From a virus: a stretch of DNA of 64,000 bases. The notes beneath the pieces were generated by a model. It was not told the origin of the DNA, made no database searches, and worked only from the letters and a program-made list of their open reading frames with translations. Of this stretch, positions 1 through 64,000 are shown piece after piece. Location: positions 1 to 64,000 of IMG/VR virus record IMGVR_UViG_3300017752_002639. One strand, 5' to 3'. The number at the start of each line of letters is the position of its first letter. Positions within the stretch are counted from its first letter, which is position 1. The translations under genes were made by a program, and so were the position numbers.

Positions 1-125
1 CTATATCAACTAGTGAGCCCAATTTGTTTGGTGGCTTCCACACTCTGGTGTGTCAATCAATATGTACGTGTGCTTCTATACGAGAGCTTTTTCCACAGCG
101 GTATTTTCAAACTGGCCCGCCAACC
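1..125. other. Leading edge of window, no gene assigned
   Basis: No open frame of useful length is visible on either strand. The minus strand holds short open stretches broken by stops. A small hairpin (CACAC-TCTG-GTGTG, about 39-53) is present but lacks a T-run. This may be a gap between genes or the damaged end of another early gene lying outside the window. Confidence 0.3.
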
Positions 126-575
126 TTATGTGTTGGAATGTTTTGCCTTGATATGATGTTCTAGCAATGCCTGCTTTAGCTTGTCTGATCCGCCTACTCT
201 AACATTAATAATACCATTATAGTATTCATCTGTTTCAAGTACTCGCCTGTCAAACTGCTCTCGTGCCTCTATGTAGGACATTTCGCCCCTACCTTTACAT
301 AGGTATAGTATTTCTCTTGTAAAATGCTTTTCGCCTAGTTCTGCTACATCTGCGTTTAGTCTGTCAGAGCTACCATAGTAAGTCTTCCAGTCGCTTTCTT
401 TGTAACCTCTACGCTTATTTTTTTTGCCTTTGAGTGGTGGCTTAGTAGTTTTAAATTTTGCTAGTTTTTTGCCTACGTATTTTTGCCCAGTTTTTTTATT
501 TGTTATTAGATAAACAAATCCTTCATACTCGTCTGGAATACTATCTACTTTTTTACCTTTATAAGTCCACTGCAT
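126..575 (-). CDS. GIY-YIG endonuclease, SegE-like
   Basis: A 149-residue protein. Near the N-terminus (about residues 18-37) is a GIY-YIG-type core: a GFVYLI strand, then a lysine-rich turn, then YVGKK. A Y-Y-G-S motif follows around residue 66 and a conserved F-x-R-E-I-L around residue 85. This order matches the small GIY-YIG nucleases that phage T4 encodes as Seg proteins. Such enzymes nick or cut double-stranded DNA and usually act as free-standing homing nucleases or in phage-phage exclusion. It is the last gene of the minus-strand early block, 18 bases after the 67-residue gene, with no clear ribosome-binding site in the gap. The nuclease family is fairly sure; homing activity is inference. 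Confidence 0.75.
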   Translation of the reverse strand: MQWTYKGKKVDSIPDEYEGFVYLITNKKTGQKYVGKKLAKFKTTKPPLKGKKNKRRGYKESDWKTYYGSSDRLNADVAELGEKHFTREILYLCKGRGEMSYIEAREQFDRRVLETDEYYNGIINVRVGGSDKLKQALLEHHIKAKHSNT

Positions 576-593
576 GAGTATACTTATATGAGC

Positions 594-797
594 CTATGAA
601 TTATTGCCTTTGGTTTTGGTATTGTGCTTTGTATGTATTTCGTCCATACGCTCTTTTGCAAGTATGCGTATTTCTCGTAACCATCTTCTGCTTTCTCTGT
701 GTGTTCTTACACTATTTCTTGCTTCAAACTTTTCGTTAGCCTTAAAGTAAGCCATGTATGCCTTAGTTAATTTATCGTGTGTATCGTCTTTAATCAT
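594..797 (-). CDS. Small basic protein of unknown function
   Basis: A 67-residue charged protein, rich in Arg, Lys and Glu and probably helical, with no motif I recognise. Its ATG overlaps the hemC stop by 8 bases (ATGATTAA), so it is probably translated by coupling to hemC. It lies in a different frame from hemC and does not resemble the missing C-terminal part of porphobilinogen deaminase, so it is not a frameshifted tail of hemC. The operon position supports a real gene; the function is unknown. Confidence 0.6.
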   Translation of the reverse strand: MIKDDTHDKLTKAYMAYFKANEKFEARNSVRTHRESRRWLREIRILAKERMDEIHTKHNTKTKGNNS

Positions 798-1530
798 AAT
801 ACACTGCTTCTAGTTTGATTGGATTGTTGCCTGTTGCGTGAGCCGCTACTTTTGTAGTGCAATCTCCGCCTATGCCTTTTAATAATGCTCTTTCTAATTG
901 TGCTTGCCTAAATGTTAAATCGTGATTTACTTCTTTAACAATACTACTTGCTTTACTACCTTTAACAGTTTGTAATGCAATAATGCCTTGTCCTACAGCT
1001 GGTATAATAGGTAATCGTGTACTGATTCTGTCTATACCAAGTGCTTGAAGTCCAGCTTGTGCTAATACTATAGCATCATATTCCTTGTTGTCAAGTTTTT
1101 TTATACGAGTGTCTATATTACCTCTAATAGGTTTTATTTGTACATTTAAATTACTATATAAACTCTCAAGTTGTGCTTTGCGTCTTGGACTACTAGTACC
1201 TAATATAAATCCATCAAACACACTACCTAACAAAACATCATATGATTCATTACGTTCTAATACAGCACTAATTTCTAAGTCAGGATGTTCAATGTCTCCT
1301 GGCATGTCTTTTAAACTGTGTACAGCAACGTCAATCAATCCTTGTGTTAATGCATATTCTAGTGCATTACAAAACACACCCTTGCCGCCTATTTCGTGTA
1401 TAGGAGTGTCAGGATTTAAATCTCCATCTGTTTGTATAACTTCTATTTGCGTATCACAGGAAAGTTCTTTACATACACGGTCTGCATATGCTAGTGCAAG
1501 TTTACTTCCCCTAACACCAAGTCTTAACAT
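790..1530 (-). CDS. hemC: Porphobilinogen deaminase (hydroxymethylbilane synthase), short C-terminus
   Basis: This enzyme condenses four porphobilinogen molecules into hydroxymethylbilane in tetrapyrrole (haem, chlorophyll) synthesis. The 246 residues show the family motifs in order: LGVRGSKLALA at the start, HSLKDMP near residue 72 with the catalytic Asp, GTSSPRRKAQL, IRGNIDTR, LAQAGLQALG, PAVGQG, and GGDC with the dipyrromethane-cofactor Cys near residue 223. Family members are usually about 300-315 residues, so roughly 45-60 C-terminal residues of domain 3 are missing, but no active-site motif is lost. The gene starts directly after the gp46 stop codon. A host biosynthesis gene inside a phage recombination operon is an auxiliary metabolic gene. 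The family assignment is secure; whether the short form is active is open. Confidence 0.93.
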   Translation of the reverse strand: MLRLGVRGSKLALAYADRVCKELSCDTQIEVIQTDGDLNPDTPIHEIGGKGVFCNALEYALTQGLIDVAVHSLKDMPGDIEHPDLEISAVLERNESYDVLLGSVFDGFILGTSSPRRKAQLESLYSNLNVQIKPIRGNIDTRIKKLDNKEYDAIVLAQAGLQALGIDRISTRLPIIPAVGQGIIALQTVKGSKASSIVKEVNHDLTFRQAQLERALLKGIGGDCTTKVAAHATGNNPIKLEAVYYD

Positions 1531-3303
1531 TTATTCTACCACTTCAACATCGTTTTCGTAATTAGTAAATCCGTTTTCTTTTACAACTTTTAAAATATGA
1601 TTAACTCTACCAACAAGTTCATCTTTATGTGAAATTAGGAAAATATTTTTATCACGTTCTCTTGTCATTTTCTTTAAAACACTTAGTGCGCCTTCTACAC
1701 CTGCGGTGTCCATACCACTATCAATAAGTTCGTCAATAAACAACAAGTTGATATTTTGATATAAACTTTCCCAAACATCTCTAAATGCAAACGATAACCC
1801 TAATATAAGTCTGTTACGTTCTCCTCTTGACAAGTTATCAAAGTCTAAGTCTTGTCCTAGTTGTGTAATCTCAACATTTAAATCATTTTGGAATTGTACC
1901 TGATGCGGTAATCCTAATTTGTCTAAGTAATATGATAAACGATTGTTTAGATATGCTAAGTTTTGATCAATAATTTTCTTACGAATAAAACTATCTTTGT
2001 TTGTAAGCAATCTTTGTAAGAAGTCTTGATGCTCACGCAAACTAGTTAATTCATTAACTTGATCCCAACTAATTTCTTGTATTGCACTATTGTTTAGATC
2101 ATCAATTTGTGCAGTATAAGGATCTTCATCTTTTAATTTATTATCTAATGCTTGTTGAAGTTGTTCAACATTTTGTCTATGATCATATGCTTCTTTAGCA
2201 GTTTCATAGAATGTAGTAGGTTTACCATTAATGTCGCCAATCTCATCAAGACCTTTTGTAACGTCTTTTACTTTGTTTGAAATTTCACTTTGATATGCAA
2301 CAGCATCTTCAAATTCTTTGTTTTTGCGTTCTGCAATCTCTGCTTTTTTGTCTGCGTGTAGCTCTTGCCCGCATGTATAACATACAGCATCTTCTAAATC
2401 TGCGATATCTTTAGACGCCTTTTTAACACTGTTGTCAGCACGTAATAGTGCAGGCTCTAATGTACTTAATTCTTTTCTAAGAGCCAAAATAGCATTGTTA
2501 TGTTCAGTCCAATTTTGTAGTTTTTCATGTAAATCTAGTTCAGAATCAATGTTTAAATGTTCTAATTCTTCAACAGCTTTTTGTAATGATAATACATCTT
2601 GTTGTTTTTTATTATTCCATGCACTTTGTTTTACTGATAAACTTTTAATAGTTTCTTCAATATGCGAATTTGCTTTTTGTACAGCATCTATGCGAGCAGT
2701 TTCAGCGTTTATTTCGTCTTTGGTCTTTTTAACTTGCTCTTTTAATGTATCAGCTTTTTCACTTAGGATAGTAATACCTAGTAATTGTTCAATAATAGCA
2801 CGTTGATCGTTTTGTCGCATTGACAAGAACGGTTCAGAATATGTGTTTAGTGCAACAATATGCTTAAACATATCATGACTCATACCTAACAGATCACTAA
2901 TAAATTCTTGTGTTCTTCGACTGTCACCTTGTGACTCATCAGTTAATTCTTGTTCTTGATTATTAATATAAAACTTTAATACATTAGGAGAACGTCCTCG
3001 TTCGACTCTATAGTCTTGACCATCTTTTTCAAAGTGTAATGTAACCAACATACCTTTGCTGTTGGTTTTATTAATCAAGTTATTTGCTCTAATATTTGTA
3101 AGTGCTTTGCCGTATAATGCATATGAGAGCGCATTGATAATTGTAGTTTTACCAGTACCGTTACGTGATCCGCTGTCGTCACCGCCTTGGTCTAAGTTTT
3201 CGCCGAGTACTAGTGTAAGATTATCTTTATTAAAATCAACTGCTTGGGTTTGATTACCCACACTCATAAAGTTTCTTACTGTAAGGTCTTTAATTTTTAT
3301 CAT
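1531..3303 (-). CDS. 46: Recombination endonuclease subunit gp46 (Rad50-like ATPase)
   Basis: A 590-residue SMC/Rad50-type ATPase. It shows a Walker A (NGTGKTT, about residues 48-54), long charged coiled-coil arms, a zinc hook CYTC (about 307-310), the ABC signature LSRGERNR (about 489-496) and a Walker B with FIDEL (about 519). In T4, gp46 with gp47 forms the Mre11-Rad50-like complex that resects DNA ends for recombination-dependent replication and breaks down host DNA. The start overlaps the gp47 stop by four bases (ATGA), as expected for subunits made in a fixed ratio. All key motifs are intact and the length is close to T4 gp46. Confidence 0.95.
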   Translation of the reverse strand: MIKIKDLTVRNFMSVGNQTQAVDFNKDNLTLVLGENLDQGGDDSGSRNGTGKTTIINALSYALYGKALTNIRANNLINKTNSKGMLVTLHFEKDGQDYRVERGRSPNVLKFYINNQEQELTDESQGDSRRTQEFISDLLGMSHDMFKHIVALNTYSEPFLSMRQNDQRAIIEQLLGITILSEKADTLKEQVKKTKDEINAETARIDAVQKANSHIEETIKSLSVKQSAWNNKKQQDVLSLQKAVEELEHLNIDSELDLHEKLQNWTEHNNAILALRKELSTLEPALLRADNSVKKASKDIADLEDAVCYTCGQELHADKKAEIAERKNKEFEDAVAYQSEISNKVKDVTKGLDEIGDINGKPTTFYETAKEAYDHRQNVEQLQQALDNKLKDEDPYTAQIDDLNNSAIQEISWDQVNELTSLREHQDFLQRLLTNKDSFIRKKIIDQNLAYLNNRLSYYLDKLGLPHQVQFQNDLNVEITQLGQDLDFDNLSRGERNRLILGLSFAFRDVWESLYQNINLLFIDELIDSGMDTAGVEGALSVLKKMTRERDKNIFLISHKDELVGRVNHILKVVKENGFTNYENDVEVVE

Positions 3304-4310
3304 AGCTCGTTATAAATGTCCAATAGTGTTTTCTTATTAAAACTGTCACTCTCAATAGCGGCAATTTCTTTAGTTACAATTTGATCTACACTTTCAAAAT
3401 GCGAAATATCAACTTCGGTTGTTATTTCTTCAACTTGCTTTTGCGGAATTAGTGTAATTTCTCTACATTCGTGATTTTGAATAAATGTTTCTTTAATAAA
3501 CTGTGCTTCTTCGTAACTAATAGGTAAATCTAATGTAACACGCAGATACATTTTAGGTTTAATAATTTTATCAGTTTCGTCAATCAGTTGACTAAGTTTA
3601 ATAGTTCTGTACTTAGGACAGTTAGGCCAGTTAATATATACAGGTTCTGCATCGTTCTCGCGGTCTAATATCATCATACCACGGTCATCATCCCATGCGT
3701 CTGCATAGTTGTGTGGAAATGCATTTCCAATATAATGTACTTTACCTTGCACCTGGCGTTTGTGGAAGTGTCCACTAAACACGTACTCTTGATGCTTAAA
3801 GTGTGAAGGCCGTAAGTCTCCGTGATCGGGCATTTGTACCATAGCGTTCATATAAAAGCTAGGTAATTCAAAATGACCAAATATGTACTTAGACTTTATT
3901 TTTTCTATCTTTTTCCATTCATCGCCAACTAACCAAGGTACTAACGATACATCATCTTGTGTGTATATTTCATCAATTAATGTAATACCAGGAATGTGTC
4001 TACCAAAAATAGTAGAGCTTACATCTCGTTTATCTTTATAATATAAGTCGTGATTTCCTACAAACATGTAGAAATTATCAAATGCTTCGCCAAGTTTTTC
4101 AAGGCAACGAATAGTTGCATCCATTGTAGTTAAATTTAAACTATTTCTATTATGATGCCAGTCGCCGCAGAAGATACCAGTCTCACAACCGTTGGCTTTT
4201 GCTTGTTCAATAAACCAATCTACGAATTCTTCGCAGTCGTCATTATGGACTCTGCTGTTTCCTTTTAATCCAAAGTGTATGTCGGTGAATACTGCCGCTT
4301 TTTTAAACAA
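3300..4310 (-). CDS. 47: Recombination endonuclease subunit gp47 (Mre11-like)
   Basis: A 336-residue calcineurin-like metallophosphoesterase. The metal-binding motifs are all visible: TDIHFG (about residues 9-14), GDWHH (about 49-53), GNHD (about 84-87) and GHFHKR (about 179-184). It is the nuclease partner of gp46. The reading frame has no ATG near these motifs. The supported start is TTG at 4310, seven bases after a GGAG ribosome-binding site at 4318-4321. A TTGACT-17-TATAAT promoter lies just upstream. The TTG start may keep expression modest. Family assignment is secure. Confidence 0.94.
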   Translation of the reverse strand: MFKKAAVFTDIHFGLKGNSRVHNDDCEEFVDWFIEQAKANGCETGIFCGDWHHNRNSLNLTTMDATIRCLEKLGEAFDNFYMFVGNHDLYYKDKRDVSSTIFGRHIPGITLIDEIYTQDDVSLVPWLVGDEWKKIEKIKSKYIFGHFELPSFYMNAMVQMPDHGDLRPSHFKHQEYVFSGHFHKRQVQGKVHYIGNAFPHNYADAWDDDRGMMILDRENDAEPVYINWPNCPKYRTIKLSQLIDETDKIIKPKMYLRVTLDLPISYEEAQFIKETFIQNHECREITLIPQKQVEEITTEVDISHFESVDQIVTKEIAAIESDSFNKKTLLDIYNEL

Positions 4311-4317
4311 ATGATTT

Positions 4318-4321
4318 CTCC
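4318..4321 (-). promoter_or_regulatory. Ribosome-binding site that fixes the gp47 TTG start
   Basis: The minus strand reads GGAG here, with seven bases before a TTG. No ATG is available in frame before the first metal-binding motif, so this site decides the start of gp47. Confidence 0.65.
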
Positions 4322-4336
4322 ATAGTTAGTGTCTAT

Positions 4337-4365
4337 ATTATACATGCTTTTATACTATAAGTCAA
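4337..4365 (-). promoter_or_regulatory. Sigma70-type early promoter for gp47-gp46-hemC operon
   Basis: On the minus strand, TTGACT (4360-4365) is followed after 17 bases by TATAAT (4337-4342). The predicted start of transcription is near 4330, about 20 bases before the gp47 TTG. The -35 box overlaps the stop codon of gp55, so this operon can be read apart from gp55. It probably uses host RNA polymerase with its main sigma factor. Confidence 0.8.
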
Positions 4366-5192
4366 GACTTTTTGGTAGCGTCAGTTTCACGTTTTTGTGC
4401 GGCTTCCCATTCACCTTGGTGTTGTCTTGTATAACTAGGATTCATATTGTTCATTTCTAAAATGTCATCTCTAATATTTTGATTGCGTTTTTCTAAATTA
4501 ATAACACGTACAAAACTATTAGTAACAGCGGCAGTGTAGTAAGCAAAGGGGTTATTAGATTTTGATTCGTCAAACTGTAGACCAATTTGTGCTAACTGTA
4601 GAATTGCTTGTCCACGCATTTCGTCATTGTAAGTGTATCCACGTACATTGCCTCTTGTTGCATATCTATCACATAACTTCATCCACATCATAGCAAGTTT
4701 GTCTGTTGCCTTTGCATGACTCTTTGAAAAGTGGCCGTTTTCCATACCACCTTCCCAATGACTTTTGCCAACTAATTGGAGATCACCATTATCATCAAAC
4801 TTATAATGTTGGAATGGAGGAAAATTTAACTTAACTTTAGTGTCGGCTATAGTTTTTGGGTTCTTTTTACGTCCAGGTTCTTCTGGAATATGATCAAACG
4901 TCATAATACGGAAGATTAGCTCTTCTTTTGTAATAGATTTGTAGTTTACTTCACATTCTGCTTGTTTTACTTTTTGTCCAGCGGCCTTACGTGCATCGTA
5001 ATCAGCAACACTTAGACGCTTTGCTTTGTTTCTTTTTGCTTCAGCAATGGTTCTAATGTTGATTTTATCAATGCTTGGCAGGATTATATCAAATTGATTG
5101 TAGTCGTTTTCAATAAAACTGCAAAATTTGCTTTTCGACTTGTGTATCTCTTTTAATATATCCTTGTTGTTTAGATAATTTACTTTTCTCAT
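4362..5192 (-). CDS. 55: Late-transcription sigma factor gp55
   Basis: A 276-residue protein. The C-terminal half (about residues 160-250) resembles T4-like gp55: a conserved stretch with RGNVRGYTYND, then GQAILQLAQIGLQFDE, NPFAYYTAAVTNSFVR and VINLEKRNQNIRDD, corresponding to sigma region 2. In T4, gp55 binds host core RNA polymerase and reads late promoters with the box TATAAATA, working with the sliding clamp and gp33. Here it is longer than T4 gp55 (185 residues), with an added lysine-rich N-terminal part of unknown role. It has its own sigma70-type promoter and a GGAG site before its ATG. Matching late-type boxes occur in front of the structural genes. Confidence 0.87.
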   Translation of the reverse strand: MRKVNYLNNKDILKEIHKSKSKFCSFIENDYNQFDIILPSIDKINIRTIAEAKRNKAKRLSVADYDARKAAGQKVKQAECEVNYKSITKEELIFRIMTFDHIPEEPGRKKNPKTIADTKVKLNFPPFQHYKFDDNGDLQLVGKSHWEGGMENGHFSKSHAKATDKLAMMWMKLCDRYATRGNVRGYTYNDEMRGQAILQLAQIGLQFDESKSNNPFAYYTAAVTNSFVRVINLEKRNQNIRDDILEMNNMNPSYTRQHQGEWEAAQKRETDATKKS

Positions 5193-5216
5193 ATGATCTC
5201 CGAAGTTAATATATAC

Positions 5217-5245
5217 ATTATAATATACTCTGTTAATAAAGTCAA
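5217..5245 (-). promoter_or_regulatory. Sigma70-type early promoter for gp55
   Basis: On the minus strand, TTGACT (5240-5245) and TATAAT (5217-5222) are separated by exactly 17 bases. The spacing and hexamers match the second early promoter at 4337-4365. It abuts the late box of the opposite strand at 5246-5253, so the early and late promoters lie back to back. Confidence 0.8.
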
Positions 5246-5253
5246 CTAAATAA
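5246..5253 (+). promoter_or_regulatory. Late-type promoter box for the baseplate operon
   Basis: CTAAATAA resembles the core of the T4 late box TATAAATA. Transcription is predicted to begin near 5258, just before a strong AAGGAGA ribosome site (5260-5266) and the ATG at 5273. Similar NNTAAATA boxes recur at the starts of other structural units in the window. Confidence 0.6.
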
Positions 5254-5272
5254 TACTATAAGGAGAAACTAT

Positions 5273-6082
5273 ATGGCGCAACAAGATCCACAAAGTAGTT
5301 TAGAAAAGCTACAGGGCAGTGCAATGGACATAGGCGAGTCTATTTCAAATATCCCTAGCAACGTAGGACAAAAAGTTACTAATGCAATCGCTGATACAGG
5401 ATTTGGTAAAGCTCTAAGATCCATTGGTTTGTTACCTGGAGCCGCTCCGTCTGCCGGTACTGGATTTGTTGATGCTAGATGGGGTTCTGAAATTGATAAA
5501 GACTGGCGTGTTCGCTTGTCTGTACCGCAAAACTATAAATCTAGTAAAATGCTTATCCCACTACTTGAAACTAACGGATTCATGTTTCCATATACTCCTC
5601 AAATTATTCTAGAACATAGTGCAAATTACAATGCATTACACCCTACACATAGTAATTATGTGTTTCCTGCATATCAGAACTCACAAGTGAGTGCAATGAC
5701 ATTAATTGGCGACTTTTTTATTGAAAACGAAAAAGAAGCACAGTATTGGGTAGCGGCAACGCACTATTTACGTTCAATAACAAAAATGGCATATGGTGCA
5801 ACTAGTAATCAAGGTGCTCCGCCACCAGTTGTAAAATTAAACGGTTACGGAGATTATATTTTTAAAGATGTGCCAGTAGTAGTACAGATGTTTACAATTG
5901 AATTACCAAACGATGTTGATTACATTCAAGTAGGGATTGGCGACAATGGCACTTGGGTTCCAACTCGTAGTTCAATATCAATTGTTGTACAACCAACATA
6001 CAGTAGAAAGAGTGTTACAAACTTTAGTCTTGATGCATTTGTTAACGGACAGTATGTTATTGACGGAAAAGGATTCATCTAA
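5273..6082 (+). CDS. Baseplate tail-tube cap/initiator, gp48- or gp54-like
   Basis: A 269-residue protein at the head of the late block. The first 60 residues are low in structure and Ala/Gly/Ser-rich. The rest looks like a tail-tube-type beta fold, with a FPYTPQI stretch, a DFFIENEKEAQYW helix and a final region with VVVQPTYSR. In T4, gp48 and gp54 sit between the baseplate hub and the tail tube and start tube assembly. Its position directly before gene 53 (overlap of one base, TAATG) matches the order I recall for marine T4-like phages, where this protein is called gp48. The role as a tube-baseplate connector is likely; the choice between gp48 and gp54 is not firm. Confidence 0.65.
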   Translation: MAQQDPQSSLEKLQGSAMDIGESISNIPSNVGQKVTNAIADTGFGKALRSIGLLPGAAPSAGTGFVDARWGSEIDKDWRVRLSVPQNYKSSKMLIPLLETNGFMFPYTPQIILEHSANYNALHPTHSNYVFPAYQNSQVSAMTLIGDFFIENEKEAQYWVAATHYLRSITKMAYGATSNQGAPPPVVKLNGYGDYIFKDVPVVVQMFTIELPNDVDYIQVGIGDNGTWVPTRSSISIVVQPTYSRKSVTNFSLDAFVNGQYVIDGKGFI

Positions 6083-6384
6083 TGGCACAATATGAATCAA
6101 CAAGTCCGTACAACAGAACTACAATGATACAAAATCAGTATTTAGATATATTAGCAATCAGACCTGTTCCAGCAGAAGCTGATGATGTGTTATATACTGT
6201 ACAAACACAATATACATATCGACCTGACTTATTAGCATATGACTTATATGGGTCAGAAAAGTTATGGTGGGTGTTTGCACAACGAAATATGGATGTTATA
6301 AAAGATCCAGTATACGATTTAGTAGCAGGTGTAAAAATTTATCTTCCAAAAGGCGACAACTTAGCACAGCAACTAGGAGTGTAA
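6082..6384 (+). CDS. 53: Baseplate wedge subunit gp53
   Basis: A 100-residue protein. After an N-terminal YLDILAIRP strand it has a short LysM-like part with the pattern LWWVFAQRN, IKDPVYDL and IYLP, which is characteristic of gp53 in T4-like phages. In T4, gp53 helps join the wedges around the hub. T4 gp53 is about twice as long, so this is a compact form like those of marine relatives. The start overlaps the preceding stop by one base and the next gene starts one base after its stop, so the three genes are coupled. Confidence 0.8.
   Translation: MAQYESTSPYNRTTMIQNQYLDILAIRPVPAEADDVLYTVQTQYTYRPDLLAYDLYGSEKLWWVFAQRNMDVIKDPVYDLVAGVKIYLPKGDNLAQQLGV
6375..6379 (+). promoter_or_regulatory. Ribosome-binding site supporting a GTG start
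   Basis: AGGAG lies six bases before the GTG at 6386. The ATG at 6384 is in a different frame, so GTG is the supported start of the hub-like gene. Confidence 0.6.
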
Positions 6385-6385
6385 T

Positions 6386-8797
6386 GTGGCAACGAATCCC
6401 AACAATGGCTCAATAATTACCAAAGGTGCTTCTGCGGTTGCTACCTCGGTAACAAATACAGTATCAACAGCTAGTAATATTGTTGTAGGTGCAGGTGGCA
6501 TTGCTAGTGGAGTAGTTTCTGGAGTAGTAGGAGAAGCAGTGTCTCCTATTGTAGACCTTACACAAAAAGGCAGTCAAATTGCTGAACTAGTTAAAAATCC
6601 TACACTAAGTGGTGCATTATCTTTGTTAGGTAGAGGATTTCCTCCTTATCGAAATGAGTTAGATCAATTTGCAAGTTACAATTATAATTTTACTTTAGGT
6701 TGTTTAACAAACATGGAATTAAATTTTCCTCTAAGTTATAGAACACTTGGACCATTAATTAAAATAATTCGAAGCGGCGGAACAGGCGGAAACAAAGTTC
6801 CTACAATTTACGAAACAGACGGCAAAGTAGAATTTTTTATTGAAGACGTTGAACTAAAAAATCATTGCTCACCAAATCCAGGAACACGATTGTCTAATGC
6901 ACTTAGCATCAACTTCAAAGTTATTGAACCATACAGTATGGGGCAGTTTTTACATAATCTTAGAACAGCCGCTCTTGTTGCAGGACATTCAAATTATATT
7001 GAAGCACCGTTTTTGTTGAGTGTTGCATTTAAAGGTTATGACGATAATGAAAATGTAAAGGCTCCAATTTTTAGTCAACGACATTTTCCAATAAAAATTG
7101 TTCATGCACAAATGAGAGTAACTGCAAGTGGTGCAGAATACGATGTTAAAGCAGTTGCATATAACGATATAGCAAGTACCGACACTGTTCAAAAATCTGT
7201 ACAAGATATTACATTTAAAGGTCCTACTGTAGGAGATGCATTACAAAAAGGTGCAGAAAGTTTAACTGCTAAAATTAACGAACAGCTTTCAAGACAGCAA
7301 CAAGCAGATCAAATACCTGCCGCAGATCAGTATATAATTAGTTTTCCAAAATCAGGAATTTTAGATTCAATAGGAGGAACCTTTGCATCAACTATAAACT
7401 CTGCTACATCTAAATTAGGAACTGGCCTACAAGCAATATACGAAGGTATTGTTGGAGATAAAACAGGAGAGTTTGATGCAGGTGCAGTTGCTAAAGCACA
7501 AGGCGAAATAAAAGCAAGTACAACTCAATCAGCACTTGGAGCAACATTAAAAGCTGACGCTGATACTGGGTGGAATGATATTGGCAATAGTGCTATAGTT
7601 GATGATCCTAAAGATGCAGGCGACGGTCCGTTCCAAGAAGCTTCTTTTATAGAAAGCAAAGAAAAACCTGGTACGTTTACAAGAGGTAAACTTACATACG
7701 ATACAGAATCTAGAACTTTTTCTTTTCCTGCAGGAACTAAAATACAAGATATGATTGAAGAAATTGTAATACTCAGTCAATACGGTGCCAAGTTTGCTGA
7801 AGCAACGCCAGATGCATTTGGTCGTGTTCCTTGGGTACGAATTGAAACACAAGTTTATAACGGAACAAGTTTCTTTAATTCGTTATCAACAGGATCAGAT
7901 CCTAAAATTTATGTATACAGAGTAGTACCTTACGAAGTTGATGTATCAAATATTGCCGCACCTAGATCTAGTGTGTTGGCTACATTTACAAGACAAGCTA
8001 AAGCTATAAAATCATACAATTATATATACACTGGACAAAATACAGATATTATAGACTTTGATCTAAACTTTAACATGGCATTCTTTACAGGAGTGCAAGC
8101 TAATAGAGGTCAAAGACAACAAGATAGTTTATTTGCAACAGTATCGCAATGGGCAAAAGGTGATAGAGAAACTGCAACAACAACTGAAAGTGCAGTTGCA
8201 TTGAGTCCTGCTGGCGCAGACGGTGCGGCACCAATTAAAAATATTTCCGGTGCTGACAAACCAGCAAAAGGTGGCGGTGCAAAAGAAGGCGCATTAACTA
8301 GTCTTGCTAGAAACCTAAACAATATGGTTATACATAGTGATAATGATATGATTGGTGTTGATTTAACAATACATGGTGATCCTTATTTTCTAGCTGATGC
8401 AGGAATGGGTAATTATGTAGGATTAGCTAATCCAGCAAACAATGCAATTACAATTGACGGATCAATGAATCCAATTGATGGCGAAATACACGTAGTGTTA
8501 AACTTTAGAACACCAATTGATTATGATGACGAGTCTGGTTTTGTAAAATATCCACTAGGAGGCTTTTTGCCAATTGCAATGTTCAGCGGAGTATATCAAG
8601 TAATTTTAGTAGAAAACAATTTCAAAGACGGAATGTTTACACAAACACTAAAACTAATGAGAAAACGTAACCAGGATCTAACACTTAGTGCTATTGCAGG
8701 AGCGTTAATGGATACCAAAGCTGGTAAAGCAATTGGTAAAGGTCTAAGCAAACACTTAATAGAACCAAAAGCAGATGGATTAGATGACACAACATGA
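6386..8797 (+). CDS. Virion structural protein, probable baseplate hub component
   Basis: An 803-residue protein with a GTG start. Residues 1-75 are Ala/Val/Gly/Thr-rich and may be a flexible or membrane-active segment. The middle and C-terminal parts are beta-rich, with patterns such as LSNALSINFKVIEP and YNYIYTGQNTDIIDFDLNF seen in tail hub proteins. It lies between gene 53 and the spike gene 5 and overlaps the latter by four bases (ATGA). A place at the hub, where T4 has gp27, is therefore likely. I see no enzymatic motif. The hub role rests on position and general fold impression rather than a diagnostic motif. Confidence 0.5.
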   Translation: MATNPNNGSIITKGASAVATSVTNTVSTASNIVVGAGGIASGVVSGVVGEAVSPIVDLTQKGSQIAELVKNPTLSGALSLLGRGFPPYRNELDQFASYNYNFTLGCLTNMELNFPLSYRTLGPLIKIIRSGGTGGNKVPTIYETDGKVEFFIEDVELKNHCSPNPGTRLSNALSINFKVIEPYSMGQFLHNLRTAALVAGHSNYIEAPFLLSVAFKGYDDNENVKAPIFSQRHFPIKIVHAQMRVTASGAEYDVKAVAYNDIASTDTVQKSVQDITFKGPTVGDALQKGAESLTAKINEQLSRQQQADQIPAADQYIISFPKSGILDSIGGTFASTINSATSKLGTGLQAIYEGIVGDKTGEFDAGAVAKAQGEIKASTTQSALGATLKADADTGWNDIGNSAIVDDPKDAGDGPFQEASFIESKEKPGTFTRGKLTYDTESRTFSFPAGTKIQDMIEEIVILSQYGAKFAEATPDAFGRVPWVRIETQVYNGTSFFNSLSTGSDPKIYVYRVVPYEVDVSNIAAPRSSVLATFTRQAKAIKSYNYIYTGQNTDIIDFDLNFNMAFFTGVQANRGQRQQDSLFATVSQWAKGDRETATTTESAVALSPAGADGAAPIKNISGADKPAKGGGAKEGALTSLARNLNNMVIHSDNDMIGVDLTIHGDPYFLADAGMGNYVGLANPANNAITIDGSMNPIDGEIHVVLNFRTPIDYDDESGFVKYPLGGFLPIAMFSGVYQVILVENNFKDGMFTQTLKLMRKRNQDLTLSAIAGALMDTKAGKAIGKGLSKHLIEPKADGLDDTT

Positions 8798-10233
8798 GTA
8801 CTGATACTAGAACAAAAACCCAAGATAAAAACGACCCAGGCATTTACATTGGCGTTGTAGTAAATCATCTTGACACAACAATGATGGGTGGTGTAGAAGT
8901 TGAACTAACAAAACGCTCTAACAGTGGTAACTTAGTTGACTATGTACAATGTCACTATGCTAGTCCGTTTTTTGGAAGTACTCCTGCTAGTGGAATGTCT
9001 AAAAACGACGGCTATGCAGATACACAAAAAAGTTATGGTTTTTGGGCAGTACCTCCAGACATTGGTTCTAGAGTAATTGTTTTAATGCCAGAAGGTGATT
9101 TTTCAAGAGCATATTGGATTGCATGTATTCCAGATACAGGCACTAACTTTATGACTCCAGGAAATGCGTCTACAACATTTAATAAAGACGATACAAGTGT
9201 AGCTTTGCCAGTTGGCGAATATAACAAGTTACAAGAAAAAGGCGAAGGCGGAGATCCTACTAAATTTTTAAAGCCAGTTAATACTGTAGAAAAAGATCGT
9301 TTAGAAGCCGCAGGTCTTGACAAAGATCACATCAGAGGAACAAATACTTCAAGTGCAAGACGAGAAGCACCTAGTCATGTATTTGGATGGAGCTCACCTG
9401 GACCATTAGATATGAAAGGTCCAACACATTCTTATGGTAAACCAGGCAAACAAGTTAATAGACCGTTTAATAGATTAGGCGGTTCAAGTTTTGTAATGGA
9501 CGATGGCGATCCTACATTAGTAAGAAAGAAACCAGCTAGGGGAGAAAAAGGCGTTGCTGGAAAAATGGAATACGCTAACGTAGATGCTAAAGAAACAGAC
9601 GGGGACGATTTATATCCTGCAAGTGATTTAATGAGATTAAAGACTAGAAATGGTCATCAAATCTTAATGCATAATACAGAAGATCTAATTTATATTTCAC
9701 ATGGTAGTGGAAATAGTTGGATTGAAATGTCAGCAAATGGTAAAATTGATATCTATGCTAAAGATAGTATTAGTATGCGTTCAGAACAAGACATTAATTT
9801 TTATGCTGATAGAAACATTAATTTTGAAGCAAAAAAAGATGTTAACATAACTAGTGGAGTAGACACATATATCCACGCAGTTGGAAATTGGAATATATTA
9901 GCAGATGTTGACGGCAAACTTGCCGCAGTAGGTGATACTAATATTAATGCTGGTGGTGACCACAAAGAAACTACCAAAGGAAAAATATTTATGAATAGTT
10001 CTACTAGTGCTGATAAAGCGGGTAAAGCTAAAGTTCCAGTTCGTATTCCGGCACATGAGCCTTGGAGAGACCACGAAAACCTTGATCCTGAAAACTTCTT
10101 ACCAGAAGAAACACAAGCAAAGAATATTGAGCTGGAAGAAGAAGACCCAAGACAAGGACTTTTTGATAACGGTACAACAGATGAAGCATCAGAATTTCCT
10201 AAGATTCCAGACACGTTTATAAAGCAAACCTAA
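8794..10233 (+). CDS. 5: Baseplate central spike gp5, without a lysozyme domain
   Basis: A 479-residue spike protein. Residues about 10-120 form a gp5/VgrG-type OB domain (GIYIGVVVNH, PPDIGSRVIVLMPEGD, RAYWIACIPD). A linker follows, with the S-F-V-M-D-D-G-D element near residue 235. The C-terminal part from about residue 285 to 400 has short repeats of the type IDIYAKDSI and INFEAKKDV, typical of the triple-stranded beta-helix needle. In T4, gp5 also carries a T4-type lysozyme between the OB domain and the helix. Here I find no catalytic E-D-T lysozyme region, so it probably pierces the envelope without cutting peptidoglycan. The tail ends with an acidic stretch of about 45 residues. Confidence 0.82.
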   Translation: MSTDTRTKTQDKNDPGIYIGVVVNHLDTTMMGGVEVELTKRSNSGNLVDYVQCHYASPFFGSTPASGMSKNDGYADTQKSYGFWAVPPDIGSRVIVLMPEGDFSRAYWIACIPDTGTNFMTPGNASTTFNKDDTSVALPVGEYNKLQEKGEGGDPTKFLKPVNTVEKDRLEAAGLDKDHIRGTNTSSARREAPSHVFGWSSPGPLDMKGPTHSYGKPGKQVNRPFNRLGGSSFVMDDGDPTLVRKKPARGEKGVAGKMEYANVDAKETDGDDLYPASDLMRLKTRNGHQILMHNTEDLIYISHGSGNSWIEMSANGKIDIYAKDSISMRSEQDINFYADRNINFEAKKDVNITSGVDTYIHAVGNWNILADVDGKLAAVGDTNINAGGDHKETTKGKIFMNSSTSADKAGKAKVPVRIPAHEPWRDHENLDPENFLPEETQAKNIELEEEDPRQGLFDNGTTDEASEFPKIPDTFIKQT

Positions 10234-10234
10234 G

Positions 10235-10242
10235 GTAAATAC
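10235..10242 (+). promoter_or_regulatory. Late-type box GTAAATAC close to the gp25 start
   Basis: GTAAATAC lies three bases before the gp25 ATG. If it works like a T4 late box, the message would begin at or just after the start codon. It could drive a leaderless transcript, serve a later gene, or be chance. The same arrangement is seen twice at 61796-61814. Confidence 0.35.
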
Positions 10243-10245
10243 GAT

Positions 10246-10695
10246 ATGAGCAGTTTAGAAAAAAGTTTATACAAAGAAATTAAAGTTAAATCTAATAACA
10301 ATGCAGATCAGATTGCTGATAGCGGTCCTACATATAAAGGATTTAGTACAGTAAACTCTGATTTAAATTCTCATGTATTATACGATATTGCTTTAATTAA
10401 ACAAGACATTATTAATCATTTTCATATTAGACAAGGCGAAAAACTGTCAGATCCTGAATTTGGCACTATTATATGGGACATTCTATTTGAACCATTAACT
10501 GAAGACGTTAAAAACGCAATTATACAAAATGTATCTAGAATTGTAAACTACGATCCTAGAGTACAAGTTAATCAAATAACTGTTGATTCTTATGAAAGTG
10601 GTATCCTTGTTGAATGTGAATTAGCATACCTTACATACAGTATTGTTGAGAAGCTTCAGTTCAAGTTTGATGAGAACGCAGGCTTCCTACAATAA
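10246..10695 (+). CDS. 25: Baseplate wedge subunit gp25
   Basis: A 149-residue protein of the gp25/GPW family, homologous to the sheath-initiating wedge protein of contractile tails. Family features are the N-terminal DIALIKQDI, then IRQGEKLSDPEFGT, the conserved W-D-I-L-F-E-P stretch (about residues 85-92), and a strand near DPRVQV. In T4, gp25 with gp6 and gp53 forms the wedge core and nucleates sheath polymerisation. Length is close to T4 gp25 (132 residues). It precedes gp6, the conserved order in contractile phages. Confidence 0.92.
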   Translation: MSSLEKSLYKEIKVKSNNNADQIADSGPTYKGFSTVNSDLNSHVLYDIALIKQDIINHFHIRQGEKLSDPEFGTIIWDILFEPLTEDVKNAIIQNVSRIVNYDPRVQVNQITVDSYESGILVECELAYLTYSIVEKLQFKFDENAGFLQ

Positions 10696-10717
10696 TATAC
10701 GCACTTTTTAATATCTG

Positions 10718-10724
10718 CTAAATA
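10718..10724 (+). promoter_or_regulatory. Late-type promoter box before gene 6
   Basis: GCTAAATATT contains the late-type TAAATA core. The predicted transcript start is near 10730, followed by an AAGGA ribosome site (10736-10740) and the ATG at 10748. It lies in one of the few clear intergenic gaps of the late block. Confidence 0.55.
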
Positions 10725-10747
10725 TTAGTATAAACAAGGAAACGCTA

Positions 10748-13700
10748 ATGTCCTCTACAGATAGACAAAACAGGTTATTACAGACACAAGATTGGAAGCG
10801 AGTTTACCAGTCTTTCCGTAATGCTGATTTTCAAAGTTATGACTTTGATAATTTACGAAGAACAATGATACAATATCTAAGGGAAAACTATCCCGAAGAT
10901 TTTAACGACTACGTTGAGTCAAGTGAATATCTAGCGTTAATAGATCTAATAGCCTTCCTTGGACAAAATATTAGCTTCCGTATTGATCTAAACGCTCGTG
11001 AAAACTATCTTGAATTAGCAGAACGTAGAGAAAGCGTATTGCGTTTAGCACGTTTACTTTCATACAATCCAAAGCGTAATCAAGTTGCAAACGGTCTTTT
11101 AAAAATAGACAGTGTTAGAACATCAGAAGAAATTGTTGATAGCAATGGTACAAATTTAGAGAATCAAACTATTGTATGGAATGACCCAGCTAACACTAAT
11201 TGGTATGAGCAGTTTATAAAAGTAATGAATACAGCGTTACCTGTAAACGGTACATACGGCAGACCAAATAAAAAAGAAACTATATCTGGTATTAGTACAG
11301 AACAATATCGATTTAACAGTATAAATGATAATGTTCCTACATACAGTTTCAATAAAGTTATTGATGGTAGAGCTACAAAATTTGAAGTTGTATCTACTGA
11401 CGTAACAACTACAATTTTAGAAGAAGCTCCGTTTCCAGGAAACAACTTTGCATTCCTATATAGAGATGACGGCAAAGGCCCTTCTAGTAATAATACAGGA
11501 TTTTTTAGTCACTTCCGCCAAGGTATATTAGACCATGGAACATTTTCAATAACTAATCCTTCAAGCAATCAAACAGTTGCAATTGAAACACCTAACATTA
11601 ATAATACAGATGTATGGTTATATGATCTTGACAGCACAGGCGCTGAACAAGAACTATGGACTAAAGTTGATTCTTTAGAAGGCAACAATATCATTTACAA
11701 TTCTGTACAAAAGAATAATAGAAAAATTTACAGTGCGTTAACTAGAGTTGACGACAGAGTTAGTTTAACATTTAGTGATGGTACTTTTGGTGATTTACCT
11801 AAAGGTAATTTTAAAATTTATTTTAGAACAGGAATAAATCAGCGAGTAACAGTTAGACCAAACGACTTTAGAAATATTACAGTTAATATTCCTTATCTTT
11901 CTAAAAAAGGTAGAGAAGAAAGAATTACTATTGTTTATAGTTTAAAATATACAGTAGATAATAGTTCAGTTAGCGAATCAACAGACAACATTAAATCAAG
12001 AGCACCGTCAACATACTATACTCAAAATAGAATGATTACTGGTGAAGATTATCAAGTTGCTCCGTTATCAATTAACCAACAAATTGTTAAAACAAAAAGT
12101 GTTAATAGAACATCGAGCGGCATTAGTAGATATTTTGATTTAGTTGATGCTACAGGAAAATATAGCCAAACAACTTTATACGGTAATGATGGTGTTGTTT
12201 ATAAAGAATATCAAAATAAAATAAGATCTTTTACTTTCACAACTAGAACAGATGTTGAAGGTGCAGTAGAAAATACACTTATTCCGATATTACAAGATAC
12301 AAAAGTAAGAAATTATTACTTTGATAAGTTTCCAAGAATTCTTACTAGAGACCTAAATATTAACTGGCAACAAACAACTAAAGAAACAGAATACACAACA
12401 GGGTACTTTAGTAATGTTGATAGTGTTCCGTCGACACTAGGATCATTTACAAGTTCAATTTTACGATTAGTTACTGAAGGTACACTTATTAAATTTGTGT
12501 CACCGGGCTTTGTAGCAAAAACTAATCCAAACGATCCTGATACTAGTACAGACCATTTTGACAAAAACGGAAAGTTAGTTAGCGGCCCAACATCAATTGT
12601 TGGCGACTCTTATTATAAATGGGTTAAAGTAATTAGTATTAACGGAACAGGGTTTGAACAGCGTGAAGACGGACAAGGTGCTGTAATACTAAATGAAATT
12701 GTACCAACAAATGCTGTACTAGCAGAAGTTAAACCTCCGCTTGCAAATGATTTATCTACAGGTGTTAAACAGCAATTATACGATCAAATTTTTGCATACA
12801 AAGTATTTGGTCTACGTTTTGATCAAATTGATGCACAGTGGAAACTAGTTACAGAAAATAACTTATCAATAGGATCAGAATTTTCAACTGGTAAAACAGG
12901 CGACACTACTAATCAACAGCTTGATGCAAGTTGGTTAATGTTATTTGAAAACAACGGTGAAACATATACAATTACATTTAGGTCAATGCGTTATGTATTT
13001 GAAAGCGATAATGAAATAAGATTTTATTATGATTCAAATGATAAAATTTATAATAATAAAACTGGCAAAATTGTAAAAGATACAGTTACAGTTTTAAATA
13101 TTAATCCTAAAGACCCTACATCAGACCCAACACCATTTACACAAGACTTTAAATGGGAAATTGTTGATGCATATAAAGATGCAGAAGGTTATGTTGACAG
13201 TAAAAAATTAGAAGTAAGTTATTATGATGACGATGAAGATGGTATTGTAGATGATGCTGACTTGTTTGATGAAATTGTAGCTCCAACAGTTAACACAACA
13301 TCAAAGTATATTATATTTAAAAAATATATTACAAATGATGGAGTTGAAGATTATAATTATTTTAATAATATTAATAACAATATTATTGTACTAAACAGTA
13401 AAACAAATTTAAAACCATTTAGTGAATATAATGATGGAGATATTTTCTATTATATAGATCAAGATATATTTGAAGTACTAGATTTAACAGCATTAAAATT
13501 AACATTGACTACAGATTATAAAGCAAGACTTGGAAGAGATAATATTAAATTTAGATATATTCATGCTTCCGGTAGTGAATCAAGAATTGATCCAAGTGCA
13601 AGTAATATTGTTGACATGTATTTGCTTACAAGAAATTACGATAACGAATTTAGACTTTGGTTAACACAAGGTGCTACAACTAAGCCACTTCCACAAAGTT

Positions 13701-14332
13701 CAGATCAGTTATTCATAGACTATGGACAAGAATTAAACAAAATTAAATCACTCACAGATGAAATAATTTATCACCCAGTTAAATACAAAGTATTATTTGG
13801 AGAAGAGGCAGCCGACGACTTGCAAGCTAAATTTAAAATTGTTAAAAATCCAGATAAAGTTATTAACGACAACGATATAAAAACTAAAGTTATAAATGCG
13901 ATTAACGAATTTTTTGCATTAGATAATTGGGACTTTGGCGAAACGTTTTACTTTTCAGAATTATCAAATTATGTAATGTCACAGTTAACTCCAGATGTAT
14001 CAGCATTTGTTATTGTTCCTGTACAAGATGATCAAACATACGGATCATTACATGAAATAAAAGCAGAAGCAGACGAAATCTTTATTAGTGGTGCAATAGT
14101 TGATAACATTGATATTATCGATGCTATTACAGCATCAAAACTAAAAGCACAAGGTTCAATAGTTTCTAAAGCAACAACAACAAACGTGGGTGTACAAAGT
14201 ACAACCGTTGTAAGTAATGCTGTAAATATTACAAATACAAACAGTAGTACAGCAAATAATAGTAGTTCTAGTAGCTCTAGTAGTTCTAGTAGCTCATCAA
14301 GCAGTTCAAGTAACGGAGGTTACAGTTACTAA
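10748..14332 (+). CDS. 6: Baseplate wedge subunit gp6, with poly-serine tail
   Basis: A 1194-residue protein. The N-terminal 120 residues match the gp6/baseplate-J family: LRRTMIQYLRENYPEDFNDY, then SEYLALIDLIAFLGQNISFRID, then a helix with ERRESVLRLARLLSY. In T4, gp6 is the wedge backbone that forms the iris controlling sheath contraction. T4 gp6 is 660 residues, so this form has large added beta domains in the middle. The last 45 residues are Ser/Thr/Asn-rich with 17 serines in a row, then NGGYSY. The giant gene starts with a one-base overlap (TAATG). The gp6 assignment is secure; the tail's role is unknown. Confidence 0.88.
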   Translation: MSSTDRQNRLLQTQDWKRVYQSFRNADFQSYDFDNLRRTMIQYLRENYPEDFNDYVESSEYLALIDLIAFLGQNISFRIDLNARENYLELAERRESVLRLARLLSYNPKRNQVANGLLKIDSVRTSEEIVDSNGTNLENQTIVWNDPANTNWYEQFIKVMNTALPVNGTYGRPNKKETISGISTEQYRFNSINDNVPTYSFNKVIDGRATKFEVVSTDVTTTILEEAPFPGNNFAFLYRDDGKGPSSNNTGFFSHFRQGILDHGTFSITNPSSNQTVAIETPNINNTDVWLYDLDSTGAEQELWTKVDSLEGNNIIYNSVQKNNRKIYSALTRVDDRVSLTFSDGTFGDLPKGNFKIYFRTGINQRVTVRPNDFRNITVNIPYLSKKGREERITIVYSLKYTVDNSSVSESTDNIKSRAPSTYYTQNRMITGEDYQVAPLSINQQIVKTKSVNRTSSGISRYFDLVDATGKYSQTTLYGNDGVVYKEYQNKIRSFTFTTRTDVEGAVENTLIPILQDTKVRNYYFDKFPRILTRDLNINWQQTTKETEYTTGYFSNVDSVPSTLGSFTSSILRLVTEGTLIKFVSPGFVAKTNPNDPDTSTDHFDKNGKLVSGPTSIVGDSYYKWVKVISINGTGFEQREDGQGAVILNEIVPTNAVLAEVKPPLANDLSTGVKQQLYDQIFAYKVFGLRFDQIDAQWKLVTENNLSIGSEFSTGKTGDTTNQQLDASWLMLFENNGETYTITFRSMRYVFESDNEIRFYYDSNDKIYNNKTGKIVKDTVTVLNINPKDPTSDPTPFTQDFKWEIVDAYKDAEGYVDSKKLEVSYYDDDEDGIVDDADLFDEIVAPTVNTTSKYIIFKKYITNDGVEDYNYFNNINNNIIVLNSKTNLKPFSEYNDGDIFYYIDQDIFEVLDLTALKLTLTTDYKARLGRDNIKFRYIHASGSESRIDPSASNIVDMYLLTRNYDNEFRLWLTQGATTKPLPQSSDQLFIDYGQELNKIKSLTDEIIYHPVKYKVLFGEEAADDLQAKFKIVKNPDKVINDNDIKTKVINAINEFFALDNWDFGETFYFSELSNYVMSQLTPDVSAFVIVPVQDDQTYGSLHEIKAEADEIFISGAIVDNIDIIDAITASKLKAQGSIVSKATTTNVGVQSTTVVSNAVNITNTNSSTANNSSSSSSSSSSSSSSSSSNGGYSY
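14261..14311 (+). repeat. Poly-serine tract with an 18-base tandem repeat
   Basis: Seventeen serine codons lie in a row, made of AGT, AGC, TCT and TCA. An 18-base unit occurs twice (14261-14278 and 14279-14296, differing only at the last base), which suggests growth by slippage or unequal recombination, while mixed codons in the rest suggest selection to keep serine. Confidence 0.85.
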
Positions 14333-17300
14333 TGGCACAAGATAAAGACCAAAATGAATTTCCATTGCCAGTAGGCGGAAACCAAAAGCGTACTAGTTCA
14401 TATCATCTTCCAAAGTATTTTAGAACTGATAAAAACCAGAAGTTTTTACAATCAACTCTTGATCAATTAATACAACCAGGTGTTGCAGAAAAAATAAATG
14501 GATTTGTTGGAAGAAAAACTGCAAAAGCATTTGTAAAAGATGACAACTATGTAGACGATGTTACTGCTGAAAGAAGAGACTATCAGTTAGAGCCAGTAAG
14601 TGTTATTAAAGACGATTTAGATAATGTAGAATTTTATGCTGATTATCGTGACTACATGAACCAAATTGCAAACTTTTCTGGTATTGTAGATGATCATAGC
14701 AAAAATAATAAACAGGAATTCTATACTTGGCAACCACACATTGACTGGGATAAATTTACAAACTTCCGTGAGTACTATTGGTTACCTAATGGTCCGCAAA
14801 CAGTTGTAATACCAGGCGAAGATAAAGAAATTACTAGTACATACACTGTAAATCTAGCAGAAGCATTAGGCGACTATTCTTATTTGTTTACTCCAGATGG
14901 ACTTACTAATAATCCTGTATTAAAATTATACAGAGGCGTAAAATACGTATTTGAAGTTAACACTCCGGGACTGCCTCTTACATTTAAAACTGCAAGAACA
15001 TTAGAAGAAGAATTTTTAATTACAGACGGCATTAGTGCGCAAAGTGTTGAAACAGGAACTATTGAACTTGTATTAGGACCTGATGCACCATCAGAGATAT
15101 TTTACGTAGCTGAAAACGATATTAATGTTGGCGGCGTTATAAAAGTTGCAAATGCTTCAGAAGCAACAACAATTGATGTAGACGCAGAGCTTATTGGTAA
15201 AAAATCGTATACGTCAAGAGATGGATGGACTCTTACTAATGGATTAAAGGTAAGATTTGAAGGAGAAGTACAACCAGCAAAGTATCAAAACAGTGAATGG
15301 TATGTTGAAGGAGTTGGTGACAAAATACAATTAGTATCAGATATTGATGTTGAAGTTAGTTTTCCAGTAGGTATTGATTTAGTTGTACCATTTGACGGCG
15401 AAGAAGGATTTGATAGATTACCGTTTGGTACTGCAACGGGTTACCCACGTGATAAAGATTATATTACAATTAATCGTGCAAGCCCTGATGGTAATTTTTG
15501 GTCAAGATATAATAGATGGTATCATAAAGACGTAATAGAATTAGCGGCAAGTATTAATAGTTTAGATACACAAATTGACGAAACACAACGTGCTAACAGA
15601 CCAATCATAGAATTTAATTCAGGATTAAAACTTTATAACTTTGGTACAAAATCTAAACAAGTTATTGATCTTATTGACGACTATACAACAGATGCATTTA
15701 GTACTATTGAAGGTAGTTTAGGATATAATATTGATTCGGAACAACTTTCAGAAGGTATGCGAGTTATGTTCTTAGCAGATACTGACCCGTTAGTAAATGG
15801 TAAAATATTTGAAGTAAAATTTATTAAATTTAAAGGATCCGGAACACAAGGCCAAATATCATTAGTAGTAACAGATGATAGTGAGCCATCCCCAAATGAA
15901 AATGTATTAGTTACAAAAGGTACATTATATGCAGGATCGCTTTGGTATTATGACGGAACAAAATGGAATAGAGCGCAAGAAAAAACATCAGTAAACCAAC
16001 CGCCATTATTTGACTTGTTTGATGTTAATGGATATAGTTTCTCAGACTTAGTACAATATCCAGCAACTACTTTTAGAGGTACAAAAATCTTTGGTTACAA
16101 AGAAGGTACAGGAACAGCAGATAGTGTATTAGGGTTTCCGCTAACATATAGAAGTATAAACAATGTTGGTGATATACTTTTTAACTTTGATTACAATAGT
16201 GATAACTTTGAATATCAACTTAATGATGAAACATATTCAATAGAATCTAGATCAGGGTACCTAAGAAAGTTTAATGCAAACAATCAGTATTCTGTTGTAG
16301 GTAGATATGAAAAAGCTGACAGCTTATCAAAGCAAGAAGTTATATTACAATATGTTAATGATGGAACAAGAATTACATATCCTATTAATTGTTATAACCA
16401 GTCAGCATTTATTACAGATTTAAAAACAACAATTTTTGTTAATGATAAGATTCAAATTGAAGGAACAGATTATACATTAGTTGATAGTGCTGATAAAATT
16501 AAATCAGTTAACTTTTTATATACTATAGCATCTGATGCTAATATAATAATTAAAACATGTACTGACACACCTAAAAACGAAAACGGTTATTACGAAATTG
16601 CACATAACTTAGAGCGCAATCCATTAAATGAAAATGTAAGTGGATTTACATTAGGCGAAGTTACAGAGCATGTGTCAACTATTACTGAAAATATTCCAGG
16701 CTATGTAGGAACATTCCCTGGTCCAGGAAATTTGAGAGACATTGCTAATCAAAGTCAATATGGTCGTAAGTTTATTAAAAATAGTTCACCACTAAACTTG
16801 TCAATGTTTAGCTTACTTGATAGAGAAAGCAACATAGTTAATGCAATGCGCTACTCTAGAAAAGAGTATAGTAAGTTTAAAAGATTATTTTTAGAAACAG
16901 CAGAAACATTAGGATATGAAGGGCCAGTAAAACAACACGTTGATATTATTATAAAAGAAATTACTAAAGATAAAACTAATAACATGCCGTTTTATTTTAG
17001 TGATATGATTGCACACGGACCTAGTATTACTACAAGAATTACTGTTGAAGATGTTGATGCACAATTTTTTGCACTTAATACAGCATTTACATTAGAAAAA
17101 TTAAACACTAGTGCAGTAACAGTTTATTTAAACGAAAATCAGTTAGTACATAATAAAGATTATACTTTTAATAGTGATGGTTATTTAAAAATTACAGCAA
17201 CTAAAGAGTTTAATGATATTATTGAAATTAATGAATATGAAACTACTAACGGTTCTTATATTCCACCAACTCCTACTAAATTAGGTTTGTATCCATTATA

Positions 17301-20300
17301 TGAACCTGCTCTATATACAGACGACACTTATTCATCATCGCCGACAATGATTCAAGGACACGATGGTAGTATTATTAAAGCATATGATGATTTTAGAGAT
17401 AATTTAATTTTAGAATTAGAACGTAGAATATTTAATAATATTAAAATTAAATATGATGCTAGTATATTAGATATTAATTCTTACGTTACTGGTAATTTTA
17501 GAGATAATGGATTTACTAGACAACAAATTTATGCTCCAATGATTACTGATTTTGTACAATGGTTAACATTGGTAGACGAAGATTATACAACACACAAATA
17601 CTTTAATAGACTAGATTCGTTTAGTTTTAACTATAAAAATATGCGTGGACCTAATAATACAGTTTTACCAGGTTGGTGGAGAGGTGCATACAATTATATG
17701 TATGATACTGATCGCCCGCATACACATCCTTGGGAAATGTTAGGCTTTTCAATTCAACCTACATGGTGGGAAGAACAATATGGTCCTGCTCCGTATACAG
17801 CAGAAAATAAATTACTATGGGAAGATATCGAAAAAGGTATTATTAGAGAACCTAACAAACCTTTTATTATTAATAAAAAATATGCAAGAGCAGGTTTATA
17901 TAATTACTTGCCAGTAGATATTGATGGTAACTTACTAAGTCCTTCAAATGCAAACTTACCAATTAACTATGATAGTACTGGTATTGATGATTCATTTGTA
18001 TTTGGTGACAATGGTCCTGTTGAAAGCGCCTGGAGAAGAAGTTCAGATTATCCGTTTGCAATACTTACTAGTTGGATGATTAACAATTCACCGGCATTGT
18101 TATCAGCAGGATTTGATAGATCAAGACAAGTTAGAAATACTTTAGGACAATTAATTTATACTGAATCAGGTGATCATTTAACATTAGATAAGATTGTTTT
18201 TCCTAATACTCCTAATGACAGTAAACAAGTACTTACAAGTGGTCTAGTAAACTATGTTGCAGATTATATGGCTAGTAATATTACTGCTTCCTTTAAACAG
18301 TATGGAACTAGAATTCAAAGTATAAAAAATATGCTTGGATTTAAATTAGGTGGATTTACTGATAAGTCTAAATTTAAATTAATACTTGATAGTAGAACTC
18401 CTTTAAACAAAGGAAATGTTTTTATACCAGAAGAAAACTATAATATTATATTAAACACCAGTAGTGCAATTAAACTTGTAAATTATAGTGGTGTTATTAT
18501 AGAAAAACAAACTGGCGGATTTATTGTTAGAGGTTACAGCGAAGAAACCCCAGCATTTAAATACCATAGAGCATTGCCTACCGCTAAAGACGTATATGTT
18601 AATGTAGGTGGCGTTAGCGAACCTTACACTGAATGGCAAGCCCAACAAACTTATATTGAAGGTAAAAATGTACAGTTTCAGAATGTATTCTATAAAGTTA
18701 TAAAAACACATACAGCATCAGCAAACTTTGATGCCGAGAAATTCGCTAAGATTCCACAGATACCTATTTCAGGCGGATCAGATGCATACTTTAGAGATCA
18801 GTTCGATACAAGAAATGTAGAGTTAATGCCTTATGGTACAGAATTAAAAACAATACAAGAGGTAGTAGACTTTTTACTAGGTTATCAAAGTTTCTTAAAA
18901 TTAGAAGGATTTAATTTTGAATATTATGACGGTGACGAATCTGTTATATCAGACTGGAAAAACAGTTGTCGCGAATTTATGTTTTGGAGTACACAAAATT
19001 GGGCAGAAGGTGCAATTATATCTCTAAGCCCTGTTGCTGATGAAATTAACTTTAGCACAGAATATAGTGTTGTTGATAATATTTTTGATAACTTCTTTGG
19101 ATACAGTTTGCTAAAATCAGATGGTACTAAACTAACTGATAACTTTACAAGAATTAGTAGAACAGATCCTAACAAGTTACAAGTACAGCCTAGAAATACA
19201 TCAGACGGTGTATATGCAATTAGACTTCCAATCGTACAAAAGGAACACATTATACTAATAGATAACCTAAGTGTATTTGGTGATGTAATTTATCAACCAA
19301 GTACAGGTTATAGACAAGAACGAATTAAAGTATTAGGATACAAAACTTCAGATTGGGATGGTAGTTTAAATATTCCAGGATTTATTTACAACGAAGCAAA
19401 AGTTAAACAATGGGCACAATGGACTGATTATGATATTGGCGCACTAATAAAGTATAAAGAATTTTACTATTCATCAAATGCTCAAATTGCAGGTTCTGAA
19501 ACATTTGATGATAGTCATTGGACTAGACTTTCAAGTAAGCCAGAGTCATCAATGACTACAAACTTTGAATATAAGACAAATCAGTTTACAGATTTTTACA
19601 GTTTAGACACAGATAATTTTGATGTTGATCAACAACAACTAGCACAGCATTTAATTGGTTATCAAAAACGTCAATATCTTGAAAATATTATTAATGACGA
19701 AGTAAGTCAATACAAGTTCTATCAAGGTATGATCCAAGACAAAGGAACACGTAATAGTTTAGATAAATTATTTGATGTACTAAGCAGTGCAGACAAAGAA
19801 AGTTTAGACTTTTACGAAGAATGGGCAATTAAACAAGGTCAATACGGAGCAAGCGAAGGCTTTGATGAACTTGAAATTGAATTAGACGAATTAAAATATA
19901 GAGCTGAACCACAGCCAATACATTTATCTAATGATGATACTGCTAATACTGACTTAGTTTATAGAATTAAAGATTTTGAAATCTTTAAAAAGCCTAATAA
20001 CTATACGACAAATGTACTGCCAACAGTAGATAAAGTACCAAACTTTACTAAAACTCCTGGATTTGTGCATTTAGATGATGTATCGTTATCAGTAGGAAAA
20101 TATAATGATATACTAGATCAACAGTTTACTTCTATACCAAAAGATTCATATGTATGGGTAAGCACACAAAAGCAATCATGGAATGTATTACAACATAAAT
20201 CAACACAATGGAAAGCATTGTCTGTTAAAGGAAACGCTACTGCAATTTCAACAGGAACAGACGAAGCTAATCAGTCTACGGTAACACTAAGCAATGCTCC

Positions 20301-23300
20301 AACAGATATTAAAGCTGGAGATATTATTGGTTTATATGATTTAATAGTTACTGATAAAACTACAGACGACAGTACGTTTCCAATAGCAACACAAACTACT
20401 GAGCCAGTTGAAGGATTTTATAAAGTACTTGCTGTTGCATTAAATCAGGTTGTAATTGAAACTAAAGAAGTTATCGAAGATATAATTTCATGTAATGGAA
20501 TTATAACTAAGTTTATTCCTGTTAGAGTAGCAGACTTTCAAAGTGCAAACGTACTATCACAAAACGGTGTTGATAAAGGAACACGTATTTGGATTGACGA
20601 AGATGAAAACGGTGATTGGATAGTATTAGAAAATACACAACCGTTTAATTTATTACAAAAGATTCCAGCAGAAGATACTGGTGTTAATAATAACTTTGGA
20701 CAATCATTAGCAATTGATGGAAGAAATGTTACTATGGCATTAGCATCTCCAACTGCTGATGGTAACGGAAAAATATTTACATACACTAGAGGTGGACAAA
20801 ATCAAAACTTCCAATTTACACAACTTATTGAACCAGCAGATAATATATCATCAGGCGGAATGTCATTTGGTGAAGGCGTTGCAATAAGTGCAGACGGCAA
20901 ATATATAGTAGCAGGTTCTCCTGATGCAGGCCAAGTAAAAAGTAAATTTAAAGGTAATTATAGTACAACAGCAGATTATGAAAATACTGAAGTTGTAAAA
21001 TATGGTGATAGCTTATGGGAAGCAGTAGTCGACATTGATGGAGCAAAATCTGAACAACCGTTTGGTAGCTTTGGATCAATTATTGAAGTTATTCAAGATA
21101 ACAATATCACATCCGGCGAAATAGTATTCAACAGTTTGTTAGCAGGTAATTATCCGTTTACAGATGTACCAGACGAAACAACAGGTCATATACTTGTTAG
21201 AGCACCTAAAGATGCATACGTTGCTACAGGTCCGGGTGACACAGTATTTATGGATTGGTACTTAACAACAAGTGCTAACCAAGACGCACCAACTACTCCA
21301 AGACAACCATTCAATGGTACCTTTGCAACTATTACTGAAGAGTTCTTAGAAAGAGGTCTACCAATAGTTAAAAAAGTTGATGCAGTATTATATATTAATA
21401 GTGTTAGTACTATTCCTGGAGATACATTACAAGTTGATACAGTAGGCGCAAGCGGATATGTTTCTTATACATACTCAGAAGGCGGCAGAGCTACAGTTTA
21501 TGTAACAGGTTCAGTAGGCACTTGGCCAGTATCAGGTTCACTGTTTTTAGAAACAGGCGAGTTTGTTGGCGAATTCCAAAGAGTTGCGCCAGTTGAAGAA
21601 TCAGTTGATACTAGTAACGACTTAGGTGGCTATTGGTGGTTTGATACAGATGATCAATATACTGTAGCCCCAACTAACAGTGACGAAGGTAGAGCGTTAG
21701 CAATATACAATGTTATACCAGCAGGGAAAGCTGATTCAGGTGGCACAGGCGGAAATGTTATTGACAATAAAAATGACGACATATTTGCTGGTGAAACAAG
21801 CCAACACTCATACATAAGAACATTATCATATGTAGGTACCCCAGGCGCATACGGACAGCTTGATCCTTTTGAAAGTGATTTATTTGTTATGCGAGCTCCT
21901 AAAACACTAACAGATAGTGTTACAGTAGGCGACACTATAGGGGTTGAAGTTTATAGACTACCAGCATATGCAGATGGTTCGTTTGTTGATATATCAACAA
22001 TTGGATTATCACATTTACAAACTAATAAAGATCATGAACTTGTAGCATTATGGGACGGTTACATTGACTTTGAATTAGAAGAAGGTGATAACTTTAATAG
22101 ATTTGAACCAAAGGTTGGACAGTTTGTTAGAGATAGAGTTACAGGCGCAACTGCTAAAGTAGAATTTTATCAAAGAAACAGTATCTATGCTACTATTTTT
22201 GTAAGCAATGTAGTTGGTACTTGGCAACTTGGTAGTAAGTACGGCGAAGCTTCTGATATTGAAATGCTAGGTAATCCCAATGATCCAGATTTAACTTATC
22301 GAGTTACAAGAACATTAGGTGATATTAAAGCAACAGCACTTGGCAATGACACATATAACATTGGCAAACTTTGCGTATTTAGATTAGGCGGAGTTGTTAG
22401 CCCAGTTCCAGATACTGTTGAAAGAGGAGACTTTGACTTCCATGCCGCATCAGACATAATAGATGCAGAATATATTATCTATAAAGATACACAAATATTA
22501 GGCTTACCAACAAATCCAAATATTCCAGATCAAATTAACTTTGATTGGAAAGAAAGATTTAGTTTGCCTGTGGACGCTAACGGTGTTGCTAACGATTATG
22601 ATAACTTTGGATTCTTTACAGTATATGCAAGAGAAAGTATATCTACATTTACTCCAGTAGGATCATTTATATTCCCTGAAACAATAAATGGATTAGGAAT
22701 TGGTAGTAAAATTAAAATGGCAAAACGCAATGACTTGTATAAAACATTCATTGGTTGTCGAGGAAATGGAACTACTGCTAATCCTGGTAAAATATTCTTT
22801 GTAAACAAAGGCACTGACGAAGAAGGTATTGAATATAATTGGGAACTTGCAAAAGATAAAAGATTCAAAGGTGAATTTGCACCTGAAAGAAATTACTATG
22901 TAAATGACATTGTATTCTTAGACGGTGAGTTTTATACAGCAAAAACAAATGTACAAGGCAATCCAACTACTCCAGACGATCCAGAAGCACAATTTAACAT
23001 ACTAGATTGGAACTTGTCAACTAATGACAATATTAGAAGCGTTGACTTTTTAGGTTATGTACCTAATGACACACAATACGTTCCAGGAAACGACAGTTCA
23101 TTACAATTATCTACAACAGACTTAATTGAGTTTGGACAAGAGTTTGATGTAACAGACAACGGCGAAGTATTAGCAGTTGTTGCCAAGTATGCTAACGAGC
23201 CAAGTAGAGTAATTGTTTATAGAAATCAAAATGACAACTATCAAAAATCACAAGAAATAGTTGATCCTCGATATGGCGATACTGAATACAAAGGTAACTG

Positions 23301-26300
23301 GGCAATTAACACAGCATATGCAGTTAATGATATAGTGTTATGGGGAGAGTCAGATGTTGATGTTTACAATCCTAGTGTAACTGAAGTACTAAGAGAATAC
23401 ATATGTGTCACAGCACATACAAGTGGAACTGAAATTGGTTCAGATGTTAATAAATGGATTGAGTTTGATAGAACAGAATTTGCAAAAACAGTTAGCATTA
23501 GTCAAGACGGAAAATTAATTGCAATAGGTGCACCTAATGGCGATACTACTATTGCTGAGTCTGGTAAAATTTATATTTACAAACAAGTTAATAGTACTTT
23601 TGAATTATCACAAACACTTGTAAGTGCAAATCCTATAAGAGGTGAATACTTTGGCGGAGAATTAGACTTCGACGGAAACACATTATTTGCAAGTGCATTT
23701 AATTCCGCAAGTGATGACGTTACAAACTTTGATGGATTTAAAAACAGATTATATCCTGGAAGCACAACTCCAGGAAAACAGTATCTACTAGATACTGATA
23801 GTGAAATTGTATCTCCAACAACATTCGATAATAAATTTACAACATTCCAAAACAAAATAGCAAGCAATGGTGTTGTGTATGTTTATGAAAAAATTAATGA
23901 TACATTAGTCTTTGGTCAAACATTAGATTATAATGTTGCAGACGCAAAATTCTTTGGCAGAAATATTACTGCTCAAAACAATCACATTTATATGTCATTA
24001 CCTAAGTTTAATAATGCTGATGGTAAACAAGGTCTTGTATTAGACTTTAATAAAGATATATCAAACAAAGTTTGGAAAGAACATAGAACTCCATCATTAC
24101 CTGTTGATGTTTCTAAAATCAAACGTGTTATGTTATACGACAAAGAAAAAAATGTTATTGTAACTAATCTAGATTATATTGCAGTATCACAAGGTAAAAT
24201 TGCTGGGACTGCTGATGAAGAAATACGTTATAAAACATTCTTTGATCCAGCTACATATAATACTGGTATTAACACAGATATAAGAATAAATGAGCTAACA
24301 AACTGGGGCGAAAAACAAGTTGGTCAAGTTTGGTGGGATTTAACAGATGCTAAGTTTTATGATACTACTCAAGGAAGTATAATTTATAAAACAAATAACA
24401 ATAATAAAATTGCTCCAGGTGGATCTATTGATGTATATGAATGGGTTGAAAGTACAGTAACTCCAGAACAATGGGATAAGATATCTTCACAGCCAGAAGG
24501 CGAAAGAAATGGTATAACTGGTACAAGTAAATATGGCAATAATGGATATGTTGAAAAACGCATATATGATAAAATTGCACAAAAATTTGATAAGTTGTAT
24601 TACTTCTGGGTAAAAGGTAAAACTAATGCACCTAATGTAGAAAATAGATCAATGAGTATACAAACTATTACATCGTTGATTGAAGATCCAAACGGATCGG
24701 GTTACAAGTTTGTGTCGTTCTATGACAATGGTGAAATGTCAATTCATAATTGTAAAAATTTAGTAAACAATAAAGATGTTGTTTTGAGTATACAGTATTG
24801 GACATTTAGTGAACCAGGTAGTAATATACACAATCAATATCAAATACTAACAGAAGGATTAGGTACAAGTGTGCCTTACGCAGAGATTGAAAATAAATGG
24901 ATTGATAGTTTAGTTGGATACGATAAACAATCAAGACCAGTTCCTGATACTAATCTTTCTCCGAGAGAACGTTATGGTATTTTAAATAAACCAAGACAAG
25001 GTTGGTTTATTAATAGAACTGAAGCATTAAAACAACTTGTTGAAAGAGTTAATAATGTCTTTATAGATAATCTTATTGAAGAAGAAAAGAATTTAGTCAA
25101 GTTACAAGATACAGATCCTGCTCCAAGTCAAACACTAGGATTGTTTGATGTTACAGTTGACACTGAAATAGATTTACAATTTATTGGTGTTGCACGAGCG
25201 ACAACTGCTCAAATTACACCAGTTGTTGAAAACGGAAAAATTGTTAGATTAGAAATTAATAATCCTGGACGTGGATATAGAGTTGCGCCGTCTTATACTA
25301 TAGAAGGTTCAGGTAGCGGTGCAGAATTTGAATTTACATTAGATAATTTAGGTAAAATTACAACTGCAACTGTAATAGAACAAGGCAACAACTACGGATC
25401 AAATACATTTATAACAGTACGTCCGTTTGCGGCACTAGTAACGGCTGATAGTGCAATCAATGGTAAGTGGGCATTATTCAACAGAAATGCTACTACATCT
25501 AATTGGATTCGAATTAACAGTCAAGCATATGATGTAACAAAGTTTTGGAATTATGTAGATTGGTATGCAACTGGTTATAATGCTTTTACAGAAATTGATT
25601 ATGTAATTACGCAGAGCTATGAATTAGAAAGTCTAGACGACAAATTTGGAGACGTTGTAAAAATTCTAAATATTGGCGGAGCTGGTTGGTTACTGCTAGA
25701 AAAAATTAATGATCTTGACACTACTGACTATACTGTAAACTATAAAACTATTGGTAAGCAAAACGGCACAATTCAACTGTCGCAAAACTTGTACAACTTA
25801 CAAAATAGTAGAGTAGGGTTTGATACTCAAACATTTGATACACAGTTCTTTGACAGTCAGCCAGTTGAAGAAATAAGAATTATAATGCAAGCATTAAAGC
25901 AAGATATTTTAACAGACGATCTTCAAGATGAATATAATAAGTTATTTTTTGCAGGACTGCGCTATGTGTTTGCAGAACAAGGTTATGTTGACTGGGCATT
26001 TAAAACAAGTTTTGTTAAAGCAAAACATAATGTTGGTAACTTAACACAACGAGTTACATTTAAAAATGATAGTCTTGAAAGTTACGAAGATTATATACAA
26101 GAAGTTAAACCATACACAACAACAATTAGAGAGTACCTATCAACATATGATAATGTAGAACGTAGTTCAAGTGTTATTACTGATTTTGATAGCCCTCCAA
26201 GTTACGACAATACGTCAACTACAATTGAAACTAATAACATACGTTTAATTAACGGACTGCTTACAGGTGATAGCGGCGATCGCTTTGCTAATTATCCAGA

Positions 26301-29300
26301 AAGATATTGGTTAGAAAATGCTTCGTATGAAATTATAGATATTGAAATTAGTGATGCTGGAGAAGGATATGTGTCAGCACCAAAAATTGAAATTGAAGGA
26401 AATGCTAAAGCAGAAGCAAGCCTAGGACCAGGTGGCAAAATTAGTAGTGTTAAAGTACTAAACTCTGGAAGCAATTATTTAACAAGTCCTACAATTACAA
26501 TTAACGGCGCAAAAAATGATAATGGCAGAGATGCAAGGTTGAGTGCTGTGTTAGGTAAGAGTAAAGTAAGAACAATGCACACTAAAATTAAATTTGATAG
26601 AGTGTCAGGCACGTTCTTTATTACACAGTTAAATGAATTAGAAACATTTAGTGCTACAGGATCTAAAACTGAATTTACTTTAAAATGGCCAATGGACATG
26701 AGAACTAACACTGTTGAAGTTACTGTAGATGGCGAACTAGTATTAAACAGTGAATATAGTTATCAAAACGTATATGATGCAGATACTAAACTAAATTACG
26801 GAAAAATTAGTTTTGTTAATCCACCAGCCAACACACTTACAGTTCAAGTTACTTACAAAAAAGCAATTGATTTATTAGATGCACAAGATAGAGTTAACTT
26901 GTTCTATAATCCAACAAGTGGTCAAATTGGAAACGATATCAGTCAATTAATGACAGGAGTTGATTATGGTGGTGTAGAAGTCAAGAGCTTTGAGTTTGGA
27001 TCACCTCCAGGTTGGGACACTGGCGATTGGTATAACGGTGCTTGGGATATATATGATGATTTGTTTGAGGAAGAACTATTCCAAACAGATGGATCAACAT
27101 TAGTGTTTACTCTTTCTAAACCATTAGAGAATGGTGTAAAATATAATGTTTATATCAATGGTATAAGAGTTGATGATGAAGAGTATGACGGTACATCAAG
27201 TGTTAATAATAAAAATGCATTTATGGAAACGTTAGTAGGTGACGGAATTGTTGATACACTTACAATTGAAAACGAAAACGGTTATAGAAACTTCTTAGAA
27301 ACTCAAACAGATGGACAAGATAATCCGCCAGCACAAATAATAAAAATTATTAAATCTACTTCAGATGGTGCAAGACTAATTGATTCAGAAAGTTATGATA
27401 CTGATATTAGTGGTGGCGATCTTGCATACACAACTGCAAAAGGTATTAAAGCAGAAGAAATTAATATTGATGGTGACGGCTTTGTTACAGAAACTACAAG
27501 TTCAGGACCTGAAGAAACAATTCCAGGGCAAGTATTAGATACACTAGACATTACTGTATTTGAACGTCCAGTAGGCGGAAGTAGTTTAATACAAACTACA
27601 TCATATACAGGCGATGGAGTAACAACTACGTTTAACCTTAGACAACGTCCGTATAGTTTTGAAAGTGTAATACTTAAAGTTAATGGTGCTGTACCTGCTA
27701 CTAACACTTATAAAATAGATTATAAAAATAGTGAAATTATATTTTATGTAGCACCAGCAGTAGATGATAAACTTGATATTATTAGTATGGGTGTTAGTGG
27801 TAATAATATTCTTGATTATGATGAGTTTACTACAGACGGTAGCACACAAGAATTTTTAACAAACGTTGATTACTCAGACAATGTACATGCTTATGTAACA
27901 GTTAATGGAGAAGAATTACCATTCCAATTATTAGAATCAGACGAAAGTTATGCAATAGCAAACAGATGTGTTATTAGATTTGTACAAGCACCAATTGCAG
28001 ATAAGTTAATACAGTTTGCTATATTTGATAATTCAATTGAATCCTTTAGTAAAGTGTCATTAGAAGAAATTACAGCAGATGGTAGTAGCATTGCATACCA
28101 ATTAAACAAAGTTCCTTTACAACAAGATCCTATTGCTTATCATACTATTATAATGATAGATAATAAAGTATTAAATGCAGGGTATAGTGAACAGTTTATA
28201 GTTGAAGAAAGTCAACAAGAATTTAAATTAAAAGTTTGGCAAGTTCCAATTGCATCAGTTTCAGGTAATGAAATTGAAGTATTCTTAAATGGAAGAAAGT
28301 TACAATTCTTACAAGAATGGACATATGAAGGTGCTGGTTCATTTAATCCAGCAGTTAATGCAGATGCACAACCTGGTAGTACAGTTATACTAAACAGAGG
28401 TGTTGCAGTTGCAGGAGATGAACTAAAAGTACACATTATAACAAGTGGTGAATATCAATTTGGATATTATGACTCTAGTGATGAATGGGTAGACACAGCA
28501 GGCGGCGATAGTACTCCAGCAGTTGTATACTTTGATGAAGCTCCAGCAGAAAATTCAACTATCAGAGTTTACCAGTTTACTAACCATGATAGTCAAGGAA
28601 TTGACAGACAAAATTATGATATTGTTCAGCGTACTGCAATGACAGTAGGCTCTGAAGGATATAACGAATATAGATTGCTTACTAACGGATTGTTTAATCT
28701 TAGATCAGAAGCAGTTAGTACAGATTATGTTTGGATAAGTTTAAATGGTAGATGGTTAGTTCCAACAGCAGATTACGTTTTACTTGAAAACAAAAAAACA
28801 ATAAAACTAATTACTACAGTTTACAAAGACGATGTAGTTGATGTAATACATTTTTCTAACCCACCTGTAAGTATAAAGTATGGATGGAGACAGTTTAAAG
28901 ATATATTAAACAAAAATGTTTATAAGAGACTTGATAAAGACGGGTTCTATCAACTTGCAGAAGATTTAAATTGGTATGATAGAACTATTACAGTTATTGA
29001 CAAAGATAACGGTAATTTACCTACACCAACAAAATCAAAACCTGGTATTGTGTTTATTGGAAAAGAGCGTATTGAATACTTGCGTAAAGAAGGTAATGTA
29101 TTAAAACAGTTACGTCGAGGCACAGCAGGTACAAGTATTGCTCAAATACATTCAAGCGGTACAGAGCTAGTTAACCAAAGTTTAGAAACAAGCATGCCAT
29201 ACAAAGATACAGAAGAAGTTGTTATTAACTTCTCAGGCAACTATGTTGATATGTCAACCAAGTATGATAACGATGGCGGCATAACAGTTGATGGTATTGC

Positions 29301-30024
29301 ATATAACTTTAACAATAATACAGTATTTCCATTAGGTGGACAGTTAGCAACAGTTAACGGCACAGGATTTAGACCTACTGTACAAGCACGTATGCAAAAC
29401 ACAGCAGGCGAAGTAATAGACTTAGCAACTACATATGTAAACGAAACGCAATTTACATTTACAACAGTTGGCATGCCAGTTGGTGCATATGACTTAGTAG
29501 TTTATAATGATGTAGAAACTGTACCGTTACTAAGACCTGCAACAAGTTATGTTGCACCTAAAGCACTTAGGTATGTACAAGTACTATTACCGTTTGCACC
29601 AACACCAAATCCAATTAGTGCAACAGTATGGAACGAAACTAATCAAACAGGTTGGTATAAAGCACCATATGCTAGTGGTGGAATACCAGATGAATACTGG
29701 GAAGCACAAGATATTGAAATATTTGCTAATGGATTACGTCTAAGAAAGAATCCTTTGAAAACATATGATGTTACTAAAGGACAATTTAGCCCAGCAGGCG
29801 ATGTTTGGTTAGAAGCACAATATGCTGTAAACAAAAATGTTGGAGCGTATGTACGCCTAACTGAGCCGCCAGAGCCTAATACTAAGCTAACTATAGTAAG
29901 ACGCCTTGGTAAAATATGGAACGAAGTAATAGATTCAACTACAGGGGCAACAAAACCGCTAGGATCATCAGAAACTGAGGTAGCAACGTTCTTGCGTGGA
30001 AAGAGTATTGATCTACCGCGATAA
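14332..30024 (+). CDS. Giant virion structural protein of 5230 residues
   Basis: One unbroken frame of 15.7 kb, about 0.58 MDa, directly after gene 6, where T4 has gene 7. The N-terminus (about residues 15-150, with YHLPKYFRTDKN and FTNFREYYWLPNGP) looks like large structural proteins of marine T4-like phages. Further on: FG-GAP-like propeller repeats near residues 2120, 2165, 2935, 3050 and 3106; five short aromatic modules resembling CBM5/12 chitin-binding folds near 1435, 1694, 2206, 2846 and 2986; two G-x-GY-x-S/A-P beta repeats near 3646 and 4009; at least six tandem modules of T7-tail-fibre type (DGST-x-F-x-L, V-x-VNG) from about 4105 to 4840; and a TIG-like domain near 5000-5070. It is probably a baseplate wedge or peripheral adhesin scaffold. 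No enzymatic motif was seen. The exact role is inference. Confidence 0.75.
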   Translation: MAQDKDQNEFPLPVGGNQKRTSSYHLPKYFRTDKNQKFLQSTLDQLIQPGVAEKINGFVGRKTAKAFVKDDNYVDDVTAERRDYQLEPVSVIKDDLDNVEFYADYRDYMNQIANFSGIVDDHSKNNKQEFYTWQPHIDWDKFTNFREYYWLPNGPQTVVIPGEDKEITSTYTVNLAEALGDYSYLFTPDGLTNNPVLKLYRGVKYVFEVNTPGLPLTFKTARTLEEEFLITDGISAQSVETGTIELVLGPDAPSEIFYVAENDINVGGVIKVANASEATTIDVDAELIGKKSYTSRDGWTLTNGLKVRFEGEVQPAKYQNSEWYVEGVGDKIQLVSDIDVEVSFPVGIDLVVPFDGEEGFDRLPFGTATGYPRDKDYITINRASPDGNFWSRYNRWYHKDVIELAASINSLDTQIDETQRANRPIIEFNSGLKLYNFGTKSKQVIDLIDDYTTDAFSTIEGSLGYNIDSEQLSEGMRVMFLADTDPLVNGKIFEVKFIKFKGSGTQGQISLVVTDDSEPSPNENVLVTKGTLYAGSLWYYDGTKWNRAQEKTSVNQPPLFDLFDVNGYSFSDLVQYPATTFRGTKIFGYKEGTGTADSVLGFPLTYRSINNVGDILFNFDYNSDNFEYQLNDETYSIESRSGYLRKFNANNQYSVVGRYEKADSLSKQEVILQYVNDGTRITYPINCYNQSAFITDLKTTIFVNDKIQIEGTDYTLVDSADKIKSVNFLYTIASDANIIIKTCTDTPKNENGYYEIAHNLERNPLNENVSGFTLGEVTEHVSTITENIPGYVGTFPGPGNLRDIANQSQYGRKFIKNSSPLNLSMFSLLDRESNIVNAMRYSRKEYSKFKRLFLETAETLGYEGPVKQHVDIIIKEITKDKTNNMPFYFSDMIAHGPSITTRITVEDVDAQFFALNTAFTLEKLNTSAVTVYLNENQLVHNKDYTFNSDGYLKITATKEFNDIIEINEYETTNGSYIPPTPTKLGLYPLYEPALYTDDTYSSSPTMIQGHDGSIIKAYDDFRDNLILELERRIFNNIKIKYDASILDINSYVTGNFRDNGFTRQQIYAPMITDFVQWLTLVDEDYTTHKYFNRLDSFSFNYKNMRGPNNTVLPGWWRGAYNYMYDTDRPHTHPWEMLGFSIQPTWWEEQYGPAPYTAENKLLWEDIEKGIIREPNKPFIINKKYARAGLYNYLPVDIDGNLLSPSNANLPINYDSTGIDDSFVFGDNGPVESAWRRSSDYPFAILTSWMINNSPALLSAGFDRSRQVRNTLGQLIYTESGDHLTLDKIVFPNTPNDSKQVLTSGLVNYVADYMASNITASFKQYGTRIQSIKNMLGFKLGGFTDKSKFKLILDSRTPLNKGNVFIPEENYNIILNTSSAIKLVNYSGVIIEKQTGGFIVRGYSEETPAFKYHRALPTAKDVYVNVGGVSEPYTEWQAQQTYIEGKNVQFQNVFYKVIKTHTASANFDAEKFAKIPQIPISGGSDAYFRDQFDTRNVELMPYGTELKTIQEVVDFLLGYQSFLKLEGFNFEYYDGDESVISDWKNSCREFMFWSTQNWAEGAIISLSPVADEINFSTEYSVVDNIFDNFFGYSLLKSDGTKLTDNFTRISRTDPNKLQVQPRNTSDGVYAIRLPIVQKEHIILIDNLSVFGDVIYQPSTGYRQERIKVLGYKTSDWDGSLNIPGFIYNEAKVKQWAQWTDYDIGALIKYKEFYYSSNAQIAGSETFDDSHWTRLSSKPESSMTTNFEYKTNQFTDFYSLDTDNFDVDQQQLAQHLIGYQKRQYLENIINDEVSQYKFYQGMIQDKGTRNSLDKLFDVLSSADKESLDFYEEWAIKQGQYGASEGFDELEIELDELKYRAEPQPIHLSNDDTANTDLVYRIKDFEIFKKPNNYTTNVLPTVDKVPNFTKTPGFVHLDDVSLSVGKYNDILDQQFTSIPKDSYVWVSTQKQSWNVLQHKSTQWKALSVKGNATAISTGTDEANQSTVTLSNAPTDIKAGDIIGLYDLIVTDKTTDDSTFPIATQTTEPVEGFYKVLAVALNQVVIETKEVIEDIISCNGIITKFIPVRVADFQSANVLSQNGVDKGTRIWIDEDENGDWIVLENTQPFNLLQKIPAEDTGVNNNFGQSLAIDGRNVTMALASPTADGNGKIFTYTRGGQNQNFQFTQLIEPADNISSGGMSFGEGVAISADGKYIVAGSPDAGQVKSKFKGNYSTTADYENTEVVKYGDSLWEAVVDIDGAKSEQPFGSFGSIIEVIQDNNITSGEIVFNSLLAGNYPFTDVPDETTGHILVRAPKDAYVATGPGDTVFMDWYLTTSANQDAPTTPRQPFNGTFATITEEFLERGLPIVKKVDAVLYINSVSTIPGDTLQVDTVGASGYVSYTYSEGGRATVYVTGSVGTWPVSGSLFLETGEFVGEFQRVAPVEESVDTSNDLGGYWWFDTDDQYTVAPTNSDEGRALAIYNVIPAGKADSGGTGGNVIDNKNDDIFAGETSQHSYIRTLSYVGTPGAYGQLDPFESDLFVMRAPKTLTDSVTVGDTIGVEVYRLPAYADGSFVDISTIGLSHLQTNKDHELVALWDGYIDFELEEGDNFNRFEPKVGQFVRDRVTGATAKVEFYQRNSIYATIFVSNVVGTWQLGSKYGEASDIEMLGNPNDPDLTYRVTRTLGDIKATALGNDTYNIGKLCVFRLGGVVSPVPDTVERGDFDFHAASDIIDAEYIIYKDTQILGLPTNPNIPDQINFDWKERFSLPVDANGVANDYDNFGFFTVYARESISTFTPVGSFIFPETINGLGIGSKIKMAKRNDLYKTFIGCRGNGTTANPGKIFFVNKGTDEEGIEYNWELAKDKRFKGEFAPERNYYVNDIVFLDGEFYTAKTNVQGNPTTPDDPEAQFNILDWNLSTNDNIRSVDFLGYVPNDTQYVPGNDSSLQLSTTDLIEFGQEFDVTDNGEVLAVVAKYANEPSRVIVYRNQNDNYQKSQEIVDPRYGDTEYKGNWAINTAYAVNDIVLWGESDVDVYNPSVTEVLREYICVTAHTSGTEIGSDVNKWIEFDRTEFAKTVSISQDGKLIAIGAPNGDTTIAESGKIYIYKQVNSTFELSQTLVSANPIRGEYFGGELDFDGNTLFASAFNSASDDVTNFDGFKNRLYPGSTTPGKQYLLDTDSEIVSPTTFDNKFTTFQNKIASNGVVYVYEKINDTLVFGQTLDYNVADAKFFGRNITAQNNHIYMSLPKFNNADGKQGLVLDFNKDISNKVWKEHRTPSLPVDVSKIKRVMLYDKEKNVIVTNLDYIAVSQGKIAGTADEEIRYKTFFDPATYNTGINTDIRINELTNWGEKQVGQVWWDLTDAKFYDTTQGSIIYKTNNNNKIAPGGSIDVYEWVESTVTPEQWDKISSQPEGERNGITGTSKYGNNGYVEKRIYDKIAQKFDKLYYFWVKGKTNAPNVENRSMSIQTITSLIEDPNGSGYKFVSFYDNGEMSIHNCKNLVNNKDVVLSIQYWTFSEPGSNIHNQYQILTEGLGTSVPYAEIENKWIDSLVGYDKQSRPVPDTNLSPRERYGILNKPRQGWFINRTEALKQLVERVNNVFIDNLIEEEKNLVKLQDTDPAPSQTLGLFDVTVDTEIDLQFIGVARATTAQITPVVENGKIVRLEINNPGRGYRVAPSYTIEGSGSGAEFEFTLDNLGKITTATVIEQGNNYGSNTFITVRPFAALVTADSAINGKWALFNRNATTSNWIRINSQAYDVTKFWNYVDWYATGYNAFTEIDYVITQSYELESLDDKFGDVVKILNIGGAGWLLLEKINDLDTTDYTVNYKTIGKQNGTIQLSQNLYNLQNSRVGFDTQTFDTQFFDSQPVEEIRIIMQALKQDILTDDLQDEYNKLFFAGLRYVFAEQGYVDWAFKTSFVKAKHNVGNLTQRVTFKNDSLESYEDYIQEVKPYTTTIREYLSTYDNVERSSSVITDFDSPPSYDNTSTTIETNNIRLINGLLTGDSGDRFANYPERYWLENASYEIIDIEISDAGEGYVSAPKIEIEGNAKAEASLGPGGKISSVKVLNSGSNYLTSPTITINGAKNDNGRDARLSAVLGKSKVRTMHTKIKFDRVSGTFFITQLNELETFSATGSKTEFTLKWPMDMRTNTVEVTVDGELVLNSEYSYQNVYDADTKLNYGKISFVNPPANTLTVQVTYKKAIDLLDAQDRVNLFYNPTSGQIGNDISQLMTGVDYGGVEVKSFEFGSPPGWDTGDWYNGAWDIYDDLFEEELFQTDGSTLVFTLSKPLENGVKYNVYINGIRVDDEEYDGTSSVNNKNAFMETLVGDGIVDTLTIENENGYRNFLETQTDGQDNPPAQIIKIIKSTSDGARLIDSESYDTDISGGDLAYTTAKGIKAEEINIDGDGFVTETTSSGPEETIPGQVLDTLDITVFERPVGGSSLIQTTSYTGDGVTTTFNLRQRPYSFESVILKVNGAVPATNTYKIDYKNSEIIFYVAPAVDDKLDIISMGVSGNNILDYDEFTTDGSTQEFLTNVDYSDNVHAYVTVNGEELPFQLLESDESYAIANRCVIRFVQAPIADKLIQFAIFDNSIESFSKVSLEEITADGSSIAYQLNKVPLQQDPIAYHTIIMIDNKVLNAGYSEQFIVEESQQEFKLKVWQVPIASVSGNEIEVFLNGRKLQFLQEWTYEGAGSFNPAVNADAQPGSTVILNRGVAVAGDELKVHIITSGEYQFGYYDSSDEWVDTAGGDSTPAVVYFDEAPAENSTIRVYQFTNHDSQGIDRQNYDIVQRTAMTVGSEGYNEYRLLTNGLFNLRSEAVSTDYVWISLNGRWLVPTADYVLLENKKTIKLITTVYKDDVVDVIHFSNPPVSIKYGWRQFKDILNKNVYKRLDKDGFYQLAEDLNWYDRTITVIDKDNGNLPTPTKSKPGIVFIGKERIEYLRKEGNVLKQLRRGTAGTSIAQIHSSGTELVNQSLETSMPYKDTEEVVINFSGNYVDMSTKYDNDGGITVDGIAYNFNNNTVFPLGGQLATVNGTGFRPTVQARMQNTAGEVIDLATTYVNETQFTFTTVGMPVGAYDLVVYNDVETVPLLRPATSYVAPKALRYVQVLLPFAPTPNPISATVWNETNQTGWYKAPYASGGIPDEYWEAQDIEIFANGLRLRKNPLKTYDVTKGQFSPAGDVWLEAQYAVNKNVGAYVRLTEPPEPNTKLTIVRRLGKIWNEVIDSTTGATKPLGSSETEVATFLRGKSIDLPR

Positions 30025-30027
30025 ATA
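30020..30027 (+). promoter_or_regulatory. Late-type promoter box GATAAATA
   Basis: The box overlaps the stop codon of the giant gene. The predicted transcript start is near 30033, then an AGGAA ribosome site and the ATG at 30046. It fits the late-box family of the window and gives the tail-fibre group its own promoter. Confidence 0.6.
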
Positions 30028-30045
30028 CATTGACAGGAAATAAAA

Positions 30046-30660
30046 ATGACTGATACATTTAAAGACATACAAGGAACATTCTTAGAAGGGCACATTAAAA
30101 TTAGTGACCCAACTACTGGTGAAATCCTTATTAACAAGCGAAATGCTATACATTATGAAAATATGAGTATAGCACTTGCAGAAAGTTTGAGTAACGCAGG
30201 TAACGGCTGGGTACACGAAATGAACTTCGGAAACGGAGGAACTAGTGTTGATCCTACTGGCATTATTACATATCTAACACCAAACTCAACAGGTACAAAT
30301 GCAAGTTTGTACAACAAAACATTTACAAAAGTTGTTGATGATAGAAGTGTTAATAATATAGACCCTGCAAGAAATAAGATTGAAACAAGACATATCAGTG
30401 GTACAAACTATACCGATATCTTAGTAACCTGTCTACTAGATTACGGTGAGCCAAACGGTCAAGAAGCGTTTGACACGTCAACTGGTACAGATAGTCTTTA
30501 TGTATTTGATGAACTAGGTCTTAGATCATACAGCCCCGATGGAGAAGGAAGATTGCTAACACATGTTATTTTCCACCCAATTCAAAAGTCGTTAAACAGA
30601 TTAATTCAAATAGATTATACTGTAAGGGTACAAAGTTTAACAGGGTTTAACGAGGGGTAA
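30046..30660 (+). CDS. Virion structural protein, baseplate or fibre connector
   Basis: A 204-residue protein with a beta-rich composition and conserved-looking segments such as HEMNFGNGGT, TYLTPNSTG and DELGLRSYS. I associate this pattern with structural proteins next to the tail fibres of marine T4-like phages, sometimes named gp8-like, but I cannot confirm that name. It sits between the giant structural gene and three tail-fibre genes and has its own late box. No signal peptide, membrane segment or catalytic motif is visible. A structural role is likely from position; the exact part is unknown. Confidence 0.55.
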   Translation: MTDTFKDIQGTFLEGHIKISDPTTGEILINKRNAIHYENMSIALAESLSNAGNGWVHEMNFGNGGTSVDPTGIITYLTPNSTGTNASLYNKTFTKVVDDRSVNNIDPARNKIETRHISGTNYTDILVTCLLDYGEPNGQEAFDTSTGTDSLYVFDELGLRSYSPDGEGRLLTHVIFHPIQKSLNRLIQIDYTVRVQSLTGFNEG

Positions 30661-30663
30661 TAA

Positions 30664-32757
30664 ATGTCATATACGATTACTTACACAGACCAAGCAAACA
30701 ACGGAACAATTACTGTTGAAGATGGTACAATTAACCGTACTACATCGCTAGGACTGCCAGGACGTAACACTACAGCATACGGTGCAACTATTGCAGAAAA
30801 CTTTTTACATTTATTAGAAAACTTTTCATCAACAACAGCACCAGATAATCCTTCAGAAGGACAAACATGGTATGATAATACAAATGGTTCTGAAAGTTTA
30901 AAAGTATATAACGGTACTAACTGGGTTCCAGCAAGTGGAATTACAAAATCAATTTCAACACCAGCACTAGCACAAACAGGTGACCTATGGGTTGACACAG
31001 ATAACCAGCAACTATACTTGTTTACAGGTGGTGGTTGGATCTTAGTAGGACCTAGCTTTTCAGAAGGCTTGTCCACAGGTGCAAGAGCAGATCAAATTAT
31101 TGGACAAGACAATAAACTATACACAGTTCTAAGAATAGAAGTAGCAGGTTCAACAGTTGGTATTGTAAATGGTTCCGATAGTAGTTTTATTCCAAAAACA
31201 ACTATTGCAGGCTTTGCTCAAATTAATCCTGGATTTAACTTAATTAATAGAGATACAGACTCCGATGGTCTAAGTAACTTTAAATTCTTTGGTACTGCTG
31301 AAAAAGCAGAAAGTTTAATTGTTAATAATGAAGTTATTGCGGCTGCCGATTTCCTTAGAGGCGACACTACAAGTACTACACTATTTCCGTTAAATGTTCA
31401 AAATAACCAAGGTATCAACTACGGTATTAACGGCGAGCTAACAGTAGGAGTTGAAGGCAATGCAGGTATTCTTCAACATAACGTTGGCGGTTCAAATATT
31501 GACTTGCGTGTACGTAATGAAAATACTACAAGAACTGTTATACGTGTTGACTCAAACTTACGTGTTGGTATTAACACAGAAGCACCAGATGAAGCATTAG
31601 ATGTTGTAGGTAATATACAGTCGAGTGGTAAAGTTATTGTTAACGATACTACAACTAGTTCTACTATTAACAACGGTGCATTACAAGTACGTGGTGGCGC
31701 AGGTATTAGACAAACATTAAATGTTGGCGGAGCAACTAAATTACTAGACTTGCTAACAACAACTAATGTTGTACCAGACGATAATAACATTAGAGATATT
31801 GGTTCTGCTACAGTTAAATATAAAAATGTGTATGCTACAACATTTACTGGTAACGTAGTAGGTAATGTTAGTGGTACAATTACAGGACGTAGTACAGAGT
31901 CAGATAAACTTACAGATAAGACTACGTTTATTATGGAAGGCGATGTTGCTACTATTGTTCCTGTAGAATTTGATGGCTCATTCCAAGATCCAAGTTTTAA
32001 TAACGGTGAAGATGCAAATGGCGATCCGTTACCAGCAGGTGAACAACCACTACAGAAAAAATTCCGTACAGAAATTTCAAACTCGTTTATTGGTAGCAAA
32101 ACTGCAATAACTGAAGTATTAGGCAGTGATGAATTACTAGTTAACCAAGTGTCAGGAGCGGCACCAGGGTTGAAACGAGTAACTAAACAAAACTTATTAA
32201 AAACAATTCCAATTAATCCGCCAGGCGTAATGATGCCATATGGTGGAGATAGTGCGCCAGCAGGTTGGCTACTATGTAATGGTCAAGAAGTAGAACGTGA
32301 AGACTATCAATTATTATTTGATGCAATTAAATTTAAATTTGGTGCTGAGTCTCAAGTAACAGCAGGATACTTTAAAGTCCCTGACATGAGAGGGCGTATA
32401 CCACTTGGTGCTGATAACATTGGCGGAACAAGTGCAAACATTGTTACAGCAGGCGCCGCAGATATTATTGGTGCGTTATCGGGTACAGAAACAAAAATTA
32501 TTGATATTACTAATGTACCAGAACACTTACACAGTTTAAAAGATGCTGATAACAACCAATTTTATGCAGTACAAGATAGAATTGATCCAACTACTGATAC
32601 TAATGCTACAATAGTAGATGCTCCAACTGCAACTGGACAAGGGCAACAGTTACAAAACAGTGGTGGTATTATTAGTCAAAACGATGTAGGGCAACCTTTA
32701 GATATTATGCCTCCTACAGTAACTATGAACTATATCATCTATACCGGAAGAGAATAA
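30664..32757 (+). CDS. Tail fibre protein with tail-collar domain
   Basis: A 697-residue fibre protein. The first 130 residues form an N-terminal module shared with the next two genes (IEDGTINxTTSL-like strand, GRNTTAYG, ENFLHLLENF, GQTWYDN). This is probably the attachment end to the baseplate. The middle is a repetitive beta shaft. A phage tail-collar domain lies at about residues 518-580 (GVMMPYGG, APAGWLLCNG, VPDMRGRIPLG), as in T4 gp12 and collar-type fibres, where it binds receptor or helps trimerise. The GAGGGG-like site before the ATG is a fair ribosome-binding site. A receptor-binding role is likely. Confidence 0.82.
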   Translation: MSYTITYTDQANNGTITVEDGTINRTTSLGLPGRNTTAYGATIAENFLHLLENFSSTTAPDNPSEGQTWYDNTNGSESLKVYNGTNWVPASGITKSISTPALAQTGDLWVDTDNQQLYLFTGGGWILVGPSFSEGLSTGARADQIIGQDNKLYTVLRIEVAGSTVGIVNGSDSSFIPKTTIAGFAQINPGFNLINRDTDSDGLSNFKFFGTAEKAESLIVNNEVIAAADFLRGDTTSTTLFPLNVQNNQGINYGINGELTVGVEGNAGILQHNVGGSNIDLRVRNENTTRTVIRVDSNLRVGINTEAPDEALDVVGNIQSSGKVIVNDTTTSSTINNGALQVRGGAGIRQTLNVGGATKLLDLLTTTNVVPDDNNIRDIGSATVKYKNVYATTFTGNVVGNVSGTITGRSTESDKLTDKTTFIMEGDVATIVPVEFDGSFQDPSFNNGEDANGDPLPAGEQPLQKKFRTEISNSFIGSKTAITEVLGSDELLVNQVSGAAPGLKRVTKQNLLKTIPINPPGVMMPYGGDSAPAGWLLCNGQEVEREDYQLLFDAIKFKFGAESQVTAGYFKVPDMRGRIPLGADNIGGTSANIVTAGAADIIGALSGTETKIIDITNVPEHLHSLKDADNNQFYAVQDRIDPTTDTNATIVDAPTATGQGQQLQNSGGIISQNDVGQPLDIMPPTVTMNYIIYTGRE

Positions 32758-32761
32758 TTAA

Positions 32762-34666
32762 ATGAGCTATAAACTAAACAAAACAAACGGTGAATTACTT
32801 GTAGATCTTGTAGATGGTCAAATTGACAATACATCTACAGACATTACTTTAGTAGGACGTAACTATAAAGGGTTTGGTGAGTTTTTAAACGAAAACTTTA
32901 TTAAACTAATGGAAAACTTCGCAAAAACAAGTGCTCCAGGCGCACCGCTTGTAGGTCAACTTTGGTATGATACAGCTGAACAAAGATTAAAGGTATACAC
33001 AGGTACTACTTTTAGAAGTGCTAGTGGTGCTGTTATTTCACAGACACAACCTAATCTTGTAACAGGCGACCTATGGGTTGATAGTTTAGAAAACAAATTA
33101 TATTTCTTTGACGGTGAAGATATTGTACTAGTTGGTCCAAACTATAGTGCGGCACAAGGTAAAACAGGGTTTGAAGCGTTTACTATTGTTGACGAAAATG
33201 GACAAGACCAAACTGTATTATCAATGTATGTAAATGGTACTTTATCAGGACTTATTTCAAGAACACAGTTTAGACCAAAAATAAACATTACAGGGTTTCC
33301 AGTAGATCCAGATGATAACAGAAATCCAAAAAGACAGTTAATTAAAGAAGGTATCAATCCAGTAAGTGCAAACTTTTTCTTTAGAGGAACATCAGAAAGT
33401 ACAAGTTCACTTATTGATGTTAACACACTAGAACAGTTTACATCAGATAACTTTATGAAAACTGACCGCGATACGTCAACTAGTGGTAGTTTAAAAATTA
33501 AAAATGCAAGTGGATTATCAATTGGTGTTTCAGATACAGAGTATGCAGTTTTAAAAGTTGCAACAGGATTAATAACAGTATTAGAAACACAGCGTTCAGA
33601 TAGAGACTTTGCTATAAGAACAAAACGTGGTAACACTATAGACAATGCATTTTATGTTGATGCATCAGAAAAACGTGTAGGTATATTTAATGATACACCA
33701 TCAGTTGAACTTGATGTTACTGGCAGTGGTAGATATTCAGGCAACTTAGAGGTTGAAGGCAACTTACAAGTTAACGGCGAAACTACTTACTTGAATGTTT
33801 CAACTCTTAGAGTTGAAGATAAAAATATAGAACTTGGGCTATTAAACGACAGTACACAAGGTACTGATGCACAAGTAGATGGAGCAGGTATTATTATTGC
33901 TTCATCAGAAGGAAGTAAAGACTTTACTTGGGAAGTTGAAACAGGCAACTGGACATCAAACCAAAGTTTAGACATTACTGAAGGTAACAGTTTTAAAATT
34001 AACAATGTCAATAAACTAAGTGCAAACAGATTAGACGACAGTGTTATATATGCTGAAGGTCTTGTTAGAGTAGGTACGTTGCAAACATTAACAGTTGATA
34101 GCATTACTATTAATGATAGCACTATTAATTCAACAGCACCATTAGCAATTGGAAGTACGGGAAATATTACAGTTAACAATCAAAAAATTGTTGGTGTAGC
34201 ATCTCCAGTAGGTGCAGATCCGGCAGATACAGTTGCTACTAAAGGATATGTAGATACACAATTAGACTTAGAGCCAGTAGTAACAACTATTGACTGTACA
34301 GGCTTTTCAAATCCGTCCGCAGATTTTACAGTTGACGGTGGGCCATATACAGATGTTATAGGGGTTCTAAACTTTTTATATCCTGCTTCAGAGAAAGAAA
34401 CAGGAGCAGTAGCAAGACTTTATGCAGTATCATACTCAGGAACAGAAGTAACTGGTATTGATGTTGGCGCAGGCGCAAGTAAATCATACATATCAGTATA
34501 TGTAGATCCAGATGATAGCACAACGCCACAGCTAGAGTCGGTGCTACAGGATATTAACTTTGCACCAATTACTGGTGATGCAAGCCTAGTGCCAAATCGG
34601 GCAACTATGGAATTTGTAGTGAATGGGAACAGCTGGGTTTGGGTGCGTACGACACCAATTACCTAA
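32762..34666 (+). CDS. Tail fibre protein, second of three paralogues
   Basis: A 634-residue fibre. The N-terminal 130 residues are paralogous to the preceding and following genes (LVDGQIDNTSTDITLVGRN, ENFIKLMENF, GQLWYDT). The shaft includes a long strand-turn region, and near residue 491 the motif DTVATKGYVD, common in phage fibres before the tip. The last 130 residues have no domain I recognise and may be the receptor-binding tip. No collar domain is present, unlike the gene before. It starts four bases after the preceding stop, so it is probably on the same transcript. Confidence 0.78.
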   Translation: MSYKLNKTNGELLVDLVDGQIDNTSTDITLVGRNYKGFGEFLNENFIKLMENFAKTSAPGAPLVGQLWYDTAEQRLKVYTGTTFRSASGAVISQTQPNLVTGDLWVDSLENKLYFFDGEDIVLVGPNYSAAQGKTGFEAFTIVDENGQDQTVLSMYVNGTLSGLISRTQFRPKINITGFPVDPDDNRNPKRQLIKEGINPVSANFFFRGTSESTSSLIDVNTLEQFTSDNFMKTDRDTSTSGSLKIKNASGLSIGVSDTEYAVLKVATGLITVLETQRSDRDFAIRTKRGNTIDNAFYVDASEKRVGIFNDTPSVELDVTGSGRYSGNLEVEGNLQVNGETTYLNVSTLRVEDKNIELGLLNDSTQGTDAQVDGAGIIIASSEGSKDFTWEVETGNWTSNQSLDITEGNSFKINNVNKLSANRLDDSVIYAEGLVRVGTLQTLTVDSITINDSTINSTAPLAIGSTGNITVNNQKIVGVASPVGADPADTVATKGYVDTQLDLEPVVTTIDCTGFSNPSADFTVDGGPYTDVIGVLNFLYPASEKETGAVARLYAVSYSGTEVTGIDVGAGASKSYISVYVDPDDSTTPQLESVLQDINFAPITGDASLVPNRATMEFVVNGNSWVWVRTTPIT

Positions 34667-34671
34667 AAGCA

Positions 34672-34679
34672 GATAAATA
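34672..34679 (+). promoter_or_regulatory. Late-type promoter box GATAAATA
   Basis: The box lies six bases after the stop of the second fibre gene. The predicted start is near 34685, followed by AGGGG at about 34692 and the ATG at 34707. It is identical to the box at 30020-30027. Confidence 0.6.
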
Positions 34680-34706
34680 CAATTAGTCGTAACAGGGGTT
34701 CATTAA

Positions 34707-36230
34707 ATGGCATATACAATTGATACATATAGTAATAGTACATCTTGGAAAATTGAAGATGGGACTATTGATCAAACCACCGATTTAAAGCTAGTTGGTA
34801 AAAACTATGCTGGATACGGTGAGATACAAAACGAAAACTTTGTTTTCTTACTAGAAAACTTTGCAGGGCAGGCAGAGCCGCCACGTAAAATACAAGGTCA
34901 AATATGGTTTGACACTGGTAATAGTAAATTAAAGTTTTATGACGGAATTAAATGGCGCACAACAGGTGGCGCAGAAGTTAGCACAACAGTTCCAACAGGT
35001 CTTAAAGAAGGTGACTTTTGGTGGGATCAAAATAACGAGCAACTTTATACATACAATGGCGGAGACTTTGTACTTATCGGACCCCAAAGTGCAGGATCAG
35101 GCCAGACACAAATTGTAAGTCGCTCATTACGTGATACAGGTGGTACGACAAGAGGCGTTATCACAGCAGTTGTAAATGATGAAACAGTATTTGTTACTAG
35201 TTCACAAGACTTTACAATTGATACGGCTGATGTTGATAGTAACATTCCAGGATTTGATAGAATACGTCAAGGTATTACACTAAAGAACACTTTAAATAGT
35301 TCCGGCGGTGTTACATCAGGCGATTGGAGAATTGTTGGTACAGCAACAAATGCTGAGAAATTAGGCGGAGCGGCAGCCAGTGAGTATGTAAAAAATCAAA
35401 CAGCAAACTTTGCAGGACTTGCACGTTTTAGTGACACAGGTTTACAAGTTGGCGATGACGGTGACTTGAAACTTAAAGTTGAATTAGACAACAAAGCAGT
35501 TATTGCAAACGAAAACGGATTACAAATTGAATTCCGTGCTAAAAATTCATTAGGTACTATACTAAACCCAATGAGAATATTTGCAGATGCAGTTATTCCA
35601 GGGTTCCAAGTTGGTACAGAATCAGCACCAGGTGGGCCAGTAGTTGGTACATCAACATTAGGTTCTGTAGATTATCCGTGGCCAAACGTATTTGCAAACA
35701 ATGTAACTGGTTTAGCAAGTATAGCTTCATCGTTAAACGTAGGTGCATACGATCCAGTTAATCCATTAGCAAATGCAAAATATCCATCAACAGCAGACGC
35801 GGCAAATACTATTGCAGTTAGAGATGCCGCAGGCGATATTTACGCAAATAAATTTCAAGGTGTTGCAACTGAAGCTCAATATGCTGACTTAGCAGAAAAA
35901 TATACTACTGATAAAGAATATCCAGTAGGTACAGCAATGTGTGTAGGCGGAGATGCTGAAACAACAGCGGCTAAGACAAGTAGTATTAGTATTGGTGTTA
36001 TATCAGAAGCTCCTGCGTACTTAATGAACAAAGATTTAGAAGGGCAAGCAATTGGTCTTAAAGGTCGTGTTCCAGTAAGAGTAAAAGGCCCAGTGAAAAA
36101 AGGTCAACCAGTGTATGCATGGGAAGATGGTGTTTGTTCTACAGTAGCAACTACATCAATCGTAGGTGTTGCACTAGTTACTAATGACGCTGAAGAAGAG
36201 AAATTAGTTGAGTGCGTTTTAAAGGTATAA
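34707..36230 (+). CDS. Tail fibre protein with C-terminal peptidase-G2-like domain
   Basis: A 507-residue fibre, third copy of the shared N-terminal module (IEDGTIDQTTDLKLVGKN, ENFVFLLENF, GQIWFDT). The C-terminal 120 residues (ADLAEKYTTDKEYPVGTAM, then VGVISEAPAYLMN near residue 430, and KGRVPVRVKGPVKKGQPV) resemble the domain found at the ends of phage fibres and related to the intramolecular chaperone/peptidase-G2 type. This may assist trimer folding and may be cut off afterwards. I cannot point to a catalytic residue with certainty. It is the shortest of the three paralogues. Confidence 0.78.
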   Translation: MAYTIDTYSNSTSWKIEDGTIDQTTDLKLVGKNYAGYGEIQNENFVFLLENFAGQAEPPRKIQGQIWFDTGNSKLKFYDGIKWRTTGGAEVSTTVPTGLKEGDFWWDQNNEQLYTYNGGDFVLIGPQSAGSGQTQIVSRSLRDTGGTTRGVITAVVNDETVFVTSSQDFTIDTADVDSNIPGFDRIRQGITLKNTLNSSGGVTSGDWRIVGTATNAEKLGGAAASEYVKNQTANFAGLARFSDTGLQVGDDGDLKLKVELDNKAVIANENGLQIEFRAKNSLGTILNPMRIFADAVIPGFQVGTESAPGGPVVGTSTLGSVDYPWPNVFANNVTGLASIASSLNVGAYDPVNPLANAKYPSTADAANTIAVRDAAGDIYANKFQGVATEAQYADLAEKYTTDKEYPVGTAMCVGGDAETTAAKTSSISIGVISEAPAYLMNKDLEGQAIGLKGRVPVRVKGPVKKGQPVYAWEDGVCSTVATTSIVGVALVTNDAEEEKLVECVLKV

Positions 36231-36233
36231 ATA
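36226..36233 (+). promoter_or_regulatory. Late promoter box TATAAATA, exact T4 consensus
   Basis: TATAAATA overlaps the stop codon of the third fibre gene. The predicted start is near 36239, then AGGAAG about 36249 and the ATG at 36263. This perfect match supports reading the other NNTAAATA boxes as late promoters used with gp55. Confidence 0.72.
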
Positions 36234-36262
36234 AAACTAGCACTTTATAGGAAGTAGAATAT

Positions 36263-37168
36263 ATGTCTGTAAATAATCAAACGTCCATAACCGCCGCGAA
36301 TTATAATTCGTTACAATCAAGAGTTGCTAACTTACTTGGCAGTGGTTTTGGCGGTTCAGGTTACGGACAAGCACTTGTTAGTGCTCCTGTTGCTGTTGGA
36401 GAAATAGTAACTGCGGAGCATATGAATCTTCTAAGAGAAGATATTAACAGAGCGCATGTACATCAAACTGGTAGTTTGTCATCGTTATTAGCAATTGATC
36501 AAGAGTCAAAAATTGGTGCTAATGCAGTAGACGGTGATGCTGAAAAAGGGTTTAACTCATATAGTGCAGTCATAACAATACTTGAAGGTAATGCTAATGT
36601 AGTTGACGGAACGCAAGTTACGTTAGAAACAGCTACAACTAGTACACGATTTGCAGGATGGGCTGGGCAACTAGTTCATATGTTTACTGTAAACTTTGCT
36701 GACGCTGACGAAAGACGTGCATTTTTTAATGCAGGTGGAGAAATACATATGTCAGCTGAAATAGTAGGCGACAATACCCCAAAAGGTCAAGATTGGAATA
36801 GTATCTTAACTAACATGGGAACAGTAAAATTTGCTAAAGAAACAACTACAAAAACAGGCGCGGCCGGCACAGTACAAGCAATTGGTAACTTTGATCTTTC
36901 ATCAAGTTTCCAAGAAATATTCCAAAGACGTGGACAAGCTGATTACTATGCAGAAAATAGATATTTTATCTATTGTAAGGAAACGTCTTTAGATTCTATA
37001 CAATTTAGAATTGAATTCTTAGACAACGACCAAGGTGATCCTAATGACGATGAAGTTGTTAGAGGCACATTAACAAGTGTTGTCAAACAACTCAGACCAA
37101 CAGGAAGTTATGTAACTGTAAACTCACCAAGTTATTCTACGCAATCAAGCCTTGACGAAGGAGATTAA
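36263..37168 (+). CDS. Virion structural protein, first of a paralogous pair
   Basis: A 301-residue protein. Regions shared with the next gene: an N-terminal helix segment (YNSLQSRVANLLG-like, then YGQALVSAPVAVGE, and a NLLREDIN helix), HFFNAGGEIH-type segment (here RAFFNAGGEIHMS), a stretch with YAENRYFIYCK, an acidic FLDNDQGDPNDDE, and a final LRPTGSYVTV. I recall similar proteins in marine T4-like phages as virion proteins near the fibres. The acidic D/N/G loop could bind calcium. No enzymatic motif is visible. A fibre-tip or accessory adhesin is a reasonable guess from position. Confidence 0.6.
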   Translation: MSVNNQTSITAANYNSLQSRVANLLGSGFGGSGYGQALVSAPVAVGEIVTAEHMNLLREDINRAHVHQTGSLSSLLAIDQESKIGANAVDGDAEKGFNSYSAVITILEGNANVVDGTQVTLETATTSTRFAGWAGQLVHMFTVNFADADERRAFFNAGGEIHMSAEIVGDNTPKGQDWNSILTNMGTVKFAKETTTKTGAAGTVQAIGNFDLSSSFQEIFQRRGQADYYAENRYFIYCKETSLDSIQFRIEFLDNDQGDPNDDEVVRGTLTSVVKQLRPTGSYVTVNSPSYSTQSSLDEGD

Positions 37169-37171
37169 TTT

Positions 37172-38257
37172 ATGGCAACAGTTGGCGGTTTTATATCCGG
37201 TAGTGACTATAACACGTTAGTTAATGGCACAACCAATGTGCTTGGATTAGGTTCCGGCGCAGATGGTTATGGTCAAATAGTTCCTAGTAAAGAAACATAT
37301 TCATCAAGAGGCACTGCCAATTTAATTGATAATGCTGAATGGAATCTACTAAGAACTGATATTAACAAATGTTACCAACATCAATCCAATGGTGATATAA
37401 TTGGTAATGAAGTAACCGACGGTTACATTATCGGCGCAGATGCTTCAGGACCTAGTGTTACTAGAATTTCAGGCGATACATTTTCAATTAATACACCAAA
37501 CAACGGTACTGGCATTAATGATTGGGTGTCGGGTTTAACAACTATACAAAACGGCAAAAATAACATAAATTCTTCGCACTATACAGTTACAGGTACTAGA
37601 GCGTTAGTTAACTCACAGAGAACTTTAGGTTGGGGTACTGCTTCGAATCCTTCAGTATATTGTGATCTTGCTGTTTCATTTCAAGGCGGATACGAATGTA
37701 CTAATAGTGCAGGGACTCGTGTAACTGCTAGTGGCGCAGATCATGCTAGACATTTTTTTAATGCCGGCGGCGAAATACATTTATCACAATTTTTAACAGG
37801 TTCTACAGCTAAAGATACTGACTGGGGTACAATGTTAGGTAACGCTGGTATAACCAAATTTAAAAGAAACAATACTACAGGAACAGGTACGGCCGCATAT
37901 CGAGACGGAGCAACTGATCTTGATGGTGGCGGTGTAGATAGTGCATTAGGATTTTACCAATTAACTACTGGGTTCTCATTAATCATGCGTAAGAATGGTA
38001 GTCAAGCAGAATATGCAGAAAACTACATAGAAGTTTATGCAAAACGTAATGTAAATTATGATGAACTACAATTTAGATTCTTCTTTAATGATGTTGACTC
38101 AGGCGATCAAACTGGTACAGGACCAGGAGTAGACGAAATGGTATTTGCAGGTGGCGGGTCAATGGGTGCAGGTATTGACTTATTACGCCCATCGGGCTCA
38201 TATGTAAGCGTAATAGAACCAGATAGTAGCGTTGTAACCGAACTAGGAATCACATAA
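37172..38257 (+). CDS. Virion structural protein, second of a paralogous pair
   Basis: A 361-residue paralogue of the preceding gene, three bases downstream. Shared elements are YNTLVNGTTNVLGLG, the NLLRTDINK helix, HFFNAGGEIHLS, YAENYIEVYAKRN, an acidic FNDVDSGD segment and LRPSGSYVSV. It has about 60 extra residues, mostly Gly/Thr/Ser/Asn-rich inserts. Duplication followed by divergence is clear from the sequence; the function is inferred to be structural. It is the last late gene before a sigma70-type promoter and the accessory island. Confidence 0.6.
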   Translation: MATVGGFISGSDYNTLVNGTTNVLGLGSGADGYGQIVPSKETYSSRGTANLIDNAEWNLLRTDINKCYQHQSNGDIIGNEVTDGYIIGADASGPSVTRISGDTFSINTPNNGTGINDWVSGLTTIQNGKNNINSSHYTVTGTRALVNSQRTLGWGTASNPSVYCDLAVSFQGGYECTNSAGTRVTASGADHARHFFNAGGEIHLSQFLTGSTAKDTDWGTMLGNAGITKFKRNNTTGTGTAAYRDGATDLDGGGVDSALGFYQLTTGFSLIMRKNGSQAEYAENYIEVYAKRNVNYDELQFRFFFNDVDSGDQTGTGPGVDEMVFAGGGSMGAGIDLLRPSGSYVSVIEPDSSVVTELGIT

Positions 38258-38260
38258 CAC

Positions 38261-38289
38261 TTGACAAACTGTTAATTCGAGTATATACT
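38261..38289 (+). promoter_or_regulatory. Sigma70-type promoter opening the accessory island
   Basis: TTGACA (38261-38266) is followed after 17 bases by TATACT (38284-38289). The predicted start is near 38296, followed by TTGGAG and the ATG at 38315. It lies just after the last structural gene and suggests that the island is read early or in parallel by host-type polymerase, not only as late read-through. Confidence 0.78.
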
Positions 38290-38314
38290 ATAACAATATA
38301 CTTGGAGATGTCGT

Positions 38315-38662
38315 ATGGATGAAAGACTAGAAAAAGCACTTGAGTTCTCAAACTACATGGTTACGTTGAATAATCAACGTAGAATTGTAAGAGAACAATT
38401 TTTAGAAAACTGTGTTCACTATTTAAATGGTGGAAAGTTTTCAGTTAACAGAGATTTAATTACATTTTGTCAAACACTAGTAACTAGAGATCAATCTAGT
38501 GCAGTGCTTATTGACGACAATGATACCCCAATTGAAGTAGAAGATATTAATAAATTCTTAGATGATATCCTTGATATTTACTTTACTACAACATACGAGT
38601 ACTACGATAAGTTTAACGAAATCAAAAAGAATCGAACAGTAGAAGGGTTAGTTAATTTATGA
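38315..38662 (+). CDS. Small conserved-looking protein of unknown function
   Basis: A 115-residue, probably mostly helical protein with many Tyr, Asn and acidic residues (DERLEKALEFSNYMVTL near the start, ILDIYFTTTYEYYDKF near residue 90). I recall similar small proteins in marine T4-like phages but know no function. It is the first gene after the sigma70-type promoter and has a good GGAG site. Its stop overlaps the next start by four bases. No cysteine-rich, membrane or leader-peptide feature is visible. Confidence 0.6.
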   Translation: MDERLEKALEFSNYMVTLNNQRRIVREQFLENCVHYLNGGKFSVNRDLITFCQTLVTRDQSSAVLIDDNDTPIEVEDINKFLDDILDIYFTTTYEYYDKFNEIKKNRTVEGLVNL

Positions 38663-39519
38663 GCAAAGGCGTATTGCTTTTCGCACAAAATAATAATACT
38701 GTCGACTATGTTAAACAAGCAATATATTGTGCAAGAAAAATAAAGAAGCATTTAGGTATTGGCGTAGCTATTGCTACAGATAATGCTGACTATTTAAAAA
38801 GCCAATATCCTTATTATGAAAAGTATGTAGATCATATTATCACTCTTGAATGGGCAGAGTGTAATCAAAAGAGAACATTCCGCGACGGCACAATGAGCAA
38901 ACGTGATCTTGAATGGCGTAACTTTGATAGAAGCCTAAGTTATGATATAACTCCGTTCGATGAAACAATAGTAATGGATACTGATTTTATCATAGGCAAT
39001 AATTTACTCAATCACGCATTTAACAGTAACGAAGATTTTTTAATATGGCGTTACATAACTGATGTTAACATGGACAGACCAGACGAACATAGGTTTAATA
39101 AAATTAGCGATAGAAGTGTTGACATGTTTTGGGCTACAGTCTTTTACTTTAAAAAGACAAAACCAATGGAAGACTTTTTTGAACTAATAAAACACATTAA
39201 AGAAAACTGGCACTTCTACAGATTAACATATCAAATTCCAAGTAAAATTTATAGGAATGATTTTGCATTTAGTATTGCTATACACATATTTAATGCACAC
39301 CAAAGAACAGTATGGCCTAAGCCCTTACCAGGTAGATTATGGTTTACTAGTGACGCAGATATTTTAATGAAGATGGATGATGAAGAATATACTTTCTTAT
39401 TAGACAAACGACATTGGAAGGGTCATTATCATGTAGGTGCAATTAAAGATTGCAATATTCATATTATGAACAAGTTTAGTTTAGACAGGGCAATTAGCGA
39501 GGCACTATCAGATGAATAG
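38659..39519 (+). CDS. Glycosyltransferase-like protein (GT-A type)
   Basis: A 286-residue protein. The layout is that of GT-A nucleotide-sugar transferases: an N-terminal Rossmann half (LLFAQNN, then VDYVKQAIYCARKIKKH and VAIATDNA), and near residues 103-109 the segment TIVMDTDF with a D-x-D metal motif. Conserved His/Trp residues lie near the C-terminus (HWKGHYHVG). It is a clear paralogue of the following gene, sharing the AQNN and YDETIV patterns. Donor sugar and acceptor cannot be read. Likely roles are glycosylation of phage fibres, host surface or modified DNA bases. The fold call is fair; activity is inference. Confidence 0.65.
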   Translation: MSKGVLLFAQNNNTVDYVKQAIYCARKIKKHLGIGVAIATDNADYLKSQYPYYEKYVDHIITLEWAECNQKRTFRDGTMSKRDLEWRNFDRSLSYDITPFDETIVMDTDFIIGNNLLNHAFNSNEDFLIWRYITDVNMDRPDEHRFNKISDRSVDMFWATVFYFKKTKPMEDFFELIKHIKENWHFYRLTYQIPSKIYRNDFAFSIAIHIFNAHQRTVWPKPLPGRLWFTSDADILMKMDDEEYTFLLDKRHWKGHYHVGAIKDCNIHIMNKFSLDRAISEALSDE

Positions 39520-40330
39520 AGGATTTTGCTTACTAGCACAAAACAATGAAAAAACTGATTATGTAAGACAAGCATATGCACTTGCTAAAAGTTTACATAG
39601 ATATAACACAGATCAAAAAATTAGTTTAATAACTAATGATGATATTCCTAACGAGTGGAAAGAAGTATTTGATCAAATAATACCTATACCTTGGTCAGAC
39701 GATGCAGATGAGTCTAAGTGGAAAATAGAAAATAGATGGAAAGTATATCACGCTAGTCCATATGATGAAACTATTGTATTAGAAGCAGACATGCTAATAC
39801 TAACTGATATCACACACTGGTGGGAAGAACTTGCAAAGCGTGAATTATTTTTTGTTAGTAATGTTAGAACATACAGAGATGAAGTTGTAACTAATAGATT
39901 TTATAGAAAAACATTTGATGCTAATGAACTACCAAACTTATATAGTGCATTGCATTACTTTAAAAAAGGTGATGTAGCAAAAGAGTTTTATAATCTATTA
40001 GAAATTATTGTTAACAACTGGCAGTTATTTTACGGCAAGTATGCAAAAGAAGAATATCAAAAATGGTGTAGTATTGACTTATGCGCGGCAATAGCAAGTA
40101 AAATACTAGATAACGAAAAAGAAATTACAGATCCAAATAGCTATGTTACTTTTACACATATGAAGCCAAGGGTACAAGGTTGGTACAACATTCCTACTAA
40201 ATGGACAAGAGCAATAGGAAAGTATTATAGAGATGACGGAACATTGTTATTAGGAAATCATTTACAAACAAGAGTATTACATTATGTTGAAGATGAATTC
40301 CTCACAGACGAATTGCTGGAGAACTTATAA
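39512..40330 (+). CDS. Glycosyltransferase-like protein, paralogue of preceding gene
   Basis: A 272-residue paralogue of the gene before it. It shares the N-terminal FCLLAQNNEKTDYVRQAY pattern, a VITND-like strand (SLITNDD) and the segment YDETIVLEADM (about residues 84-94). There the metal motif is E-A-D rather than D-T-D, which may alter metal or donor use. The start overlaps the preceding stop by eight bases (ATGAATAG). Two adjacent but diverged transferases suggest two different linkages or acceptors in one pathway. The substrate is unknown. Confidence 0.62.
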   Translation: MNRGFCLLAQNNEKTDYVRQAYALAKSLHRYNTDQKISLITNDDIPNEWKEVFDQIIPIPWSDDADESKWKIENRWKVYHASPYDETIVLEADMLILTDITHWWEELAKRELFFVSNVRTYRDEVVTNRFYRKTFDANELPNLYSALHYFKKGDVAKEFYNLLEIIVNNWQLFYGKYAKEEYQKWCSIDLCAAIASKILDNEKEITDPNSYVTFTHMKPRVQGWYNIPTKWTRAIGKYYRDDGTLLLGNHLQTRVLHYVEDEFLTDELLENL

Positions 40331-40896
40331 TGGAGCAAACGTTTTATTTAAACTTTGAAGAAGATACTGGTCATATATGGAAAGCTACGAACGAATGTGA
40401 CGACTCAACTCCGTATATAGAAGTTGATGCAGAAACTTGCTCTCAGTTTACAACTGGTGCAAAAGACATGAACGATTATATTATCATTCCTTCGTTAACT
40501 GACAAAAAGTTTGAAATTAAATTTAAACACAGAGACCTAACAGAATTTGATGTAGATAAAAGCATACATAGAATAGAGATAAGCAATACAGATGATCATA
40601 AAAATGCATTTATGATTATACAAGAAAATGGATATTGGACAATTAAACTTTCTAAGCATATGCAGGAAACACTTACGTCTACAGCATATTATAAGGATAA
40701 AACCCAATTAATATATGTAACAAAGAAAAATGACCCCAATATTTTACTAGACACAATGACAATAAAGTTGTATAATGTATTGTATAATGATGAATATAGA
40801 CTAGAGAATCAAGATGTTAATGTAGCCAAAAGTAATGATGTTAGTTTATTTTGTGGTAAAGTATTTGAAGAATATAAACATGTGGTGAGAGTATGA
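40330..40896 (+). CDS. Unknown beta-rich protein in the island
   Basis: A 188-residue protein with alternating hydrophobic strands and many Asp, Thr and Lys residues (FYLNFEEDTGHIWKAT at the start, NGYWTIKLS near residue 100, MTIKLYNVLY near residue 145). It looks like a small beta sandwich, and could be a structural decoration protein or a carbohydrate-binding partner. No known motif is present. It sits between glycosyltransferase-like genes, overlapping one by a single base and the next by four, so it is probably part of the same pathway and is a candidate acceptor protein. Confidence 0.5.
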   Translation: MEQTFYLNFEEDTGHIWKATNECDDSTPYIEVDAETCSQFTTGAKDMNDYIIIPSLTDKKFEIKFKHRDLTEFDVDKSIHRIEISNTDDHKNAFMIIQENGYWTIKLSKHMQETLTSTAYYKDKTQLIYVTKKNDPNILLDTMTIKLYNVLYNDEYRLENQDVNVAKSNDVSLFCGKVFEEYKHVVRV

Positions 40897-41783
40897 GTAT
40901 AAAAGTTGTAGACCAAGATATTATATTTCTGTCGTATGATGAGCCTAATGCAGAAAAGAACTATGCAGACTTGTGTAGTAAAATTCCGTGGGCAAAACGT
41001 GTACATGGAGTAGAAGGCTCAGATGCCGCACACAAAGCGTGTGCTGACCTAAGTGAAACAGAATATTTTGTTACTGTAGATGCAGACAATATTGTTGATC
41101 CAGAATTTTTAAATCAAGTAGTTGATTATGAAGCATTAGGACTATCAGCAGAACATGTGTTTAGTTGGTGTGGCAAGTTACATGTTAACGGACTAATGTA
41201 CGGCAACGGCGGATTAAAAATGTGGACACGTAAGTTTGTACATAGTATGAAAACACACGAACACTCAGAAGAGGGCGATGAACGTGGTAAAGTAGAATTT
41301 TGTTTTGATGACAAGTATTATCAGTTTAATGATAACTTCAGCACTTCTTATACTAATGCAACACCGTGGCAGGCATGGAGAGCAGGCTTTCGAGAAGGTG
41401 TCAAGATGTCTTTGGATCAAGGTGCTAAAGTAGATGACCTTCGTAAGGTGTGGTGGCAGAATTATCAACGTTTGCTTATTTGGAGTCAAGTAGGTGCAGA
41501 TGTTAGACATGGTATATGGAGTATACTAGGTGCGAGGCAAGGCTGTTATCTAACAAATTGTACACCTTGGGATTATGCTAATGTACGTGACTTTGAATGG
41601 CTAAACAACTTTTGGGAAACAGAAGTAAAAGATGTAGATCCACTTGAAACATCTATTCATTTAGGAACTGAGATACTAAAAGGCACAGGTGCCGATATAT
41701 CTACTACACCTCTTGATGAACAACAAAGTAAGTTTTTTAAAAGTGTATATCAAAACACTCCAAGGATAATTAGGACTAAATGA
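40893..41783 (+). CDS. Glycosyltransferase-like protein with FxSYxEPNA motif
   Basis: A 296-residue protein. The N-terminal 80 residues have a GT-A-like pattern: IIFLSYDEPNAEKNY, AKRVHGVEGSDAAHKAC, then YFVTVDADN with a D-A-D motif (about residues 63-65). The middle has W-C-G-K-L-H-V-N-G and a Y-G-N-G-G-L-K segment. A shorter relative is encoded at 49980. I associate this pattern with marine phage and bacterial glycosyltransferase-like proteins, family 2 in a broad sense. Sugar and acceptor are unknown. It overlaps its neighbours by four bases on each side and leads directly into the radical SAM genes. Confidence 0.55.
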   Translation: MSIKVVDQDIIFLSYDEPNAEKNYADLCSKIPWAKRVHGVEGSDAAHKACADLSETEYFVTVDADNIVDPEFLNQVVDYEALGLSAEHVFSWCGKLHVNGLMYGNGGLKMWTRKFVHSMKTHEHSEEGDERGKVEFCFDDKYYQFNDNFSTSYTNATPWQAWRAGFREGVKMSLDQGAKVDDLRKVWWQNYQRLLIWSQVGADVRHGIWSILGARQGCYLTNCTPWDYANVRDFEWLNNFWETEVKDVDPLETSIHLGTEILKGTGADISTTPLDEQQSKFFKSVYQNTPRIIRTK

Positions 41784-43153
41784 GTAACGAACAGCGTATA
41801 AAAATACTAGAAGAAAAGCGTGAGAAAATTAACAATGTAAGTTGTTCATTCTGTACGGCTAAATGGTTACAAACTACGCTACTATTACAGAATGGTTACA
41901 ATCACAGTTGCCATCATCCTGCTCCACATAAGATTCCGTTGCATGAAATTGAAGCTGATCCAGCCGCATTACATAATAGTAGACACAAAAAGAAAATGCG
42001 TAAAATGATGCTAGAAGGCAACCGCCCAAGTGAATGTGGGTATTGCTGGAAAATTGAAGATTTAGATAAAGACTATTTTAGTGACAGGCATTATAAAACA
42101 AGTGATACTTGGGCTTGGGATAAATTTGAAGACATTGCTAAAAGTAATTGGCAAGACAATGTGTATCCAAGTTACTTAGAAGTTTCATTTAGTAATGCGT
42201 GTAATTTTGCTTGTGCATATTGTTCACCTGAGATTAGTAGTAAATGGATGGAGGATATAAAACAAAACGGAGAGTATCCAACTACACACGGTTCACATAA
42301 TTTAGACTATTTAGAAAAGTCTGGTAAAATGCCTTACAAGAATAGAGAACATAATCCATATGTTGAAGCGTTTTGGAAATGGTTTCCTGATGCACTACCT
42401 CATTTAAAAGTATTGCGTATTACAGGTGGCGAACCTACTATGTCAAAAGATACTTGGAAGTTATTAGATTATCTTACTGAAAACCCACGCAAAGGTTTAG
42501 ACATATCAATTAACACCAATGGGTGTGTTGAAGATAAACTAATTGACAAACTAATTTTAAAAGTTAATCAACTTGCTGAAGTAGGTGTAAAGGTTGATGT
42601 ATACACTAGTTTAGAAAGCACAGGCGCACAGGCTGAATATGCTCGTGACGGACTTGACTATATAAAATGGTTAGACAACGTAGATAAAATATTAAAAGAA
42701 ACAAAGTCGTCAGTTGCAATTATGACAACAGTTAATATTCTTAGCTTGCCAACATTCATTGACTTTATAATGACTGTTATAGATTTTAGAAAAACATACA
42801 ACACTAGTTTTGAAGTAAACAGAATACCACTAAGTGTTAACATAATGCATTGGCCACCACATTTACAATGCACACTATTAGATAAAGAAGAAAGAATACC
42901 ATATGCAGAAACTATTGAAAAGTTTTGCGAAACATGGTTAAAATATTATAGAAAAGACAAATTTGCTAGAATATATCTTGAGGAGTTTGATCAAATACAA
43001 AGGTTATGTGATTATTTGCGTACAACAGAATCAGCAACTGAACACAGAGCTGACTTTGTAAGATACATACATGCATACGATAAGAGAAGAAATAAAAACT
43101 TTGTGGAAACGTTCCCACAATACATAACACATTTAGAGGAATGGAATGGCTAA
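41780..43153 (+). CDS. Radical SAM protein with N-terminal twitch/SPASM-like domain (group A)
   Basis: A 457-residue protein. The radical SAM cluster motif C-x3-C-x2-C lies at residues 141-148 (CNFACAYC), followed near residue 217 by the ITGGEPTMS element that binds the SAM amino group. In front of the core is a cysteine domain: C25, C44, C86 and C89, with the HHP and HKKKMRKMM elements between them. That resembles a SPASM/twitch auxiliary iron-sulphur domain, but placed N-terminally. The family is known as twitch-domain radical SAM proteins. The C-terminus has the YDKRRNKNF pattern shared with two other island genes. These enzymes usually modify peptides, sugars or other small substrates; the substrate here is unknown. 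Confidence 0.85.
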   Translation: MSNEQRIKILEEKREKINNVSCSFCTAKWLQTTLLLQNGYNHSCHHPAPHKIPLHEIEADPAALHNSRHKKKMRKMMLEGNRPSECGYCWKIEDLDKDYFSDRHYKTSDTWAWDKFEDIAKSNWQDNVYPSYLEVSFSNACNFACAYCSPEISSKWMEDIKQNGEYPTTHGSHNLDYLEKSGKMPYKNREHNPYVEAFWKWFPDALPHLKVLRITGGEPTMSKDTWKLLDYLTENPRKGLDISINTNGCVEDKLIDKLILKVNQLAEVGVKVDVYTSLESTGAQAEYARDGLDYIKWLDNVDKILKETKSSVAIMTTVNILSLPTFIDFIMTVIDFRKTYNTSFEVNRIPLSVNIMHWPPHLQCTLLDKEERIPYAETIEKFCETWLKYYRKDKFARIYLEEFDQIQRLCDYLRTTESATEHRADFVRYIHAYDKRRNKNFVETFPQYITHLEEWNG

Positions 43154-44594
43154 AAAACCTGATGAATCTCTACAACAGTATAGAGATAGAGTACTAGATA
43201 GCAAAAGCAAAAGTTTTTGCGGAGCCAAATGGTATAACGCTACTACATGGTTAGGTAGTGGAACAACAGCTAGTTGTCATCATCCACCTGCGCATCAAAT
43301 TCCATTAATTGAAATACAAGACAATCCGTCTGCAATTCATAATACTAAGCATAAAAAAGAAATGCGCCGTATGATGCAAAAAGGCGAGCGTCCACGCGAG
43401 TGTGAATATTGCTGGAAGATGGAAGACATGAAAAAGGATGCTGTTAGCGACAGAACTTTTAAAAGTATTATCTACTCTGACGAAGAATTACAACAAGCAT
43501 ATGAAGCAGATGCAAACGAAAATACTAATCTTAAAACTTTTGAGATTGCATTTGATAGAACTTGTAACTTAGCATGTAGTTATTGTAATGCAAGTTTCTC
43601 AACTACATGGGCAAAAGACATCAAGAAGAATGGCCCGTACGAAAATTTAGTTAGTGATGGCGCAGGCGCCTTTCATCAAGACGGTAGTTGGGCGGCACCA
43701 TATGACAACGATGAAGACAATCCGTACATACAAGCATTTTGGAAATGGTGGGAAAGCGGCCTAGCAGATAGTTTAGAAGAACTACGTGTTACAGGTGGCG
43801 AACCTTTAATGAGTGGAAATACTTGGAAATTGTTTGATTGGTTTAATGCACAAGATACTAATATGCGTTTTGCTATTAACAGTAATCTAATTGCTAAAGA
43901 TAGCATTATTGATAAGTTAATTGATAAGACAAAGGGTATGAAGCACTTTGATTTATATACAAGTTGCGAAGCAGTTGGTGAACAAGCAGAATATATACGT
44001 GATGGTTTAGATTACGACATGTGGCTAAGAAATACTAAAAGGTTACTTACTGAAGGTAACTGTAACAATATTAATATTATGATGACTATTAATAGCTTGT
44101 CGTTGTTTAGTATTACAGAATTTTTAGACGAAGTGTATAAACTAAAAGAACTTACACAAAGTAGAACACCAACAGTTAGTGTAAACTTATTGCGCTTTCC
44201 TAGTTTCCAAAGTCCGTTAGCATTACCTAATCATATCAAAGACTATTGCCATAACAAACTAAACACTTGGTGGCAAGAACGTAAAGACGATATTGGCTGG
44301 CACGAATTTGAAAAGGCAAGTATTGAACGTTTGATAGATTACTTAGTAACTGTAGATGCTCCGCATAGACGTACAAGTAATCCTACTACATTATGGCGTG
44401 ACTTTAAAACATTCTATCAACAGTATGATGTACGCAGAAACAAAAGTATATATGTGTTTCCTAAAATATTAACAGATTGGATTGAAAGTATTCCTAGTAC
44501 TGATATTGAAGTACAAGCACTTGCAGAAAAAGAAGGTTGGATATTAAAACCTGACAATAAAAATATAGACGAGCCTTTAGCAAAGTATGATTAA
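43146..44594 (+). CDS. Radical SAM protein with N-terminal twitch/SPASM-like domain (group A)
   Basis: A 482-residue paralogue of the preceding gene. The N-terminal domain has C25, C44, C86 and C89, with the same spacing as its neighbour (C-x18-C-x41-C-x2-C). The radical SAM motif CNLACSYC is at residues 140-147, and VTGGEPLMS follows near residue 217. The C-terminus carries YDVRRNKSIYVFPK. The last 40 residues are extra relative to the other group A members and charged. The start overlaps the preceding stop by eight bases (ATGGCTAA). The enzyme class is secure and the reaction is unknown. Confidence 0.85.
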   Translation: MAKKPDESLQQYRDRVLDSKSKSFCGAKWYNATTWLGSGTTASCHHPPAHQIPLIEIQDNPSAIHNTKHKKEMRRMMQKGERPRECEYCWKMEDMKKDAVSDRTFKSIIYSDEELQQAYEADANENTNLKTFEIAFDRTCNLACSYCNASFSTTWAKDIKKNGPYENLVSDGAGAFHQDGSWAAPYDNDEDNPYIQAFWKWWESGLADSLEELRVTGGEPLMSGNTWKLFDWFNAQDTNMRFAINSNLIAKDSIIDKLIDKTKGMKHFDLYTSCEAVGEQAEYIRDGLDYDMWLRNTKRLLTEGNCNNINIMMTINSLSLFSITEFLDEVYKLKELTQSRTPTVSVNLLRFPSFQSPLALPNHIKDYCHNKLNTWWQERKDDIGWHEFEKASIERLIDYLVTVDAPHRRTSNPTTLWRDFKTFYQQYDVRRNKSIYVFPKILTDWIESIPSTDIEVQALAEKEGWILKPDNKNIDEPLAKYD

Positions 44595-45936
44595 TTTGTA
44601 CTACGATACATTAGGTGACGACACCGTACCTATTCCTAACGGAACAAAACTTTGGGAGTATGGTGTAAACACTAAACGTATTCCTAAAGCAGTTGATGCA
44701 CATTTAATAGTACATGAGTATACATACTTTTTTAATTGTATAAAAGCATTAGGATCTCCGTTTCAGTTATTCACTGGCAAGGAAGATTGTAATAATTTAT
44801 TCTATCCTTTAGAATTAAATCCTCAACATGCATTAAAAGAAGATGAAGATATATTAGATTATATTCCAACCAAATCTATTAAACGTATTAGTAAAGGCAA
44901 AATGAAGATGTTATTGCTTATGCCTTCTATTAGTAGCGATTATAGATATGTTTGGAAGTTGCGTAAAAAAATAGATAATCTTACCGGTTCAGGTATTCCA
45001 CGTGAACAAATATATGTTGTGCTAGGAGATATAAATCAAACATACAGAAACTTACTAAACACAAAGAATGTATTTGGTATAGACTGGAATCAAATTTATA
45101 TGCAAATTGCACTAAAGGCAAGATATGCAATGGAAGATTTTAGATGGGTATTTAATAATGCTTTTGCCGCGTGGCCAGGTAAAGAAAAACTAAAAGCTGA
45201 ACAATTTGATATAGATAACTGGAACCCTAAAAGATTGTATTCTGCGTTTACTGGCAAAGCAACGTTACATAATACGTGTTTTGTATCTGATTTAAAATAT
45301 CACGGATTAGATAACTTAGGAAAATACAGTTATAATATTGGATATGAAAATGTTAATCATAACTATAAAGATTTTAGAATAACTGATAGATCTAAAGGCG
45401 AAGAGTTTATTGAAACTAAGAAACATTTTGTTAAAAATCTCTCTAAGAAAACAATTATTATGGATATGACATTTGATCAAAAGCGGCACAACGGAAATGA
45501 TCAATATATTAATAAGTCAATATACGAAGACAGCCTTATTAATATTGTAAGTGATAATTGGATGCCAATGATGGATGAAAATTATTTAGACGAAACTAAT
45601 GTACTTGCACCAGGAAAATTTATATGGTTGCAAATAGCCAAAGCTCACCCCTTTATGGTGCTAGGGTGCTTAAATACAATTAACTATATTACAAATCAAG
45701 GATATTTTTCTAATAACTTTTTAGTTAATGAAGATTATGATAGAGTATCTAGTATTACAAAGACATCAGAAATGATTTGTAATAATTTAAAAATATTAAA
45801 CGAGCTTACAGACAGCGAAATTAGAGATAAAATGGAATTTATAAAACCTTACTTAAAAAAGAATAAAGAAAAGTTTTTTGAAAGACCTAATAAGCGAAAG
45901 TTTAATTTACTATTTGAAGAGATGAAATATGAGTAA
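44587..45936 (+). CDS. Unknown 449-residue protein between radical SAM genes
   Basis: No motif I recognise. Noticeable stretches are FTGKEDCNN (about residue 64), KMKMLLLMPS (about 102), a VVLGDIN strand near residue 146, AFTGKATLHNTCFVSD near residue 220, DNWMPMMDENYLDETN near residue 325 and PGKFIWLQIAKAHPFMVLG near residue 345. The order of a central strand-rich part and a late Glu/Asp-rich region with KAHPF recalls GT-B glycosyltransferases or phage surface-glycan proteins, but this is only an impression. The start and stop both overlap radical SAM genes by eight bases, so its product is probably needed with theirs. Confidence 0.5.
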   Translation: MINLYYDTLGDDTVPIPNGTKLWEYGVNTKRIPKAVDAHLIVHEYTYFFNCIKALGSPFQLFTGKEDCNNLFYPLELNPQHALKEDEDILDYIPTKSIKRISKGKMKMLLLMPSISSDYRYVWKLRKKIDNLTGSGIPREQIYVVLGDINQTYRNLLNTKNVFGIDWNQIYMQIALKARYAMEDFRWVFNNAFAAWPGKEKLKAEQFDIDNWNPKRLYSAFTGKATLHNTCFVSDLKYHGLDNLGKYSYNIGYENVNHNYKDFRITDRSKGEEFIETKKHFVKNLSKKTIIMDMTFDQKRHNGNDQYINKSIYEDSLINIVSDNWMPMMDENYLDETNVLAPGKFIWLQIAKAHPFMVLGCLNTINYITNQGYFSNNFLVNEDYDRVSSITKTSEMICNNLKILNELTDSEIRDKMEFIKPYLKKNKEKFFERPNKRKFNLLFEEMKYE

Positions 45937-47194
45937 TGATCTAAAAAACAGTCCTAACTTTTGTGTAGCACCTTGGATGCACTTACATGTTATTAACGAT
46001 GGTAGGTCATTTGCATGTTGTCAAACACCATTGCGTGATGAAAATAGTTTTGGTAATGTAAAAACACAAACACTAGACGAAGTTATGAATAGTGATCTTG
46101 CTAAGAAAATGCGTAAAGATATGCTAGACGGAAAACCGTTACCTAGTGCATGTGAGCGTTGTGTAAATAAACAAGCCAATAATATGAATACTATGCGTAC
46201 TGGATTAAATTCTAAATGGTATGATAGAACTAAAGATGTTATTGCTACAACAGCAGACGATGGTACACTTCCTAAGCCTAAATTAAAATACTGGGATTTT
46301 AGATTTAGCAACTATTGTAACCTAGCATGTACAACTTGTTCACCTTTGTTTAGTACACAGTGGGCAAACGACTTTCAAAAATTACATCCAGGTGCAGACA
46401 AATATAGTGAAACTAAACTTATTGACCTAACTGAAGCAAATGTATTTTGGGACGATATTGAAAACAATATTGACTCAATGGAAGAAATACACTTTGCTGG
46501 CGGCGAACCATTAATCATGCCTGAGCATTTACGCATACTTAAACTTCTTGATGCACAAGAAAAGTTTGATGTTGAATTGCGTTATAGTACTAATGGTACA
46601 ACACTTGGTCAAAAAAAGTATGACTATTTAGAATGGTGGAAGAAATTTAAATATGTACACCTTAGTCTTAGCATTGATGGCGCAGGCGATGCGTTTGAAC
46701 ACATTAGATATAAAGGCAAATGGGACGTTACACTTGCAAACCTTAAAAAGATTAGAGCAAGCGGAGCCGCAGATTATTGGTTCCATCCAACTGTCAGTGT
46801 ACTAAACATTTTCCGACTAACTGAGCTACATGAAGTATTACATAAAAATGATCTAATGCCGCTGGAAGCAATTCATCCACAGCGTGGGTTTCATATGGAA
46901 AATTACTGGGTTGATAGATTTCATATCAATCCATTGTTTACGCCAAACTATTACAGCATTACAGTTATGCCAGAATTATTAAAAGAGCAAGCCGCTGATA
47001 AGATTACAAAGTATGGCAAGAAATTAGAAGCTGATACAGGTATACCGTTTAGTGGTTGGCAAGCAGTTATTGACTTTATGTACCAAGAAGACAAGAGTAT
47101 GTTATGGAATCAATTTAAATGGAAAAGCAAACAAATTGATGATGTAAGAGGCACTAATGTATATGCTATAAACCCTGAGTTCAAAGATGCTTAG
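45929..47194 (+). CDS. Radical SAM protein with N-terminal twitch/SPASM-like domain (group B)
   Basis: A 421-residue protein. The N-terminal region is a textbook SPASM-type layout moved to the front: FCVAPWMHLHV (C12), CC at 30-31, FGNVKTQTLDEVMNS, then a helix with MRKDMLDG and CERC (75-78). The radical SAM motif CNLACTTC lies at residues 130-137, with FAGGEPLIM near residue 189 and a STNGT strand near 221. Related proteins in the window are at 53287 and 59853. Auxiliary iron-sulphur clusters of this kind bind or tune the substrate in peptide- and sugar-modifying radical SAM enzymes. The substrate is unknown. Confidence 0.86.
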   Translation: MSNDLKNSPNFCVAPWMHLHVINDGRSFACCQTPLRDENSFGNVKTQTLDEVMNSDLAKKMRKDMLDGKPLPSACERCVNKQANNMNTMRTGLNSKWYDRTKDVIATTADDGTLPKPKLKYWDFRFSNYCNLACTTCSPLFSTQWANDFQKLHPGADKYSETKLIDLTEANVFWDDIENNIDSMEEIHFAGGEPLIMPEHLRILKLLDAQEKFDVELRYSTNGTTLGQKKYDYLEWWKKFKYVHLSLSIDGAGDAFEHIRYKGKWDVTLANLKKIRASGAADYWFHPTVSVLNIFRLTELHEVLHKNDLMPLEAIHPQRGFHMENYWVDRFHINPLFTPNYYSITVMPELLKEQAADKITKYGKKLEADTGIPFSGWQAVIDFMYQEDKSMLWNQFKWKSKQIDDVRGTNVYAINPEFKDA

Positions 47195-48035
47195 AGGTAA
47201 TGCGTTTCTTCCTTATCTTATGAGCTCGCCGGCTAATGTAAAGTCGCTCGAGTACCTAAGAACATTTGGTGTAGGCGAAGTGCTTACTAAATCAGTTAAA
47301 AATTTAAAAACAAAACTACCGTTCGTTAAACCAAAAGCATATGAAACGTTAGCTATTAATCAAGCAGAACAAGATATACTAGATCCTAATACTGATTGGA
47401 AATATTACATTAACAAGTATGGATTTAGAAATGAATGGGACTTAGACTCTAAAAAAGAAAAAATAGGATTCTTTGGATGTAGTTTTACATTTGGTGAAGG
47501 TATTCACAATGACGATACGTTTGTTAACATTGTTAGCAACACACTACATATGAGTCCTATAAATTTAGGAGTTGGTGGATCAGGATTAGAAAGAACTACT
47601 AGAACTTTTGCCGCGGCCACTAAAGTAATAGACTTTGATTATGCAGTTGTAACATTGCCTGCATGGTTCCGTCAACTACATGTAACTAAAGAAGGAAAGT
47701 TAATTAATATTATTCCTTATTATCCTCATAATGATTTTGAAAAGTTAAATGAAATATATTCATCATTTGATGAAGACTTTTTTGTTAATCAAGCAATAAC
47801 ATATATTAATTGGATAGGAGATATTGCAACAGCAAATAATATAAAGTTAATTTTATGCTCCTGGGATCATCCATTAAATGAATTATGTCAATTAATTTAT
47901 CCAGATATTACTATAGATCCTTTTCCTAATATTGATGACAAGTGTGCAAGAGATAAAATGCACCCTGGTCCAAAGTCTCAAGCGGCACACGCAGAGCAAA
48001 TTATAAAGGCATTTGATGATAGAGCTTGGGTTTAG
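47187..48035 (+). CDS. SGNH/GDSL-type hydrolase
   Basis: A 282-residue protein. The catalytic pattern of the SGNH family is visible: GCSFTFGEG with the nucleophile Ser at about residue 99, an NLGVGGSG block with conserved Gly near 129-131, and D-x-x-H (DKMH) with the His near 259 close to the C-terminus. Such enzymes cut esters, often acetyl groups on sugars, or transfer acyl groups. In this setting a role as glycan acetyl-esterase or acyltransferase is plausible. No signal peptide is visible, so it probably acts in the cytoplasm. The preceding gene overlaps by eight bases (ATGCTTAG). Confidence 0.78.
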   Translation: MLRGNAFLPYLMSSPANVKSLEYLRTFGVGEVLTKSVKNLKTKLPFVKPKAYETLAINQAEQDILDPNTDWKYYINKYGFRNEWDLDSKKEKIGFFGCSFTFGEGIHNDDTFVNIVSNTLHMSPINLGVGGSGLERTTRTFAAATKVIDFDYAVVTLPAWFRQLHVTKEGKLINIIPYYPHNDFEKLNEIYSSFDEDFFVNQAITYINWIGDIATANNIKLILCSWDHPLNELCQLIYPDITIDPFPNIDDKCARDKMHPGPKSQAAHAEQIIKAFDDRAWV

Positions 48036-48981
48036 AAACATTAAAGATGAAGTGAAATATATTCATATCAAACCACACGATACTGAGTTAGCAAACGTAT
48101 GGCTAACACAATTTGATAGATTACTTGAAACCCATCAAAAAAAGATATTCCAAAAAAATTTTAGTCTATTAGGATTGCACAATAACTACAGAACATTAGA
48201 ACACATCTGTGATGATTTAGATAGAAGTATTGCAACTATAAACTACTATTCAGACTATAAAATTGAAGATAACTTTGGTGCATTACGTTATGGATACAAT
48301 CAAATATTATTAAACGTGCTACATCATCATTTTGAAACAGCACAAGGCCAACTATGGAACCCTAGTAGTGTATTAGCAAATGCTAACGGAAAAACTAGAT
48401 TAGCAATTTGTTATCTAAACCATTGCTGTCACGAACTTGAAGCATGGTACGAAACAACAGATATAGAAGCAGACGGATATCGCAATGGTTACTTTTACTA
48501 TAATCTGCTAGGCATACAAGAACGCATCGAATTAGATCCAAAGTTTAAAAAGTATTTTACTAAAGACGTTGAAGACGGTATGGTATATTTGCATTACGCA
48601 CAAACAGGTAAAACTTGGTACGAAGCATACCTTGACAATGATGATGTAGTTACAGCAGATGGTATTTCTGAACATCGTGTAATTAGCGGTGAATTTAATT
48701 TTTACTTTGGCACAGGATATGAGCTACCATCAGACGATAAGTTTACAAGTTGGTTAGAGTCAAAAGGTGTTGATCCTAAGGATGAACAACTAGCACTAGG
48801 ATATGCACCAGTTGGTAAAATACAAAACTTACCTGATTTAGAAGCACAAGAATTTTTTAAAGAGTACACAGACTTTTATAGTATTGAGTATAACAACAAA
48901 AGAATAGAATATGACTTTAGACACAACGATGAAAATTATATTAATCTACTTACAGAGATTTGGGATAAGTGGGGACAATGA
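48016..48981 (+). CDS. Unknown 321-residue protein of the island
   Basis: I place the start at the ATG at 48016; a TTG just before it is also open. The protein is rich in His, Tyr, Asp and Glu (IHIKPHDTELANVWLTQF near the start, NHCCHELEAWYET near residue 136, YLHYAQTGKTWYEAY near 195, VISGEFNFYFGTGYELP near 225). The middle HH and HCCHE groups could bind metal, but no known pattern fits. It is framed by a hydrolase and a radical SAM gene and overlaps both. It may be a substrate-binding partner or an enzyme of unknown type. Confidence 0.5.
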   Translation: MIELGFRNIKDEVKYIHIKPHDTELANVWLTQFDRLLETHQKKIFQKNFSLLGLHNNYRTLEHICDDLDRSIATINYYSDYKIEDNFGALRYGYNQILLNVLHHHFETAQGQLWNPSSVLANANGKTRLAICYLNHCCHELEAWYETTDIEADGYRNGYFYYNLLGIQERIELDPKFKKYFTKDVEDGMVYLHYAQTGKTWYEAYLDNDDVVTADGISEHRVISGEFNFYFGTGYELPSDDKFTSWLESKGVDPKDEQLALGYAPVGKIQNLPDLEAQEFFKEYTDFYSIEYNNKRIEYDFRHNDENYINLLTEIWDKWGQ

Positions 48982-49961
48982 GTAACGTACCTAATTTAGA
49001 AAGAGCTGTAGTAGAAGTATTTGGCGGCTGTAATTACAAATGTCAAATGTGTCCACAAACTACCGGACGTGGCAAAGACTGGACACGTAAGATGCCATTT
49101 GATATGTTTGAAGATATATTAGATCAGTTGCCAGGTAAGCCTGTGATTAACTTAGAAGGTTCAGGTGAACCAACAATGGCAAAGGATTTACCACGTTACA
49201 TTGAAGCATGTACTAAGCGTGGCTTGCCTAGTTTTATGTACAGCAACGGAAGTTTCTTTAGCGGACACTTTATGCAGGACTGTATTGATGCAGGACTTAG
49301 TTTTGCAAGATTTAGTTGTATAGGCTACGACAAAGACAAGTATAAAGAATGGATGGCAATTGATAATTTTGAACTACTAAAAACAAATGTTATAAAAGCA
49401 AAACAGTATATTAAAGAAACTAATAGCAAGTGCGAAATAAGTAGTTACCATTTAATACTAGACAACAATCAAATTGAATATGAAGTTGATCAATATAGAA
49501 ATAACTTTATAGGTCCTACTGGCACAGTAGGGTACATATGGAAAATGCACAATTGGAGTGGCAACTATCAACCATTATATGTGCGTGACCCTAGTAAACG
49601 TAGAACATGTGGCAGACCATTTGCTCCAGAGATTACAATACGCTCAGGCGGCATTGCTGGATTGAAAGGTGCTGTTACTCCTTGCTGTCAAACAATGGGA
49701 CCACCTAACGAAAGTAAAAGTGTACTAGGACATACACAAATACAAACTATAGAAGAAATATGGTATGGAGACGAATACAACAACCTTCGCAAAGCACATG
49801 AAATGAAAGACTTTGATAGTATAGATTATTGTAAGGACTGTGATTTTTTATATGAAGATCCTGAAGTATTAGTTTGGAGTAACGACAAAAAAGCAAGCAC
49901 AGATCATATGTTAGGTACAAACTTTAGTTTGCGTGATTTTATGATTGACAACAACAAGTAG
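48978..49961 (+). CDS. Radical SAM protein with C-terminal SPASM-like domain
   Basis: A 327-residue protein from the ATG at 48978, which overlaps the preceding stop by four bases; an upstream GTG is less likely. The radical SAM motif CNYKCQMC is at residues 18-25, with NLEGSGEPTMAKD near residue 59. The C-terminal third is a SPASM-type domain: TCGRPFAPEITIRSGG, then VTPCCQTMG, LGHTQIQTIEEIWYGDEYNNLRKA, and YCKDCDF near residue 290. This is the usual order, core first and auxiliary clusters after, in contrast to groups A and B of the island. SPASM enzymes commonly modify peptides or sugar alcohols. The target is unknown. Confidence 0.86.
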   Translation: MSNVPNLERAVVEVFGGCNYKCQMCPQTTGRGKDWTRKMPFDMFEDILDQLPGKPVINLEGSGEPTMAKDLPRYIEACTKRGLPSFMYSNGSFFSGHFMQDCIDAGLSFARFSCIGYDKDKYKEWMAIDNFELLKTNVIKAKQYIKETNSKCEISSYHLILDNNQIEYEVDQYRNNFIGPTGTVGYIWKMHNWSGNYQPLYVRDPSKRRTCGRPFAPEITIRSGGIAGLKGAVTPCCQTMGPPNESKSVLGHTQIQTIEEIWYGDEYNNLRKAHEMKDFDSIDYCKDCDFLYEDPEVLVWSNDKKASTDHMLGTNFSLRDFMIDNNK

Positions 49962-49973
49962 AGGCTGTATAAT
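49945..49973 (+). promoter_or_regulatory. Perfect-consensus sigma70-type promoter inside the island
   Basis: TTGACA (49945-49950), 17 bases, TATAAT (49968-49973). Both hexamers equal the consensus and the spacing is ideal. The predicted start is at or next to the ATG at 49980, which would give a leaderless message for that gene and a fresh transcript for the downstream radical SAM genes. Its -35 overlaps the end of the preceding gene. Confidence 0.75.
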
Positions 49974-49979
49974 ATATAA

Positions 49980-50657
49980 ATGTATGACATCGTATTCATA
50001 AGTTATAATGAGCCTAATGCAGATGCAAATTGGGAACTAGTAAAATATAGGTTTCCAAGAGCAAAGCGTGTTGATGGCGTAAAAGGAATTCACCAAGCAC
50101 ACATTGCCGCCGCTAAAAAATGTTTTACTAAAATGTTTTGGGTTGTAGATGCAGATGCAAAAATATTAGATAGTTTTAAATTTGATCACAAAGTAGATGA
50201 GTACGATTTAGAAACTGTACATGTGTGGCGCAGTCGTAATCCAGTAAATGATTTACTATACGGATATGGCGGAGTGAAGTTGTTACCACGTAAACTTACA
50301 CTAAACATGGATACAACAAAGCCAGACATGACTACAAGTATTAGTGAGTATTTTAAAGCAATGCCTGAAACATCTAATGTTACAGCATTTAATACAAATG
50401 AGTTTGAAGCATGGAAGGGTGCATTTAGAGAATGTACCAAACTAGCAAGTAAAACTATAGACAGACAAAACGAGGATGAGACAAATGAAAGATTACGAGT
50501 TTGGACAACAGTGGGAGAAGACCGTCCCTTCGGCGAGTACGCTATTAAAGGTGCTATTGCTGGCCGGGAGTATGGGCTTTCTAGCGGCGTTGATATTCGC
50601 CTAATAAACGACTTTGATTGGTTACATGAACAATTTTCAAAACATACCATGGGATAA
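49980..50657 (+). CDS. Glycosyltransferase-like protein with FxSYxEPNA motif, short copy
   Basis: A 225-residue relative of the protein at 40893: VFISYNEPNADANWEL, AKRVDGVKGIHQAH, and MFWVVDADAK with D-A-D at about residues 57-59. A YGYGGVKLLPRK segment matches the YGNGGLKMWTRK segment of the longer copy. The C-terminal 70 residues of the longer protein are absent. No ribosome-binding site precedes the ATG, but a perfect sigma70-type promoter does, which fits leaderless expression. The fold assignment is moderate and the acceptor is unknown. Confidence 0.55.
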   Translation: MYDIVFISYNEPNADANWELVKYRFPRAKRVDGVKGIHQAHIAAAKKCFTKMFWVVDADAKILDSFKFDHKVDEYDLETVHVWRSRNPVNDLLYGYGGVKLLPRKLTLNMDTTKPDMTTSISEYFKAMPETSNVTAFNTNEFEAWKGAFRECTKLASKTIDRQNEDETNERLRVWTTVGEDRPFGEYAIKGAIAGREYGLSSGVDIRLINDFDWLHEQFSKHTMG

Positions 50658-51630
50658 TATTACCGAATTTGGCCAGAAGACTCTCCTAAAGAGCCATCTT
50701 TTCACGGTTTCGTGGATCCTGGCTAGATTTTGTAATTATAACTGCTCTTATTGCTGGCCATACGCTAGATCTAGTACCCCTGACCACCAGGATTTAGAAT
50801 TGTACTTAAAGACCCTAGATAGTATCAAAGCACAGGCTCGTGCAAATGGCTTTAAAGATTTCCATTTTAGTTTCTCAGGAGGCGAACCTACAGCGTATAA
50901 ATACTTTGGGGAGATCATAGATCATTATTGCAGTGATGCAACACCCGAATACCAAAGTATACATATGACAACTAACTTGTCACCTGGAAGCAAATGGTGG
51001 AGCAGATGGATAGAGTCAACAAGTACTTTGCAACGTAGAAGTATAACAGCAAGCTATCATGCAGAGTTTGCAAATGAACAAGAGTTTGGAGACAAATGTC
51101 TTCAGCTTATGAAAGCAGGTGTATATGTTACGATTAATCAAGTTATGGTTCCAGAAATTTTTGAAGATCTTTACGAAAGGCTTGAACGATTTGCCACCAG
51201 AGGTATTAACGTCACTCTCAAGCCCCAGTCCGATCCAACCGCCTCCCACGTGGTACATGGATATAGTGAAGACCAAATCACAAGAATGCAAACCGGATTC
51301 CCACAAACAATTCCAGAAGCATTTAAAGGAATAATACCTTTACTACAAGTAGAGCTTACAGACGACAAAGGCGAAAAGTATTACGTAGATCAAGCAGAAC
51401 GCTTTAATGCATTCGGCTTTAACAAGTTTGAAGGTTGGACTTGCAATGCAGGTTATCAAGGTATTGTTATTCGTGGTAATGAAGTAAAGCGTAGTTACAG
51501 TTGTCGAGATGAGCCAATTGGTACATTAGAGGACGGCTTTAAAATATTTGACAAACCTCGTAAATGCATCACACCAACGTGTGTTAGTTCCGCTGACTCA
51601 AAACTTCCAAAGGTAAAATATGAAGATTGA
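50626..51630 (+). CDS. Radical SAM protein (group C), C-terminal cysteine cluster
   Basis: A 334-residue protein; I choose the ATG at 50626 over a TTG four codons earlier. It overlaps the preceding gene by 32 bases. The radical SAM motif CNYNCSYC is at residues 36-43, followed by FSFSGGEPTAYK near residue 85. The C-terminal part has the island's recurring signature G-W-T-C-N-A-G (near residue 270), a YSCRDEPIGTL segment and final cysteines CITPTCVSSAD. This is probably a reduced SPASM/twitch domain binding one auxiliary cluster. The reaction is unknown. Confidence 0.84.
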   Translation: MNNFQNIPWDNITEFGQKTLLKSHLFTVSWILARFCNYNCSYCWPYARSSTPDHQDLELYLKTLDSIKAQARANGFKDFHFSFSGGEPTAYKYFGEIIDHYCSDATPEYQSIHMTTNLSPGSKWWSRWIESTSTLQRRSITASYHAEFANEQEFGDKCLQLMKAGVYVTINQVMVPEIFEDLYERLERFATRGINVTLKPQSDPTASHVVHGYSEDQITRMQTGFPQTIPEAFKGIIPLLQVELTDDKGEKYYVDQAERFNAFGFNKFEGWTCNAGYQGIVIRGNEVKRSYSCRDEPIGTLEDGFKIFDKPRKCITPTCVSSADSKLPKVKYED

Positions 51631-52222
51631 TGTACAAGACGTATTATTTTGGATGGATGCTATTCGCAACAGTGATGATCGCTATCGCACACTTGAAAGT
51701 TTTTGGAAAGGGCAAGTAAACAGCAAAGTATGGTTAGCTGAGAACTTGGTAGGATTTGTACCCGTTAGACCGTTAAATATCGTCATATACGGTGGTTGGA
51801 ACGGAGTGCTGGCAAGTATACTCTTTAACTCTAATATAGCTGTAGAACACGTTACAAGCGTGGATATAGACCCTGTATGCGAAGATATAGCAAACACAGT
51901 AAACAAGCGTTATGAAATGCAAGGTAAATTTGAAGCAGTTACACATGATATGTGCAAATACGTTACAGGAGCAGATGTTGTAATTAATACAAGTTGTGAA
52001 CACATAACACAAGAGCAGTACGATCAATGGTTAGATAATCAACCTGACAATGCAGTTATTGTATTACAAAGCAATAACTATTTTAAACACGAAGAACATG
52101 TTCGATGCTCAAAAGATTTAGATAATTTTACAAAAATAAGTAATATTAAACCCTACTTGCGTAGAGTTTTAGAAACACCAAAATACGATCGTTATATGTT
52201 GATAGGTAAAAAGAATGTTTAG
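51620..52222 (+). CDS. Class I SAM-dependent methyltransferase-like protein
   Basis: A 200-residue Rossmann-type protein. Motif I is IYGGWNGVLAS (about residues 56-66), a loose form of the glycine-rich SAM loop, followed by VTSVDIDP with an acidic residue near 82 that would hold the SAM ribose. An INTSCEHIT segment near residue 121 fits motif IV. The pattern suggests methyl transfer to a small molecule or protein; no DNA-methylase signature (such as NPPY or DPPY) is seen. It is tightly coupled to radical SAM genes on both sides, which suggests a shared substrate. Confidence 0.68.
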   Translation: MKIDVQDVLFWMDAIRNSDDRYRTLESFWKGQVNSKVWLAENLVGFVPVRPLNIVIYGGWNGVLASILFNSNIAVEHVTSVDIDPVCEDIANTVNKRYEMQGKFEAVTHDMCKYVTGADVVINTSCEHITQEQYDQWLDNQPDNAVIVLQSNNYFKHEEHVRCSKDLDNFTKISNIKPYLRRVLETPKYDRYMLIGKKNV

Positions 52223-53294
52223 TTTTAGCGACTTAGAAAATATACATTTAGAAATTACAAATCGCTGTCAGGCAAGTTGTCCAATGTGTAGTAGAAATTA
52301 TCACGGCGGATTAGAAAACCCTCTTATCAAAAACAAAGACTGGACATTACAAGACTTTCAAAATATACTAACAAAAGAAGTGTTGGATCAATTAAAAGGA
52401 TTTTATTTCTGTGGCAACTTTGGTGATCCTATTATTAATGATGAATTAATTGAAATGGTTGAATATGCCGCAACAGTTAATCCTAACTTAAATATTAGAA
52501 TACACACAAACGGAAGTGCAAGAAACACAGACTGGTGGGCAAGACTTGCAAAAGCATTACCTGTAACGCATAACGTTATTTTTGCTATTGACGGATTAGA
52601 AGATACACACAAATTATATCGTATAGGTACTAGTTACAAAAAAATATTACAAAATGCTACAGCATTTATTGAAGCAGGCGGCACAGCGGAATGGTGCTTT
52701 ATAAAATTTAAACATAACGAACATCAAGTAGAAGAAGCACGTACTATTGCAGAGCAAATGGGCTTTAGTTTATTTGTTGAAAAGAATAGTAGTAGATTTA
52801 TAGGAACACCAGAATTTCCTGTATACGATAAAAATGGTGCAACTACACATTACTTGGAGCCACCTAGCAGTAGTGAACTTGCATTTATTACAGAAGATAT
52901 GGTTGCTAATTACAAAGACATTTTAAACAATGCAGAAATAGATTGCTATGTGTTGCAAACTAAAGAAGTATACATTGATGCATATAAGAAAATATTTCCG
53001 TGTTGTTTCTTAGCAAGTACACCGTACAACTATGCAAAAACAAATGATGTTACAGCACCAATAAGAAATCACATGCACGAACAATACCTAGACTTAATAG
53101 AAAATTTAGGTAATACTAATGCACTTGAAGTTTCTTTAAAACAAGTAATTGATTCTACACCTTGGCAAACAGTGTGGAAAGATTACTGGGGCAAAAATAA
53201 GCTAATTACATGTGCAAGAACATGTGGTAAAGTAAAAGAATTACCTAAACCAAAAGATCAATTTATTAGAGTAGTGGGATTAAACAATGAGTAA
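52215..53294 (+). CDS. Radical SAM protein with C-terminal SPASM-like region
   Basis: A 359-residue protein. The radical SAM motif CQASCPMC is at residues 18-25, very near the N-terminus. An IHTNGS strand lies near residue 96. The C-terminal half has C-Y-V-L-Q-T-K-E, an IDAYKKIFPCCFLAS segment near residue 255 and a final ITCARTCG. This is a SPASM-type arrangement, most like the protein at 48978. The usual GGEP element is changed to CGNFGDPI. The gene overlaps both neighbours by eight bases. Substrate unknown. Confidence 0.83.
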   Translation: MFSFSDLENIHLEITNRCQASCPMCSRNYHGGLENPLIKNKDWTLQDFQNILTKEVLDQLKGFYFCGNFGDPIINDELIEMVEYAATVNPNLNIRIHTNGSARNTDWWARLAKALPVTHNVIFAIDGLEDTHKLYRIGTSYKKILQNATAFIEAGGTAEWCFIKFKHNEHQVEEARTIAEQMGFSLFVEKNSSRFIGTPEFPVYDKNGATTHYLEPPSSSELAFITEDMVANYKDILNNAEIDCYVLQTKEVYIDAYKKIFPCCFLASTPYNYAKTNDVTAPIRNHMHEQYLDLIENLGNTNALEVSLKQVIDSTPWQTVWKDYWGKNKLITCARTCGKVKELPKPKDQFIRVVGLNNE

Positions 53295-54702
53295 ATGGTG
53301 GTATAACGATAAAGACAGTGAGCTAGGCAAGTATCAACGAGAACTAGAAAGCGTTGCAAAAAGTCCTACGTTTTGTGTTCTACCTTGGATACACTTTGCT
53401 ACTAGACCTAATGGCGATATGCGTTTATGTTGTTCGTCTAATGCAAGTGGTGCTGGCGGAGACCATACAGTTGGACTTGTTAAAATGGAGGATGGTAAGC
53501 CAGCAAACTTTGGCAGAGAAACTCCAATGGAAGCATGGAATAACGACTACATGAAAAGTGTACGTACAACTATGCTTAATGGACAAATACCTGCAAGTTG
53601 TACTAAATGCTTTGAAGAAGAAAAAGTAGGAGTAGTAAGTAAGCGTATATGGGAAAGTGGTACCTGGCATAGAGACGATGATGGTGTAGACATTCCTTAT
53701 TTGATTGAACAAACACAAGCAGACGGAACAGTACCGGAAGAGTTAGTATACTTAGATCTACGTTTAGGACATACTTGCAATATTAAATGTGTGATGTGTA
53801 GTCCACATGATAGCAGTAAGTGGGTAGCAGATCACAAAAAACTTATTCCTGTATTACAAGACCCTGATGTTAAAAGACAAATGCAATGGGATAAAAGTGA
53901 GTTCAATAATAAATGGCATGAAAAAGATACGTTCTGGGAAGAAATGTATGCACAGATACCTAATCTAAAACAAGTATATTTTGCAGGCGGTGAGCCTCTA
54001 ATGATCAAAGAACATAAAATGTTTATTGAAGAAATTATTAGACAAGGCTATCAAGACAAAATATTGTTACGTTACAATTCAAATGGACTATTAGTAGACG
54101 AAGATCTAATTGAGTTATGGTCAAAGTTTAAAAAAGTAAAGTTTGCTATTAGTATGGATGCTAGTCACGGACGTGATGAATACATACGTTTTCCTACAAA
54201 CTTTGAAACTGTAGAAAAAACTTTGCATATGCTTGACAACACACCTGACAACATACAAACAAGTTTAGCAACAGCAATACAAATATTCAACGTAAAGCAT
54301 TTACCAGACTTTATGAAATGGAAACTAGAAAGCGGATTTAAAAAATTAAATAGCGGTACAGTGCCTGGTGGTGTGCAAATGGGCGGTGGCTTAGTTAATA
54401 TGCACTTGTTGTATATTCCAACTTTCCTTAGTATACAAATACTACCAGAACACGACAAACAAGAAGTTAAAGAACGTTTTATGGACTTTAAAGATTACTT
54501 GTGGAACAACTATAGACAAGATGATGACTTTTGGAAAGTTAATCCTTATGGCTGGAAACGTTGGGAAGCTGTAATGAATCATATGAATGCACAAGACAAC
54601 AGTCATTTACTTCCGGGCTTTAAAGAGTACACAAACAAATTAGATGCAATTCGTAATTTAAATGCGGCCAAAGTATTTCCAGAGCTTGCTCACTTGTTAT
54701 GA
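53287..54702 (+). CDS. Radical SAM protein with N-terminal twitch/SPASM-like domain (group B)
   Basis: A 471-residue protein of the same type as that at 45929. The N-terminal domain has FCVLPWIHFATRPNG (C30), CC at 48-49, ETPMEAWNNDYMKSVR, and CTKC at 105-108. The radical SAM motif CNIKCVMC is at residues 164-171, with FAGGEPLMI near residue 235 and a RYNSNGL strand. The C-terminal 150 residues contain many aromatic residues and no extra cysteine cluster. The start overlaps the preceding stop by eight bases (ATGAGTAA). The enzyme class is secure; the substrate is unknown. Confidence 0.86.
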   Translation: MSKWWYNDKDSELGKYQRELESVAKSPTFCVLPWIHFATRPNGDMRLCCSSNASGAGGDHTVGLVKMEDGKPANFGRETPMEAWNNDYMKSVRTTMLNGQIPASCTKCFEEEKVGVVSKRIWESGTWHRDDDGVDIPYLIEQTQADGTVPEELVYLDLRLGHTCNIKCVMCSPHDSSKWVADHKKLIPVLQDPDVKRQMQWDKSEFNNKWHEKDTFWEEMYAQIPNLKQVYFAGGEPLMIKEHKMFIEEIIRQGYQDKILLRYNSNGLLVDEDLIELWSKFKKVKFAISMDASHGRDEYIRFPTNFETVEKTLHMLDNTPDNIQTSLATAIQIFNVKHLPDFMKWKLESGFKKLNSGTVPGGVQMGGGLVNMHLLYIPTFLSIQILPEHDKQEVKERFMDFKDYLWNNYRQDDDFWKVNPYGWKRWEAVMNHMNAQDNSHLLPGFKEYTNKLDAIRNLNAAKVFPELAHLL

Positions 54703-55649
54703 TTAATCGTATTGAAAACAATCAAGATCCTGATATGGTGCGTATTGAATATATGCCGGGTAACACCTGTAACCATAAATGTCATTATTGTTTTCCAGGA
54801 AGTAACGAAGGCGACCAAGGTTGGCCAGACGTTGATATAGTAAAACAAAATTTATCACATCTATTAACACATTATGAAAACAATGGCAAGCCTAAAAGCA
54901 ACTTATACATTGTAGGCGGCGAGCCTACATTATGGAAGGGCTTAGAAGAACTTTGTCAGTATTTAAAAAGCAAACATAATATTATTATTGAAATGAGTAC
55001 AAACGGTACTCGCAAACTTAATTGGTGGAAAAACAATGCAAAGAATTTTGACCATGTTGAAGTTAGTGTACACAGAGAGTTTGCTAATCTTGATCATTTA
55101 ATAACAGTATGCGATACATTGTATGACTTAGGCATATTTGTTAATGCTGACGTTTTAATAGACCCAGATGACTTTGAACAAAGTGTGGCTAATCTTGAAT
55201 ATCTAAAAACACACTGTAAAAACAAATGGCCTATTATTGCAAAAATAGTTCATTTTAATGGTCGACATAGATATACTGATACGCAACTAACATACTTTGA
55301 AAATGTAATTAAACAATATCCTACACAAGAATGGTTTGATACTACTAATAAAAAACCTCTTAGAAACATAAAGATACATTCAGACGATAACATTATTACT
55401 GTAAACAACGACAACTATTTAATTGCAAATAATTTAAATAAGTTTCAAGGATGGACTTGTAACTTAGGTGTAGACTTTATAAAAATATTTCCAGATGGAA
55501 GAATTACAGGAAACTGTCAACAAAAACTATTTGGTAATTTACACGATGATAATTTTACACAAACATATAGTCCTGTGATTGAGCCATTAATATGTAATAG
55601 ACAACTATGTGTATGCAGTGAAGAAACGGTGATAGCAAAACATGCCTGA
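54699..55649 (+). CDS. Radical SAM protein (group C), C-terminal cysteine cluster
   Basis: A 316-residue protein. The radical SAM motif CNHKCHYC is at residues 24-31, with IVGGEPTLWK near residue 70 and an STNGTRK strand near 101. A single conserved HREFAN segment matches the H-A-E-F-A-N segment of the protein at 50626. The C-terminus has GWTCNLGVD, IFPDGRITGNCQQKLFGNL, and a final C-N-R-Q-L-C-V-C group, fitting a short SPASM-like domain. It overlaps its neighbours by four and eight bases. The class is secure; the function in the pathway is unknown. Confidence 0.84.
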   Translation: MINRIENNQDPDMVRIEYMPGNTCNHKCHYCFPGSNEGDQGWPDVDIVKQNLSHLLTHYENNGKPKSNLYIVGGEPTLWKGLEELCQYLKSKHNIIIEMSTNGTRKLNWWKNNAKNFDHVEVSVHREFANLDHLITVCDTLYDLGIFVNADVLIDPDDFEQSVANLEYLKTHCKNKWPIIAKIVHFNGRHRYTDTQLTYFENVIKQYPTQEWFDTTNKKPLRNIKIHSDDNIITVNNDNYLIANNLNKFQGWTCNLGVDFIKIFPDGRITGNCQQKLFGNLHDDNFTQTYSPVIEPLICNRQLCVCSEETVIAKHA

Positions 55650-56694
55650 CTTTAATACATTAGAACCAGCTAACGATTCTTACTTTTCTGTTGAATGGGA
55701 AACTACATTAAAATGTAACCTTGATTGTAGTTATTGCGGAGACGGACATGACAACAGTTTGCCACATCCTAGTTTAGCATCAAGTTTAGACACAGTTGAT
55801 TTTATTTTTGATTATACTAATGAGCAACTAAAACAAAAACCTAAACATCTACAACATGCTAATTTAAATATTTTTGGTGGTGAAAGTTTTTTCCATCCTA
55901 AAATTATAAACATATTACAATATGCACAGAACAAAAAACAATATTATGATTGGACTATAAGTATAAGCACTATTACTAATGCAGTTGTAAAAGAAAAGTT
56001 ATGGCATAGAATTACAGATTTTGTAGATTATTTTACAGTTAGTTTTCATGCAGAAAGCACAGAAAAACAACAACTACTGATGCGTAATAATATCTTATAC
56101 TTACAGAAGATAGGTAAGCCTTTGCATGTTAGTATAATGATGCATCCTAAGCATTGGCAATCTTGTATGGACATGGTATACTGGTGTATAGAAAATGAAG
56201 TATCTTATAACAAGCGTCAAATAGATCATGATATGTTTGACTTTCGTTTTAACTACAGCAAAGAACAAACACAATTTCTTACTGGACATGTTCCAAGCAC
56301 AATAGAAAAAATAGGTGGTCTAATTGCAAAAGGAATAGATTTGTCAAGTAGTGGCAGAGCATGTTGCGGCAACAAAACAATGTGTACAAATACATGTGAT
56401 AGCACTAACTATATTAAAGGTAATAATTTTAAAGGGTGGAATTGTAGTGTAGATAGATTCTTTTTATATATCAAACAAAATACAGGCGAAGTGTTTACTA
56501 ATAAAGATTGTAAAATGAACTATAATGGCGAGGTAGGCCCGATAGGTTACTTGTCAGATACAAAATCTATTATGGATAATATTAATTCGTCAACTATTAT
56601 CTGTAAAAAGAAAAGTTGCTGGTGTGGGCTATGTGCGCCTAAAGCAGAACATAAAAAAGATTATGATAGGATTATGCTAAAGTATGTTGACTAA
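55642..56694 (+). CDS. Radical SAM protein (group C), C-terminal cysteine cluster
   Basis: A 350-residue protein. The radical SAM motif CNLDCSYC is at residues 25-32, with the core element NIFGGESFFHP near residue 75. The usual GGEP is GGES here, so the SAM-contact loop differs. The C-terminal region has CCGNKTMCTNTC, GWNCSVDRFFLYI, a K-D-C-K-M segment, and C-K-K-K-S-C-W-C-G-L-C-APKAE. This is one of the most cysteine-rich tails in the island and similar to the minus-strand protein at 57876. Function unknown. Confidence 0.83.
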   Translation: MPDFNTLEPANDSYFSVEWETTLKCNLDCSYCGDGHDNSLPHPSLASSLDTVDFIFDYTNEQLKQKPKHLQHANLNIFGGESFFHPKIINILQYAQNKKQYYDWTISISTITNAVVKEKLWHRITDFVDYFTVSFHAESTEKQQLLMRNNILYLQKIGKPLHVSIMMHPKHWQSCMDMVYWCIENEVSYNKRQIDHDMFDFRFNYSKEQTQFLTGHVPSTIEKIGGLIAKGIDLSSSGRACCGNKTMCTNTCDSTNYIKGNNFKGWNCSVDRFFLYIKQNTGEVFTNKDCKMNYNGEVGPIGYLSDTKSIMDNINSSTIICKKKSCWCGLCAPKAEHKKDYDRIMLKYVD

Positions 56695-57895
56695 ACTAGC
56701 CCTTGGTCCTAGCATGTGTACTGCTAAATGGACTAACAGTACAATACATCTCGGCATTGGCAAAACACACAGTTGTCATCATCCACATCCTCATACAATA
56801 CCCCTGCACGAAATAGAAAACAATCCGTCAGCAATACACAATACACAACATAAAAAACAAGTTAGAAAGCAGATGCTTGAAGGTACATGTCCTAGTGAAT
56901 GTAACTATTGTTGGAATGCTGAGTCTAACGGTACCGTAGGCGATCGTGTACTAATGAGTAAAAAAGATGGCTTGTTAGAATTATTAAAAATTAAAAACAC
57001 AGCATGGGATCAAGATTACGATCCAACTTATTTAGAAGTATCCTTTTCAAACGTGTGTAACTTTGCGTGTGCATATTGCGGTCCTGAATACAGTAGCAAA
57101 TGGCATAGTGAAATAAAGCAAAAGTCTTATCCTAACAACTATAACGGAATACACTTAGAACAAATATTAGACAAAGATCATAATCCTTACATAGAAGCCT
57201 TTTGGAATTACTTGCCTACTATATATAATAAATTACGTGTACTGCGTATTACAGGCGGTGAGCCTTTAATGAGTAGACATACTGAAAAACTTATAAACTA
57301 TATTATAAAAAATCCAAACAAAAACCTTACAGTAATTATCAACAGTAATTTAGGAATTACAGATAAACTGTTTAACAAGCATATAAACTTTTTAGTTGAT
57401 GCAAAGTCTTGCGTTAAAAAGATTGAAATTGCAACTAGTGGTGAAGGATATGGTGCTAAAGCAGAATACGTTAGAGATGGATTAGATTATAACAAGTGGA
57501 GAACCAACTGCGACAGAGTAGCAAAAGATTTGAATTTATCTATTATGTCAGCTTATAATATTTTTAGTGTAACAACGTTTGATAAATTTTTAGAAGATGT
57601 TAAAGATATAAAAAATGTAACACTTAGTGTTAGTGCAGTAAGAGATCCAAGTTTTATGAGTGCATCAGTTATGCCTAAAGAATGGATGAGTCATTTACAT
57701 AGGCAACAAAAATACATTGCTAAACACTTTTCAAAAGAAACACAACAGCGTTTTGAACAAGTCGTAGCTCATGCATCTGTTCCTAATAATAATTTAAACG
57801 AACTAGTTGCATTTGTGAAAGAATACGACTTACGCCGTAAAAAATCATTTATTAAAGTTTTTCCTGAATATGAGTTTATAACTCAACAGTTGTAA
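56684..57895 (+). CDS. Radical SAM protein with N-terminal twitch/SPASM-like domain (group A)
   Basis: A 403-residue third member of group A. C12, C31, C73 and C76 keep exactly the spacing of the proteins at 41780 and 43146, with the same CHHP and IPLHEIENNPSAIHN elements. The radical SAM motif CNFACAYC is at residues 125-132, with ITGGEPLMS near residue 190. The C-terminus has YDLRRKKSFIKVFPE. It is the last plus-strand gene of the run, and its final 20 bases are also coding on the minus strand. The N-terminus is shorter than in the other two group A members. Confidence 0.85.
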   Translation: MLTKLALGPSMCTAKWTNSTIHLGIGKTHSCHHPHPHTIPLHEIENNPSAIHNTQHKKQVRKQMLEGTCPSECNYCWNAESNGTVGDRVLMSKKDGLLELLKIKNTAWDQDYDPTYLEVSFSNVCNFACAYCGPEYSSKWHSEIKQKSYPNNYNGIHLEQILDKDHNPYIEAFWNYLPTIYNKLRVLRITGGEPLMSRHTEKLINYIIKNPNKNLTVIINSNLGITDKLFNKHINFLVDAKSCVKKIEIATSGEGYGAKAEYVRDGLDYNKWRTNCDRVAKDLNLSIMSAYNIFSVTTFDKFLEDVKDIKNVTLSVSAVRDPSFMSASVMPKEWMSHLHRQQKYIAKHFSKETQQRFEQVVAHASVPNNNLNELVAFVKEYDLRRKKSFIKVFPEYEFITQQL

Positions 57896-58958
57896 TTGTA
57901 TTCCAGGTTTGTTTGAAAACATCAAAGTTTTTTGCTTTAGGAATACACATGCCGCAACCACATCTTGCGTTGGGGCAAACAATCGCTTTGTTTACGTTTA
58001 TTTCATTTAAAATTTTCTCACTGTTATTTAGATTGCCAATAGCACCTATAGTTCCGTCTTTACGTGCTTGGCATGTTTGGTGGTGATACACATCACCTGT
58101 TTCCTGATCTATATGTAAGAAGAACCAATCTACCATACAGTTCCAACCTTTAAATTTGTTTTCAACTAATTTTACTGGTTGCCAATTATCTTCAACTAGT
58201 CCTTCTAAGCAACGCCCGCCACAACATTTGCGACCAACGTCTGTACCTTCAGTAGGACGTTTTGCTTTGTCTACTATACCAACTTCATTCCAAAACCATT
58301 CTTGTTGTTCCTCAGTATACTCATGACTTGTTCTGCGCATAACTCCATCGGAGTCTTCGAACCATCCTTTAAATGCAACAGTACCATCTCCAATTGGAAC
58401 AGGGTTATATGCAATACCATGTTCTTTAAAAAATGCACATACTTCTTTTGCTTCTTCAAAGTAATCACAATGTAACATAACATTAATTTGTAACCAAATA
58501 CCACGTTCTTTTACCTTTAGTGCATTTTGTAGTACTCTATCTTTTAACTTTTGATGTGCTTCAGCATGCCAGCTAATAGTGATGCCGTCAATGTATTCAG
58601 CAATTTTATCAATGTCTTTTTCAGGCCATGTACCGTTTGTAGTAAGTCCTACATTATAACCTTCGTGTTCTTTAATGTATTTTACTATATCCCAAAACTG
58701 TGGATTAACAGTAGGCTCTCCTCCTGTGAAATCAATATTAACATGTTGACGATTTTTCTTATGTGAGTCATACTTGTTAGTATATGATTGTATAAAATTA
58801 AATGTATCTTTTAACTTGTCTAGTTTAGCATGTGGGCTAGTATTGTTATGTCTACTTGCTTCACAGTAAGTACAGTCGTAATTACAACGTCTTCCTAGAT
58901 CCCAAGTAACCATCATTGGTTCAGGATTAGTTAAATTTATTGCTGTAGTTTGTATCAT
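57876..58958 (-). CDS. Radical SAM protein (group C), C-terminal cysteine cluster
   Basis: A 360-residue protein on the minus strand. The radical SAM motif CNYDCTYC is at residues 25-32, with FTGGEPTVNP near residue 75 and a TTNGTWPE strand near 106. The C-terminal part has KCCGGRCLEG, GWNCMVDWFFLHIDQETGD, a CQARKDG segment and CPNARCGCGMCIPKAK. That tail is close to the plus-strand protein at 55642, so the two are paralogues on opposite strands. The start overlaps the preceding stop by four bases. Function unknown. Confidence 0.84.
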   Translation of the reverse strand: MIQTTAINLTNPEPMMVTWDLGRRCNYDCTYCEASRHNNTSPHAKLDKLKDTFNFIQSYTNKYDSHKKNRQHVNIDFTGGEPTVNPQFWDIVKYIKEHEGYNVGLTTNGTWPEKDIDKIAEYIDGITISWHAEAHQKLKDRVLQNALKVKERGIWLQINVMLHCDYFEEAKEVCAFFKEHGIAYNPVPIGDGTVAFKGWFEDSDGVMRRTSHEYTEEQQEWFWNEVGIVDKAKRPTEGTDVGRKCCGGRCLEGLVEDNWQPVKLVENKFKGWNCMVDWFFLHIDQETGDVYHHQTCQARKDGTIGAIGNLNNSEKILNEINVNKAIVCPNARCGCGMCIPKAKNFDVFKQTWNTITTVEL

Positions 58959-59860
58959 TCTTTAACCTTTGTAAGAGGAATATCTGCGGCACAAGTACAC
59001 CATTTACGTGTACATATAATTGCTTGTTCTGGTATTTCAAAGTCACCTTGATATATGTTTCCTAAACTACCGCCTACTCTACACGTAGCACGATGAACAT
59101 CACCGTCCCAATTAATCATTAGGCTTTCTAATCCTGCATTACATTTCCAACCTTCGAATTGATTCCTGTGTGTTTTTATCAAGTCGTTTGCATGTATTAG
59201 TTCTTGATCGTTTACAATAACATTAGGTTTAGCAGTTGCAACAGAGTCTAATAACCATTTTAAATCTTTAGAATCATATTTCAAATCATCAAACCAATCA
59301 CGGTTCTCTGCTTCAGTCCAACGTATGCGTCTAACTACATAAGGTATGTTATGACTGTCAAATAATGTAGCACAGCGTTTTACTCTATCCATGTGTGCAT
59401 GGTGTGCCATTAAATTAACTTGAAAAGGAATTTGTGTGTTGGCGTCATTTAGTTGTGTCCAAAGTAACACATTTTCAGCACAGCGTTCCCAGTTTTTATC
59501 ATCTTCAACATGCAAACTAAACACATAATGATCGACTGGTAGCTTGTCATAGAATGAAGGAGATAATGTACCATTGGTAGTAATGTTTAACCAGTCTAGT
59601 CTTTGTTTAATGTGTTCACAAATTTCTAATATGTTAGGATGCACACAAGGCTCGCCACCTGTAAGACTTACACGAACTGGCTTACCTATTTCATACAATG
59701 CATCAACTGCATCTAACATTACCTTAACATTGGTATGTGGACTAAAATTATCGTGTATTTCGGCAGGACAATACGTGCAATCTAAGTTACACCTTTTGCC
59801 TATATTCCATTCTACTTTAACTGAGTCTTGATGATCCCAGCGACTTGTTACGCTATACAT
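58955..59860 (-). CDS. Radical SAM protein (group C), C-terminal cysteine cluster
   Basis: A 301-residue protein from the ATG at 59860. A TTG three codons earlier is open, but the ATG gives the eight-base overlap ATGTATAG with the preceding gene, as at many island junctions. The radical SAM motif CNLDCTYC is at residues 24-31, with LTGGEPCVHP near residue 65 and an ITTNGT strand near 93. The C-terminus has GWKCNAGLESLMI, then VHRATCRVGGSLGNIYQ and C-T-R-K-W-C-T-C. It is the shortest radical SAM protein of the island. Function unknown. Confidence 0.84.
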   Translation of the reverse strand: MYSVTSRWDHQDSVKVEWNIGKRCNLDCTYCPAEIHDNFSPHTNVKVMLDAVDALYEIGKPVRVSLTGGEPCVHPNILEICEHIKQRLDWLNITTNGTLSPSFYDKLPVDHYVFSLHVEDDKNWERCAENVLLWTQLNDANTQIPFQVNLMAHHAHMDRVKRCATLFDSHNIPYVVRRIRWTEAENRDWFDDLKYDSKDLKWLLDSVATAKPNVIVNDQELIHANDLIKTHRNQFEGWKCNAGLESLMINWDGDVHRATCRVGGSLGNIYQGDFEIPEQAIICTRKWCTCAADIPLTKVKE

Positions 59861-61118
59861 AAGGAGCAAACTCTGGGTTAGATGTAAGGAAGTCTTGATT
59901 ACGTGTTTTATCTAAACGCTTGTTAAACTCTATACAGTCTTGCCAATGTGTTTTGTACATACACTTTGCTTCTAAGAAATTTATGTTGTCTTGTATTTGT
60001 TGTAGAGTTACTGTCTTTAGTAACTCGTGTTCTTTTACTAAAGGATAATCTAACACAGTTTCTTTCATTGCTTCTAATTTAGCAATAACTTGTTCCTTTA
60101 GTTCAGGCGGCAGTACTTGTGCTGATAGCGACATAGGATAATTTACTCTATGTGAATAAAATATAATTCCCATTGTATTAATAAAGTAATCAATTACTTT
60201 GTCTATTTGCATAATGTTGTTTGCTTGTACAGTAAATGCACCTACTACTCTACTTACATTAGGAAAGCTCTTAAACACTTTAATGTTTTCTTCTATTTCA
60301 GCAAACTTACCATTGCCTCTAATGTATTCATATGTGTCGTGTATGCCGTCTATGCTTACGTTTACAGCAATGCTTTTAAACTTAGGCCAATAGTCGTGTA
60401 TTGTTCTTCCGCCTTTAATACCTAGCGTAGTACCGTTTGTAGCGTACTTTAGTTCTATGTTGTCACCATACTCTGCAAGTTTATCTAGTATCTTATAATG
60501 GTATGGATCCATTAGCGGCTCACCACCTGCAAATTCTACACGTCTAAAGAACGGTAGTAGCTTTTCAAAACTTGCCCACCAGTTATCTGAGTTATCAAAC
60601 GGTCCAATATATTGCCCTGGTTTGTCTACTAGTGCATCAACAGTTGGTATAAGATAATTGTTTTCTTTCTTGTAAAATTCTGTTACTTGATCCCAATCTT
60701 TCCAGCTTGTACTGTCCAAAGGATTACACATACGACACTTTAAATTACACAAGTTATTGAGCTTAATTTCCATTGTAGGAAACTCAAAAGGCATGCTGTA
60801 ATCGTCGTCTAAAGCGTCTAATGCATCAGGGTATAAGTTGACCCTAGCTTCAGGTATTACCCCTGCTGTATGACGCTGTCGTAAGCTCTGTACACCCTGA
60901 TCTTCAAGGTCAAAGCACGGTTTACATACATCAGGACGTTCGTCATTTAGTACTTGTCTACGCACTTCTTTCATAGCATCGTTGTTCCATGCTTCTTCCA
61001 AAGTTTCTTTTTGTATCCAACCAATAGGTTGACTGCGACAGCATACTTTGATAGCACCATCTTCTCTTGTAGCCAATCCTGTAAACGGATGCATACAAAA
61101 TGTACAACTCTTATGCAT
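59853..61118 (-). CDS. Radical SAM protein with N-terminal twitch/SPASM-like domain (group B)
   Basis: A 421-residue protein, third member of group B. The N-terminal domain has C5, C8, CC at 26-27 in GAIKVCCRS, a TLEEAWNNDAMKEVRRQVL helix, and CKPC (65-68). The radical SAM motif CNLKCRMC is at residues 124-131, with FAGGEPLMDP near residue 195 and a YATNGT strand near 225. The start overlaps the preceding PP-loop gene by eight bases (ATGCATAA). The pairing of a PP-loop ATPase with this enzyme in one operon suggests linked steps. Substrate unknown. Confidence 0.86.
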   Translation of the reverse strand: MHKSCTFCMHPFTGLATREDGAIKVCCRSQPIGWIQKETLEEAWNNDAMKEVRRQVLNDERPDVCKPCFDLEDQGVQSLRQRHTAGVIPEARVNLYPDALDALDDDYSMPFEFPTMEIKLNNLCNLKCRMCNPLDSTSWKDWDQVTEFYKKENNYLIPTVDALVDKPGQYIGPFDNSDNWWASFEKLLPFFRRVEFAGGEPLMDPYHYKILDKLAEYGDNIELKYATNGTTLGIKGGRTIHDYWPKFKSIAVNVSIDGIHDTYEYIRGNGKFAEIEENIKVFKSFPNVSRVVGAFTVQANNIMQIDKVIDYFINTMGIIFYSHRVNYPMSLSAQVLPPELKEQVIAKLEAMKETVLDYPLVKEHELLKTVTLQQIQDNINFLEAKCMYKTHWQDCIEFNKRLDKTRNQDFLTSNPEFAPYV

Positions 61119-61791
61119 TATCTATTCCCCATTGTCGTTCCTTACACCAAAAACATTCTCCGCACTGTGGTACAAACATGCCTGGCTTATATGTAGTATA
61201 ATCTAAATTATCAAACTCGCCTTCGCAACTACGAGTAATATTTAACAACTCTTTGATGCCGTTATCGTAATATTGTTTTATGATCCAGTTCTTCTTAGTA
61301 TACACGAAAGGATGACAAATGTCAACTCCATTATGAACAAAATGTGGAGCAATATGTCCTTCGTCACGTTCTGCAACTTTGCCAGGAATATCAATATCTG
61401 GATTCATATTTACTCCTGCATAAAGTGCATCTAAATTATGCTTGTGTGCAATATACTCGTTATGTGAACGTAGTATAATTCTATTGCCCGACTTCATTTT
61501 TCCGTACTCATCTTTAATAAGATATTCTGTAGGCTCTTCTAATTCAGGCGGGACTAAATTTTTATGTACATAAAACTTATGATCAAAATTATCTTTAAAC
61601 CATGCAACTACATTGTCAGCAATATGTTCTGCCCACGGTCGTGTTTTCCATAAACGTATTTGTATATTAAAATGTATTTCTGTAGTTGAACTTACGTTTT
61701 TACATATTAAATATGCAAGCAATGCACTGTCAGCACCGCCACTAAGACTAATACCTATACGCCGCCAATCAGAATTCAAGTATAGTTCCAT
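61111..61791 (-). CDS. PP-loop ATPase with QueC-like C-terminal cysteines
   Basis: A 226-residue protein. The PP-loop motif S-G-G-A-D-S is at residues 17-22 (GISLSGGADSALLAYL), which binds ATP for adenylating a carbonyl. Near the C-terminus is TRSCEGEF, then CGECFWCKERQWG: one Cys, then C-x2-C-x2-C. That is the zinc-site arrangement of QueC, which makes 7-cyano-7-deazaguanine, and related enzymes. The N-terminal part is otherwise unlike QueC, so I do not give that name. It could activate an acid for amide or nitrile formation. It is the first gene of a four-gene minus-strand operon with three radical SAM proteins, starting at the palindromic promoter region. Confidence 0.7.
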   Translation of the reverse strand: MELYLNSDWRRIGISLSGGADSALLAYLICKNVSSTTEIHFNIQIRLWKTRPWAEHIADNVVAWFKDNFDHKFYVHKNLVPPELEEPTEYLIKDEYGKMKSGNRIILRSHNEYIAHKHNLDALYAGVNMNPDIDIPGKVAERDEGHIAPHFVHNGVDICHPFVYTKKNWIIKQYYDNGIKELLNITRSCEGEFDNLDYTTYKPGMFVPQCGECFWCKERQWGIDNA

Positions 61792-61795
61792 ACAA

Positions 61796-61814
61796 GTATT
61801 TACTCGGTAAATAC
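61796..61814. promoter_or_regulatory. Palindromic divergent late-type boxes between two genes
   Basis: GTATTTAC (61796-61803), TCG, GTAAATAC (61807-61814): a perfect 8-base inverted repeat with a 3-base centre. Each arm is a TAAATAC box pointing outward, and each ends four bases before an ATG (61791 minus, 61819 plus). With T4 late spacing, transcription would begin exactly at each A of ATG. No ribosome-binding site fits between box and start. It may be a shared divergent promoter, an operator, or both. Confidence 0.55.
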
Positions 61815-61818
61815 GTAT

Positions 61819-62481
61819 ATGCTAGTTGAAACTGAACATACTGTATCTATCAATGACATTGACGCAATAGACTTAACAACTATTGATAAAATGAAAACGC
61901 CAATAAATGAGCCATCGGGATCATTCTTTTATGATGAATGGAATATAAAAGAAGAATATAAAGATACTCCTTGGGCTACATTATTAAACACATTACCATT
62001 TGCAGTGGGCGAAGCTAGAGTAATATCTTTAGAAAGTAAAACTTGCTATACTAAACATACTGACATTGATGATAGATACCATTTAAATATTTTTGGTGAC
62101 GAAGGTTATCTTATTGATTTACAAGATTCACATATGTATAAAACAGAGTGTGATGGTAAATGGTATGTAATGGATGCTAGTAAAGCCCACACTGCCGCAA
62201 ATTTTGGTCAGTATCGTCGTGTGCAGTTAGTAGTTAGAAAACTATTACAACGTGTAAATTTAAAAGATCCTATTGATGTGTCAATTATTCCAGGCGGCGA
62301 TAATCCTAGATATACATTTGACAACACACTAAGTCCTTGGTTAAACAAAAAACTTAAAGATAAAACTATTACTGATTTTGAAAGATCTGATAGTGGTGTA
62401 AATTTTAAAATGGAACGTGTATTGCTAGACCAATTTGAAAATATACTACCTAAAGACTTTAATGCTAGTCTATATAGATAG
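61819..62481 (+). CDS. Fe(II)/2-oxoglutarate oxygenase-like (AspH-type) protein
   Basis: A 220-residue protein with a jelly-roll look. The central region has YTKHTDIDDRYHLNI with an H-x-D metal motif (H80, D82), then YLIDL and KWYVMDASKAHTAANFGQYRR, with a distal His at about 124 and Arg at 133-134. This H-x-D...H...R order is that of Fe(II)/2-oxoglutarate-dependent oxygenases of the aspartyl/asparaginyl hydroxylase type. It could hydroxylate a peptide or small molecule. It is read away from the PP-loop/radical SAM operon, sharing the palindromic region. The oxygenase call is moderate. Confidence 0.6.
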   Translation: MLVETEHTVSINDIDAIDLTTIDKMKTPINEPSGSFFYDEWNIKEEYKDTPWATLLNTLPFAVGEARVISLESKTCYTKHTDIDDRYHLNIFGDEGYLIDLQDSHMYKTECDGKWYVMDASKAHTAANFGQYRRVQLVVRKLLQRVNLKDPIDVSIIPGGDNPRYTFDNTLSPWLNKKLKDKTITDFERSDSGVNFKMERVLLDQFENILPKDFNASLYR

Positions 62482-63157
62482 CCTTTGCTTTTTCCATTGT
62501 ATCTGTGCTAAAGTTATTTTTAAAACTATCAAAACATAAGCCCTGTAGTTTGTCTAACGGTTGAACAGCATTAACATCAATACCCATGCTTTCCATTGCA
62601 GGTATTAATACACTTTGCCTATCTTCACTTATATGACTCATAACGTCCATTGGCGTAAATCCTTGTTCTTCTGAGCTATATGTAAAAAAGTAATTTATGC
62701 TTTTTAATGTTCCGTCAACTATAAAGTAACTACTTGGATGCATACTAAACTTGTACAATCCTAAATCCTTGTGTGCTTGTATAATTTCAAGCATTTGATC
62801 TTCCCAGTCGGGTAATACATGCGAATAGTCAGTACCTTTACATCCTGCTAGTTCCCACATGTCAGGACCGTCTATTTCTAAGTAGACCTTTCGAAACTCA
62901 TAGTCAATTTCAAATGCTGGTACGTGTTGCGGATACTCCTCACGCATTAGTCTAAGATATTTTATTTCACGTTCAAACTTTTCATCCATCAAGTCTACAT
63001 CAACAACTTGATTATGTCCTCCGTGATAACCTTCATCGTTATGATACCATTGACAAAACTGTTGTTTGTCATCACTAATAAGACTAGTGTATATTAGGTT
63101 GTTTCTACATAATCCTTTTTCAGGAACATTATTATAGTAGTAATTCATTTTTTTCAT
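62465..63157 (-). CDS. Unknown protein with possible kinase-like fold
   Basis: A 230-residue protein. DEKFEREIKYLRLMRE (about residues 57-72) looks like the Glu-bearing helix of a kinase-like fold, VYLEIDGPDMWELAG (about 91-105) like a hinge region, and LYKFSMHPSSYFIVDGTLKSINY (about 133-155) sits where kinases have the H-P-x-N-x-x catalytic loop followed by a strand. The catalytic Asp is missing from the loop, and D-F-G is not seen. So it may be a pseudokinase or chance likeness. It overlaps the gene before by up to 26 bases and the convergent plus-strand gene by 17. Confidence 0.45.
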   Translation of the reverse strand: MKKMNYYYNNVPEKGLCRNNLIYTSLISDDKQQFCQWYHNDEGYHGGHNQVVDVDLMDEKFEREIKYLRLMREEYPQHVPAFEIDYEFRKVYLEIDGPDMWELAGCKGTDYSHVLPDWEDQMLEIIQAHKDLGLYKFSMHPSSYFIVDGTLKSINYFFTYSSEEQGFTPMDVMSHISEDRQSVLIPAMESMGIDVNAVQPLDKLQGLCFDSFKNNFSTDTMEKAKAIYID

Positions 63158-63992
63158 TTCCAGGTTGATAATGGTGTATGTTTGTAACTGCTATTAAATC
63201 TTTTACTGCATCTACTTCTTCTCTTTCATACATTATAGATGTAAATGGGTATACATTGTATTGTAACATAGTACTAGTATGTAGTATAGAGCCTTTTGGT
63301 AACTTATTAAATAGTGTTTGCGGCTCTTTAATAAGATCAATATGAACAAATTCTTTATCCATATCTTTAAATTTTTGCCAGTTATTGAATATTAACGATG
63401 ATGTATCTTTATTAAATTTTTCAGCATCATTAATATCAACTTGTGAATTTGGTTCTGTGTTTAAATTATTTTCATTACAGTATGCTAGTGCAAATTCTAA
63501 ATAGTTTTCGCCGTTCCAGTTATTGTACAAGTATTGTTTAAAGTCTAAGTTATTTTTATTAATATCATAAAATATTATTTTTGAAGCATTGTTGTAATAG
63601 GCTGTAATTTCACCTAAGAATCCTGTTGCTGGTACTGCAACAGTATGTGTGTCATAGTTTTGTATAGTGGGATCCCAACTCCATATATTTACAGAATTAT
63701 ATTTTCTATAATCTAAAACAGCATTGATGTATAATTCTTGAGAGTCGTCAAGTCCAGGAAGTATTTTAAACTCTTTATGTGCTTGTTCAAATACATCTGT
63801 AGACTTTTTTGGATATAAAAATCCACGTACCGGTAATGGATTGTTAGCATTATACCGCCAATTATTATCAAAGTTACGTACTCGTAACCCTTGTTTTAAT
63901 GCTTTTAGAATTAGTTTACCGCCCCATTCTACTTGTTGTTCTTTAGAACTTTTATCAAGATATACTTCTACTGGAGCATAGTCGCCGTGCAT
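63132..63992 (-). CDS. Unknown protein at window edge, perhaps incomplete
   Basis: At least 286 residues. The frame is open to the window edge, so the true start could lie beyond it; the ATG at 63992 is the only visible start that keeps the whole stretch. A segment near residue 118 (TVAVPATGFLGEITAYY, then IIFYDINKNNLDFKQYL) looks like a nucleotide- or SAM-binding Rossmann start with an acidic residue in FYDIN. FVHIDLIK near residue 215 could be a second strand. A methyltransferase-like fold is possible but not shown. No cysteine motif is present. Confidence 0.45.
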   Translation of the reverse strand: MHGDYAPVEVYLDKSSKEQQVEWGGKLILKALKQGLRVRNFDNNWRYNANNPLPVRGFLYPKKSTDVFEQAHKEFKILPGLDDSQELYINAVLDYRKYNSVNIWSWDPTIQNYDTHTVAVPATGFLGEITAYYNNASKIIFYDINKNNLDFKQYLYNNWNGENYLEFALAYCNENNLNTEPNSQVDINDAEKFNKDTSSLIFNNWQKFKDMDKEFVHIDLIKEPQTLFNKLPKGSILHTSTMLQYNVYPFTSIMYEREEVDAVKDLIAVTNIHHYQPGNEKNELLL

Positions 63993-64000
63993 ACTTTTCT

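Follow-up and report, generated by a model that had tools for sequence, protein, structure and literature searches.

A probable bidirectional late promoter with predicted leaderless messages in a marine T4-type phage

A perfect inverted repeat, GTATTTAC-TCG-GTAAATAC, was found at positions 61796-61814 of the window (the whole 64-kb stretch of DNA analysed here, out of a 79-kb virus record), and it very probably forms a compact bidirectional late promoter, in which two T4-type late promoters give leaderless messages in both directions. The symmetry is two-fold around a 3-bp centre, with two outward-facing late-type boxes. The repeat is flanked by ATG start codons at 61791 (-) and 61819 (+), with 27 bp between the starts. 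Between each arm and its ATG lie four bases (61792-61795 and 61815-61818), as the earlier note had described. The TAAATA cores are 5 bp apart, and the distance from TAAATA to ATG is 5 nt on both sides. A TATAAATA-like box with the core TAAATA is present on both strands (61797-61802 and 61808-61813), with GG (+) and AG (-), not TA, at positions -13/-12. Neither a sigma-70 -35/-10 pair nor a terminator candidate was found at 61796-61814, and the site resembles the T4 late type in having no -35 element. More generally, we consider it likely that marine T4-type phages of heterotrophic bacteria have a distinct class of late promoter fused to the start codon, which gives leaderless late mRNAs and is often arranged back-to-back in a gap of 27-28 bp.

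Table 1 Features of the window discussed in the text.
Feature	Position	Strand	Remarks
Late promoter core TAAATA (predicted), QueC-like gene	61797..61802	-	5 nt upstream of ATG; spacing matched in about 15 relatives of the gene
Late promoter core TAAATA (predicted), Asp/Asn-hydroxylase-like gene	61808..61813	+	5 nt upstream of ATG
Predicted transcription start (leaderless), A of ATG	61791	-	T at -1; from T4 register and class statistics
Predicted transcription start (leaderless), A of ATG	61819	+	T at -1; from T4 register and class statistics
QueC-like PP-loop ATPase, 226 aa	61111..61791	-	PF06508 2e-5, phrog_1550 1e-8; SGGADS motif at residues 17-22
Aspartyl/asparaginyl hydroxylase-like protein, 220 aa	61819..62481	+	PF05118 4e-5; ends against convergent gene 62465-63157
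Three radical-SAM genes (59853-61118, 58955-59869, 57876-58958)	57876..61118	-	Head-to-tail overlaps, downstream of QueC-like gene
Late-transcription sigma factor (gp55-like), 276 aa	4362..5192	-	phrog_12791 2e-76; also phrog_234
Third 5-nt late-type box in the window, TAAGTA	581..586	-	Before GIY-YIG gene 126-575 (-), without Shine-Dalgarno
TAAATA before gp25 (10246-10695)	10236..10241	+	4 nt from ATG; other spacing class
TAAATA-type box with conventional leader and Shine-Dalgarno	5247..5252	+	Before structural gene 5273
TAAATA-type box with leader and Shine-Dalgarno	10719..10724	+	Before baseplate gene 10748
TAAATA-type box with leader and Shine-Dalgarno	30022..30027	+	Before gene 30046
TATAAATA box with leader and Shine-Dalgarno	36228..36233	+	Before gene 36263

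Besides structural genes of the T4 type, the window carries recombination-nuclease genes and a gp55-family late sigma factor. This sigma factor is 46% identical to the homologues of PA5oct/MIJ3, the closest named phages being PA5oct-type jumbo phages, and shows only distant kinship to T4 gp55. The start of the QueC-like gene is firmly placed because of the position of its SGGADS motif. Its N-terminus is also conserved, and over the first 25 codons the relatives differ from the window mostly at codon position 3, which supports this placement. The N-terminus of the hydroxylase-like protein (M-[LI]-x-x-T) is likewise conserved in relatives. The overlaps of the three radical-SAM genes suggest that they and the QueC-like gene probably share one transcript from the leftward promoter. 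Positions 41780-61118 of the window hold an unusually dense series of radical-SAM genes and genes that look related to them, distributed over the two strands; three minus-strand ones were matched against Pfam.

The spacing between box and start codon was analysed in 139 relative loci plus the window, a sample of 2.05 Mb in which about two dozen virus records were represented by longer stretches. An ATG-first ORF caller yielded 1,413 genes in 388 clusters. TAARTA lay exactly 5 nt before the ATG in 82 of the 1,413 genes, which represent 70 distinct N-termini and 35 unrelated protein clusters. The background was a mean of 2.7 clusters per other spacing, giving a Poisson probability of about 1e-26 for the 35 clusters observed at 5 nt. 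The gene counts are partly dependent because relatives share ancestry, and the cluster count is the robust one. At 4 nt there were 12 clusters, and the distribution had a second hump at 17-20 nt and a third near 29 nt, which correspond to leadered genes. A gene-caller artefact is unlikely, since TAA as a stop codon would favour gaps of 3, 6, and 9 nt, not 5 nt.

Genes of the 5-nt class also differed from other genes around the start codon. A Shine-Dalgarno motif at -17 to -4 was present in 0 of 70 genes at 5 nt and 1 of 21 at 4 nt, compared with 77 of 123 (63%) at 14-34 nt and 348 of 985 elsewhere. The base at -1 was a pyrimidine in 66 of 70 genes of the 5-nt class (94%; T in 79%) and in 34 of its 35 clusters, against 446 of 985 (45%) elsewhere (Fisher 2e-17). 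Bacterial transcripts usually initiate at a step from a pyrimidine (-1) to A (+1), which makes the A of the ATG the likely first base of the message in the 5-nt class. Part of the pyrimidine signal may be translational, since a U in this position can also promote the initiation of translation. In the leadered class, positions +5/+6 after the box showed only a weak initiator context, and the predicted start register is therefore based on T4 and the leaderless class. The 5-nt spacing, the absence of Shine-Dalgarno motifs, and the pyrimidine at -1 fit late mRNAs that would start without a leader at the A of the ATG. The earlier note had proposed two late boxes with both messages leaderless, and this proposal gains support from comparative evidence: the spacing in 35 families, the Shine-Dalgarno and -1 counts, and the late sigma gene. 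Its expectation that both messages would start at the A of ATG under T4 spacing agrees with the T4 register, in which the last A of the box is at -6.

We propose that host RNA polymerase, equipped with the phage-encoded gp55-like sigma, would use the TAAATA of each arm (positions -11 to -6 of TATAAATA) as a T4-type late promoter core and transcribe outward from it. After opening the AT-rich DNA, it would initiate at the purine 6 nt past the box, namely the A of the ATG. The two mRNAs would have neither leader nor Shine-Dalgarno and would be translated by ribosomes binding the 5'-terminal AUG. With the cores only 5 bp apart, the site would accommodate one polymerase at a time, so that the two genes would share one late-acting site. 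The leftward message would probably comprise the QueC-like gene and the three radical-SAM genes, and the rightward message the hydroxylase-like gene.

A -35 element is absent from T4 late promoters, whose box (-13 to -6) is placed roughly one turn ahead of the start (PMC2988020). The site at 61796-61814 resembles these gp55/gp33/gp45-dependent promoters in its core box, its lack of a -35 element, the AT-rich DNA downstream, and the presence of a phage late sigma. However, T4 genes have leaders with Shine-Dalgarno sites and boxes 12-29 nt from the ATG, whereas both messages at 61796-61814 are predicted to be leaderless. The divergent T4 late genes 26 and 51 have overlapping boxes between them, TATTTATAAATA, with leaders and Shine-Dalgarno sites. 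Back-to-back late boxes thus have a T4 precedent, but leaderless starts have none in T4, where 0 of 246 ORFs had boxes 4-6 nt before the ATG. In cyanophages, NATAAATA is the late promoter motif, as in S-PM2 (PMC2984593). The same core is found in these marine T4-like phages, but 0 of 242 S-PM2 ORFs had boxes at 4-6 nt, and P-SSM2 had three cases among 142, all weak, in the 120 kb of genome examined. PA5oct had 2 of 406.

In bidirectional bacterial promoters, both strands use a single sigma-70 -10 element, and the starts are usually separated by 18 bp (Warman/Grainger; PMC10268837, PMC12825309). As in those promoters, one short symmetrical site at 61796-61814 would serve both strands, with polymerases predicted to be mutually exclusive; however, it has two separate boxes, and the predicted starts are 28 bp apart. 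Leaderless mRNAs are known from alpha-proteobacteria, with 171 leaderless starts in Sinorhizobium meliloti (PMC3616915). Like the messages predicted here, they start at the A of the AUG without a Shine-Dalgarno site, but they belong to host genes and host sigma factors, whereas here a phage late-promoter class would be involved. Searches of an open-access library, which does not cover subscription papers, turned up no account of late promoters of this leaderless kind in T4-type phages, and the back-to-back leaderless design, which is recurrent in relatives, is apparently undescribed.

Among cultured SAR11 phages, HTVC008M and Mosig have the 5-nt class, and Melnitz probably has it too. In HTVC008M, 11 called genes had the box at 5 nt, none at 4 nt, and three at 6 nt, and most of the 5-nt starts match the deposited start codons. 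The divergent pair gp2 (DNA end protector)/gp4 (head closure) at 18916/18943 has a double box, and both are virion genes. The other 5-nt genes include those for baseplate tube-cap (19456), baseplate wedge (31132), tail completion (75830), and adenylate-cyclase (11972). Since several of these are virion genes, late timing of the class is supported. Mosig had five genes at 5 nt, including a gp2 homologue and an Asp/Arg hydroxylase, and Melnitz had three. No gene with a box at 4-6 nt was found in the 120 kb of Ochrobactrum phage OC examined, and Sinorhizobium phiM7 and Caulobacter Cr30 gave no match to the box pattern, leaving a link with alpha-proteobacterial hosts in general unsupported. A ribosomal protein S21 gene is present in HTVC008M, Mosig, Melnitz, and PA5oct; however, we do not claim a link between S21 and leaderless starts, since a 282-kb relative (G030) has the class without S21. 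A late-type box also lies 4-5 nt before the ATG of CHASE2/adenylate-cyclase genes of different lineages (L118:3235-5289, HTVC008M 11972-13807, and Melnitz about 54825), two of them identified by Pfam or annotation and the Melnitz gene by length and N-terminus only.

The gene content of the HTVC008M class bears on the possibility that both genes are driven by sigma-70 type early promoters that resemble TAAATA by chance. TAAATA does resemble a -10 hexamer, and good sigma-70 promoters are found elsewhere in the genome, such as TTGACA-17-TATAAT before gene 49980. However, the repeat holds no -35/-10 pair, and in HTVC008M the class lies in front of late-expressed virion genes, making early promoters a very unlikely source of the two messages.

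Sixty viral loci contained the QueC-like gene, and TAAATA or TAAGTA lay at exactly 5 nt before its ATG in nearly all loci of >74% identity. Where the divergent hydroxylase-like gene was present, its own box was usually also at 4-5 nt. No match to the locus was found in named phages in DNA-level and protein-level searches. A DNA-pattern search for hydroxylase-like relatives found none, though loci around the QueC-like gene contain a hydroxylase-like gene. For the same gene pair, the distance between the boxes was 5, 17, 18-19, or 32 bp, while the spacing of each box from its own ATG was kept. The L002/L007/L013 group has the box of the hydroxylase-like gene 32 nt away, and a Shine-Dalgarno sequence, GGCAGGA, appears in the new leader. 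This change, like that at the leadered L058 pair (see below), is a natural swap between the two arrangements within a gene family and speaks for the late-promoter reading. The earlier note had suggested checking whether the repeat is conserved; the boxes and their distance to the start are kept among relatives and the palindrome is not, which counts against an operator but not against promoters.

Outward-facing box pairs were also compared across the sample, in which the window and its relatives had 26 divergent double-box pairs. Gaps of 4-5 bp formed a peak (24 of 122 outward-facing pairs in relatives over gaps of 0-45 bp), with further peaks at 17 and 32 bp. Both sides are leaderless by spacing at 61796-61814, at a second pair of the same genome, and in L004, L020, L047, and L084; one side is leaderless in L002, L007, L015, L006, and L010; and both sides are leadered in L058 and L068/L079, the gap-5 pair of L058 having Shine-Dalgarno sites on both. 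The second pair lies just beyond the window at record positions 65008-65039 (L062:5008-5039), 3.2 kb from the first, with boxes 4 bp apart and each 5 nt from an ATG. Since the pairs may be leaderless, mixed, or leadered, this geometry is a property of the proposed bidirectional promoter and not merely of packing between starts. Distance classes of 4-5, 17-20, and 32 bp were also seen across different gene pairs (e.g., L006:5959-6006, L001:5944-6004, L032:5926-5970).

These comparisons make it very unlikely that the palindrome is an operator for a dimeric regulator, of phage or host origin, acting on both genes as repressor or activator; an operator for a dimeric protein was the alternative given in the earlier note. 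The perfect two-fold symmetry with its 3-bp centre, and the preference for gaps of 4-5 bp between cores even at some leadered pairs, would suit a dimer. However, an operator would require a fixed distance between the arms, and we rejected this reading because that distance varies within the same gene pair while each box stays fixed to its own ATG. Moreover, single, non-divergent genes have one 5-nt box without a second arm. The bare palindrome is itself at chance level: perfect inverted repeats of 8 bp with a loop of 0-10 number 27 in the AT-rich window and 17-36 in ten dinucleotide shuffles. The palindrome was therefore rejected as a signal in itself. The meaning of 61796-61814 lies in its position relative to the two ATGs, its non-chance feature being that both ATGs have a late-type box precisely 5 nt away, and the mirror-image sequence is a by-product of the promoter design.

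The same core occurs elsewhere in the window with both short and long spacings (Table 1). TAAATAC was found 14 times in the window against 27 expected, and TATAAATA twice against 13 expected, so both are rarer than expected; with just two occurrences, TATAAATA was rejected as the sole late motif. The earlier note placed the gp25 box at the same distance as those of the repeat, which is off by one, since TAAATAC at 10236-10242 leaves three bases before the ATG at 10246, compared with four. Homologues of gp25 in L098, L075, and L076 also have TAAATA 4 nt before the ATG. In this 4-nt class, transcription could start one base inside the codon or be shifted by one, and we kept it separate from the 5-nt class because its -1 base signal is weaker.

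The occurrence of leadered boxes also bears on a reading of the box as a translation-initiation element, an AU-rich enhancer on a longer mRNA started elsewhere. We regard this as highly improbable, even though the fixed distance to the ATG, the absence of Shine-Dalgarno sites from the 5-nt genes, and the possible help of U at -1 to the initiator tRNA would all agree with it. The same box lies 17-33 nt upstream of virion genes with a Shine-Dalgarno site in between, and a promoter further upstream would need to sit within the coding region of the partner gene. In addition, the box is identical to the core of the T4 late consensus, and a late sigma factor gene is present in the phage. Finally, chance occurrence of AT-rich sequence between two close starts, with which the palindrome count agrees, is a negligible explanation, as it is refuted statistically by the spacing across 35 families, the Shine-Dalgarno depletion, and the pyrimidine at -1.

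In the usual picture, a T4-type phage gene has a leader and a Shine-Dalgarno site. If the recurrent leaderless late class proposed here is real, part of the late programme in abundant ocean phages, including virion genes of HTVC008M, would bypass Shine-Dalgarno recognition, giving a Shine-Dalgarno-independent route of late translation. It would also provide a late-promoter rule for pelagimyophages, for which the published prediction of middle and late promoters was unsuccessful (PMC7029224). The leaderless late class can be tested in cultured phage-host pairs.

Two further features of the window were observed. The near-perfect sigma-70 promoter at 49935-49980 (TTGACA-N17-TATAAT) lies directly 5' of gene 49980, within a long run of plus-strand genes, and is likely an early promoter. 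Positions 14332-30024 of this 79-kb phage fragment form a single open frame of 5,230 codons, which would encode a very large structural or adhesin-like protein.
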